DNA of 64,000 bases, taken from Apostichopus japonicus (taxonomy: Eukaryota > Echinodermata > Holothuroidea > Aspidochirotida > Stichopodidae). Under the pieces are notes generated by a model. That model did not search any database. It was given only the letters and a program-made list of their open reading frames with translations, and was not told where the DNA came from. The stretch spans positions 4,795,501 through 4,859,500 of the forward strand of contig NC_092578.1 of the NCBI RefSeq assembly GCF_037975245.1, written 5' to 3'. A program made the position numbers and the translations under genes. This document shows positions 1 through 64,000 of this stretch, piece after piece (position 1 is the stretch's first letter; each line of letters starts with the position of its first letter).

Positions 1-830
1 ATATATATATATTATACATTTCCACAGCACCTATCACTTTTGTAAACGTTCTATATTTCTCTTCTATTGTGTTTGAACTTTTAATTATGTGTGAAATCCT
101 ATATTGTGTTTATGAAATCATTCTTCATCCTCGCTAAACCTGATCCCCTGGAAAAAAAAAACATTTAAACATATATATGTAATTTTCCGATGTTACTCTC
201 GATCAGTATATGAAGGTGTATGCAAAAACAAAAGGAAAGTGATGGATTGGGTAAGACAGACACCCTAGCGTTTCTGCTTCTTAATACGATGTTTGCTAAC
301 GCAGAGAATATTGGGAGCAACCGTCCACAGAATAAAAAGTACACACCAAGTTGAGAACAAACAATGCGACAAAACAGAGAGGTGGCGGTAAAGAGAGACA
401 GAAATAGAGAGAGAGAGGTGGAGAGAGAGAAATAAAAAACGCAAAAAAATAGAATAAAATAAAGACAAGGAAAAAAAAAAAACGAGCAATCGCCATGCCG
501 TTGTAGACGACAACCCTCGTGCGACAGATTTCTTCAAGTTTACAGAGTGTTTCCTGTTAAGAAAACAAGATAGGCCTATTACCGACGTCTGTCATGCCAG
601 AAAGACCAGTATGACAACACAACAGTAGTGACGTACTTTCTGTAAACGCGTTTCTTAGAAACATTCGTAGCGAAAGAATGTGTTCGTTGTTGGTTTATTA
701 ATTGACGAGAGGTTGTGAATCAGTGACACACATCACGATGTTAAAAGCCTGGTGCTACCGCGTGTCTTACTCCGCAATTGAAAGAGTGAAGTACCATCCA
801 AATCTATATATAGATATATATAAATATATA

Positions 831-895
<65 letters not shown>

Positions 896-2235
896 GTTTA
901 TATGTATATATATATATATGAGTGTGTGTGTTTGTGTGTACGTGTGAGTTGATCATGTCGCTTTTCGTGGAATTGGGTCTTGTGTCAGTTTACGTACTGC
1001 AGGTTGCGAAACTTTCGAAAAAGAAAAAGAAAAGAAATAAAGAGGACAAAAGAGAAAAGAAAGCGTAAAGAAAGAAATAATATAAAAAAATATTTAAAAA
1101 AAAGGTTTTTCTCAAAGTTGCCATAAAAGAGGGCGCTTTACCTCATTATTTCTACATTGTGTAAAATACGATAGGAGATTGGGTCTCGTAGTATTTATGA
1201 TAAGCTTGATCAATTGGTGGCTTACACTTACACAATACGGAAACACGCCAATGGAACTTTTACGAGGATGATTAACAGTGTTACAGGCCAATAGCGATCA
1301 TTACCTAATTTTTCTTTTTAAACAGAAAGATCCTTTTTGATATGCGGCATGCTCTATCGGACCCCATCCGCAATATTTTTTTCACTTCTCCCTCCATTAG
1401 GATTTCATATATGTATGTATACCAAAGTTTGAATCACTCTACCTTTTACCCTCTGTATACTGCCACCTATTTACTTTATAAACCAGGTTTCGTTGTTTAA
1501 TGAACTAGTACGAGACAACGACGTATGACATATTCAAGTGGTTACTGATGCCATGAAATAGATCCATCTCTCCCTCCCTCCATCCCCGCTCCCCCTCCCC
1601 TCTCCTCCCCTCCCCCTCCCTCCCCTCCCATAACCCTTCTTTAGAAGTCTTCATTTTTCCTCCTGGCCCCTCCGGCCCAGTACATGTATACTGTATGCTG
1701 TAGGTATGGTGAGTCTACAGGCCTGCTCGGGGTAGACTCACTGACCCGCTTCATTGTAGTATCATTATGAGAAGAACGGTCGAATAGTCTCATATTTGAC
1801 AGTGAGCTAAATCAGGTTATTTGTTACGTCGCAAATGAACCTGTTTAAAACAAATATAAAACAAAATCAAGAAGAGACCACCCCACCATTGTTAACGTCT
1901 TTTAAAAAAAGCAGTAATTTCGTGTCCAGTCTGGGCTATCAGTCTGGGCTATCGGATTTTAACACACCACACTATTTTCTTTCTAATCATAAAAAAAAAC
2001 TAGCCCCAAAACTAAATGGTAGAAGGAACGCCAAAAGGGTCATGGAGAAATGAATTCACTCAAATATATATACCGGTACATATTAACTTGTGTATGCTCG
2101 TTCCCAATGAAATCAGTGATTTGCACATGTGTGTGGGTGTGCTTGGGGGAGGGGGGGGGGGGCTGGGTCAAGTTTTCAACTGATTTTATTAAGAGCATGA
2201 ACCTTCATGTATGTTTGTATTTGTATGTATATTAG
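1..2235. other. gene-free left edge with AT microsatellites
   Basis: I find no supportable gene. The stretch begins inside an (AT)n run at the window edge, has an AT repeat at about 808-920, a polypurine (minus-strand polypyrimidine) tract at about 400-480, and a C/T-rich tract at about 1560-1640. The open frames here are low-complexity readings of these tracts. Confidence 0.6.
808..920. repeat. (AT)n microsatellite
   Basis: Alternating A/T, nearly pure from about 834 to 883 and interrupted by TATG, TACATG and TATATAG units on both sides. Confidence 0.9.
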
Positions 2236-2442
2236 ATCCTCCTGCAAGCAGGAACTCGCGAAGAAGCCTCATTGGCTTATCAAAGCCGGAAGCTGACCAA
2301 AGTCAGTCTCTTACATTCGTGAATATGAATTGTCAATTATCAACAACGCTATAACTGGACGACATACATTAACCTTGGAGTGACTCGAACCTTAGTCCTT
2401 ATGATTGGAAAGCACCGGCGTTAACCACTGAGCTAACACTCC
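2236..2442 (-). mobile_element. tRNA-headed SINE (minus strand)
   Basis: On the minus strand, 2442 to 2377 reads as a tRNA-like head. Its ends GGAGTG and CACTCC pair perfectly, an A-box TTAGCTCAGTGG follows, and a B-box GGTTCGAGTC sits near the 3' end. The head is only about 66 nt and the anticodon stem is poorly paired, so a working tRNA is unlikely. A body of about 140 nt follows, with a conserved-looking GC-rich segment and a GCAGG hairpin near 2240-2255. A head with Pol III boxes plus an unrelated body is the usual SINE layout. I cannot name the family. Confidence 0.6.
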
Positions 2443-5400
2443 TTATGGACCACTGTTGGCGGATCAAAGTTTTTTTGTACGAATGAGGGGTGCGGGTTTG
2501 GGTTCGTTGAATGCGACTTCCATGCAAGGCCACAATCTTTTTTTTCTAAAATGCTGGATCTGCTCCTGAAATCTGTCATGTGTGATTCTATGAGATATCA
2601 CCTGTTTGCTACAAGTTCATATTTTGTACAAAAAAGTGTCAACTTCAATTGTATTTTTCTCGCAAAAAAAGAAAATACGTAGACATAATGCAAATTTCTT
2701 CAGGATGCGTAGAGATTATGTTCACTCTGTCATCCGTCCAACAAATTAAAACAAAAAATTGTAACCTGGACTTTCCTTGTCAAATGTCATTACCATTGCC
2801 CACCAATATGCTAGAAAGTCAAATTATGGTCACACATAATCAATCTGGTAGGGTCAGGACTTTTTGCAAACCTTTAGCAACTTTATACGCATCGTGAAAT
2901 TTGGGACCGATAGTGACATGGTCCTTTAATCAATATACGTGACCTATACTGATATAGTGCATTATAGTGTAATAAGGTGCACTATAGTGCATGATAAATA
3001 GCAGGCACTTGTCACTATGACATATGCACCTTTCGGAGACTATATAGTGTCATCTTAGAGTATGTTGAAAGAAATATGCCCTCTAAAGCACTACCATACC
3101 ACACCCTGTTTCCCTTTTCGTTATTAATTTATCGTTTTATGTTGCAAATCTTACATGTTAAGACTGTTTTTGTTTCTTGGTGTCACTTTAAATGTATACA
3201 CAATAATTGCTTGCTTTATTATATATGAGTCCGGTGATAGATTTATTTCAGTAGCTTTATGTGATTAAACAAAATGCTTTGTAAAGTTCACTTTGGCATG
3301 TAGCTTATATCCAATTATCATTCGGTTTATTATAGAGTCCGCTGATATAGCTTTATTTTAGTCTCCCCCCCCCTTTCCTTCAAATATTTGCAAGTCTAAT
3401 ACCATGAATATTATATATATGAAGGAAATCTGAGATTCGTGAAACCAAATCGATTTGTTTTTAACATTTAAAATGCAGCTTAAAGATGGAATGAAATACT
3501 CTATACAATTAGTCACATACCCACGGCAAGTCTATGATTAAATATATCTGACCTTTCTGACCTCACCCGGAAGCGCGTGCAATCATGGATCGATATTGGT
3601 TTCATTTACACAATAAGAATTAACTAGTCTACATAAGTGTGTCTTCGCATATAGTACTGGTAATCGAAAGATGTGGAATGTATCTCTCGATGATCTTATT
3701 CATTGATTAAGCTGTTAATTTCTTTCTCATCCAGATGGTTAGTCGAACATTTCGTGAAAGATTCTTTTTATTTTCTTTTGTTACAACATGAGGTACATTT
3801 GAAACTGTTTTTTTTTATTGAATTATGTGCAAGGTTAAACTTTCAAAGAAGCAACATTAACTATGCTTTGTGTCTATTGCATGTTTGTTTAAAGCATATA
3901 CCGGTCATTTATTCTCTTTATTACAACATCCACTGTGGTTCTCCCCCCCCCCCCCCCACCTTTCATCTTCCAACCTTGCAGCTGAAAGAATCGAATTGAA
4001 CCGATTATGTATTTATTTTCCTGGGTTGTAGGGGGGGGGGAGGGGACTTTTGTTTTGTCATTAAATATGGAGGGTCTTTTAGGTCATGATATGTAACGTG
4101 TACCGGTAGAGCCTCACGATAAACGGGGAAGAGAGGGTAACATCGTTTTCTCGTCTTCTTAGTTTCAACATGTTACTATTTACTTTTGTTCTTTTCAATA
4201 ATTAGGGAGACATTATCGATTTGAATGTCTCAAGGTTTCGTCTGTGTTCCCTCGGTATGAGTCAATCATTTGGGGGCCTTGAGTAAGCGTTAAGTCACAA
4301 AGGTGAAAGATCGGAATGGAAACAACGTTGCACTATAAGGTGGGAGATATGTTTTCAAGGAACAGAGGAACGAAAGGGAAAGAGAGAGAGAGACAGAGAA
4401 AGAAAAATAAAAGAAGAAAGAAAGTAAAAAAGAGAGAGGACTTAATTTAAATGGTTAAGACAGAGAACCAAAATCGTAGTATGCTAGTTTGCCACTTCAA
4501 TTTAATTTTACAGTGTACCTTAGTTTAATTTACTACACATACATCAACAAACAAGCAGAATAAACAAGTAAACAAGCCAACCACCGCGTTTCCTTCCCAA
4601 TGTGTTGCCGTCTGGAGGTACAAAGGGGGCGGGAGGTGGGGGGGGGGGTAATGTTTGCCATTGGACACACTTACTATATAATTACAAGACAAAGTGTACT
4701 TAATTTTAAAGAGTTAACCCAAACCTTTAGCCAATATAACCGCAAATCCAAGAAACTTGTCCTTATCTCCTCACCTTTTACCCTGAATTATTTAAGACCC
4801 CCCCCCCACGCCCCCGCCATCCCCTAGTACTTTTTGAAGGAAATGTAACTTTGTGTCGTTTATACAGTCCTTCACCACATTGGATACTTTTATAAGTCCT
4901 ATAGTAGTTTCTCACATTCGGTATAATAATATAGCCGCATCGGATGTGTGATAATGATCGTAGGTTAAGCCTTTGAGGAAGGGTAAGGGGACAAAATACA
5001 GAAGTTGTGTGCAGTAATGATAGGGGCCCTTGTGTCGTTGAATTGTCGATAACCCATGTAGAGGGGTTGGGAAGGAGGGTATGGCAGCACCCTTACACAG
5101 ACACAAAGAAACTTTTACAAATTTTGCGAATTCTAAGTGAGCTAACGTAGGATTGTGCTTATTACTACTGTGTGAATTCATGATTGGGGTTAGGGGGGGG
5201 GGGGGGGTGCCCACGGATCCGCGTCTGATGGTGGTCGGTTTATAACGCTGAAGAACGTTACGCAAACGCTTTTTTATCATTAAGTTTAGATCATTATACT
5301 TCTTAGCCTTGAGAAGAGGGGATGAGGCCTTTGGAATCTATAGGTTGGGTTGGGGTTGGGGGACAGAATACACGTGATTATGCCATTGTAATAACCTAAT

Positions 5401-5560
5401 TAGCATCACCATTGGGTAACATTTGAACATACATACATACAGGTGCCATACTAGACTTTGAGGTTCCTTTTTTATATCTTTTCCTTCCCTATTATCTTCA
5501 AAACAATAGAGCTAATGAGATTCCATTGTCTAAGTTATTTACGTGCAGTAATGCTCATGG

Positions 5561-5609
<49 letters not shown>

Positions 5610-5630
5610 TATATATATACATATACATAT

Positions 5631-5690
<60 letters not shown>

Positions 5691-8600
5691 TGTGAATCTA
5701 GTCTACGCATATAGGCAATACATAATATAGTATAGTCACATTATTAATAGTGTATTTTGTTTTTTTCGGGGGGGGGGGGGTAAGCGTCCCCCACCTATCC
5801 TCCTCCAAGAGTCAAAGGTTTAGCCTTTATATATAACCTTGCCCTTTCTTTGTAGTAATGTACATATTTTTCAGTAAAAATGTATTGAATGATAAGAGGG
5901 AAAAGGTGAAGGATACAAATATTTTGCGTAGTTTGTTTGGAAAAAGTTATTTGCCAACCCCCGTGAACTATTTAATTAGTTACTTTACTACATAACAATG
6001 TATTCAAATTACCTATTACATCTATGATAATGCATACGCATGCCTTGTTTGATGAAGTCGGTTTTCACAAAGACATTTGTATTGACTTTAGGCGTATGGC
6101 TCTAATATGCGAAACTGGCGTGTGCTTCACACCTCGCTTAACAACCTAATTAAAATGATTTCTCTCATGAAGACCCTTAAACCATTTCCCCCTTCTTTCT
6201 TTCCCTCTTAGTTAAGTAGCTTGTTTTCGAAGCATTTATAACTAAAGGCTATATCGACATTTTCTAGGTTAATAGGTTAAGATGCATTTGATTGTAAGTA
6301 ACAGTTTTTAGTTCATTTTCGTTTTTCATATAATGAATGAATTCAAACGGGATAGGCCTATATAGCCTGTAGCCTATTATAGGGAGAGTCCTTGCAAAAA
6401 GTACGCGTGTAAACCTGTTTCTGTTTACTATAGATTAAAAGTGCAAAACCGTTGCTTTTTTTTTCAAACGGACAATGAATGTATCAAAAAACGATACAAA
6501 GGCAGATTATGGTCAGGTCTGTGACCAATGTACCGCGTGAACAGACAGTTCTATATACTAGTGAAATATTCTTTTTTTTTTACAGAAAACATAATTTTTT
6601 TGGGGGGATCTTTAATTTATTTCACGCCTTTTTCGTTCTTTGTTTTGGGGGTGAAGTGTAAACGAAAAATCGTTGTGCGGGGGTCGAGTTTCAGGGTGGA
6701 GGTTGTGGTGAGGGAGGGAGTGGGGGAGGGGTGAGGGACGTACACAGATTGGCAGGGCGGAAGAAGTCGGGCACGCGACTACATCATCGTAAAAAATCGG
6801 CATCCTCTTTATGGTATATATCCAGTGGAAAGAAAACCGTTGGTTTCTGTTTAATAAAAATGTATTTTCGTTTTTTACTTATCAAAAACGACTGAATGCA
6901 CACGTCTGTATTTTCTCTTTTATTTATTTTATTTGTGAGTAGTAGAGTTCGCTTACACATGTAGATGGAAGATTATAACAGTAGAACTACAAAATGCTAT
7001 AACTTTTTTTTATGAAAACCATAAACATATTTCGGGTAAATTTTCTAGCCTATCATCCATAGTCACATCTTAATGTTCTCCACAACACTCTTAACAATAA
7101 AGATAACCGATTTAATCAAACAAGAAAAACGTATCCATATTAATAGATATATAACAGATATTATGAATACACTGGTTAGATATTAAAGTAACTAGAAAAT
7201 GGGCGTAAAAGTGTATGCTGCACCCCAATTGTGGTCTTAAGCATACGATGATTTCAATCAACAGAGCAATATAGCATTGTATAACTTCGCATGCTACATA
7301 CATGTATTTTTCCCGCCAAATTAGTCGAAGCTGAAGATTTGTATGGACATGGTTACATTCAGTAAAGCATAGAAGGAAAGAATAAAAACACTGGCCCAAC
7401 TTCATGCCTTCGTTGTTCTTACGGTAGCTTGATCTATTTTAATTCTTTCTAATCTAATTGATTATATCCTCTTTTAATTTGTGTAAACATCCGTTCACTG
7501 GTCCCCCAAACAATAGATTAAGTTTATTCACCTGTTTAAAGTCTCATTTGGCGTTCGTTACCAATTAACAGATTCAAGTCGTGCCTTTATCTGCCATTGA
7601 TGGTACTGTTATCACGTCTCTCTTTTATTTTCTTCTTCTTTTTCTTTTGGTCCTTATCATAAAAGCGGCTTGCGAGTTCGTTTGCCGGGTCTTTACCGTG
7701 TCAATAACGGCACGCGAACTATATGTTACGTAACCTGTTTTGTATGAGATTAGATTATTCCAGGATTAGTGTGCTTTTATTTAACTAATCGAACATCGTA
7801 AAATTCTCTACCATAGAGTGTAGCCTTAACATGCGTAACAGAGGCCCTAGAATAGAGGGCGTGTTACTGTTGAATAAAGCTGAGCCGCATGTCTATAAAA
7901 CGGCTCTGTAATAAAGAAGAGCCTGTCTATATAAACTGTTCTGGAATAAAGTCCCCATTAATATTAATACATCACAGTTAATTCTCACGTGACGAAAAAT
8001 AGAAATCTGACCGAACATGCTACAATGGTCAGCATAAAAGCTAGTCAGATGCTTAGATGAATATGCACATTCTATATTGCTAGGACTTCATACAGATATG
8101 ACGATTCAAAGAAGATTTTACAAAAGAATCGTTCATAAAATATGCTTAAAAATGCAGTTTTTTCTTTGTCTATTGCATAGTTTGGCTTCTATTGTTGCTG
8201 TCTAGTTGTCATTGGCATCATAGGTAATACCGTATTTTTTTAGTATCGAAATAGGCTGTAGATATAGCAAAGAGTTAGCTAACGGTTAGCCCCTCCCTTC
8301 TCCCACCCCACCCCCTCCCCTCCGTCGCCCCACACCTTCATCAGATGTTTTCTTTCACATGGTAATTGAATTAGGTAATTTTGTATCCTAAAAAATTGGA
8401 AACATTTGTCCAGAAGGAATTGTAATTGAAAGATAATGTAATCATATACTGTTTAATGGCAATGTTATTTATAAGCTATTTGTGTAAACGAAATCCTTCG
8501 CTATCTCTGAACGATAATACATATTTAAGTGTGATGTCATTTTATGAGTAAGTTAAACGGTATTCTTTCTCACCTGAACAAGTAACTACTGTGTATGTTA

Positions 8601-11100
8601 AATAGTTAAAGGATGCACTTTAATGTTAAAGAAAACTTCCATTACGATGAAACACTTTGTTCAAACCAACCCAAATGACCATCATATATGTATACCGTTG
8701 TAATAGCCTATAGACGCAAAGTTGTTAATAGAGGGCGCTATCCAAGAAATTACACCGAGTTGTTACTAGTTTTGTAGCAATGTTTTTTTATTTTTTATAT
8801 CCCCACATTCTAGCATGCTAAAACTCCATAGGTACTTTTATTTCAAAGTTCTTACCCTGAGAAAATGATATTTTAGATGCTTTGAGATATTTCTGTGTGG
8901 AATTATATGCTTTGATGGTGGCTGTCGACAATGGATGTTAAAAGAAGTCTGACAATAGCTCACAATTTTGAATATCTCTTTCCAGGGCGTACTGAAGGTT
9001 ATCTGGATAGACTGGGCTCCTGTTAAAACAGTCATTGCGCTTCTTCCAGCCCGAAATTAATAAGGGACGTGGTCCTCGCTCAACAACCACACCCCCCCCC
9101 CCTCCCCAACCTCGGCCCTTAACACAATGTGTCGAGCTTAAACCCTTCACTTACGAATACAACAACTTGAACGAATGATAAAACCCACTGACTCTCAGTT
9201 TTCAGTAATTCCAAGGCGTTGAAGCCGACTCCAAGATAATAGAGTCTGAGGGTCCTCTCTAAGAAAGAAAATGCAATTTTAAGACCGGAAAATGGGGTAT
9301 TTTAAGGCCTTTTTGGGGACATCACCTTTATAATAAGGACTACAAACAATGTTGTGCTAATAACTACGTTTCTTGTGGGGTTGAAGTGCGGTGGGGGGGG
9401 GGCGCCATACCTCTTGGATCCTCACTTGAAAAGTTCAGTATTGAAAAATACATAATAAATACCGATAGTGAGTGTCGGCGTCAGAACAGAACTCAATTAT
9501 GAAATGGTGCGTATGTTCCCTGAAATACTTGAAAATGACTGAAATGAAAGAGAGAAAAACACATGCTTTGCCTGTTTGCATGCAAATGGTTTTTTCTCCT
9601 CTTAACGTGTGCTCTCTTAAGATAACAATATGCTCATAGTTTGAATATTGGAACTTAAATTTTGTTTGTTTGTACGCAACCGTACTGAATACCGGATTTG
9701 ATTAGGGGGATATATATAGGCTAGTGGCCCCCTACTGCTGTGGGCCCTCGGATACTTCTCGATTATCCGACCGGTTAGCATATCTGAAGACAATTCTATT
9801 TCACGTAAATATGGTCACATCCAACTTCCTGATACAAGAGTATTGCGGTACACAAAGTTGGGGTTTTGTTTGGTTTAGGATTAAGACAGTCTATGAAAGC
9901 GTAACGTATAATCGGCAAACTTTCGGGCGTAAGTATGAAGAATTTTTCTGGTGGGCGGAAACTTTGACGTAAAAAATGAGAAAACATTATTTTTTATTTC
10001 ATATTTTCACTGGGCGTTTGAATTGACCCCCTGGCCCCGGGGTTGTAACGGCCCGAACTTCGTTCCACTCTCGTTAGACCTGTCGCCACCAGGGATATAG
10101 CATCCCGGAGATCCCTTCCCGTTTTACTCCTATGCCGATGTTCGCCACCCACCAAGATCATATGAAAAATCACAATACGTTACGATTTCTCGTCTCATTG
10201 TAGCGCTTGATATTGCTGAGTCAGATATAGTTGTGAAGAACTATGCGGTCGAAAAACTTTACAAATCCAAGAAATGCAACATTGTGGGGTATTCTAAAAG
10301 CGCCCATGTTTGTATTACCATGTAGCTATAATCTGTTTATAGCTCCATGGTATTGCTATAGTTGACAGATATTATATAGCGCCACTTTCTTGCATCGTTT
10401 ACATATGACGTTTCATCTTCTTATGCGAGAGTGTATTGCATTGCACATGCCGTGTATATACAGCGGTGTGTGTTGTAGACTGCCTTTATCATGTAGTGTC
10501 TGGAAATTAATATTTGCTCCCTGACGGATGTTATAACTATATATACCCTGCTAGATTTATGTTTTGTTTTGGAGAGATTAAAAAATAAACAAGTAATATT
10601 TCGAAAATATATCCCGTTGGAATATGGTAGTACCTATGCAATACTGAGTTAAGGTCAATTAGTCCGATCGGATCGGATGTGTTGAGACCGGGGGCGACAA
10701 TACAATACATAACTATAGCGAACTTATGTAGTAAGTATATATGAAACATGAACTTGCTGTGAAGTGATTTATGAGTGTTGTAGGTCGTGAGGGTTATCGC
10801 TCGTTTCTTCGTGTCATGAATGAAGAGTCACACAAGTGAATATATGTTTGTGTGCGTACGGAAACACATGGAAATCAAAGTTATAAACCACCGTGCATTA
10901 CAGCAAGCTTGAAAACAACCAACACATAATAGTTAATGTAATACTCTGTCGTGAAATGGATTATTAACGCTGCGGCCAACATGGAGAACATTATGACATT
11001 TGACACCCCTGTGTTGTAATGTTTGGATTGCCAGACTTTGGCCTATACTAGTGTTTATCACGTAGTCTGTTCTGTATAGACTTAACAGCGTATATGTGCA
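2443..11100. other. gene-free region, repeats only
   Basis: No coding signal that I trust in 8.6 kb. It contains (AT)n at 5562-5688, G or C runs of 8 to 17 bases (for example near 2149, 3943, 4031, 4638, 5190, 5767, 9091, 9391), and a more GC-rich patch at about 10021-10160. Two short 'AGAGGGCGC' motifs occur near 1130 and 8734. The frame at 9724-9972 is open for 82 codons but begins at GTG and has no recognisable domain. Confidence 0.55.
5562..5688. repeat. (AT)n microsatellite
   Basis: Long alternating A/T block with a central ACATATACAC interruption at about 5618-5640. Confidence 0.9.
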
Positions 11101-11101
11101 G

Positions 11102-11109
11102 TATATATA
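11102..11109 (+). promoter_or_regulatory. candidate TATA box of gene A
   Basis: TATATATA lies 90 bases before the start codon of gene A. Genes B and C have a similar TATA run 118 and 123 bases before their ATG (17388-17400 and 22014-22025). The shared placement suggests a compact TATA promoter and a short leader. In B and C a splice-acceptor-like tract ending in AACAG lies about 30-40 bases before the ATG, so an upstream non-coding exon is the alternative. Confidence 0.4.
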
Positions 11110-11191
11110 CCGGTGAGCAAGTGTTTCAGGCTTGTTGTCAGCAAGTTCCTAGTGTATTTCAAAGCCGAATGTCCTCGTTCCAAGTTCAATC

Positions 11192-13684
11192 ATGGCCTCA
11201 CCCTGTGACGCCTGCGACAGATTTAGTCAATCAGGTCAGCAACTTACAGAGAATTTAAATCAGAAGAAAGTGCCAAAGGGCCAACAGTTTTTCTTCAAAG
11301 CACTTCAGAAGCAGAAGTTGGAGATTGATCTAGGAGGAAATTGCAAGGAGGCGTTTACTTTTGATGAAGCTAACAGGAGGTATTTGTCGCGTTATTTTCC
11401 AGCTCTTGACAAAACGGTTTACTGTTGTCCACCGGTAGTTGAGTACGAATATCCAGAGGAACCTTCCGATGTCATCGAAGAGGCAGGGGATGGGTCGCAT
11501 GCATCCTCCGTAGACCGGGACTATGGCACCCTGAAAAGAAAGAGGAAAGGTCAGCTCGCGGAGGAAATGATCATAGTCCAGTTCTGGACAATGTTAAAAA
11601 AATATCAAATCCCATCGTTTATTATTCATGGATATCCGTGGAAAGCCAAATACATCAAAAATCTCACCAAGCTCTCCGAATCATTTCAGAAACTTTCTCC
11701 GAAAGAAGGTGAAATTGATTTATTGATCTCTATCCCAGGCCAGTGTATAATAGTGATGGAAGTGAAAGCAGTCAGTGATGTTAGTGAAGATAGAAATATA
11801 ACCGGCGTGGTCAGCAAAGCCTTTTCGCAATGCGGGAAGACTTTCGACTTCTTATCAATGATAATTTCTGATCTTTATGATGGCGGCGGCGGCAGTCTCC
11901 AAGTACCTATCATCAAAACAGTTGCTGTACCAAACTGTGAACGCGTTTCAGCGGAAAGACTATACTGCCAATCATGTTTCACACATATCGTTACATCGGA
12001 TGATCTGGTGAATGCTGATGTCTTGTACAGCTGGTTTCTGCAACTGTTGAAACAGTGTTCCAGCGAACTGGAATCCTCTCAACATGATCTTAACAGCCAC
12101 GTGGGTCTAATCGGACGATTAATCAGTCCAGCATCTTTAATCCAAATCAGGACGATACCGGATTCCATAAGGAGGACCGTATCTCAAATTACAAGTAAGG
12201 ATGAATCAGATCAGACAATATGGCGCCAATTAAATCCTTCGCAACTCTCTGTGGTCCTTCGGCAAGAAAAGTTGCTTTGGATAACGGGTGTACCAGGGAG
12301 TGGGAAGACAATTTTGGGGTTGTACAAAGCTGATGAAATAGTAAGTGATTGTTGTGCTTCAGGTGGTGAAAGACGACCGCTGAGTAGTCAAGCCGAGGAG
12401 AGAAATACCGACGGAGGGGATACTTCCGTCAAGGGATGCGTTTTATATGTCATTAATGGATTCTCACCTCCGTTCGCTCGTAGTCGTAGTTGCCTTTTAG
12501 AGACATACAGAGCAAAAATCACAAAATTATTGACCAATGAGGTAGACGACACCTGTGAAGTATTTATAAAAGATTCTTCTGACCTGGTCGACTGTGGAAT
12601 CGAGCGACACAGTTTGGATAAGTGTCAAAACTTACCACATTTGATTGCCAAACTACAGGACAAACACGCCGGTAAGGTACTCCACATCATCATAGAGGAG
12701 AGCCAAATGCTACTTAAACAGGTCGATGTTGAACAGTTCGAAATGGACTGGAAAGATTGTGTTGACGATAAAAGACTAGGTAATGTATGGATAATTCAGA
12801 GTCCATTTATCACCGGTACAGATTCACGTCGTGGCTCATTGCCCGGCTTCCGAATGGTACATCTCGATCGAATCATGAGAATGTCAAAACAGAACGTAGA
12901 CTTTGTCAATATTTTCTTAGATAAGAAGTACAAACTCGGCCACGCAGTGACTGGGAATCGGCCGATAATCTACCGAATGAGGTGTATCTGTAAGGACAGC
13001 TGCGTTGATGCATCATATCAGTGTTTCGTGTGCCATGTAATGCGCATCCTATGGATGTTCCATACATCCATGGTAGAACAAGGGGTGCTTAGGAAGGAAT
13101 TATTAGACCACCATGAACTGGCATTGAAAGATGCAGTTTTAATATCATTAGACGAGCAACGCATTGCAACATCCATGTTGACCATCTTTGATCCGCTGAT
13201 ACCCTTTTCCGTAAACGAATATCCGGAGGAAGGAACCAATCGCATCATATTGTCGTCAGTACGTCATTTCACTGGTTGTGAGAGTTCAATCGTGTTTGTG
13301 GATTTGAACAGTGCGTTTTACGATGACTGCTATGAGATGGAATGTTTGACCAGGACATTAGGGCAGTTGGTCATGTTAGACGGTGGTTGTTTCGATGAGA
13401 AAGTGGCAAAATATGCAGAGAGTGTTATGCGATTACAAAACGCTGCAGATAACGGTGTTGCGGAAATTAGGGAGATTGAACCATCTACTACAGACATGAA
13501 AACATTAAAGGAATTATACATTAAATATCTGGAGCATGAAAAGGCAAGGTTGCGAGAAAAGATTGCGGTAGCATCGAGTGACGGTTTCCTTCATAGAGTT
13601 AACGAAGCTCAAAGTCAAATTGAGAAACTAACGAAGATACAAAATGATGCCCAAGTTTGGTTAGACGGGCAGAAAAATACTTGA
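11192..13684 (+). CDS. gene A: NERD-like nuclease / SF1 helicase fusion protein
   Basis: An intact single-exon frame of 830 codons. It starts at the first ATG of the conserved MASPC start shared by all three copies and ends at TGA. The N-terminus has a CxxC motif and a conserved CPP..EY..PEEP segment. Residues about 115-240 look like a NERD-type PD-(D/E)XK nuclease: an acidic helix (AEEM), D176 in GEIDLL, E190-x-K192 in MEVKAV, then a KAFSQC motif. Residues about 345-740 show SF1 helicase motifs: a Q-motif (LNPSQLSVV), Walker A GVPGSGKT at 366-373, Walker B IIIEESQ with E502-E503, VWIIQ, MRMSKQN, and a motif VI CLTRTLGQ with R721. A Cys cluster (CICK...CFVC) lies between motifs IV and V. The C-terminus ends in a predicted coiled coil. 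Genes B and C are diverged paralogues downstream. An AATAAA follows at 13835. The domain calls are from motifs. The cellular role is unknown; nucleic-acid processing or defence is inference. Confidence 0.85.
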   Translation: MASPCDACDRFSQSGQQLTENLNQKKVPKGQQFFFKALQKQKLEIDLGGNCKEAFTFDEANRRYLSRYFPALDKTVYCCPPVVEYEYPEEPSDVIEEAGDGSHASSVDRDYGTLKRKRKGQLAEEMIIVQFWTMLKKYQIPSFIIHGYPWKAKYIKNLTKLSESFQKLSPKEGEIDLLISIPGQCIIVMEVKAVSDVSEDRNITGVVSKAFSQCGKTFDFLSMIISDLYDGGGGSLQVPIIKTVAVPNCERVSAERLYCQSCFTHIVTSDDLVNADVLYSWFLQLLKQCSSELESSQHDLNSHVGLIGRLISPASLIQIRTIPDSIRRTVSQITSKDESDQTIWRQLNPSQLSVVLRQEKLLWITGVPGSGKTILGLYKADEIVSDCCASGGERRPLSSQAEERNTDGGDTSVKGCVLYVINGFSPPFARSRSCLLETYRAKITKLLTNEVDDTCEVFIKDSSDLVDCGIERHSLDKCQNLPHLIAKLQDKHAGKVLHIIIEESQMLLKQVDVEQFEMDWKDCVDDKRLGNVWIIQSPFITGTDSRRGSLPGFRMVHLDRIMRMSKQNVDFVNIFLDKKYKLGHAVTGNRPIIYRMRCICKDSCVDASYQCFVCHVMRILWMFHTSMVEQGVLRKELLDHHELALKDAVLISLDEQRIATSMLTIFDPLIPFSVNEYPEEGTNRIILSSVRHFTGCESSIVFVDLNSAFYDDCYEMECLTRTLGQLVMLDGGCFDEKVAKYAESVMRLQNAADNGVAEIREIEPSTTDMKTLKELYIKYLEHEKARLREKIAVASSDGFLHRVNEAQSQIEKLTKIQNDAQVWLDGQKNT

Positions 13685-13834
13685 GAAGTTTCATGTTTAG
13701 AAATGTCTAATTTCAAGTAAATACCGTTTTAGACAGAATGCCATGTAACATAGATAGTGTAGAATTTATTTGCATTGCAACTGATATATTGCATATTTCT
13801 ATAACCAGTCTGAAAATTGACTGAACCTTTATGG

Positions 13835-13840
13835 AATAAA
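13835..13840 (+). terminator. polyadenylation signal of gene A
   Basis: AATAAA about 150 bases after the gene A stop codon. A second AATAAA lies near 13916. Either would give a short 3' UTR. Confidence 0.55.
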
Positions 13841-14112
13841 CCAAGGGCAGATCAATGATGTTGCAGTGAAGGGGGCTTTGGCCCCCTGGGGTCGTTGGAG
13901 CGGAATCTCATGTGGGAATAAATTAAAACTTCGAATTTCCAAATGATGCATTCAATTAAGTATATATATTAAATTTAAAAATAATTAAAATTGTGGCAAT
14001 AAATACTCTTGATTTGTAAAAAAGTGCCTCATTTGAACGCATTCCGCCCCCGACTGACGTTGGCCCTCGCCCACGAATCTTTGCACACGCCACTGCATAT
14101 GGACGTGAGTAG

Positions 14113-14714
14113 TTAATCCCAGTGGCGTCGCCAAGGGGTGGCCCTGGGGAGGAGGGGGGCACGTGACCTCCCAAAACAAAATCGTGCCCCCAGGTCCCCC
14201 CAGAGGAGACTTGTAGTGTCAAAAAGAATACTCAAACAAAAACTTTTTACAAAGGGCGAAACGTATTATCTTCATCAGTGAAACTTCTTTCCACCGACCA
14301 TGACAATAACCAGTTGTTTTCTCACTAACAAGGTCACATAGGCTTAAACTTCACCACTACCCTGCATGAAATTCAGTTTGATCTTTCAACACTATAATTT
14401 AAATACATTATCAAAGCAAAAGTGTTTAATTCCATGTTTTGTATAAATTTCCTATCCGTCTCAATCTAAAAACATAAATATCGACAGACTAAGCCCGATA
14501 ATTCTTGAACATAAAGTTACTTCAAGTTGCAAAATAAGACAGCAGATTGCATCTAAGGACCCTTAATTAATCAACAATTTCTCACCCCCTCCTTTTAGAT
14601 CCCTCCCCCAGGACGGCATTCACAAATAAACACTTTGCCCCTCTAATGAAGTGCTCTGCCCTCCCTGTGCCCCCCCCCCCCCAGATTGAAATGTCTGGCG
14701 ATGCCACTGGTTAA
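14113..14714. mobile_element. TTAA-flanked MITE-like element
   Basis: The ends CCAGTGGCGTCGCCA (14119-14133) and TGGCGATGCCACTGG (14696-14710) form a 15-base inverted repeat with one mismatch. TTAA lies just outside the right end and two bases outside the left end. TTAA targets are typical of piggyBac-like elements, so this may be a non-autonomous member. It has no coding capacity. Only its right part (from the equivalent of 14169) is present in the second spacer copy, at 19066-19600. Confidence 0.55.
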
Positions 14715-14752
14715 TTCGGGGCTGTGATTGACCCCACAGTACGTTTACTGGG

Positions 14753-15068
14753 AGAGATGTAACTAATTTTGAAGTCATTTCAGTGTTTTGGTAGTCGTCT
14801 TTGTTTTAAGGATGGTTGTTAAATGGACCATATATCTGTCATGTCCTCCCAGGAACAATTATTTTGCCCAAATAGAAATTGTAGTAGAACTGAACGGTTA
14901 AGCTGTTTCGTCACACGGCAAGCCAAACAGGACAAATAAAATTGTCCAGATGGCTCTATAAAATTCGGGCCGTCTTTCCGACAACACTTATGATACTGGG
15001 GCAGTGCATGAAGTCCGTTGACGCCGGGCATAACAAACCGGGGGCTGCCCTCGAGTGAAGGAACGTTT
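14753..15068. other. copy-1-specific segment with a small minus-strand ORF
   Basis: Present between CTGGGAG and GTTTGGTGGTCACC in spacer 1, while the second copy (near 19650) joins these flanks directly. It holds a 70-codon minus-strand frame (15031-14819), with Cys pairs and without low-complexity bias. I do not recognise a family. It could be an insertion in copy 1 or a deletion in copy 2. Confidence 0.5.
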
Positions 15069-15469
15069 GGTGGTCACCTTATTGCAAGCTTGATCTCGAT
15101 ATATACCTATAAATGATAATTTCGCTAATTCTCTAGTCTTTTGGCTTTAATTGTTACTGAACTGTTTATAGCTTGGAAGAGATATATTCAATACAATTAG
15201 GCATAGCATACCATCTCAATACTTGTGTTTCGGGTTTATCTTTATCGGGACTTTGTAGCAGATATGGTAGACATCTCTCTCTCTCCCCCCCCTCCAGTCA
15301 CCCCTGCCCCAACCGTGTAATTGAATGAAAATATTAGTTAATAATATTGTATGTCACGGAGTTTACTCGGAGGCAATCACTGATCATTGATAACTATATG
15401 CGATACAAAAATGATACAAAAAAACACTATCACTAAATGTCATCAGTATTGATCCCAATGTCTACCACT

Positions 15470-15628
<159 letters not shown>

Positions 15629-15924
15629 AAAATATACCACGTGTACTCCAACGAAAAAATACAAAACCAATTTAAAAAAAAACAGGGTCACAGTAAGTTG
15701 ACTTGACGGGTACGAAATAAGACATATTATTTCAAACAGGGGAACCTTCCTCAGCAAAACCGTAAGGGTAAATGAAAAACTTAGCCTACAAATAAAATAC
15801 CATAAACAACGTTATCAATAACATTGTCACAATAAAAGCGTCTTAGGAGATATTACATGATTTATGGAAGGTTTCATGGTAGAGTAGTCCAAGGTTTTTG
15901 TTAATACCTATTTACCTACCAAAT

Positions 15925-16195
15925 GTAACTTGGTCTCCAGGATCCAATTCAGTTTAGCTTCATTACGTTTTGATGATATGAGGGTGTATGTTTGAGGTTA
16001 TATATAGACTGATTGAGGAGATTAAAAGTGTTCAGCAACTGGGAAACGTGGGAAATTGTCTCGAAGTGATATTTTGTGATTGTTCAAACGTACACGGAAT
16101 TCGGTGCTCGTTTGATCAACATACAAACCATTATCACATAAATATTGCAAATATCGCATACATATGGACGTTAAAACAAATATACCTGTGTACTT
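15925..16195 (-). mobile_element. Penelope-like GIY-YIG endonuclease remnant (copy 1)
   Basis: On the minus strand, 16195 to about 16025 encodes a peptide ending in LYVDQTSTEFRVRLNNHK, then PVAEHF. This has the spacing of the GIY-YIG endonuclease core (Y-V-x-Q-T, R, N-N-H-K) seen at the C-terminus of Penelope-like retroelements. A second frame at about 15975-15925 reads KRNEAKLNWILETKL, like the conserved segment that follows the core in those elements. The two pieces are out of frame and the usual G before QT is D, so the copy is dead. No reverse transcriptase is visible nearby. Confidence 0.6.
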
Positions 16196-17387
16196 AATTC
16201 TGTCATGCATGGCACCTCATAGGCACATCGGTTATGTAAAGATAGTCCAAAGATTCATAAGATAGGGTAAATTATCTCATAATGAGTCATATTGAAAATT
16301 GACTTGACGTTTAGGGCTAAAGTCCAAATGGAAAGCTACGCACGTACACCCTTGTATGCTACGTACAGCACATGAGTAGGTAGAACTACTGATATAAGCC
16401 TACCAACACCAGCAAAGTCTGTACCTCCGACATAATTGAATCCCTATAACACAATGCCAAGTTGACTGTTTCATGTTTTCATGTTTATTATTTGTTCCTT
16501 ATGGACCGGGTCACCGAATATTTCAACAACACAACAACCATACCTACCCTCTAGTCTTTAAGTCGTGGTTTTATTTCGGAAATGTGCTTTTTGTGAGGAT
16601 GTGATAACCATACCAGTCACCGTGGTGAGGATACGCCGGAGAGGTACGATTTAGTGTCTCTGTGAGTTGAAGCAATTTTTTTTATGGGCTTAGAATTCTT
16701 TTGGCAGAGGATCTCTGTTCGTTAAAATTAATAATATATTTGTTAAGAATTCGTTTCTAACTGGTATGTTGCATGCCAATCATGCCAAGTTCCCTAAATG
16801 AATTGAAGTGTACAAGAAGTAACAAACATATCATGTCGATTATAATCATAGCGGAATGTAATTCTGAGTAGGGCGGTACGTGACAGTTTCATTGACAGAG
16901 TGACTCATTGTTGTACTGTAAGCAGTTATCCATTGGCTAATCGTACATCGCCCAAGCAGTATTTCGATAATGATAATGATGGCCTTTTCGTTCACACATG
17001 CTCTACAGTATCTGCCTGTTTTCATTATTTCCTACCTAAAAATGAAAGTTATGAAACAGTATGTAGATGCTAGACCCCTCTAAACCTTATAGGACACATA
17101 TAGGCCAGTTGCCACCATCATACACAATGAGCACCACCCCTCACTGAGAAAATGTAAAGGTAAGGTCAAAATACAACTGGGGCTATAGTAGCAAACTTTG
17201 GTTATTGGTTTAGGAACTCTAGAATTTCAAACAGGACATGTAACATCATCAGCTTATTGATTTGCAAGATAATTATTTATGTGATTTACATTGCAAAAAT
17301 TAATATGCTGTGCATGTGGTGCATGGATACAACAGACCCCCCCCCCCCACCATTTCCTGTTCATCATAGTGAATAACAAAATGATGC

Positions 17388-17400
17388 TATATATATATAA
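17388..17400 (+). promoter_or_regulatory. candidate TATA box of gene B
   Basis: TATATATATATAA 118 bases before the gene B ATG, at the same relative place as in gene C. Confidence 0.35.
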
Positions 17401-17505
17401 CAAATTCCAACCTTTAAAAAATAATTTAAAATTTACATTAAGGTTTGACTTTTATCTTTGCATTTCTTGAACAGGTGGTCAGACCGTGACCCTTCTGCGC
17501 TAGCC

Positions 17506-18483
17506 ATGGCTTCACCGTGTGCCCACTGTGGAGATGGTGCTCCCAGCTCAACTAGCTGTATAGAATTGCTCCAGCAAAATGGGGATTCTAAACTACTAGG
17601 ACGTATTCGAGAGAGAGGTACAATTCATATTGATTTTGGTGCAGGACACAGGGAACATCTCAGTTTTGACGATGCTAACGAAAGATACGTGACTCATCAC
17701 TTTCCACAATCTGATGAAAGAGTTGTGCACGCTTGTCCTCCTGTATATGAATATGTTCATCCCGGAGAACCACCAGATATCATAAAGGATTCAGAACAGG
17801 GTGCAGAGGTACCATTTTTGAAATTTAACTATGATACTTTGCAAAGAGAGAGGATGGGAGAGGTGGCAGAAGAAATTGTACTGCGGATGTTTTTGAAAAT
17901 GTTTGAAAAGCATAAGATATCAGCTTTCATTGTTCACGGATACAATTGGAAAACCAGTTATTTAAAAAAACTGTTAGATATACAACCAAGTTTATCGAAG
18001 TCGTTCAAGAAGCTGGGAATAAATGAAGGTGAAATTGATTTACTTATTTCAATCCCCAAAAAATGTTTAGTAGTTGTTGAGGTCAAAGCCATAAACCATA
18101 AGAATAATTTTACAAACGTCGTGAGAAAAGCGTTTGCTCAGTGTGATAAGACGTCTAATTTTTTGTCAACGGTTGCAAGTGATCTCTATGGTAACAAGAA
18201 CATTTGGCTGTTGAAAGTCGTGGCATTGCCATCGAGTTGCAGAGATACTTTGACGGAATTTAATTATTGTCAAGCATGTTCTCGTCACATTATCACCGAG
18301 GAGGATTTGAATACTGCTAACACATTACACGATTGGTACAAGACCCTAATTGATTTACATAAAACCGAGTTAGATGACTCCCTTTTTGATAATTGTCTAC
18401 ACAAAAGATTAATCGGAAGGTTGATAGGTCCCTATTCACTCACGGAAGTGAAACCAGCCAAAGACGAGAAAACTCCGGAATGA
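17506..18483 (+). CDS. gene B: truncated paralogue, nuclease domain only
   Basis: A 325-codon frame from the family's MASPC start to a TGA at 18481. The ATG lies in a good context (AGCCATGG). It retains the CxxC start, the CPPVYEY segment and the complete NERD-like nuclease motif set (GEVAEEIV, D178 in GEIDLL, E192-x-K194 in VEVKAI, KAFAQC). It is very close to gene C in sequence. At the stop, gene C has AGA where B has TGA, so one base change separates it from read-through. It could be expressed as a free-standing nuclease or could be a pseudogene; the sequence alone does not decide. It belongs to duplication copy 1. Confidence 0.6.
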   Translation: MASPCAHCGDGAPSSTSCIELLQQNGDSKLLGRIRERGTIHIDFGAGHREHLSFDDANERYVTHHFPQSDERVVHACPPVYEYVHPGEPPDIIKDSEQGAEVPFLKFNYDTLQRERMGEVAEEIVLRMFLKMFEKHKISAFIVHGYNWKTSYLKKLLDIQPSLSKSFKKLGINEGEIDLLISIPKKCLVVVEVKAINHKNNFTNVVRKAFAQCDKTSNFLSTVASDLYGNKNIWLLKVVALPSSCRDTLTEFNYCQACSRHIITEEDLNTANTLHDWYKTLIDLHKTELDDSLFDNCLHKRLIGRLIGPYSLTEVKPAKDEKTPE

Positions 18484-19065
18484 CCACAAAAAGAATCGAG
18501 GACAGTTGCCGAATCAATTCAGTGGACTGTTCACCAAATCACAGAAGAACACGGTACAGCCGCCAAGATTATGTCACGGTGGTATCAGTTAACTCCCGAA
18601 CAACTAGCCGTCGATTTTAAGGACCCTCAGCTGCTGTGGCTAAGTGGTCAACCAGCCAGTGGGAAGACGGTTTTAGCTTTGTGGAAAATTGACAACATTT
18701 TAGAATCTTGTAATAACGAGACTTTGCCCAGATTTGCCGTAGAAGTAAATACATCTACAGCCTTAACAGATCCCGTTTCCCCACCAAACGCCGAAGTGCT
18801 TTCAGCATCAACGTCTTCAAAGGCATTTACCAATATAGTAAAAACACCGTCAACAAACTTCCCCACCTTGAGAGCAAGAAATGCAATATCGCTATTGGCT
18901 CCTGTAGTTCCTGCCAATTCGACATCAATAGAAGTTAGTACAGCATCGTTGTCAGTCACAGATTGTGCCAATTTGTCATCTGGAACAGCATGCCCAGTAA
19001 GACTGTCAGGCACCGCGAAGCAGTATTGCCATCGGGTGCAGATTCCGTGATGCAGTCATCGGGTG
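18484..19065 (+). pseudogene. gene B: remnant of the helicase part
   Basis: After the TGA the same frame stays open to 19050. It carries the Q-motif (LTPEQLAV) and Walker A GQPASGKT, then a Ser/Thr/Ala-rich linker longer than that of gene C. Near 19020-19060 the bases match a segment of the gene C linker (C near 23414) but in a shifted frame. All later helicase motifs (Walker B to VI) are missing: at about 19065 the gene sequence switches to spacer DNA equivalent to 14169. The helicase is therefore non-functional in this copy. Confidence 0.8.
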
Positions 19066-20092
19066 TCCCAAACCAAAATCGTTCCCCCAGGTCCCCCCAG
19101 AGGAGACTTGTAGTGTCAAAAAGAATACTCAAACAAAAACTTTTTACAAAGGACGAAACGTATTATCTTCATCAGTGAAACTTTTTTCCACCGACCATGA
19201 CAACCAGTTGTTTTCTCACTAGCAAGGTCACATAGGCTTAAACTTCACAACTACCCTGCATGAAATTCAGTTTGAACTTTCAACACTCTAATTTAAATAC
19301 ATTATCAAAGCAAAAGTGTTTAATTCCATGTTTTGTATAACTTTTCTATCCGCCTCAATCTAAAAACAAAAATATCGGACAGACTAAGCCCGAAAATTCT
19401 TGAACATGAAGTTACTTCAAGTTGCAAAATAAAGCAACAGATTGCATCCAAGGACCCTTAATTAATCACAAATTTCTCACCCCCTCCCATTAGACCCCTC
19501 CCGCAGGACGGCATTCACAAATAAACATTGTGCCCCTCTAATGAAGTGCTCTGCCCTCCCTGTACCCCCCCCCGATTGAAATGTCTGGCGATGCCACTGG
19601 TTAATCCGGGGCTGTAATTGACCCCACAGTACGTATACTGGGAGGTTTGGTGGTCACCTTATTGCAAGCTTGATCTCGATATATACCTATAAATGATAAT
19701 TTCGCTAATTCTCTGGTCTTTTGGCTTTAATTGTTACTTCACTGTTTATAGATTGGAATAGAAATATTCAACAATGAGGCATAGCATACCATCTCAATAC
19801 TTGTGTTTCGGGTTTATCTTTATCGGGACTTTGTAGCAGGTATGGTAGACCCCCCCTCTCTCTCTCCCTCGCCCAGTCACCCCCTGCCCCAACCGTGTAA
19901 TTGAATGAGAATATTAGTTAATAATTTTGTATGTCACGGAGTTTACTTGGAGGCAATCACTGTAACATTTCCGTATGTTGATGAAACAAATAAGAGTCAT
20001 TGATAACTATATGCGATACAAAAATGCGTCTTTTACTGGCAAGAAAACACTATCAATAAATGTCATCAGTATTGATCCCAATGTCTACCACT

Positions 20093-20245
<153 letters not shown>

Positions 20246-20559
20246 GACGAAACGTGTACTCCAACGAAAATTAAATACAAAACCAATAATAAAAAACAGG
20301 GACATAGTAAGTTGACTTGACGGGTACGAAATAAGACATTTTATTTGAAACAGGGGAACCTTCCTCATCAAAACCGTAAGGGTAAATGAAACACTTACAA
20401 ATAAAATACCATAAACAACGTTGTCAATAACAACGTCACAATAGAAGGGTCTTAGGAGATATTACATGATTTATGGAAGGTTTCATGGTAGAGTAGTCCA
20501 AGGTTTTTGTTAATACCTATTTACCTACCAAATGTAACTTGGTCTTCAGGATCCAATTC

Positions 20560-20860
20560 AATTTAACTTGTTTAGGTTTTTCAGTGGATGATATGCCCTG
20601 CAGATGATATGAGGGGTGTATTTTTTGAGGTTATTTATAGACTGATTGGGGGGAGATTAAAATGTTCAGCAACTGGGAAACATGGGAAATTGTCTCGAAT
20701 TGATATTTTGTGATTCTTAAAACGTACACGGAATTTGGTGCCCGTTTGATCAACATACAAACCATTATCACAGAGATATTGCAAATATCACATACATATG
20801 GACGTTATAACATAAATACATGTGTACTTAATTCTGTCATGCATGGCACCTCATAGGCAC
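20560..20860 (-). mobile_element. Penelope-like GIY-YIG endonuclease remnant (copy 2)
   Basis: Duplicate of the remnant at 15925-16195. The minus strand reads LYVDQTGTKFRVRFKNHK and later PVAEHF, slightly closer to the GIY-YIG consensus (QTGT) than copy 1. No long frame is left. Confidence 0.55.
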
Positions 20861-22013
20861 ATCGGTTATGTAAAGATAGTCCAAAGATTCATAAGATAGG
20901 GTAAATTATCTCATAATGAGTCATATTGAAAATTGACTTGACGTTTAGGGCTAAAGTCCAAATGGAAAGCTACGCACGTACGCCCTTGTATGCTACGTAC
21001 AGCACATGAGTAGGTAGAACTACTGATATAAGCCTACCAACACCAGCAAAGCCTGTACCTCCGACATAATTGAATCCCTTTAACACAATGCCAAGTTGAC
21101 TGTTTCATGTTTTCATGTTTATTATTTGTTCCTTATGGACCGGTCACCGAATATTTCAACAACACAACAACCATACCTACCCTCTAGTCTTTAAGTCGTG
21201 GTTTTATTTCGGAAATGTGCTTTTTGTGAGGATGTGATAACCATACCAGTCACCGTGGTGAGGATACGCCGGAGAGGTATAGGCTTAGTGTCTCTGTGAG
21301 TTGAAGCAATTTTTTTTATGCGCTCAGAATTCTTTTGGCAGAGGATCTCTGTTCGTTAAAATTAATAATATATTTGTTAAGAATTCGTTTCTAACTGGTA
21401 TGTTGCATGCCAATCATGCCAAGTTCCCTAAATGAATTGAAGTGTACAAGAAGTAACCAACATATCCTGTCGATTATAATCATAGCGGAATGCAATTCTG
21501 AGTAGGGCGGTACGTGAAAGTTTCATTGACAGAGTGACTCATTGTTATACTGTAAGCAGTTACCCATTGGCTAATCGTACATCGCCTAAGCAGTATTTCG
21601 ATAAGATAATGATGGACGTTTCGTTCACACAGGCTTTATCTGCCTGTCTTCATTATTTCCTACCTAAAACTGAAAGTTATGAAACCGTATGTAGATGCTA
21701 GACCCCTCTTAAACTTATAGGACACATAGGCCAGTTGCCACCATCATACACAATGATCACCACCCCTCACTGAGAAAATGTAAAGGCAAGGTCAAAATAC
21801 AACTGGGGCTATAGAAGCAAACTTTGGTTATTGTTTTAGGAACTCTAGAATTTCAAACAGGACATGTAACATCATCAGCTTATTGATTTGCAAGATAATT
21901 ATTGATGTGATTGACATTGCAAAAATTAATATGCTGTGCACGTGGTGCATGGATACAACAGACCCCCCCCCCCACCATTTCCCTGTTCATCATAGCGAAT
22001 AACGAAATGATGC

Positions 22014-22025
22014 TATATATATATA
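22014..22025 (+). promoter_or_regulatory. candidate TATA box of gene C
   Basis: TATATATATATAA-type run 123 bases before the gene C ATG. A pyrimidine-rich tract ending in CGAACAG at about 22073-22100 could alternatively be a 3' splice site of a leader intron. Confidence 0.35.
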
Positions 22026-22136
22026 ACAAATTCCAACCTTTAAAAAATAATTTAAAATTTACATTAAGGTTTGACTTTTATCTTTGCATTTCTCGAACAG
22101 GTGGTCAGACCGTGACCCTTCTGCGCTACAGTAGCC

Positions 22137-24674
22137 ATGGCTTCGCCGTGTGCCCACTGTGGAGGTGCTTCTAGCTCAACTAGCTGTATAGAATTGCTCC
22201 AGCAAAATGGGGATTCTAAAATACTAGGAAGTATTCGAAAGGTATCCGAAAAAATAATTCATTATGATTTTGGCGCAGGCCACAAGGAACATCTCAGTTT
22301 TGACGATGCTAATGAAAGATACATGACTCGTCACTTTCCACAATCTGATGAACCAGCTGTGCACGCTTGTCCTCCTGTATATGAATACGTTCATCCCGGA
22401 GAACCAACAGATATCATAGAGGATTCAAATCCAAAAAAAAAAGTTCAATATTTGAACTTTAACTATGATACGTTGCAAAGAGAGAGGATGGGAGAGGTGG
22501 CAGAAGAAATTGTACTGCGGATGTTTTTGAAAATGTTTGAAAAGCACAAGATATCAGCTTTCATTGTTCACGGATATAATTGGAAAACCAGTTATTTAAA
22601 AAAACTGTTAGCTTTACAACCAAGTTTATCAAAATCGTTCAAGAAGCTGGGAATAAATGAAGGTGAAATTGATTTACTTATTTCAATCCCCCAAAAATGT
22701 TTAATAGTTGTTGAGGTCAAAGCCATCAACCATAAGAATAATTTTACAAACGTCGTGAGAAAAGCGTTTGCACAATGTGGAAAGACGTCTAAATTTTTGT
22801 CATCGGTTGCAAGTGATCTCTATGGTAACAAGAACATTTGGCTGTTGAAAGTCGTGGCATTGCCGTCGGGTTGCAGAGATACTTTGACGGAATTTAATTA
22901 TTGTCGAGTATGTTCTCGTCACATTATCACCGAGAAGGATTTGAACACTGCTAACACATTACACGAATGGTACAAGACCCTAATCGATTTACATAAAACC
23001 GAGTTAGACGACTCTCTTTTCGATTATCTTCTACACAAAAGTTTAATCGAAAGGTTGATAGGTACTGCTTCACTCATGGAAGTGAAACCAGCTAAAGACG
23101 AGAAAACTCCAGAGAGACCACAAAAAGAATCGAGGACAGTTGCCGAATCAATTCAGTGGACTGTTCACCAAATCACAGAAGAACATGGTACAGCCGCCAA
23201 GATTATGTCACGGTCACTGTGGTATCAGTTAACTCCCGAACAACTAGCCGTCGATTTTAAAGACCCTAAGCTGCTGTGGCTAAGTGGTCAACCAGCCAGT
23301 GGGAAGACGGTCTTAGCCTTGTGGAAAATTGACAACATTTTAGAAACTTGTAATAACGAGCCTTTGCCCAGATCTGGCGTAGAAGTAAATACATCTACAG
23401 CCTTAACAGATATCGCAGTATCGCCATCGGGTGCAGATGCTGCAGTTGAGTCACCAGCGGCAGATTGTACATTGAAGGCATCGAGTGCAGATTGTATGGG
23501 TACGTCGTCGACTGCTGGTTGTAGTGCAGAGATCCCATTTGGTTCTGTGGTTTACATCTTTGCCGGTATGACGTCAACTTGTCTGTCGCAAGTCCTAGAA
23601 GGTAAATACCATAATAGAGAGACCACGGGGTGCAAGGTTGTCGTTACATCTCTTCGTAAGTTTTTTTTATCTGAGAATGCAAAGACCACAAGTTCATTTC
23701 ATACGCTGGAAGAATTACCAGTTTTGATCAGCGTCCTACTAGCAAAGCATAAAAATGAAATTATTCATATTTTTATAGATGAATCCCCATTTCTTTTAGA
23801 GGGGCTTAACCATGATAAGTTTGAGGAAGAATGGAGAACCATCTTTGATAGCGAGAGATTAGGTTATGTGTGGTGCATACAAAGTACATACTACAACGAG
23901 TTAGACTCCGGTACTAAAGCTCCTTCCAACTTTCATATGATGCACCTAACATGTGTAATGAGATTGACCAGACAAAACATAGAGTTGGCAAACTTGCTTC
24001 TGAAAGACATAAATATTGACAATAAATTTATTAACAAACCTTTTAGGTCTGGTCACGCTGTAGCAGGAACTTGTCCAGTAATGTATAGAATAAAATGCGT
24101 CTGTGAATGGCCAAAGGATTCATTTATTTGCAAAGATTGTTACGACAAAAGAATCACTTTACTGCTCCAACACGTTTTGAAGGACTTTCAACTTAATACG
24201 CAACTGGCATCGCTTCCTAAGGGTCAGTTCGGAATTAGAGATGCTGTTTTGATTTGTATGGAACTGAAAAAAGTTGCAGACTTACTTGGGCATATCCCAA
24301 CAGAAATTCATTTTGCTGTGGAACGTAACACAGTACCTGGCAAGAATTGTATAACAGTTTGTGAAATCAATACCTTTAGGGGGTGTGAACGATCACTTGT
24401 AATTGTGGACTTCCAACACGCTGCCTGTGACGATTTTAAAATGAAAGAAGCATTAACAAGGGCTTTGGGACAGTATGTGATATTAGACTGTGGTACTTTC
24501 ATTCATGATTGTTATGAGGAACAGATCAAAAAATTGAAATCTGCCGAAGAGAAGGGCATGATTAAGATAAAAGAAATTGAACGTTCTCCAGAGGAACTCA
24601 GTAAACTAAACTCTACTATTATTAGGCATGCAACAAACAGAGGAAAAACCTCAATGGATCTTACAAAGTATTAA
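22137..24674 (+). CDS. gene C: NERD-like nuclease / SF1 helicase fusion protein
   Basis: An intact single-exon frame of 845 codons, ATG in context AGCCATGG, ending at TAA. Layout: CxxC start; CPPVYEY..PGEP segment near residues 75-95; nuclease with GEVAEEIV, D179 in GEIDLL, E193-x-K195 in VEVKAI and KAFAQC; a CRVC pair; Q-motif LTPEQLAV; Walker A GQPASGKT at 384-391; a Ser/Ala/Thr/Asp-rich linker at about 415-470 with repeated A-D pairs; Walker B FIDES with D548-E549; VWCIQS; MRLTRQN; a CVC...CKDC cluster; motif V-like TFRGCERS; motif VI ALTRALGQ with R775. All residues expected for ATP hydrolysis are present, unlike Walker B of gene A. The 3' flank is an AT repeat with an inserted transposon and no close AATAAA. 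The biological role is unknown. Confidence 0.87.
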   Translation: MASPCAHCGGASSSTSCIELLQQNGDSKILGSIRKVSEKIIHYDFGAGHKEHLSFDDANERYMTRHFPQSDEPAVHACPPVYEYVHPGEPTDIIEDSNPKKKVQYLNFNYDTLQRERMGEVAEEIVLRMFLKMFEKHKISAFIVHGYNWKTSYLKKLLALQPSLSKSFKKLGINEGEIDLLISIPQKCLIVVEVKAINHKNNFTNVVRKAFAQCGKTSKFLSSVASDLYGNKNIWLLKVVALPSGCRDTLTEFNYCRVCSRHIITEKDLNTANTLHEWYKTLIDLHKTELDDSLFDYLLHKSLIERLIGTASLMEVKPAKDEKTPERPQKESRTVAESIQWTVHQITEEHGTAAKIMSRSLWYQLTPEQLAVDFKDPKLLWLSGQPASGKTVLALWKIDNILETCNNEPLPRSGVEVNTSTALTDIAVSPSGADAAVESPAADCTLKASSADCMGTSSTAGCSAEIPFGSVVYIFAGMTSTCLSQVLEGKYHNRETTGCKVVVTSLRKFFLSENAKTTSSFHTLEELPVLISVLLAKHKNEIIHIFIDESPFLLEGLNHDKFEEEWRTIFDSERLGYVWCIQSTYYNELDSGTKAPSNFHMMHLTCVMRLTRQNIELANLLLKDINIDNKFINKPFRSGHAVAGTCPVMYRIKCVCEWPKDSFICKDCYDKRITLLLQHVLKDFQLNTQLASLPKGQFGIRDAVLICMELKKVADLLGHIPTEIHFAVERNTVPGKNCITVCEINTFRGCERSLVIVDFQHAACDDFKMKEALTRALGQYVILDCGTFIHDCYEEQIKKLKSAEEKGMIKIKEIERSPEELSKLNSTIIRHATNRGKTSMDLTKY

Positions 24675-24705
24675 TTATTGTGAAATGCCTTTCATGACTA
24701 TATTC

Positions 24706-24707
24706 AA

Positions 24708-24766
<59 letters not shown>

Positions 24767-24786
24767 TATATACATATAAATATACA
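24706..24786. repeat. (AT)n microsatellite downstream of gene C
   Basis: AT repeat beginning about 30 bases after the gene C stop codon. It resumes at 25252-25270 on the far side of the inserted element. Confidence 0.85.
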
Positions 24787-25251
24787 CAGGGATGTGCCCA
24801 CGCGCCCCGTCCAGCACTAACAATTACCGCCCAGCTCTGTCTTAAAAATCGTAAATCCCGCCCAGCACTATTTTCATCCATCCCGACATTCCTGACAATA
24901 TATTCAACATAACTTTGGCCTAGCCTATGCCAAAATCATTTAGACTAATAATGCATCAGTTACGCAAGCGAGAAACATAACTTGCGGCTCTCAATCGGTC
25001 CCTTGTAAAATCTCTTTGAAACAAACTAATAACTTTCACCAGGTACGTTATATATTTCACTAAAAAACAAAATTAAAAAAATGTAAATTGTTAGCAATAC
25101 TAGTTCTTGTGTATGTGCTTGAAAAGCTACACAAGTGCCAGCATTTGGCATCTGAGCACCTTCAAATATAGAAAAATTTCTTTTTCTAAGACCCCTCCCC
25201 GGGACGACGTTCAATATACCCGACACTCAGGATATCCTGGGCACATCCCTG
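24787..25251. mobile_element. 465-bp DNA-transposon MITE inserted in an AT repeat
   Basis: The perfect 14-base inverted ends CAGGGATGTGCCCA (24787-24800) and TGGGCACATCCCTG (25238-25251) bound a non-coding element. (AT)n lies on both sides, so the target duplication cannot be resolved. CAGGG ends are common in hAT-type elements; the assignment is tentative. Confidence 0.7.
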
Positions 25252-25323
25252 ATATATATATATATATATAAATAATTGAAATTGTAGTGAGTTTGAAAAT
25301 CCAGAACAGTGAAAAAATTTCCA

Positions 25324-25394
25324 GCCTCTACCGGGATTCGAACCCGGGCCTCCGCTTTAAATGCGGACACCCTTACCAACAAAGCTATGGTCAC
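25324..25394 (-). ncRNA. tRNA-like sequence, degenerate
   Basis: On the minus strand it has an A-box TAGCTTTGTTGG, a well-paired anticodon arm (TCCGC / loop ATTTAAA / GCGGA), and a T-arm CCGGG TTCGAAT CCCGG with a perfect B-box GGTTCGAATCC. The acceptor stem pairs at only about 4 of 7 positions, and the loop would give anticodon TTA, which would read a stop codon. A tRNA pseudogene or SINE head is more likely than a working tRNA. Confidence 0.55.
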
Positions 25395-26297
25395 TGATTG
25401 AATTTTCAGAAGTTTGAAAACAGTAATCCACTGTAGGCACTTGTCACCTGTAATAAACAATGTAGTTCTGTCCCGAATAAAAAAATAAATGAATAAAAAA
25501 AAGAAGGAAATTGAATTATACATGAGATGAACTGAATTATGGACATTAATGAAATATTTTTCTCTATAGCTTCACTTCAATGTCACATTAAGAAAGATAG
25601 ATGGACATACATAGATGCCGATGTACATGTGTCCACCTGTGTCTTGTTTTTGTTTCAGTGAGCCTCTGCAGAAGATCATGCTATATTGTAGGATCAAAAC
25701 ATCCGAGGCCCTCTAAGTTTTACATCTCATTATTTTATTATTATTATTTTTTATTATATATATTTGTGTAGCTATTCTTTTTTCAGTAGTTTTATTCTTT
25801 TATGTACTCATTCTGCTCCTTGGCAGTTGACGAAAATAAACTATGCTCCCAACAACACACGTTTACTTTCTTATTTGAGTATTTCCCAAGGATTAACATA
25901 AGCCAACATAAGCTCATTTGAAACACTACCCATGTGATGGTCGTGAAAGAAACCTTATACGAAACATTCTCTCTTCAACAAGTGTCTCAGAGAATTACGA
26001 GGCAGGCATGCCTGCAATTTTCACACCCATTCCTAAACGTCCCCAACCGATCAACGAAAGTGTTCCTCAGCATGTGACCACTTGCCCAAATACCGAGGGA
26101 GGTACAGCGACACTTTTTGAAAATACCCCGTCATTTAACTAAAATAAGGAAATAAATAAATGAAGTTGAGAAACTAATTGGGGCTCTGTGGTGCCATTAA
26201 TTGGTAGATTCGCTTATTAATTAGATCTCCTTTCTAGCACAATGATATGAACATGGTAACTTTCAAACGAGTCAATTTATGTTTTTGGGTATGTGTG
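25395..26297. other. gene-free stretch
   Basis: AT-rich and without a supportable gene. AATAAA motifs occur near 25454, 25480-25495 and 25834. The last could end a transcript reading out of gene C, but nothing else supports that. Confidence 0.4.
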
Positions 26298-26622
26298 CAG
26301 GGGCATAGGAGCCGGGGGCACGTGCCCCCCCCCCGACATTTTTCCAAAATAGCAAATGTGCCCTACTGGCAAATAAAATGTGCCCCTTTGATGAAGAATT
26401 GTCTTTTGGATATATCTTAAGCCTTTGTTAATTTTAATATTTTATTTTAATTATTCACATGCACCATAATAGTATTGATAGCATACTAACACATCATATA
26501 TATTTAAGTGATATGACCGGTGTGTATCGGTTCATAGCATAATGAGTGGTGGTTGTGGAATGAGAAAGTGCCCCTCTGATGTTGTGCCCCCCCCCCACTT
26601 TTTGGAAGCTTCCTACCCCCTA
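26298..26622. mobile_element. G/C-run-bearing MITE-like element
   Basis: It begins with GGGGCATAGGAGCC and a GGGGGCACGTGCCCCC block and ends with GTGCCCC runs, then CTTCCTACCCCCTA. The ends are only roughly inverted repeats. The inner text (GTGCCCCTTTGATGAAG and GTGCCCCTCTGATG) resembles the TTAA element at 14113-14714 (GCCCCTCTAATGAAGTG), suggesting related families. Confidence 0.35.
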
Positions 26623-28159
26623 TGTGTGTGTGTGTTTTGGGGAGGGGATCGGGGTCGTTCATAATCTTTGTGCTATCACGATGGTTAAGCTTTCTTGTCC
26701 TTCCAAAAAGGAGAGATTGAAGAAAAAATCCGTGTTATGTAGCATTCTGTAAGCAAACCCTCTTTTATAAGAAATTTCTAGTTCCCTCGAATACATCATA
26801 ATGGCCTATGCGCAGTGAAACCATGTAGAAAGTAAAACACAAAGAATAAAAACAACAAATACCTTAAGTAATGTGGGTTGAGACGAAGCAATTATCACTG
26901 GATTATAATAGACCATTGAAGATACCCCTTTTCCCAAATGTCTGAATGAAGACAATGAATGTAACAATCTCAGTTGAAAACAACAGTTTTCGTTATGCGT
27001 GTTGCTTCCAAACCACCGTAGAATGGTTGGTTTATTAAAGTATTTATAGCCCATGATGTCATAAGAATCAGCCTGAACGTTGACCGGTTTCACTTTAAGC
27101 TGGATTAATTAAATGTTTTTTAATCTGCTGTTTTGAAAATATTCTTCATAGCTATAACACATTTCTTTTTCATAGGTTTTTTAATAATGATGAATGTACG
27201 AGAATTGTTTTGAAAGAAAACTCCTTTTTGTTAAATTCTCAATCGATTAGCTAGTAACATCGTTGGGGGAAGGACATCACCCATTTAATCAACCAACCCT
27301 GACGTCACTTCACTCACAAAACAACTAAAGCTTTCGTCACAACATATTTGTCGTCTGGCCGCCGTGCTTTCAACGAATATAGGTTACCGGCTAGGCTAGT
27401 ACTACTACGAGTAAAGTAGTAATTAGTAAATACAACAAAAATGGAGTGTGCTCTCTTGAAGACAACAATGGCCAGTGTAACTATCGAAAACATGGTAATC
27501 AATTCTTTGGTGCTTATAAATGTAGGTCTAATGTTATAATTTGGACAACACAGTAGGTAGCCTATCACACGTAGGCCAGGCCTACGCCTAGCCTATATTT
27601 ACATTAAATAAAAAATGAAGGCCTAACTTAGCATACCAAGTACAAGAACTTACAAAGGCTACAGTAGCAATGCACGATAGGCCTAGTTTATGAAACGACT
27701 CAGTGGACCTAAAGCGAAACGCCAATTTCTTCAAATAATCAGTGGATTGGAAGGAATGTACTCATTCTTACCACTTTTACTAAACAAAAGAGATCATGAC
27801 CACAACTTACAAGCAGATGGTGGTCCCATAATTGATGCACTTAAGGTTAAGGATTTGATCAACGATGGCTATCAACGAAAATTTCCAAATCACTCAACTA
27901 TGTGCATTTTCCATATGTGTAGTTCCTCAGAAATGCAATGATCTCGAAATACATATTGTTCTGTGTCTACGCAACGTACTATTGAGTAGAGTTTCACCAC
28001 TAAATTTTTATCTGCAAGGCTATGTCAAGTTCTTTCATACACCAAACTAGACAAATTCGTCACAAGCTAAATGTAACTTTTGTGTAAGTAGGGTTGTACA
28101 TCTGACTCTGGATGATGTTTGCTATGCTCTAAGCTCAGTCAGGTTCGAAGGGAGTAGTG
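26623..28159. other. gene-free stretch
   Basis: No recognisable gene. The frame at 27690-27941 (ATG start, 83 codons) is free of low-complexity sequence but matches no family I know and has no splice or promoter context. Confidence 0.4.
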
Positions 28160-28167
28160 GTATCTGG

Positions 28168-29813
28168 TAGGGTTGGGCAATATATCGAAAATTATTATTA
28201 TCGCGATAATTTTTTTTCAAGACGATATTTTTTGAGGATTGAACAAATGACGATAATTTCTTGTGAAAGAAATTTGAAATAGATGTAGAAAAAAAATTCT
28301 CCGTTTTATGTGTAAATGTTCTTCTAGCATTCCATGGTTAAGAAAGTTGAAAAGAAATATTTTATCAACTTCATTTACTGACTTTTGAACTTCGTAAAAA
28401 CCCGTTCTTTACAACATTGACTGTATAGAGAACAAAACTCTGAAAATCAGTAGAGAAATTACCAATTGTGTACGAAAAGTAAGTTGGTACACCTTTCTAA
28501 TTTTACGAAAGATCGAGCAAAATACTTTCGAAAAATTCACGCGAAACTGGCATATCGTGCTAAATGCAACAAGTGTCATGTAAACAAGGCTCTAGTACAC
28601 CCATTTATGAATAAACCAGAAGACCACATCTGGTGTAAAGCGGGGGAAAGAAAGTATTTTCTAGAATTCCCAAGAAAAAAATAATAATAACATCCTACCA
28701 TAGTTAAGTGTATAGTAAATAGCCTAACCACTTCGTCGGTTACAGATCTCACGTAACAACAAAAACACAACAAATTGTATTTTGTGAAGTTGACGATTTC
28801 TACAAGGACATGGAAACAATATTTAGCATTAAGTTAATCACGCCTGGTGGCCTAAAACATGGAATTACAAGGTTTACTTTCATAAAGATGGCCATACTGT
28901 AGCTATTGGGGCCTTGATATCGTGCTATGTCTGTATGGTATAGACTGTGCCTCGTGTATCATGGGGAATAGATTGTTTTGTTCATGCGGAGGAGTCGGTT
29001 GGCTTGAGGTGTGTTTTACTTACCTTAATGTTACGGGGATATTTACCTACTTTCCTTGAACGTCTAAGATAATATTTCGCATAACTTTACGGATCCTTTA
29101 CTGACTGACCTAATTAATTCTAGAGTGGAGCCAAAAATGTTTACTCCATGAAAAGTTTTTGGAACCGTGCCAAAAATGTTAACAAACAGGTGTTAGACAG
29201 GGGGTTTGTTTTGCAAGGTACCTGAGAAAATTTGAAGCACATTGTAGCCTACCATGATATTTAAGTACCGTTAAACACTGCAGTTGTAAACTGATTGTTA
29301 GGCAGTCTAGAAACAGGGCTTTGCCGAACGTAGTTTGTTTCATAATATCGACAGATTTGTAAGTTAAACTTTATAAAGATTGTAAGACGATTAATTCTCT
29401 TTTCATTTTATCACATAATATAGCTACTCTAACTTGTCATTTTAAAACTTTCATCAGTTTCGTGACAATTTAAATTCATAAAGTTAGTCAGTATTTTGAA
29501 TCCTCAATTGCGAATTTTTTATCGCCAGACACGCAAAAATACTTAACTTTTCCGGGGGCCTTTGCCCCTGGACCCCCCACAAGGGGTTCCACCCCTTGAC
29601 CCCAACGGGGCTCTAAGGCGGGCCCTGAACCCCACGCCATTATGCTCGGTGTGTTTGCTGCGCGAAAACACCGGTGGGAAATCGGCAGTTGTTTTTAGTG
29701 TGTTCGCGAACACACTAAAAACAACAAGAAAAAATTATCGTAATTATCGAAATATCGCGATAATTTTTGAACTATTTATCGTGACATTAAAAAGCAAATA
29801 TCGCCCAACAATA
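28168..29813. mobile_element. hAT-like non-autonomous transposon with 8-bp target duplication
   Basis: The ends TAGGGTTGGGCAATATATCG (left) and the reverse complement of the right end, TATTGTTGGGCGATATTTGC, are imperfect inverted repeats. The 8-bp direct repeat GTATCTGG lies immediately outside both ends (28160-28167 and 29814-29821), the length expected of hAT insertions. The subterminal sequence is rich in ATTATCG/CGATAAT motifs at both ends. There is no transposase frame; the 28466-28684 frame is unrecognised. A GC-rich insert-like patch lies at 29550-29645. Confidence 0.8.
29688..29725. repeat. perfect 38-bp palindrome
   Basis: The 19-base arms GTTGTTTTTAGTGTGTTCG and CGAACACACTAAAAACAAC abut with no spacer, inside the hAT-like element. 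An imperfect inverted repeat (GGTGTGTTTGC / GCGAAAACACC) lies just upstream at 29649-29673. Confidence 0.9.
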
Positions 29814-29821
29814 GTATCTGG

Positions 29822-30762
29822 TTGAGGTAATTTTGATTACTTTTAGGGAGTAAGATTTCCAACTGCCAAAAATATATGCAAAACTGGGGGAAGGGTGTTA
29901 AAAGCTTTAAAAAACAAAACCACAATTTGATCAGCATGTACCTGAAAGGGATTTAAACTCATGAAATATGTAACACTGCTTGTACACTGAAGAAAGTTAA
30001 GGATATGTGCTGTATCGTTGCTAGTAAGAAATGGAAAGTGCGTAAATTACTAAGATGCGTCATTTATGAAGCCTTTACTATATAACATTTCCTGAAAGTT
30101 TGATCACTCTCTATCAAGAGGAATGCAAACACACAGCTCAGTGAAAGTCAGATTTAACGAGATACAGTATGAACTTCATATACGCGAAACTGTATTTCAG
30201 TTAACCTTTTAAGTTGTAACATACTGTACAGTAGCAGTACAAATTGAAAATAAATATTACCAGACTTGACTGCATCTCAATGCCATTCAGAAATATTTAT
30301 TTGATTGCCATGTAATTCTACATAGTTTCAAGTTTATTAAAACATCCAGTATAAATACATAAAAGTACATACATAAGATGTTAAAACATAGAGTTATTTA
30401 GTTTAAACGGTTCAACAGCAAGGACAATATGTACTGTATGATAATACATCTAAAGTTGATTTTGAGGTACAACACCCTGAATAAAATAGCAGCCCGATAA
30501 ATAAAAGAAATTTTATATTGTACAGTTTGAAACTTTGGTGTTGTGGTCCTATTCCTCCAATTGTAACTGGCCTATTCTGTCGAAGATGTGAGTTCAGCTC
30601 ATAAAGCGGGTGGTTCTTTTCTCTATGAATGCTCAGCACCTTGTATCATAGTTTTTCTCACTTGGTGGTATGTAGACCCTCATATTTAATATTAATATTT
30701 AAAAAATAATTTCTTTAGATTTCTTGGGGTTCAGTTGTAAACTCTATTGTATCACAGTCAGT
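29822..30762. other. gene-free stretch
   Basis: AT-rich, with no coding, RNA or repeat feature that I can support. Confidence 0.4.
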
Positions 30763-32951
30763 TAGTGTTTGCACGGGGTATCTGACGCGATACTACCCGG
30801 TTCCTAATTTATTACCCGAATCCTACGCAAAGTGTGAATTTTTTGCAAACCGATGGTAAGGCAAGATTTTCCAATTGACTTAGTGTGGTGTTAGGCAGAG
30901 AGAAAGATACTATTCAAGAGAAGAGACCTAACACAGGCTAGCGACGGAAGTGAAAGTAGTCCTACAGTAGGCCTAACGGTCGTAAACATAACAGAGAGAT
31001 TTGATTGGCGCATGATCTGTTGGGCCGGGCTTGCAAATTTTGATTGAAGTTTGTAGAATCTAGGGACTTGTTAATAAATCTGTCAATTTATTCAGCTACA
31101 AAAACGACAGTTAAGTCAATAAAAATAATGAATATTGATATGGAAATTGCAAAGAACGGTGTCATTTTCACTCAGCTTGCAGTGCAGTTAGCTGGAAAGG
31201 TGTCGTAGTTTAAATTTGGCAATGTAGTACTGAGACTTTAAATCTTAAATCTGGCTGTTTGTAGAAAGAATTAGTTTGGTTGAATTTCTGACATCAGGTC
31301 TGGTACAGTAGCTGGATGGATAGGCTAGGCTACAGGAAACAAAACAAAAATTGCCAAGCAATTGCCAGGACTCCATCCCATATGGAACTTTTTTTACGGT
31401 TGGCTTGGAATTTAAGATCTTTTTTTATGTTTACAGTTCATCATGATTTTCAATGTTTGTCATCTGAAAAATAGAAAAAATTGACATAGTTTTGACAGTA
31501 CTAGGAAACAAATCTGATAAGTTACCCTGAATAACACAGCAATTTAGTGACAAATTGAATGTCCAGATTAAGCTTAGTTTGTCTGGAGACTTTAAATTGT
31601 CTAGTTATATAAATTTTCTTTTTATCCAATGCAGTATTTCATTCCCATAAGATTTCACTTAATTTTTGTAATGTATTACTGTGTGCATAGGTTCTCTGGG
31701 TTCTGTAGCCAGGGCATTTGGGCAGTTGTGCTCAGTAATGTTACACTAGAGAAGGAAAAGAGTTTGCGTCCCATAAAAAAAGCTTATGTCCCGATTGAAC
31801 ACCAATTGCGCTTGTATGACCTATAAATTTACTAGTGTATTTGTAAAGATGTGATTGTATCACTGACTATACTTGGTGAATGCTCTACGCAAAATAACCT
31901 ATTGGGCAGATGCTTAGGTGTTAGTTTCAGCAGATTCATTTGCATACTTGTCCAAAAATCGGGAACCGGGTACCCGAGGGCCGTTACCCGTCGGGTATCC
32001 GGGTACCCGAAAAAAAATTGTTTACCCTTGTGTATCACGATTTTCAAGAAATTACATATTGGATGCTGTAATAAATGCATTATATTCTCTACTGACAATG
32101 TTTTCATGTTCAAATACGTAGGTGTAAGATAAGGTATAAAACCCTCCTCAATAATATTTATTTGCTTTTGTTTCTTTCATTAACTTGTTAATAAAGTAAT
32201 TATTTAATTATTATTAGCATTACTACTAACATCGCACTGCCGCCGCTGCTTATGCTTGCTCGTGCACGTCTATTGGATCAAACCATATAAATATCCAATT
32301 TAGTTGTTACTACTATTATGCAGGCCCAGGGTTCGCATTTGCCGCGATATTGCGTGATTCGCGCAAAGTGATCGCATTTGGAATAAACGATTAGTAAAAA
32401 GCCACTTGCGATTTCTATTTCTTAGTTATCCCGTCTACAGTATAATCCATAAAAATCTCATAAAATTCCTTGTCAGCCTTTCCATCTATGAAATAAACGA
32501 ATGAGTAAATAATTATTTCTTCCACATGGTAGCCTAACACCACACTAAGTCAATGAGAAATCTAGCTTAGCCTACCATCTGTTTATTTACTGAAGTTGTG
32601 ACGCAGTTATAAGACATCCATGGAATACTTTCGTTGCTGTTACGTTCGACCACATGGTTGCCTAACACCACACTAAGTCAATGGGGGTAATCTAGCCTAG
32701 CCATCTGTTTATTAGCTGAAATTGTGACGCAGTTATAAAATATCCATGGAAAACTTTCGTTATTGCTGTTATCTTCGACCACATGGTAGCCTAACAACAC
32801 ACTAAGTCAATGGGAAATCTGCCTAACCATCGGTTTGCATTTTTTAATTTTTTAAATCACACTTTGCGTAGGATTCGGGTAATAAATTAGGAACCGGGTA
32901 GTAACACGTCGGGCGGGTACCCGGTTACTCGGATAACCCGTGCAAACACTA
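30763..32951. mobile_element. 2.2-kb transposon with long inverted ends
   Basis: The left end (30763-30898) and right end (32793-32951) are inverted copies. They share TAGTGTTTGCACGGG, then ACTACCCGGTTCCTAATTTA, TTACCCGAATCCTACGCAAA, CAAACCGATGG and GACTTAGTGTG in the same order. The right end holds about 30 extra bases rich in GGGTACCCGG. The right inner part carries 2.5 tandem units of about 128 bp. A similar GGTACCCG block sits centrally at 31962-32010, perhaps a nested relative. I see no transposase and no clear target duplication. hAT-like is a guess from the TAGTGTTTGC ends. Confidence 0.7.
32523..32835. repeat. 128-bp tandem repeat, about 2.5 units
   Basis: Units start at 32523, 32651 and 32780 with CACATGGTAGCCTAACACCA. 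Each carries ACTAAGTCAATG, GACGCAGTTATAA and ATCCATGGAA. It is subterminal in the right end of the 30763-32951 element, whose left end has only part of one unit. Confidence 0.85.
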
Positions 32952-35900
32952 GTACATGCACAGTGCCCTAGTTTCACTGTTTTACAGGGCAGCCTGTCCG
33001 CCCCTCTTTCCACCCACCCTGCCAATCCTCTCTTTTCACCGGCCCCTCTTTCAAGTGACTTTCACAACCCTGACCCTTGTACTTTCCTACTCGCCACCTC
33101 CATGGTAGCTCCACTCTTTGACCTTGCAGCGATTTAACCAACGACCAACCCTTCAAAAATTTTGCAATGATGTAACCAGATTGAACATGTATGCCCTGGC
33201 TTTGATCTTTCTCTCTATACCCTCAAACTACTACTCAGTTACAGTACTCAGTTACTAATGTATGCCTACAGACTTTAATATTATTTGCTGTACTGTTAGA
33301 TATATACAGCAGGTGCCTGCAGATACTTGGCTTATAGTGTTTAACAATAATTGTTGTGATAATAAAACGAAGTAGAGTCAAATGCTAATCATGTACAAGG
33401 TTCATATCCTGTCAGTTCACATGCCAAGATTAATATATAGATTTCACTGTGCCAGGACAATGCTCAAATATAACTACAATGAATAAGCCTAGCTAAGGTA
33501 CTGTATGTGTACGAAAGATCACCTGAAATTCAGCAAAGGTGGCATATATCATACAGTAGGCATAAAGATGTGAACTGTTGCATGTATCTTTGATAGACTA
33601 TAATACTGAAATTATAATACCACCTCTTGTACAGGTATTTAAATGCTGTACTTACTGTATTAAGTCCTTCAACTTCATGTTAAGTTGGTTTTATAGGTTG
33701 ATTTTAATTTATATAGGAAATAGTGCAATGGTGCATGTTACGTTATGTTAATTGTCTACATTGTCAAGTGAAGCTTATTTGCATATTGAAAATATTTAGA
33801 CGGCTGTGTATGTCAATGTTATTTCTGTTGTTTGTATGTTTCTAAGTTGTAGTCAGCAGCTGTAATCATGTTATTTATGTTAATTGTATGTTAATTAGTT
33901 GTAGTAGCAGCTGTAATTGTTGTTAGTTTTGGATGGCATTCGAGTGCCAGGTCTTGAGTGAGACATCTCATAAATACAGTAAATGTACGTGATGCACGCA
34001 AAACCTTGTGTATGTTTCCTTCTCTAGTCTGAGGCCTCGCTAGGCCTCACTCCGCAGTAACGTCCTAACAGATAAGCCCAGAAACCATTCATGCTATATA
34101 ATTACTCACGTTACAATAGTACATTAATTTAGGCAGACCTCTATTTTGGGGATTTTGGAATTTATCAGATCAGTTATCAAGCCATATATCATGTGTTCTT
34201 AATTTTGTCTACTAGCAGAAAATTACAAGTGCCCCCTTTTCTTTTTAACATGCAGACAGCAAAAATTTCAATAGTATTTTAATAGCTAATAAGTAGCTAG
34301 AATTAATTATGAGTCCTGATTTTTGTGCTTCACGCCCAAGTTGCAAGATTTTTGGATTTTGTTTTTGTAGAAATATCCTTTTCTGTTTGTTTTGTGATTT
34401 ATAAAGACCATAAGAGACACATATTTAGCTCAAGTGACCTGGTGACATCATCCATTCTGCTCTTGCCAAATGCATTTACTATGTGTCACAAATTTTTGTC
34501 TTCATTCGAATCCAATCTTTATCCTAAAGATACAGAAAATTTGCAGTGATTTTGCTATAATTGCAATCAATTTCAGCCATCAGAAAACCTTTAAATATGA
34601 TGCAAACTTCATATAAAGATATGATGCATTTCAATGTCCTTTTGTTGTTGTTGTCACTGTCACATAAAAAAGCATTATATATGTTTCTAAGATGTAAACA
34701 TCATTTCAGGAAGTGCAAAGATATACTGTAGTGTGATTGAGATTTGACCTTTCTTCCTCTGTTCCGTGAAAAAGTCATTAGCCAGGTTGTCTGTTCATGT
34801 AGCTCTGTTATTCATTTGCCGTAAGCATTCCTTACTGAACACCATGTAAAGGGAGTTTAACTTAGCATTTTCTTGAACCTTTAAATAGCAAGTATGAGGA
34901 GACACGTAATATTTAAATTGGATTAGAAATGGTACAATTAAGTTGCTGTTTACAGTACAGTGTTATATCAATCATTGATCCCTGAAATACCACAATTAAT
35001 GTTCCCATAGACTTACTGTACATCCTAAATGCTTCACTTTCCAATGCTGCCAGGGCATAGATCTAGAAGATTTTTTTTCAACTGATCTGTCCTATCCACC
35101 GAAACACAGTAATATTTAAATTGTCGTAGAAATGGTGCAATTAAGTTGCTGTTGACAGTACAGTGTTATATCAACAATTGATCCCTGTGTGTGACATACC
35201 ACAGTTAATGCTTCCATTGACTTACACACTTAACTCATGATCCCTTCCCAATGCTGCTAGAGCATAGATAGAAGAGTTGAACTGATATGTCCTACTGTAC
35301 CCACCATATCACAGGCCATTGAGCTTTTACCACCATGACTGTTTAGATTTTGAGCTAGAAGAGCTCAAAGGTTAGCATAGTGCTCCCCAACCCAGCTGAC
35401 AGCTCTCGTGTTAGAATTTTCTTGTTTCACACAGGATTTTCTAAACACCTTAAAACACCTTCAATCCTGTAGATTTTTAGACCATTATTATTTTATATTA
35501 TTATCATTGTCTTCAACATCTAAGCATAAAAAAGAATGATGATGGCTCCAAAACTTCCCAAAAAATCACTACAGTAGGTCACATTAGGACTACAGTATTT
35601 TCTGACGGTTAACATCCAGGTGAACATGCTGTAGTTGTGGCACGGTACCAGTGCAGTGAACATTGCTCATTGCTCATTGGAACATTCCATTTTCCAGAAG
35701 GGGTCATTTTGTTGGGTCTTGCAGTGTACGGTTTTACTATGTACTGTACATCCATTCATGCACGCTACAGTACTATGTATGCACATGTACAGAGTTTAGC
35801 ACAGACCTATGTGTGACCCACATTGTACGATGTGAACTGTGGACAGGCAGCAGACAGTCGCCATATTGATTTTTAGTATTTTATCTTTGTTGTTTTGTTT

Positions 35901-37194
35901 TGCAGTCAAGTCTGTGTAGATAGTAAGTAAATATTTAAGTTATATTGTAAAGTGCATTCACTTTTAGGTCAAATGTTATTAAAACATAGTTAACGTTGTT
36001 TGCATTTAACTCTATCTGAGTCCATTTGTGATGTAATGTCAAGTGTGTGATTTTGTATATTAATATAGGTTAAGTTGTCTCCGTGTTATATACTGCTGTG
36101 CATGCAACACAGTGCATCATGTACCACTTACTGCAGTAACCTGAACATCATTAACAAACTATAAATGCAACAGACCTGGTGTAAGATACCACAGAACCTG
36201 AACAGACTTAATTATGAGTAGAGTTTGGCACAATGTGATTGTAGCATTCTCAACTATTTAAAGAAATATATTTACCATATTTTCAAAGATTATTTGTTAC
36301 TGTACCTCAGACGCTATATGTTTATGTATTGAAATAACTCAAACATGAACAATTTCAGCAAATGACTGGCCATGTACAATAAAATCAGTTAAAGCTGCTT
36401 GGTATTCATAGCTACAGCTTTTTCACATGCTGTACATTAAAGCAAGAGTGGGTATAAAATCTTGTAAGCCACAGTGGAAGTTTGTATCCAGTCCACAGGC
36501 AGCTGCACTCCAGTTGCAACTCCCATGATGAAATCAAATTGGAACTAAAACATCAGCAAGCACTTTCTTTCAGTCAGTCAGTCAGTGAAGTTCATTGGAT
36601 GTCTACATTCATGTGATTTTAAAGTGTTGTAGGCTAAATTACAGTAGCAGGGTTGTGAAACATTATCGGGGGCTGCAGAAGATTTACACGTAAGTGGTAC
36701 AGTATGTGGCCTGTGGGACGCACTTTTGCCACCCCCCCCACCCACCGTGTATATTAAAGAGACCATACAGTGAAGCATAAAGACTAGGCAACCTCTGATG
36801 CACACTGTAATACTGTACATGATCCAAAGACTTTTCTTTCTCAAAATGTATGACAGTTGAAAACATTTGGGGATGCAAGAATCTTGCAATGCTACAGTAC
36901 ATTTTAAGCACAGTAGGGTAACAATTGTTCTACTTGAACTTCCCAGATAAAATGATCAACGCATGTTGTACTCCCGATTCCATTGTGACCATTTAATAGC
37001 ATATGCATTTTTAGGGTCAATATTCAGTATGGTCATGTGAGATTGCTTTCTCAGTGTCCAATGGTAAGAAGGAGTGATTGCAGCATCATGGATACCATTC
37101 CCAGCAATAAAGTATATTTGTGAGTCGTGACTTGCTCTCACCGTAACATGCAGTGCGTACATTACAGCTCACTTTCTTTTTCTTATCCTTGCAG
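32952..37194. other. gene-free stretch, possible LTR relic
   Basis: No supportable gene in 4.2 kb. The sequence at about 33740-34070 contains a CATAAATACAG box and ends in CAGTAACGTCCTAACA, which looks like the 3' end of a retrotransposon LTR. A TGTTACG start candidate lies at about 33736, but I found no target duplication, so this is weak. The sequence near 34905-34965 recurs at about 35105-35170 as a diverged duplication. Confidence 0.35.
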
Positions 37195-37231
37195 CATCGA
37201 AGTCATCACATCTGGTGATTGCTGTGTACAA
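37195..37231 (+). other. possible 5' UTR exon of the downstream kinase gene
   Basis: 37 bases are bounded by a strong 3' splice site (TTTTCTTATCCTTGCAG) and a strong donor (GTAAGT). Joined to the acceptor at 38449 it gives no open frame through the ATG at 38471, so it would be non-coding. There is no transcript evidence. Confidence 0.25.
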
Positions 37232-37325
37232 GTAAGTGCCCTCACACGCACCTACTTCAGTGCATGTACTGTATTAAAAAATGCTAGCTTTTGTGCCAGA
37301 TCAGCCAAAGGTGTAAACCTCAAGA

Positions 37326-37436
37326 TTGGTGATTGAAACCTGGAGATTAATGCTTGAAACCTGCAGATCAGTGCTTGAAACATGTAGATTAGTGCTTGAA
37401 ACCTGCAGGTGGGAGCTTGAAACCTGCAGGTTTTAC
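37326..37436. repeat. short tandem repeat, about 22-bp unit
   Basis: Five diverged copies of a unit like GCTTGAAACCTGCAGATTAG. Confidence 0.8.
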
Positions 37437-38470
37437 AAAACATTCCAAAGTAAAAGGAGGGGAAACTAATTTAAATCCATGAAAATCTGTTAAATAACTT
37501 TGTTTTAACTGGAATAAGATTTTTAACATGTGAGATTTAGAGATCCCGCTGTTAGACGATATATAAAACTATGAGTCTCAATGTAAAAATCATGGAGAGT
37601 TGCAAGTGTGGTGTACGTGTACAGATACTATGTACTACACAGTACTATATATATACAGGTATATCAGCTGCTTGTGTGCAATCACTTAAGAAATAGTCTG
37701 TGAATAAATGAACTGAGAGTTTCACCATTTTCATGATCAGCTTTAAACTTGAATGCAAAAAATGACACAAAAATCAAAGATGTTCTTAATGAAAATAATA
37801 AATATGTCATTTATATTGCGCTAAATCACAAAAAGTATCAAAGCGCTTCACAAATAAAACAAAAAAAAAAGGAAATCTTGACGATAACAAGGAAAGTTCT
37901 TGATGTGATATGAGTGGTGAAATGGATTTTACTACTGTAGTATCCTGCCTATATACAGTAGTATACAGTATATTATTACCATTTGTTCTTTTTTTTAATA
38001 AATTTGGGAGAAGTGGTGAAATTTTTGCTTTTGTTCTTTTAAAGAACAAAAATTCTTAAAAGCTGAGTTATAGCCAGGCTTAAAATGTCTTTCTAATCTG
38101 ATTTGGACAGTTCCATTTAACATCCCTTTCATGCTTAGAGTGGGGTATAAGATCATTTCCATTGGAACATTTCCGTAAAAAAGATATGGACTTCACAATG
38201 AGTTTATTATGTACAGTACACCAGTATTTTATTGTACCAGAAAAGAAGTACAGTACTTCATCATAATATAACAATATAACATGTCAATAGGGAAAGAGAA
38301 GATTTACGCCGTCATGATAGGCATTGCTCTGTGTGTGTGTTTTGCAAAGAAATGCCTTAATGCGGCTCTAAGATTTCTTTTTATAGATTTACATTTTTGG
38401 ATAATTTTTGGATCTTACAGGTTTATCTCTTTGCTCCTCCCCTCTCAGAAGTTCGTAGTTGATCGAAAAC

Positions 38471-41400
38471 ATGGCAATTGAATCAAGGAGTGGACAGACT
38501 GTGTGCAATACTTCAAGGGACAAAAATGTGAGTAGTGATGCAAAAAGGATTTGTAAAGCATCGTTTAACCTTTGTTCGCTTGTGTTTTTCCTGTCACTCA
38601 TCTGTTGAGTGGAGTTGTTGTGCATTAAGCCACTTGGACTCGGTCATATTTGGTTTAGTGATGATGGTGATGATGTTTGAGGAACATTGCAGGCCCCCCT
38701 TATTTTGTGAAAGACCATTTTATTTCTAATGGCATCATCTGATTGATGTTAACCTCCAGCCCTTTAGACTTTTTAAGTTCTCTGGTTGTGTCTTCAACCT
38801 TAATGATTTCTTGCCTTCAAATACACATGAACATACAGTAAATTGGTAATATTAGTTTGATGTGTATGCTGTCACTGTAGATATTTGAAACCTTAAAGTC
38901 TGTAACTTTTCAAAAGACAAAACTTAAATTCATAGTTTCCGTTTGGTCTAGAAAATGTTGGGAAAGGAATAGAAAAGGAAAAGAAAAGGAAAAACTTATC
39001 TTATGGATCTGGAAGGACCTTGAATTTTGGGGTTTACTCTAGGAAAAGTGAGGGAAAATCCACATTTCAACACTTCCGATTGAGAAGAAAAACAAGAGAA
39101 GAAAAAAAGTGCATTCTCTCTTGAAAGTGCATAACAGGACACAGTGTATGATGAAGTACCGTATTTTGTGTTTTATATTTGTTTTGCTTTGTGCAATTTT
39201 TCAACAGTTAGAGATAATGAAAACCTAACATCAGTATCTATCATCTTTCTTTAAGCCTAATTTGGTCACGGTGCAAGCTGTCACAGACGAACATGGAGTG
39301 GAATCTCACCTGGACTTATCAAAGTCAATGCAAGATGGTGCTACCTCGTAAGTAAAAACGAAGAAAAGGTGAACGAATCCAAGAGTTACTGAACTACGTA
39401 CAGTGTGGAAGGGGAAAGTCTGTTGCTACAGTATGGAATCCCCATGGCATAACATTATAATTTTTGAGGGGCAGTAAATGTACAAGGGATGTAAACATTG
39501 TAAGTTGTAGGTTATCAGTCTTGTATCAAGAGAGAAGGCCTCCTCACACAACTTTACAATGTCAGTTGTTCCCTGCGCATAGGTAACCTTGTCACACTAC
39601 CCATACAACCAAGTGTGCACAACTCAAACAGTCGGGGGGGGGGGGGGGGAATGGCCGTGGCATGATGATCTGATTACTAAAACCTGCAATCTTTTGAGAG
39701 TAACTCCATGGCCTTAAATAATCATTTGACCACAATGCTCTCAACAAGCATAAATCGTATTTTTGTGTATAAAGTACACTAAAAATTTTAAGGCAAAAGG
39801 AAAAGGAAATAAAAGGTGTTTGCATAATATTCATTCTTAATAATTTCATGAAAAGAAAAATTATTATGTACAGATGCCAGTTGTGTGAATAACTATTGTT
39901 ACAGTAAGTGGGTAATCCTTTTGATGTTATCTTTGGTTGCCTGAACAGAAATTTGGACTCGGACGGCCGTACTTACCATTACAAAATTTGCTCTGTACGT
40001 GTATGAATATTTTGTAACTTTCCAGTGCCAAACTCATTTCAACTGAATCCGAATTTGATTGGTTTATACTATCGTCACCAGGTTTCCTCAAAGCTTGATG
40101 TTACTAAGCGATCTGAGGGTGGATGGTCTACCACCTATCCTCGGTTACTTTAGTTCCCCCTATATCCACCTAGAGTATCACACCTTACGGAAATGTCCGA
40201 ACAGCGAAGAGTCCAATGGAAACCATGGAAGCAGCTCACAAGTCACAGAGGTAAAGCAATGTTGAGACTTCCACCTGGCATGACCTATCAAATCCTAATC
40301 CCTAGAGTGGTGTGTAAAGGCTTCCCATTTGAAAAACCATTATAAAACAAATTGCTTTTGTCAGTGCATGTGGCATTTTAGTATCATTTTAGTGTGATAA
40401 AAAGAAGGGTTGGAGGAAGGGGATAGGTATGGAGAAAGGGAGGGAGAGGGGGTCCAGGGGGTGTTTAGTTATTCCTTTCTTGGATGTTGTGGGAAGTGTG
40501 ATAAAGAGAAGGGTTGGAGGAAGGGGATTGGTATGGAGAAAGGGAGGGAGAGGGGGTACAGGGGGTCATTAGTCATTCCCTTTTTGGATGTTGAGATCAT
40601 TGGCTTGAATCTTGGGAAGACGTTGCATCCACAGTCGTTCCCTGCTGATGCGAACTCTATCTGAGGGGTTACGTAAAACCTTCAAAGCCCTATGACACCA
40701 TGTCAGGTATGGCGTAGTTAGGAAGGTTAAAAAGTCTCCCAACTGGATTTCTGTCTTGCCAGTGTTGACTGTGGATCTGTGTTACTTCACGTAGGCTGTT
40801 GAACCAACAACTCTATCTGTGGACTCTAATAACTCATTAGCAATGTAATACAGACAGTCTTTAACATCATTCTTTCATGCAACATTTGTTGATTTTGATC
40901 TCTGAAGGACAATGTTGGATAGTGTTTAGAACTACAACACAAGTGAATAGATCTTTCAAATGTATGTACCCATTTCTACCAGGTTACTATTTGCCATGTA
41001 ATAATATTCCTTTGGGGCCCACTTAAACCATTTTTGCACAGATATTTGCTTTTCAAAACTCTGTGAAGTCATCACTTTGCTCGTTTTCTTTTGTCCCTTG
41101 TCTGTTCATATTTGTCTTTAAATTGTTGTCCTCTTTTTCTCACACCAATTTACTATAATTCTTAGGGTGTGTAAAGTCAGAAAGTGGTTTTAATATCTCA
41201 TATCTTCATTTTGCAGTCGTACGGAGGAGCACGACCCAGAAGAAATAACCCGTTAAACTTCACAGCACCCAGAGGGCCGTCTGGCGGTCGGGGGAATGGC
41301 GACGATGAAGGTGACAAAGATAAACCGACAAATTACAAAAAGATGCAGTTGAATTGTGACGGGAAACAGGTACCTCCTAAACCAACAACGGTCTCATAAA

Positions 41401-44400
41401 TCCAAACATCTCTTGATGAAAACTGACAAATTACTATTATCGCCCTAAAATCTCACTTTTTTATTTAGTTTGTATTGGCTGTCCCGACTCCAATTATTCT
41501 GCAACACTACATATCAAAGTATTTTTTTTCTCCCTTCTTTGTAACGTGTACAAAGCATTGTAAATCATTGAATTATACAACTCGGTGTGTTGTGATGAGG
41601 ACAAACGCTCTTAACATGCCCGTTTGGCCTCTGTAGGAAAGACTATACAGCTAACAGATGTCATGTCATGAGTGTGTTTCCACAACAGTTCGGTTAGACC
41701 CGCAGTTTAACACGTTTAACAGATTTATATGAATTTTCATTTAAAGATTGGTTGCTCTTGTCACTATTTGGTATAGAAACAAAATTACCAAAAAACCTTA
41801 AATTAATTGGAGATGCGAGTTTAAATTTTTACTGGGCAAATTAAGCCAAAATGAAAAGGAACAAAACATTAAACGAACCGGCTGGGAAAATGACAAAACA
41901 TCAATCCCATGGTTTAATACATGCCTTGCATTCAAACTTAGATTGTTCAAATCCCCATATCAGCTTTCCTTTGCTACGGGTGCCAGTCCAAAACCACTGT
42001 ACCTTGCATACCATGCAACCAGGGATCCCTTTCCTCCCAATTCACTCCCCCCCCTCTTCACTCCCAAAGTGTGCAAGAGGTGTAACCCTGAGGTCACTGG
42101 TTCAAATACTGCTCAAGCCAGAATTATTTAACTCTTAACAAGTTTTTTTGTTTTTTGTTTTCTGACAAGAATATAAACTTTGTTTCCTTAGACTGAACAT
42201 TGCACTTGTAATAAGTCATATTGATTTGTTATGTAACGCCTCTCGCTATGTAATACCGCTTCTGATGAATCTCTATCCTTTCTCAACAAACTCTTCCTCT
42301 TTATCTTCATGTACATATATATACAGAAAACCCAAAGAGGCTTGAAACCAAAGAGGAGGAGGGATGGTGCTCTTAATCAATCTCCCGGAGGCAGAGGTGA
42401 AATTAATGTCTCCCTGGGGGAAGGTGTTTCCAAAGCCATTGGAAGAGATGAGGTAGATGCCAGTATGGTGGAGCAGGCAGCCCTGCTGAGGCATGAAAGG
42501 ACCACCTATGCACCTGTGCGAAACCAAGTCATTTACTCTATCCACCACGGGAATGTCATCGCTTTCATACAGAGACTGTACACCTTGTGGTCCAGCGGCT
42601 CTGGCATAACACCGGGTCTCAGTGAAGGAGTCATCTTCAACATGGTATGCTTTTCAAGAATTGTTCTTCTTCAAAATCTAGGAATCATTTTAAAAGTGGA
42701 TATACTTGAAAAGCAGATCGGTTTCATTTACTTTGTTAAATAAGGAGAGAAATGTCACAGGTCACTTGAAGCATTCTTTAGAGAGTCAAGCCTCCCTCTG
42801 CGTACATGCTGGTAAGATTTGGAAACAAATGAAATACTGTCCAACACTTTGTCAATCCTTGACTAAATTTCCATGATGCCGATGTTGAGTGGCACATACA
42901 GAATAAGGGTGTAGTCAACAATTTAGTGACAAATTGTAATGTTGGAGGATACCTTGAAATTATTTCTACCTTATTTCTACCAAAGATTTAGAGTTGCTTT
43001 TCATTCAAATATCATGCTTACAAAAAAATGATTTATCATACTAAATGATAAAGAACATTGAAAGACAAAATAGTGCTTAATAGTGTGGTAAGAGGTGCTC
43101 TTGGAAGTTTTTACGAAGAATACTTTCAGCTTGAAAATACAAATTCCCTGTGCTAGAAAGAGCGTTCGGAGTTGCTTATATTCTAAAGAAACAAATCCAT
43201 GTTTTTGAAAAATATTGTACCAAAACAATGAATACATTAAAGAAAAAAAACAATTAGTGATTTAACTCCGTTGTGATAGGTCACTAGAGCTCAAGCTGTT
43301 TTCAGCTCTATCGATCTTCTGTAATTAACATACAACAATGGATGGTATTGAACGAGAGAAAAAAACAGTTGCTTCTCACCACGAGAGAAAATTTCACAGA
43401 ATTAATGACAATATTGATACAATCCGGATCAGACATTACAGCATTTTTTATTATGTAGGAATAAGAAAATTGTAAATTTATGTCATTTTATTCATGTTTT
43501 GGCACCAATGAGAAACCTTACGTATCCAATGCTTTTCGTGTGATGTTTACATTTTTACGGAAATGCAATCACATGTGGCCAAAATCAATAGGATATGATT
43601 TAAGTTCTGCACCGAACACTGCTTGTGATTGTAACCAACAAAGACCAACGTCTTGATAGATTTAAGAATTTCACAATCTTTCTGCAAATTTGGAAGATGA
43701 CTGTAAAATTTACAACTTTTTTATTTATCCCTTAGAACCAAAAGGTCAATGACAACAACCAGTATCGCTTCGGGGAAGAGTTTGTGTCGTATGCTGAGCT
43801 GGGTCGGGGAGATTTTGGAATCACCAGAGCCTGCCAAGATTGGAAAACAGGAGCCAAAATGGCATCTAAAGAGGTATGCAACTTTACATGCTTTTGTTTT
43901 CTTGCTTTTCTCAAGAATTAGAAGTTTTAGAGAAAGAGTGTTAGTGTTTATCTTACAGTATTCCTATGAAGGGAGGTTGCCGATCTTTCATGAACGTTTA
44001 TTCCAGGAATCAAGGGTTTTCCCTTTTGGCTCCATGATTTATAATAAGGAATATAGATAACAGTTTCAGTATAAAATAAAGAAAATTTTGGTATTTCAAT
44101 AACAAATTTATATTTTTGCGAAAGCAGTGAAAAACTGTCGTTTCACTGTTATACACATAGACATTAATTTGTGTTGGACCAACTGGAATTGAAACAAAAT
44201 GGATTTTTACTTTTCTTATATCTCTCACTAACATTCACCTTCTGGATTGATAGGAAAGACGCCTTTTGCTTAGATTCGAACAAATAATTCTTAAACAAGT
44301 GCCATTTCATAGGAAGTTGAAAATCGATATGCCGAAGCTATACGTTAAGGATTTGCTTTGCGGGATATGTACATCATGTTGCCCTGGATGGGCAAGAAAT

Positions 44401-47400
44401 TATTCAGTACCAACCATAAACAAAAGTTACGGTTTTATTTATCGTATTGGGAGGGTACCTGACGTGCACTGAATAAGGTTATATGGAGACAAAGTTGTCC
44501 TCTTATCTGTTTGCTCAGCCAATGGTTGATAAAAATTTTAATATCCATTTAACCCCTCCTGCCCTCTAACCTCTTCTCAGATCTTGCAATTTTCTGTAAG
44601 CCTAATCTGCCAAAAAAGAATTGAAGCACTGCGCCCTCCCTCCCCCCCCCCCACCCTCCACTCAGGTCAATTGGGTAGGAAGAAGAAATGGGTGATGAAG
44701 AAGTGGGTCAACGCGGGTGAAGTGCGAAAAAATTACCACTTTTGGCAGGTTAGGTGTATAGGATAGTGCATGATTCGCAAGGAGACATGTGAGTGTCGTT
44801 TTCTGTAAATACTCAAACAAGTAAGTTATGTTGCAGAAAACCTAGCAGCCCTTTCTCTTAAAAAGTGTGTTGCATTTAGAATTGTGAACCAACTTAAAGA
44901 GAAAGAAGTTATTCACGATTTTCAGATTCCCAGGGAGCGATTCCTACCATTTGAGGTCCTGCAGTTGTCTAAGCTTCGCTCGCCATTCATAGCTCGGTTT
45001 TTGGGCGCCACAGCAGAGCGGAGCTCCCTCTATCTGCACATGGAGCTAGTGGATAACGCATTTCAACTGGAGTATATCGCCAAGGACGGCTCCATGTGGT
45101 TGACCGACCAAGGGCTCATAGTCAAGATTCTTCACCAGCTGTTGGGTGCTTTGGACTGTTTGCAGAAAAGTGCGGTGATTCATAGAGATCTCACATGTGA
45201 GAAGAAGCAATTTGCATGTTTTTAATATTTCATTTTATTGGGGATGAACCTCTTCCTGGCCTACTTTAAATATAAGATATTTGGCAACACTGGCATGGTA
45301 GAATAGGATATGGGCTTCTTCCCTGAAACTTATTACACCATTCGTTGTAATTTGTACGTAATTCTGCACGTTCCTGTTAGCTGTCTTAAGTAAATTTTCC
45401 CAACTGGTAGATATTTAATAGCAATGGCAATACAAATTTAATTGGTTGTAACTAGTCATTAGTTTCATTACAAACTAAAGTAGAAAAAGTTGGAAAGTTT
45501 GACATGTATATTGTCCTTGTTATTAATATTATGTGCTAAAATTATGTATTAAACTTGTTAAGTGCCGTTGCCAAGGAATTTTTTTAATTGAAGTTAGTTC
45601 AATTGAATGAAGAGTTAATGAAAACAATCTCAGAGTGTGTCTTGGTTTGATAAATGCAATCTCATTAGGAATAACGCTGTATTTCTTGACATTTTTTTCA
45701 GAAGTAGGGACCAAATTTAAAGACAAAAAATTGCTCTAAGGGAAAACCAAGTGCGTCTGTTACGAAAGAACACTGATGGTGTCGATAGTTCAATTGTCAA
45801 TATAAGCAAGCGTTATTGCATCTTACCAATCAAAATAACGAAAGTATATAAAACACTTTCGATCAGGATATGACATTTAGTAAATTGCTTTGCTCAATAG
45901 CTTGTTTTCTATTTGCTTTCGTTTTGTGTACAGGTCGTAACGTTCTATTAACTGCGGCCCAAAGAGTGAAGGTCATCGACTTCAATTTGGCCGTTCCTTC
46001 TCCGTACGAACAGAACACCATGCCCGTAGGGGATATCCACTATCTTGCTCCGGAAGTTTTAGGTGAGAACCACTCCCACGGTTTTCTGAATCACCACCAC
46101 GGTGGCGACCTATCCACATAAATCGTATTCGAGCTGTGAAGGCAGAATTGCGTGCAATTGGGGTTAAAAGAGAAATTTTGGGGTTTGATCTAAATTGCTA
46201 GTGAAGAAGTCAATATTATACATACCTTCTTCTATCCTCCAGCTTATTCTCTCACCATCTGTTATTAGTCAAAGTCTGTAAGCAAACCCCTGCACACCAA
46301 TGGACCATGGAATGCACATGGGACATTTTCAAAAATGATTAAATAACTGGAATCCGTGATATGGAATGCACAGAGGATCCCTTTTGTCGGAAGATTTAGA
46401 GTCACCTATTTGATTTTCCTCGCCGCAAATAAAAGTCACAGTTCCCACCACTTGCCCTGTAAGTCTGTGCCCCCTTCCCACCAATTGAACCCTCTTCTGT
46501 CACCCCTGTTACGGTCTAACAAAAGCAGAACACAGTAGAAGCAATTTGTATTGTTTACCCTTTGACTGTAAATTTGAAAACTATTTGTATGTGCTTAACT
46601 GGTGAAACATTTCCTACTAATCCTACTGGAAAATTCCCCTACTACAATTTGAAAAGTGTCTAAAGTAAAAAAATATGTTTTGAAGTATTTTAAAATGCAA
46701 GTGCTTTCCGATATTTACAAAGGAAATTTCTTATTCTGTTTCGTCTAATAAGTATTACTAACTTCGCATTGATTTCTGTGAGTAAATAATTTTATGGAAA
46801 CTTGGTATTAGTTTCATTTATCTAAAATCATGTCCGGACGAACTGTACTGCTAACTCCTATGCGCAAAGTTGGGGGGGGGAGGGGGCAGGGGGTAGTGGG
46901 GATGTTTAAAAAGTGTATGTAGGCTGCTTCCCCACCATTGCAACATTTCCTTATTAAAACAAAACCCTGTATCTGATAGAAAAAAAACAAAGGATACATG
47001 AATTGTTATATTCATGAGTGAATTTCACTTTTTTAATCTATCACTCTGTCTATTTTCAAGACGGTGTCGAGCAGCTGACGTGTAAGATTGACCTGTGGTC
47101 TGCTGGGATTATCATTATTGCTCTACTTAGAAGCTTGCCTCAGCTAGATGACTGTGAGAAGATGGCTATTACAGGCTTCCATCCTCTCCATTGCTGTGAG
47201 TTTCTGTTTTATTTCTACGACTTTCAAGTATTTTATGTGTCTTTAGAGGTTACTCTCAGTTTGATGATCTAATGGACGGTAATTCTAAAATACAAACGGT
47301 AATAACCATCGAAACATAGTTTGTAAATAAATGTCCAATCTGGTCAGTATTGACGACAGTCAAACAGTTTCATATCTTGAGGTCTAAAGGGTTTTATGGA

Positions 47401-50400
47401 AAGAAAATCTACAGGTATAATTTATCTCTTAGGCCTCTTACTGCTTAATGAGTAAAAATAAAATAAAACTGTTAGCAAACTGCTTATCCACTAGAGAGCA
47501 TGTGTAGGAGAATGTGTAAAAGAAAGTTGGCCGGACGTTTTGATCCTAGCAGGATCTTCTTCAAAGGCTAAGTGACACTTGACACTTGTCATTTAGCCTT
47601 TGAACAAGATCCTGCTATGATCGAACGTCAGGCCAACTTTCTTTTACACATGCTTAATGAGTAAATAGACAAAGGAAAATTGAGTGGGAGATTATAAATA
47701 AACTGGAAAAGAACAACAGAATTTGGGGCTAGAGAGAGATTCGAACCAATTATTAACTGGTTTACATTCCAGCTCTAGCAAAAAATATCTTTGCTATTTT
47801 CGAGTTGCTTTTAAATTTTTTAGAATTTAAGATGTGTTTCACAAGTTTTGACATACAAAAACTATAGAAAGGGCAGCCCCATTTAATGATGGTTGACGCA
47901 ACAGTCTAATTTTTGTTTGTCATATGTTCATATTGTAATGCTGCGTTTGGTGAATACACACAGGTGGTCTTGTACAGTCTTTTTAAAGACATCACTATTG
48001 CCTCAAAATTTTACTACGCTAAAATTTGCTTTAAGTTTTTAAAGATAGTGGCCTGGAATTTATTTTACCCCCTTATGCTAGTATCATATATTGAAGAGGG
48101 TTTACTTGAAGAAAGTTAATAGTGAATGTCACAGCTGTGGAAATTCCTCTCGTAGCAGTGGTTTGAGTCTTGAATGGGGCAAAGCTTGTAGCATGTTTTA
48201 TGGGGCAAAAATTGGTGACCTGTTTTATGCAACAGACCACTTGTGAAGCAATCTAGATTTGTAAAATGTAATACCAACAACATACAAACATACCTACCTC
48301 ATATACAGCATCAAAAAAAAACTTGTTCTTGGCAGGGTTGAGGGGGGGTGGGAATGGGGGGGAAGGGAGATGATGTACCCACCTTGAAGAGTTTGTATAA
48401 CCTACATACAAGATCACCTGCAATCCTGTGCTGAGAAACTTGATCTCCTCTGTTGTAGGTCATCTCCGGCACTGCCATCCAAGACTTCTCAATATTCTGG
48501 AACTGATTCTTCAGCCTGATCAAAGAGACAGGCCAGCACCACAAGACCTGGCAAACCATTGTGTATTTCAGGATGGTAGGCATTGCTATTAAACCTATTT
48601 TTTTTTTTGTCTTCTTCTTTTTTTTGTCTTTTTTTTTGGCCTTTTGTTGATGGTGTCTTACTCAACCGTCGTACTTGGCATGCCGATAACAAGTACAAGA
48701 ATGCATTTGTGTTTAATAGAGGTCAAATTATCATTTATCATCCATAGAATTTCAGGTCTCTGCCTCTTCATTGGGACTGTTTTTAAACAAAAGAAATTTA
48801 CCTTTTTGTAAGACAATGTTTAGGTGCTTCATTATTGTTGTAATTGCAAACAAATCAGTGACTGTATGTTTTCCTGTAGCCTGCGGAATACACAATGGCC
48901 AAGAAATAAAACATGAATATGTATTTATGACAAATATTGCTTTGAAAATATTAGAAAAAATTGAGAAAGATTTCTTATTGGTTATTCAGGATCTCTTCTT
49001 ACTTTGGTCGGAATAGTTTATTGGACTGGACTGAGGTCCATGGCTCTGTGCCTCTATTAGTTCATACTTTAGCTATAAATATTTTAAAATCCGAGCTAAG
49101 TAAGGAACTTTCTTCCAACCCTGCTGATCTTTGCGATATTGTTACGGAGGTGTATATTCAGTAGGTGACATTGAAATCTGCTAATAGGGTAAGGAATCTA
49201 AACTGAGGTATTTTTTGGGTCTCCCTCCCAGATATTCATGAGATTCTGGAAGATTGGCCGGCACGTCCTGATGATGGAGTGGATGATAGCCCTGATTGGT
49301 TCCCTTTGGATGACCACTGCAGCGATGATGATAATGATGGTGATGACGAAGACGGCGACGATAATGATGGTGATGATGTTGAAGCTACCATCCCACCTGT
49401 TAGTATGCAAAAGAGTTCACCTGAGCCTCATCCTTGCCTGACTTCTCCATCAGAGCAGCCATCATCATCGTTGGACCAGTCTGAGGCCTTAGTACAGATA
49501 CCTTCCACATCACACACTGTAGGTGATAACTCTAACAATGGTCCAAGGTATGGCAGAGGTACGAACCCTTGTCGTCAAGGTGACGGCCTGTCCAGAGGTG
49601 GTGATGACGACTCTCAAGGGGTGAAGAGGGGAAGGGGGACAAGAGGGAAAGATAGAAAGGTCAGAGTCCAGATAGCTGCCTCTTTCAGAGATGATACAAC
49701 AAAACACAGACAAGAGCAAGGGACAGGCCCTTCCAGCACTGAAATAGATTGTGGGGTAGGCGATGAGGCCACCACCGGCCAGGAGTGTCGTAATGACCCT
49801 TCACTGGTCGACGAAAGACCCATTACCCAGCAAACGCATGCAGCGGAATATCGCACACCTGGCGAGTTCCTAGGGGCAGAGAGAGGGGCCCTTGGGGCAG
49901 AAAGAGGGGCCCTAGGGGCAGAAGGAGGGGCAGTAGGAGGGCTGTTAGGAGCAGAAGGAGGGGCCCTAAGGACAGCAGGTGGGGCTCGAAGGCACCATGG
50001 AAAGCACCACCCAAATGTTTCCATGGGCAGCTTGGCGGACATCTTCGGACCACTTGAAGTGAACGAGATTACACAGACGAGCCGACTTGACCGAGGTAGA
50101 GAAGGCCATAACGTCCTACGTGACCACCACCAGCAGCAGGAAGAAGTGTCAGACAATCCTACTTCACAGGCTACTGGATCTAATGACTTTAAGGATCTCT
50201 GCGACGGTCCATACTGCTATCCGGTGGATTGGCTTTACGAGAATGATGACCCTCAGGCGACAGTGGAGGAAAGAGATCAAAGTGGAAACAGATCGACTGC
50301 TATGTCTTCCCCCAAAATGAGTACCGGTGGGAGCTCTTTCCGTGGTACCAGCCAACAGGAAGCGTCCCTAGAAATGGGTAAAGCCATCTTTTCTTATGAA

Positions 50401-51337
50401 TTGAACCCTTTATTAAATAAATTTAAAAAATATGTACCAGAGAGTTATTGCAACAAAATAGCTAAAATGACATAATTGGATGGTGGTAGGAATGTCTTCT
50501 CAACCAATTAAAAAGAAAAAGAAAAAAAGAGTGTGTATATTGTGCCCTCACCACAGGCAAGAAGTAAAAATGGATGTGAGCTCAGGTCTAAAAATTTATT
50601 TTAAAATCAGTAGTACATTGTTGTACCCAATGTAAGCAATTAACTAATTAAATGAAGGAAGCTAACTAACTATGTTCTATTCAAATAAAAAGCATATAGA
50701 TATACACTTACACAATTTCAAAAATGTCTATTTGAGTCGAAAGAAAACTGATTTTTTTCGAAATGGAAGTATTATCAAATTTCTTGAAATGATTAAGAAC
50801 CAGAGCAGTTGCTTTCTTTTTGGTTTACTGGTGAGTTATTCATCATTGATTCTCTCGTTTCTCGAAACGAAGAATTTGAGGGCTAATCAGCTTTTGTGTA
50901 ATTTTATTGTTCACTAATACCCCACACTATTGTAGTTCTTAGTAATAAGTTGCCTACTCAGCTGTCATTTGAACAGTTCCGTTTTTTATTTTCCTTTTTT
51001 TCCCCTTTTTTTTGGATGGTGAGTTAAATATAGTATTGCAAAATGCTGCTTAGAGAGTGAAGTTCATAATCAAATGAATCTCAGAGGTTTTCTCCGGATC
51101 GATTATTTGTAATCTTATTCTCGGTAGTACTCCCTCCCGTCAGTTTCGGTAAAAACTTTGGTCCAAACTCTAAAATCTGTTCTCTAAAGTCGATCTTTAT
51201 TTTCTCCATATCCAGACATACTAGTTGGTCAGCTGAGCATCGATACAACAGCGGAATATCAGAATCAGATTCTCTCTCAGTTCAGTAGAGAGAGCAGAGA
51301 CGGTAGAAGTAGTAGCAATAGTAGTAACCAATCGTGA
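38471..51337 (+). CDS. MAP3K8: MAP3K8 (TPL2/COT)-like serine/threonine kinase, 12 coding exons
   Basis: Exons joined by GT-AG sites with matching phases: 38471-38527, 39256-39347, 40082-40250, 41217-41369, 42327-42644, 43736-43873, 44926-45196, 45934-46062, 47061-47195, 48459-48575, 49232-50377, 51216-51337, giving 948 residues and a TGA stop. Start: ATG in context AAACATGG, behind a 3' splice site at 38448 and an in-frame stop, so the 5' UTR is probably spliced. The kinase domain spans about 279-526: G-loop GRGDFG (286-291), K308 in KMASKE, a following IPRERF segment like COT's IPVDQF, HRD 395-397 with N402, DFN 415-417, and APE 438-440. The preceding exon has a VIAFIQRL...GVIFNM stretch resembling COT before its kinase. 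The tail has an Asp-rich tract, GAERGAL repeats and polar sequence. Known members phosphorylate MEK downstream of TLR/TNF receptors. It is about twice the vertebrate length. DFG to DFN is unusual. Exon choice is manual; exons 2-4 are the least certain. Confidence 0.8.
40392..40593. repeat. 104-bp tandem duplication in kinase intron 3
   Basis: Two units starting at 40392 and 40496, both with AGAAGGGTTGGAGGAAGGGG and GGAGAAAGGGAGGGAGAGGG. Purine-rich. Confidence 0.85.
47514..47649. repeat. fold-back inverted repeat in kinase intron 9
   Basis: Arms of about 63 bases (GTGTAAAAGAAAGTTGGCC... and ...GGCCAACTTTCTTTTACAC) match at roughly 90% with only about 8 bases between. This would make a long hairpin RNA in the intron. 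It is probably a foldback-type transposon remnant. Confidence 0.8.
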
Positions 51338-54300
51338 GGTCCTCTGTTCATCTCGCTGGTGCGGCAATCGGTATCACCAGAGCTGTGGATACATAACAAT
51401 CATTCCACCGCCGCCAGCAAGTCGAGAAGGTGAAGTAGTCGTCCCAAGAGAAAGCAAGCCAAAAGCAGAGCTGCGGGGTCGTCGATTGGACATGTCCATC
51501 CATATCGTAGATCGGGTCGGTTTCGAGCTTCAGCCCGCAGCGTCCTCATTTATGTTCATAGCAATGACAAAAACTCTGCGATTGACGGTCTTGCAGGACG
51601 GTACTTTGAAAGACAGTACGACGCTCAGGGGGCCGCAGGGGATTCTCCAGCGGCTGCAACTTTTCTGTCTTTGATACGTTGACAAGTCAGTCATAGAGAG
51701 GGGGGGGTGGGGAATGTGGGGGAAGGGGGTGGGGAATGTGGGGAAAGGGTGGGCATTATCATAATGTAACAGCACAAAAGATACACATGTGGTATTTAAA
51801 CCATCATAATATCCTTGTCATCTTAACCCATCCTTCCTTTTGTTTGCCGATCACTGAGGCATGGTGTACTTATGTCCATCATTAGTACTCACTGAAATAT
51901 ATATGTCACATAGTTTAATTTGAAGATAATTTTTAAGCAAACATTTGCATCTTGAGTATCACATCCTGAAATATCAGAATCATAAAGAGTCCAAACCTCT
52001 GTTGAGGAGGGTGTGATAGTTTTCCAGAATACCTCACCACGTTGTTAACTTGGGGGAGAGATGTGAATTGTTTGCAAAGGTAAGTCACTAACTGTGCAGC
52101 CTTTGTAACACGGTGTAGTGGTTACGTACCCTTGACCATGGTACAGTACTTAGTACTCACTATTAATCATGGTATGGTACATTGTTCTCGATATAAACCA
52201 TGGTATAAAACCATGGTAGTTATTTTCCTGACAATATTTGTGCATCTCGGTAAATTATTTACTCATCACTAAGGTATAAACCATAATTATTTTACCTGTC
52301 TTTGTGTTATGTGATTTTAAATTATTTTACCTGGCAGGCTGGTACCATAAAATTGTTATTGTCAACTCATCAATATGGTTACAAGTTACTCATCATACTG
52401 GTATTATTTCACCTGGTACCATTTTTAATACTCATATAACTATGGTATGTTATGGAAATTTCTTTATCATGAAGATGTTACCAGTTCTTACCAGAGGCTT
52501 ATTTTATGGTTTGAGAGTTTCATATTCATAAGAGTCCCCTCCAAAGGCTAAAATCTTGCCTCAAAAAGTTGATTTTGAAAGATGATGCTTTCTGTGTTTT
52601 TTTTTTTAAATGTTGGTGTAATTATGGTCATCACGTCATCCTGGGATAATTGTCACATATTTAATGCATTTTCAGAATTTCTAACTTTTGTTTCGTTTAG
52701 TATGTCTAATGACACAAAATACCAGTCTTGTTTCATTCTTCCATTGTTTGTTAGAAATTCTTGCTGTTAAAGTCTTTCTTTCTTTATTTCAATGCTCCTT
52801 TTTTTGAGTATAAGAAAACTAAATCTTTCTTCTTCGTTCTTTCTTTTAACATTCCCAGTACAATCATACTCTCTGCCTGCCATACTATTTTGGCTGGTTA
52901 ATCTTGTATAGAATAAAATTGTTTATCATATTGATTATATACCAAATTGGTCACTCCTTTGGAGTTTAGTTTAGGTTTCTCAAAACAAATTTACAGGTTA
53001 TGCCTGGGTCATATGCTGTTATAATGTGATTGTTCTTTACAGTCAAACTGTGTATATTTGGTCATATAGTATAAACCAGGGGTTTCCAACTATATTGCTA
53101 TGAGGGCCAGAAAGAAACATTGGTTGGAGTAAAGGGCAGGGCCATAGGGAACCAAATGTCTCTTTCAAATTGGGTTCCTAAAAGTCCTTGCCTGATATTT
53201 CCTATTGGATATTCCAAACACTGGAATAGAGAGAGAGAGAGTGAGCAAATCAGATGTTTTTTATAGACAAATCTGTAAGGGGAAGGAGAAGAAAAAAAGG
53301 ATTGTTTTTCTAATGGAGAGGTATCAGTCTATCAGTGGAGATAAAAAATGAATTATCCTTAGCTGTAAATGTTTTTACTGGAGTTGATTAGATTTTTACA
53401 AATGAAAAAATCAAATATTTTAAATATAGATACTTACAAATATTATATATTAGAAGTGTTACCATTGATAGAATAAACATTGTTTTGTTTAGATGAATTA
53501 TTTTATGATTGTGTTAAAGCAAAAGGACAGAGTAAAAATTACATAATATTTTGTGTGTGTTAAATATGAAATATCTGTTGACAAAAAAAAAGTAAACTTA
53601 ATGGGTGTAAAAAGTGCACAGCATTTTTTTGCTGGACTCAACAAGCTAGGAATACTAACAACATCGTCAGATTTAGATAGAGTTAGAGCAGTTTTTGTTC
53701 CCCTTTAAAAGTATATTTTCTGTGTCATTTCTGGCATGGTAGTTCAACTCCTCCAGAGAGCATGAGAATATATTCAGGAAGTAATAAAATTTGGAGAGAG
53801 TAAGTTTGAAGAAAGGGTGAATTCTGGCAGTATAAAATTAATGGTTAATGCCTGTAGATGATCTTTCAAAACCTGTATCTCACAAAGTGCAGACTTCCTA
53901 CACAACGGAATTCAACTTAACTTTTATCTCGTTAGTAGTTGGTCTCCATTTTCCCTCAGTTGGAAACACATGCTTAAGAACACCTCTACTCAAGAGTTTA
54001 CTCGGCTACATACACTGTTGTCGTTGTCAGTGATCAATCTAGGTGGTTGCCTTGGTTCTGCATGCTGTAGGTGTATTGATTGCAGTAACGGCAGCAACCT
54101 TAGTAAACTATTGGCTTGGTTTACATTTATGTCGGTTGTTACTTAATGGAGCATGTAACACAAGAAATGGTACATAGATGGTAATTCCTACGTAGGTCTG
54201 GAGAACAAAAACTGTCTGTTTCCTTATTACTTAACTGATGTGTTGTTTTCTTTTCAGAAAAGAGGAAATTAAAAATCAGGAAATTTCTTATACCGTGTTT

Positions 54301-57300
54301 GAAGCAACTATGCCCTTGCCAGTTGAAAAATTCCTATTTGAAGCCAGGATTATATTTGTTTGTACTTTTCTAATCATGTCAAAGGTTATTCAGGGATAAA
54401 GTTTCACAACTAACATAACTATTTGTAGTATCCTGCAGCTGTTATTGACAATGCAACAATGTTTCTAACGTCTTAGTAAGGAACCTTTTTCCCAGACTTC
54501 TTTTGATATGGATTTGACAAAGTTGTTTTGTTTATTTTATATAGAATTTGATAATTCGTACAAACAGTTCTCTGTAAATAAAAAACGAGAAAGGGGGGGG
54601 GGGGATGGGTTTGCCTTACTGATGACATTCACCATAGCAAAGATCTATTCCTGTCCCCTTATATAACAATTTTGGCATAAAAAAAGCATACATATATTTT
54701 GGCATTTTGGCCGATGTAGGCATTTGGCCACAGAGACTTAATGACGGTGGCTGCGTTACACCTCATTTCGTCTTGAGCTTGCTCTCAAGAGTCATCTTGG
54801 GAGGATAGCACATCATGTTGATGGGAGGATACCATAACATTTTTGAACGGTTCCTGATAATGGTCACTGGTGTGTCTGTTGGTTAGTGCTGTAACAATCA
54901 ACATTGAGATGGATGAGGTGGGTGTGATTGCATTGGTCAGTGTTACACACAAAAGTTTTCCACATGAGTACAAGCCAGTCATCGTATTATTAGCAGTTAA
55001 CATATCTAGGCTTGTTTCTTGTTAATCTTACTGAATGTTTTATTTACAGCTAACTTATCAGAAACAATTGGAAAGTTTTTTGCAACTAATTCATAAGAAA
55101 AAAAATATTCTGGAAACTTATTCCCTTTGAGACAAAGGTACGCTGATGAGATTTTAGTAAATCAATATTGATTCGAAGTTTGCATGGATATTCTGGTGGC
55201 TAAAGTGAATTTTCTCCCGGTTCCTAATGCAGGTAAAACGTATGAAGTGCCATTTTCTGATTGCTATTTTACTACCAAAACACATAAGAAGAAGTAGAAA
55301 TGGAATTTTGCTGGGAGATTGTCACTTAAAATTGGGAGGGAGAGATATTGTTGAAATGTTCATATAGACAGGTTAACATACCAATCATGTGAAAACAATT
55401 TACTTTACAGTATACAAAAATAGAATTTTGTTTTAATTTCTGGTGTGATTTCATACATGAGGTAACATAGTATCTTTACCAAAAGATAATATTTTGGTGG
55501 CTAAAGTGAATTTTCTCCAGGTTCCTAATGCAGGTAAAGCCTATGAAGTGCCATTTTCTGATTGCTATTTTAGTACCAAAAAACACAAGAAAAAGTAGAA
55601 ATGGAATTTTGCTGGGAGATTGCCACTTAAAATTGGGAGGGAGAGATATTGTTGAAATGTTCATATAGACAGGTTAACACACCAATCATGAGAAAACAAT
55701 TTACTTTACAGTATACAAAAAATAGAATTTTGTTTTAATTTCAGGTGTGATTGCATTCATGAGGTAACATATTGTCTTTACCAAAGACTTATTATAATAA
55801 TATCATATCTAAATAATTTCTCGATATGGGTATACTTGAACCATGTGTTTTTAAGAACTGCCCAGCTTGATCGACATTTATTTGATATTTTACAACCAAT
55901 GATTGTATGTGAGAACATCTTTGTGTTAAATTGTGAAAAAGCAACAACAGTTTAGGCATGAAATGCCTTTATAGTTTCCCTTTAGTGATAATTTTATCGT
56001 ATATCAGCAATCAATGATATCATGTCATTGTGACACACAACAGTAATATACAATCCTTGTCTCTGACAAGGTAGAGAAGGTATCTCTCTGAAAATTTTGC
56101 TTTGATGAATTGTTCTTGAAATACTTGTAATTTTGTTTTACCTTTTTGCAAGGTTGCTTTCATTTTATAGGGAATTAAGATATGGTAGTCCAGAAGAGGC
56201 ATTGATTAAGAAGAAGAACATTAGAGCTCTTTTCCATGAGACTTTTATCCCTTTGACAGAATGAATTATTTGTCACAAAACTTCCAAAGAAAAATTTGCA
56301 GAATTTGGACTTTATCTCCCAAACATTGTACCAATTTTATCCCCGTCCTCAAAACTTCCATTATTTACCTCAGACTTTTATATCCTTAGTTCAAATTTCT
56401 TTAAAAAATAAAAAAATAATAAATCTGAGGTTAAACTGCAGGAATCAATCACTGAGACCTAGAGTTGGGAACTTAAGAGTTAGTGATAAAACTTTTCTTC
56501 TCATTCAAATGCTTCCTCTGCTCCACTGTTAGTTTATGAAAAAGCTTATTAAATAAAGAGATGAAAATAAAGGACATAACTTTTATCTGCTCTTTGTCAT
56601 TGCAGTCTTTGTTTGCAAACATATTACTCTCATCTCTTTGGTACGATGCCGAAGGCTCGATAAACTTTGCAATCATGCTGGCACGCCTGTGTGTGTTTGT
56701 GATGTATGTAATGGCTAGAACATATCTCAATCACCACAAGTTGAATCAATGTCATACTTGGTAGGTAGATGCCGCATGATGAACCCTATTGTCTGTGGTC
56801 CCCTATCTTGTGAATATTAATAAGTGGGCAGTTTTGTATAATGTCAATATATCTTCAAACCGTATGTCCGATTTGGTTTATACTTTGTATGGTGATGTAA
56901 CTACATAATAGTGTGAACATATTTTTGGCAACAACAATGTTTACCTCAATAATATTCATGGTGGGTGGGGCTCAATGGGAAATTGTGAAAAAACAGCTTG
57001 TAAACGATAACTCAAAAACAAGATGAATCAATGTCATACTTCGTAAGTAGAAGCACCTTTATAAGCAGATTGGTCTTGGTTCCATCTCATGAATATTAAT
57101 GAGTGGGCGGGGTATAAAATTTGGTTCATGTTGGTACATCATAAGCACATTTTCATGTCTCCAACTTTATGTCATTAATATTCATCAAATGGCTTTAAAC
57201 ACAAAACAAGAACCAAATGTTGCATGGTTTTAATCCTTGGCACATAGGTTTGTGACTACATTTATACAATCAACCATGTTGTTTTTTGTGTGCATATCAT

Positions 57301-57942
57301 GAATAATAATCAGTGAATATAAAAATTCTTAATCAGATACCTCTGAAATATTATGTCGAATTAGCTTTATACATGTACTTGTAAGTATCATGTATACATT
57401 ATACATGTAAGTATAAATATACAAGGGTGGTTGGGGAGGGTGAGGTGTCAACGTATTGCATTCAAATACTCAGATATGCAAAATGGGAATAATCATGCAG
57501 CTGTTAAATTTAGATAGGAGTAGATGGCTCTTATTAAGAGATGTCCTGTGGAAAGGTGTTAAATGTGACCAAATGAAGTTGTGATGTTTTTCAAATTTAT
57601 TAATTATTGTCCATGACATCCTCTCCTCCCACAACCCCCCCCCCCCCCCACTCACCAACATACACAAACTCAAGTAACAAGTGATCCAAGTGGATTATTG
57701 ATTCTTAATCCGTAACCAACGTATCCTTGTGATCTGCAAACGTATTCATCGTAGTTTCAAACACTTCTGTGAATTTGAAAATGAAGAACTGATAGGCACA
57801 GAGGATAGATAGATTGTCTTATAATTGGCATAGAGGTCACGGTTTATCGGTGTACTACCGCGTACGGACCACAACGAGCATACCTAACCCATTGCGCTAC
57901 TTGATAGTCCTAAATGTAAACAAGTTCGTTACGTTAGTTGCC
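51338..57942. other. kinase 3' flank and intergenic DNA without a gene
   Basis: The first part may be the kinase 3' UTR; AATAAA near 52911 is a possible end. 52130-52460 holds many copies of ACCATGGTA-like words. 55195-55792 is a tandem duplication. 56737-57200 has a diverged repeat of about 280 bp with ATGAATCAATGTCATACTT and ATGAATATTAATGAGTGGG. No coding region is supportable. Confidence 0.45.
55195..55792. repeat. 301-bp tandem duplication
   Basis: Two units starting GGTGGCTAAAGTGAATTTTC at 55195 and 55496, with only a few percent difference, so recent. No coding capacity. Confidence 0.9.
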
Positions 57943-60900
57943 ATGATTTTGTGGCTCTTACTTCTGCCTACTGTTGCGGTTGTTTTATGGTCACTGCTGA
58001 AAATGATGAAACCAGGAAAACCGTTGTTTGCTGTTGGGTAATGAACAGATTTGAAAATAACGAAAGTCTGTCGTGTAACTTTCAAGTCAGGCGTAGGTTA
58101 AGTTTTTGCTTAGGTTATACACACAGGAATGTGGCTCATATTACTTGTTAGGCTTAGCCATATACTGATGAGTACAGTGTAATGAGGTGCTTGCCTTGTC
58201 TAGCCTAACGTTACAGTAGCGGTTTCAATTTTACGAATATAATATCAGCATCGGCAAATTAATTGAAGTGACGCAATATCTTTCAGATATATTTCTGTGG
58301 TTGTCAGTAAATTCAGTGTATTACAGTTACTTTCGATCGTAAGCAATTTAAAGTCGAGATTGTTAATCTTTTCAGATATATGCTGTATGCAAGGACGCGA
58401 GTGGGAGAATGGATGCATCAGAAAGACCTTCAGAAGTTCCGAGAGCAGTACCCAGATGGACATTCCAAAGTTACAGCAACAGAATTAGGAGGTGATAAAT
58501 CTCTTCCTATATAAATTTTCATCTCTATACAAGGTACATACTATATGAACTTTTAGTAAAAGATGTCACACAGGAGAGAAACCGAGCTCAATCTTAACCG
58601 TATGCCTACAGTACCACACTTTTCAGTCGTGAAAGGACTTTGAGGAATGACATTCATTTCAAGGTCATCAGATAATGTCAGATAATGGTCACCCATACTT
58701 GAGTGTCAACACACATTGTACTGCCACTTATAAATGTAGTTGCTCAAATGGAGATATTTTAAAAGTCTATTCTAATGCTCTTCAGTGTAGGCTGGAGACT
58801 ACTCTAAGGACCACATCCACTAGGAATATGTACTTCTGAAAAACTTGAAGCAATTTTAAGCACACTAAATTTTGAGCCAGTACTAATGACTTTTGTATTA
58901 CCATTGTCAAACCATATACCCTAATTTCAGTGCCTATCCCTCTCAAACTGAAACTGCCCACATATGTGTAAGTAATGAATATGTGATGCCTTGTACTGTA
59001 TAGTGTTACAAATTGACAAAGAAAAGAAGCTTTACATGAATGTCACTCAAACAATGAACCAGAGCAAGAAAGAAAAAAAATGACAAAACCACTTTTTAAC
59101 TGACAGCACACTGTTTTACCCTAGTCCCCTTGCATTTTGTTTGGCAATGTTACCTTTTAAAAGTGATATACCAAACTGATGTGTCTTCCTTCATTACAAA
59201 AAAAAAAAAACATTCTCGGAATCTCAAGTGCTCGGCACTCGGATAAAAGTATTTGACTGCAACACTGAGGATTACTGTACAGATAACACTGTGCAGACGC
59301 ACTCGGCTCCAGACCCTTACAGGGGAACTGACAGAGTGTTACATCTAATGCAATATCACAATTCCCTTAAGAAAAGGAAACAATTAAATGCCCAAGCTGA
59401 GCTCACAGCAAAACAGATCTGCATTTCTATTGACATTTGTCATACAGTATATTGTATGATCCTTTGAATAATTGTCTTTGTTATTATGTATATAGCTCAG
59501 TATAAGCAGTTTGTGAGAAGAGGATATTGAGCAGCAATATACTTTGGCCATTGCCACCAAACAGTTTGCTTTGTTGTCCTTTCTTCTTGGAATGCAACTA
59601 GGAATGCTACTTTACTTGTACAGTACATTCATTTGGCTTTCTTCAGAGACAGGTGATGGGGGATGGAATGTGAATTAAATAGATGATGAATATTCATGAA
59701 AGATTAGTGAAACCTTTTTTAAAATCCTTATTTGTGTGTGTGCATGCAGTAGTCAGTAGAAAAGAAATTGAGAAGATATTGTTATACCTACAGTGTAGGC
59801 TGTGTAGCATGTACGTGTGAAGGACTTCATGTTCTGTTGTATATATGTGGACAACTAAGCTGGCTTTGCTAACTCTACTGTAGTACTGGTGGCATGTGAC
59901 TGAGTGTGGAACAAGTTGTTTGGCTTTTGTGACCAGGTTCTATCTTGGATGAATACTGTTTAAAAAGAAAAAAAAGTACTGGTGACATGGTAAGAAGCTT
60001 GATTACATTGTATAGGCCCATATTGTATAGTATAGGCCCATATTGTATTATCCTGCCTGTATGATTTTGTATAGACCTCTGTATTCAAATGGTACCGATT
60101 AAAGTCTTTGCTCTCCCAGACAATTCCTACAGTAGGTATGTTCACCTAAATATCCCTTTTCTTGTTATATGATATGAAGCATTAAAATATTTTAGTGGAC
60201 AATGTGTGATGTACATTTGAACAGCCTATGCTGTCTTGTTTGAAGTATGTAGCTGTTTTGAAGTCATGGTGGTATGGTCTTCATGTAACTCTCTAAGCAG
60301 AGCTATCTTTATCACACTCCTGCAGAATGTAGTTTTAGTATACACCCCTTTCCTCTGCCCCAGAACACTGGTACCAATTCTACCTCTCTCTGCTTCCCCC
60401 AGCCTTTGTGTTAATTGTAACCATATACCATATTTTTTCTATGACATTGAGAAAATTGAGTGTTCCATGCACTTTCATTTAAGTTCATAATTTCCAATTT
60501 TCAATGGATAAAAGACTTTATATAATGCATGCCGTGTCATCCCCTTGGAAACCATACAACGCAACTCTGCTAGGTATTTTGTTTTGCATGGGATGTTGTG
60601 ATATTAAGTTAACTTGGTCAAACTTGTCAATTTTTCAGATGTGAAAATCCGGCCAATACCATTACTTGAAGATAACTATGCATACCTTGTGATTGACAAA
60701 TCAACGGATACCGCTGTGGTTGTAGACCCTGCTGACGCAGCTGCAGTGAAGGTAAGTTCGATGAAAGTAATAAAGAAAGTCAATATAGCCTGTGTGTGAG
60801 TAGCGAGGCTTACAATGGGTGGTTGGGGGGGGGGGGGAGAGATTGAGAGGAGGGTAAAGGGACCGTACTGGAGAGGAAAGATGAGTGGACATATGGATTG

Positions 60901-63552
60901 ATTTTAGCAGGTTGGTAAACACAGTTGATAAAGCTGCTAGACATTAAAAGAGCTAGAGAGAAATTTAAGAGAATGTAGAGAAGAGGATAGGTGAGGTAAA
61001 GAGAAGAATATGATGTGAATATCATCGGCATAATATTTTCAGTAAACTCCGTCAGTAACTTTTAGTATGTATGATATTATATTATTGTAGTTCGTTTGTG
61101 GATTATCCACAATGCTTTCATAGCTCATGCACAGGTGATGTCATTATTGTTTGTATTATTCAAATTTCTGTCCTTTTTAATTCATTTCGTTTCACAAACA
61201 GAAAGTAATCGAGGAAGAGAATGTGCGGCTGTCTGCGATCTTTACAACACACAAGCACTGGTAGGTGAAACTGCACAAAGAAATGAGAGGAATATATACA
61301 AATGTTATTAAAACCAAAACACAGAAGATTTATAAAACAACTAATAAATGTTTACAAGGGTTATAAGAAGAGAATTGTTTTACTTTGCTAATAATTCAAT
61401 GGTGGCGATCAAGCTATATGATAAAGGTAATTTTATCAGAATGTTAAATGAACTAGTTAATATGTGTGGAAATTCTATTAAACTGTTCACAATTCTGCAG
61501 ATTTTGAATTTTTAAGTTTTTCTGCCTTTCAAGTATCATCTCTATGTGATGCTTCTTTTTATTAGGCAGGCGGAGTTAGTAATTTGACTGATACAGAATC
61601 AAAGTCGAGATTGATATGCGATACCGTATAAATCATTTCCTGATGTACTCTTGCCTTGTGGTGAGCTCAATCATATTTTCATATTTTTGTAATTTAATAT
61701 CGTCCACTCTTTGATACTCAAAGTCTAATCCAAAGTTACATGCTTTCATTTTGCAATTCTTCAACAGGGATCATGCAGGCGGCAATTTAGAACTTAGAGC
61801 AGACTACAAACATGTCAGTATCTATGGCAACAAGAAAGACAACATTCCTGGCTGTACCAAGTAAGTACTCGAAGCAATAAGGAGTATTTCAGTCGAGCTA
61901 TTCGTCAAGTAATCACTTTAGCATTCAAGCTGGTTGTTACATTAAGATGTTACAACTTAAAACTCATCTTTTGTTTTTTTATCTACATGTACTTTAATGA
62001 CTGATCTAGTTTTTATTTGTCTTTACCTCATTTATATTAGTTTCATTAATTTATCGATTGATTATTTTACTGATTTATTTTCTGATCTTTGCTGTGACTA
62101 CTACAGTATATTCCTTTCATTACTCTTTATGTATCTTTCATTTGTTCTTGTATTTGACTATAATCCCATGTAAAGTGCTTTGTGATATTCTGATGTGTAA
62201 ATACAGTAGCTATATAAATATATATTATTATTATTATTACATAGTAATGAACATATGCAGTTATCTAAACAAATCAATGTGGACTGTTCTACCAGTCATG
62301 TGGTTCAAATTTATATTTTACTTTGATATGACAAAAGTTCGGTCCTTGCCCAGAGGACATCAGCGAGCTTCTGATGTGATGTGATGTGATGTGATGTGAA
62401 GCGATTCCATGTGATGTGATGTCATGTGATGTCATGTCATGTCAAATCATTGTCCTCCTGTGTCACATCCTATCATGTCACGTTGTGTCTTGTAATCAGG
62501 TTACATCATGATTGTGTGATAATTGCAGCTGCTGATGTCATCACATGTGTCAATCAAGATACTGTATGGCTGTTAATATTATATTATTATAGAATATGAT
62601 ATTATATTATTATAAAAAGTTGTGTTCATCAATTTCTAAAAATGATTTAAACTGATGCAGTAGTTAAAAGACATGACCATGTAACTTTCCTTTTTTTTCA
62701 TTTTCTGTCAGCTATGTCAAAGATGGTGATGGCATGCAGGTTGGAAATCTTAATTTCAGGGCTATTTTCACACCAGGGCACACAGTGGGTATGTATCTGT
62801 AAGGAAAGCATGCCATTATGCAAACCATTAAGAGATTGGTATCATTTAATTTGACATGGTGGCTGTAGCCTGGTGAAACAAGCAGCTGAGATATTAGTGA
62901 TATGTGTGTTAAGCTTAAATAGCTAGAGATATATCATTTGTGATTTATGTTTAGTAATGAAATTACATCTTCACCCCTAACCCCACCCTTCACCCTAATC
63001 CCACCCTTCATCCCTACTGGACCCTTCACCCCTAACCCAAGCCTTCACCAATAACCCCACTGTTGACCCTCTTGACCCCTAACTCCACCCTTGACCCCTA
63101 ACTTCACCCTTCACCCCAAACTCCACCCTTCATCCCTAACCCTCTCCCTTCCCCCTATCTTCACCCTTCATCTCCAACCCGAACCCTTCGTCCCTAACCC
63201 CACCCTTCATCATAATCCCAATCTTCATCCCTAACCCTATCCTACATCCTTACCCCACCCTACACCCCTAACCTCACCCTTCCTCTCCAACCCGACCCTT
63301 CACACCTAATCACACCCTTCATCCCTAACCCCACCCTTCACCTCTAATCCCAGCCTTCATCCCCAAACTTGCCCTTCATCCTTACTAATATCCATTTTGT
63401 TTTTATTTTCATCCTACAATACATCTCCATGTTACGGTCTCTAATTTCTTCGTTTTGCTCTCCTATAGGTCACACCATTTACTTACTAGAAGCCAGGCCA
63501 GGTTGTCCTCAATGTGTCTTTACTGGTGATTGTCTGTTCCTGTCTGGTTGTG
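57943..63552 (+). CDS. PNKD: PNKD orthologue, 5' part (7 exons), glyoxalase II fold hydrolase
   Basis: Exons 57943-58037, 58376-58491, 60639-60751, 61202-61260, 61768-61860, 62712-62788, 63469-63552, all GT-AG with consistent phases, giving about 212 residues before the window edge. Exon 1 encodes a hydrophobic segment (residues 2-21, WLLLLPTVAVVLW core), a likely membrane anchor. Exon 2 holds RTRVGEW...YPDGHSK, which matches the RTRLG...YPKGHSK signature of vertebrate PNKD rather than plain HAGH. The metallo-beta-lactamase metal ligands are visible: THKHWDH (H125, H127, D129, H130), TPGHT (H182) and TGD (D205), then FLSGCG. The family hydrolyses thioesters of the S-lactoylglutathione type; in vertebrates PNKD is membrane-linked and neuronal. 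The remaining catalytic domain and C-terminal helices lie beyond 64000. Confidence 0.85.
62373..62460. repeat. (GATGT)n pentanucleotide repeat
   Basis: About 5 exact units GTGAT, then degenerate ATGTGATGTCATGTC units, in a PNKD intron. Confidence 0.85.
62970..63390. repeat. about 20-bp minisatellite in a PNKD intron
   Basis: Roughly 20 degenerate copies of CCCTAACCCCACCCTTCATC, strongly C-rich on the plus strand. The unit contains CCCTAAC, like the telomere repeat, but the period and other bases differ. Confidence 0.85.
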
Positions 63553-64000
63553 GTAAGTCTTTTTGCTTTCCTGTTCTTCTTTCTTTCCTTTTCTTCTTTC
63601 TTAAGCAAAGTACGCTTGCTCAGAGTATCATCATGATCATACAGTTAGTCTCTATGAAAGGTGAATGAGGTTGAGAAGTTGATCAAGTTATTTGCTTTTC
63701 AACCTTGGGGCGACCGGGGTGGGGGGGGGGCTGATAGATGCATTGATGTATGTCAGGACCTGTTTAAAGTGAGGACACTGGTCCATTTATCCACTTTCCA
63801 CTGTTGCATATAGTTATCCCCACTTGCCTTATTGTCTACTTATTTGTTGTTGTAAATGTAGCTTCCAGTTAACCTTTAAACTTTACAGTGTAGATACTAC
63901 ACTTGACGTCACCATTAGGAAGTGAAATTCTGTATCATTGTGTCCTATGTCGGACTTGAGATATATCAACAGAAGTGTTCCATATCATGCAAATCATGAA

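Follow-up and report, generated by a model that had tools for sequence, protein, structure and literature searches.

A lineage-expanded family of predicted nuclease-SF1 motor proteins in an animal genome, with a putative action on foreign nucleic acid

Three paralogous genes in the window, that is the whole 64,000-nucleotide stretch of DNA analysed here (C18:4795501-4859500), belong to an animal protein family for which we propose, with a probability of roughly 0.5 for the statement as a whole, the inferred function included, that it is a lineage-expanded set of ATP-driven nuclease-SF1 proteins acting on foreign nucleic acid. The anatomy alone, i.e. a PD-(D/E)XK-type nuclease followed by a two-lobed ATPase of SF1 type with a cysteine-rich insert, is predicted with good confidence from conserved motifs and a structural model, while the defence role in the animal is suggested by the layout and the turnover of the genes.

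As claimed in a preliminary description of this DNA, three paralogues lie in the window. Two have long open frames (830 and 845 aa) and one is broken (Table 1); the PD-(D/E)XK-like motif set is indeed found in all three and the SF1 motif series in two, copies 1 and 3, copy 2 ending after motif I. The proteins of copies 1 and 3 are 39% identical, motif II of the former being EE and not DE. Copy 2 holds the nuclease part and motif I, without motifs II-VI; past its TGA the same frame is open to 19050 and similarity to copy 3 is lost after 18771. Both pieces of the first duplicated unit are repeated in the second, so that a tandem duplication, which is recent and whose unit starts between copies 1 and 2, accounts for copy 2 as its truncated end. 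Between residues ~1-325 of copy 2 and copy 3, dS is 0.157 and dN 0.072, i.e. a ratio of 0.46, with 0.30 for the nuclease part; these ratios indicate that one or both lineages evolved under constraint during some of their separate history, which does not amount to evidence of present-day function of copy 2. Each copy of the duplicated unit has a long CTAA/TA microsatellite in the corresponding position (15459-15678 and 20060-20263).

Table 1. Features of the gene array, in positions of the window
Feature	Position	Strand	Basis
Copy 1, predicted nuclease-SF1 protein, open, 830 aa	11192..13684	+	open frame, motif alignment, profile score
Copy 1, PD-(D/E)XK-like region (GEID 173-176, EVK 190-192, Q213)	11525..12127	+	motifs; strand order by analogy with the L021 model
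Copy 1, SF1-type motor (Q351, GSGK 369-372, EE 502-503, R563, C600/C611/C614, GCE 695-697, R721)	12194..13471	+	
Tandemly duplicated DNA unit, first copy (pieces 14169-14754 and 15065-18771)	14169..18771	.	DNA self-comparison
Copy 2, truncated paralogue, ATG at 17506, nuclease part open, TGA at 18481-18483	17506..18483	+	
Copy 2, remnant past the stop, similarity to copy 3 continuing through motif I	18484..18771	+	
Duplicated DNA unit, second copy (19066-19644, 93.4% identical to the first copy; 19645-23411, 91.5% identical)	19066..23411	.	
Acceptor-like tract preceding copy 3, pyrimidine-rich, ending in ACAG; suggests a 5'UTR intron	22069..22100	+	by eye
Copy 3, predicted nuclease-SF1 protein, open, 845 aa	22137..24674	+	open frame, motif alignment, profile score
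Copy 3, PD-(D/E)XK-like region	22467..23063	+	motif alignment
Copy 3, SF1-type motor	23178..24572	+	motif alignment

The three-gene array is present as first described but not isolated. It is part of a family of which protein searches of the whole genome (671,581,487 bases in 35 contigs) recovered at least 27 loci, 22 of them open and 5 broken, spread over 10 contigs, these counts being lower bounds. Each open locus consists of one large frame of 700-1023 aa from stop to stop, with two on C1, two on C2, one on C4, three on C6, one on C7, four on C9, two on C13, three on C15, three on C18 and one on C22, and the broken ones are found, besides copy 2 of the window, at C2:25.242 Mb, C7:16.440 Mb, C7:16.567 Mb and C13:26.180 Mb. 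Chance frames are ruled out by a profile built from 20 members outside the window, which scores copy 3 at 155.8 bits and copy 1 at 136.4 bits against a best of 4.6 bits for 1000 shuffles. In a tree obtained by a quick method with midpoint rooting and in which long branches are flagged, the window pair stands alone on a long branch (length 2.06, support 100), and the two open window genes appear to be a divergent lineage within the family. A contaminant is excluded, the window lying inside a 20.4 Mb contig and its relatives on 10 contigs. The animal nature of the genome, as initially read, is supported by the mitochondrial contig C35 (16,099 bases), whose COX1 contains 11 in-frame TGA and reads with an echinoderm-type mitochondrial code. 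Under the echinoderm/flatworm code, its AAA codons fall at positions we take to be asparagine in other animals, and the protein is presumably that of an echinoderm. Besides, COX1-like pieces with in-frame TGA occur on a second contig (C29:14745-31219) and may represent either a mitochondrial copy that stayed unassembled or nuclear mitochondrial DNA.

Over the 22 open members, the nuclease GxxD, the Q of the Q-motif, the Walker A lysine and the motif IV arginine are invariant, and so are, in the stretch separating motif IV from motif V, two cysteines with an arginine close by. The nuclease [E/Q]xK (E in 9 members, Q in 12), the Q that follows it, the GxE of motif V and the arginine of motif VI are each kept in 21, the exception being in every case L014, and the DE of motif II in 20, copy 1 having EE and L014 HE. 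Motifs Q, I, II, IV, V and VI run in the order of SF1 helicases through the 22-member alignment. The arrangement that defines PD-(D/E)XK nucleases, in which D and (D/E/Q)xK lie on neighbouring strands and a Q in the next helix, is matched by the aligned residues (L014 excepted) and by the strands and helix in the model of L021 described below. L014 itself (C15:877225) is open over 819 aa, with KVS instead of [E/Q]xK, no following Q, HE as motif II, motif V lost and a K in motif VI; degenerate at five motifs, its active site looks decayed or dead despite the open frame.

The structural reading comes from an AlphaFold2 model of L021, a relative and not a window protein, computed from 22 sequences (pLDDT 76.7, pTM 0.82). 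Its N-terminal part comprises a helix (116-142), a strand (147-154), a helix (155-161), a strand (173-180, with D175), a strand (184-190, with E189, K191 coming just after), a helix (199-223, with Q212) and a strand (235-241), which reads as the order of secondary structures expected of a PD-(D/E)XK core. In the motor, a strand (350-355) leads into the P-loop and further strands include 466-472, preceding D472-E473, whereas a second alpha/beta part contains strands 571-575, 616-620, 674-678, 687-694 and 721-729; with motifs I-III in the first part and V-VI in the second, the motor can be read as two RecA-like lobes. The model of copy 1, built from 4 sequences, is poor (pLDDT 40.3) and no fold claim rests on it.

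The groups formed by close copies have two or three members each, mostly neighbours (on C1, C2, C6, C9, C15 and in the window), with one group spanning C1 and C18. In the compared pairs, similarity extends past both ends of the reading frame, L021/L022 being the exception in that their upstream similarity stops ~80 bases short of the frame, so that DNA segments and not transcripts were copied. Retroposition, which had been suggested at the outset, is consequently contradicted for the young copies, as their duplications carry flanking DNA instead of being limited to a transcript; an ancient intron-poor origin, via retroposition or transfer, is possible. The fast local turnover also supposed then is supported by the 5 broken loci out of 27, the neighbouring close copies and omega values of 0.28-0.73 in nine close-copy comparisons, some of which share a member and are not all independent. 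To judge from these sequences, the evolution of the family would be constrained but fast, and would proceed by birth and death of genes rather than by retroposition or as a high-copy transposon.

Regarding the single-exon gene structure, the large coding block is uninterrupted across the family, but acceptor-like ends suggest small upstream exons. By eye, a pyrimidine-rich tract ending in ACAG precedes the ATG of copy 2 by 31 bases and that of copy 3 by 36, similar ends can be seen before or at the start of the large frame in L010, L013, L016, L020, L021, L024 and L058, and some members, e.g. L008, show homology preceding the first methionine, all of which point to such exons. As for the many-exon genes said to flank the array, two of eight flanking frames scanned have Pfam matches, the better one being that of a protein-kinase-like exon (45852-46118; E 1.7e-6, 28.1 bits vs. 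a cut-off of 31.7) and the other a weak PHD hit (E 0.044), and six have none. Elsewhere in the window, the frame at 49207-50472 is long, acidic and repetitive and matches no Pfam family, a tandem pair of ~297 bases, 94% identical, lies at 55188-55785, and ARAGORN finds no tRNA over the whole length of the window.

Database models recognise the family faintly. Over 20 members, the best Pfam E-value is 1.7e-4 (AAA_22), the Pfam hits with scores seen are all below cut-off and many of the matches are to AAA or STAND P-loop models. The cut-off of an SF1 model is not reached in any score seen, UvrD-helicase matching 1 of the 20 members (E 0.00083). For NERD (PF08378), the cut-off of 22.1 bits is not reached by the copy 2 fragment (18.1 bits), copies 1 and 3 have no match at E 1, and NERD is not among the 25 families shown out of the 26 that the 20 members match in Pfam at E 0.1. 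NCBIfam led nowhere (best E 0.0011, orc1/cdc6). In PADLOC, the same 20 members match Nhi in nine cases, AbiO in six, NERD+UvrD in four and the RT-associated NERD-helicase in four, with best E-values of 2.2e-5 for Nhi and 7.2e-6 for NERD+UvrD, over stretches mostly around motif I. Among 10 members looked at in detail, 8 matched at E 0.05 and 2 did not; the NERD+UvrD match clearly spans both nuclease and motif I in L021 only (174-403, E 1.5e-5), that of L014 covering 270-422, and L007, L011 and L014 each have a stretch, within the nuclease part or close to it, that matches an unnamed candidate family. Run against the whole genome at E 1, the NERD+UvrD model has no hit, which speaks against a close kinship, though weak matches in a large search space would also give no hit.

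Among the best 60 of 104 matches of the motor profile to solved structures at E 10, SF1 enzymes (PcrA, helicase IV/HelD, GajB, SMUBP-2 and NAM7) are mixed with mS29, Lon, RFC and further proteins, and the first three matches of the full-length profile are all NAM7 (UPF1; E 0.028-0.052). The nuclease profile gave a single, irrelevant match (E 0.68) and copy 1 alone a pair of matches at E 0.98 and 1.3, also irrelevant. Prokaryotic relatives sought by pattern-plus-tblastn over genome contigs (221 and 54 stretches) and viral ones over viral contigs (111 and 79 stretches) yielded none confirmed; a phage scan with P0001 as sole query found no relative, nor did a plasmid scan with L021 as sole query, apart from one MoxR-type ATPase (E 0.1). 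For the horizontal acquisition envisaged in the preliminary description, these scans brought no prokaryotic or viral relative to light. A phage protein termed NERD in one paper (PMC6630229), used as seed, retrieved sce7726-type and hypothetical proteins, and family searches from a bacterial centre led nowhere. That these proteins work like a nuclease-helicase is fairly well supported; that they are NERD-helicases is a possibility.

The combination of a nuclease and an SF1-type motor in defence is of a kind already known in prokaryotes. Nhi of Staphylococcus epidermidis carries an N-terminal nuclease and then an SF1-type motor on a single chain. The present family resembles Nhi and NERD+UvrD (PADLOC PDLC02372 and PDLC01087) in this order, and Nhi is the PADLOC family most often matched, but it is found in an animal, its frames exceed the 470 and 559 positions of the two models, most members have an extra N-terminal region, a cysteine-rich insert lies between motifs IV and V, and the similarity is mostly at motif I. 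Nhi is reported to be activated by phage SSB (PMC10732053). The kinship with NERD-helicases or Nhi considered in the preliminary description is no more than hinted at by weak PADLOC matches, and is weakened by NERD scores below cut-off and the missing genome-wide hits.

Schlafen proteins of group 3, also found in animals, likewise combine an SF1-type helicase with a nuclease domain at the N-terminus, but the nuclease fold differs from the PD-(D/E)XK type. Kinship with them, also raised earlier, is not supported and membership rejected, PF09848 matching 3 of the 20 members below cut-off (best E 0.019, 14.7 bits vs. 24), over motif I only in L010 and L016, and no AlbA-type SLFN core nuclease family being among the Pfam matches listed. 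Weak PF09848 matches are seen as well in L070 (C15:29275700-29277700), open over 1449 aa, and at C3:17331655, open over 1486 aa. The former (C15:29276112), which resembles a ZNFX1/UPF1-type SF1 helicase, shares with the family a large open frame, SF1 motifs and the genome itself, but has a different motif I and, by eye, no noticeable GxxD...[E/Q]VK in 666 aa. GajB of Gabija, an SF1, UvrD-like enzyme, aligns with positions 22-236 of the 436 of the motor profile (E 0.017-0.018), over motifs I to IV; the nuclease that it works with, GajA, is a protein of its own, unlike the single chain seen here.

Four other explanations have to be weighed. The same architecture could serve housekeeping or germline DNA repair, or a replication fork, in a nuclease-helicase working like Dna2 and expanded by drift, which we deem unlikely: Dna2 does have a nuclease and then an SF1 motor in one chain, with cysteines, and omega is below 1 in young pairs, but Dna2 has its cysteines around the nuclease whereas the invariant ones of the family lie between motifs IV and V, and the number of loci, the deep divergence, the broken copies and omega values of up to 0.73 are unlike a conserved repair factor. 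No Dna2 chain is among the solved-structure matches listed for the full-length, nuclease and motor profiles. Sensors of the STAND/AAA kind, in which a P-loop domain with a nuclease-like domain would signal and not unwind, are given a similarly low probability. The best solved structure for the motor profile is indeed mS29, a non-helicase (E 0.003), and Pfam NPHP3_N matches 5 of the 20 members, with nSTAND and NACHT models matched too; yet the Pfam stretches seen begin at motif I, the motif IV and motif VI arginines, like the motif V GxE, are conserved as in SF1 enzymes, and the L021 model predicts a second alpha/beta part as these enzymes have.

It is improbable that the protein was domesticated from, or is still carried by, a mobile element of which the window copies would be copies: the spread over 10 contigs and the uninterrupted coding block would fit, but close copies are few per group, mostly adjacent, and share DNA beyond the gene, and the eight window frames scanned match no transposase or reverse transcriptase. 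A degenerating family, whose nuclease and motor would be mostly inactive scaffolds, seems just as improbable; the Q in place of E in 12 of 22 members, the KVS of L014, the EE of copy 1 and the upper omega of 0.73 go in its direction, whereas nuclease D and K and the Walker A lysine are kept in 21-22 of 22. QxK is, moreover, an active-site form in Mrr-type nucleases.

With the proposed nuclease-SF1 family acting on foreign nucleic acid, the motor would load on foreign or aberrant DNA or RNA, such as viral replication intermediates, mobile elements or cytosolic nucleic acid, and ATP hydrolysis would move or remodel it, feeding or positioning it for the attached nuclease, which would cut and degrade it. 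Paralogues may differ in target or regulation, leading to rapid birth and death, and the expansion may reflect conflict with viruses or mobile elements. Only tentatively can one go further and regard these proteins as innate-immune effectors destroying invading nucleic acid, derived by ancient transfer from a prokaryotic gene of the NERD-helicase/Nhi type and diversified by an arms race in echinoderm-type animals. Several animal immune proteins have reportedly been traced to bacterial anti-phage systems.

In the open-licence literature covered, and under the wordings used, neither an animal NERD-helicase family nor an expanded animal nuclease-SF1 family with a cysteine insert was found; an earlier description under another name is quite possible. 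If the proposed reading is true, it would represent a new class of effectors, that is a large and fast-turning invertebrate family with the layout of bacterial nuclease-helicases, below Pfam cut-offs wherever scores were seen, whose 22 open paralogues would provide material for testing how such enzymes choose their targets.
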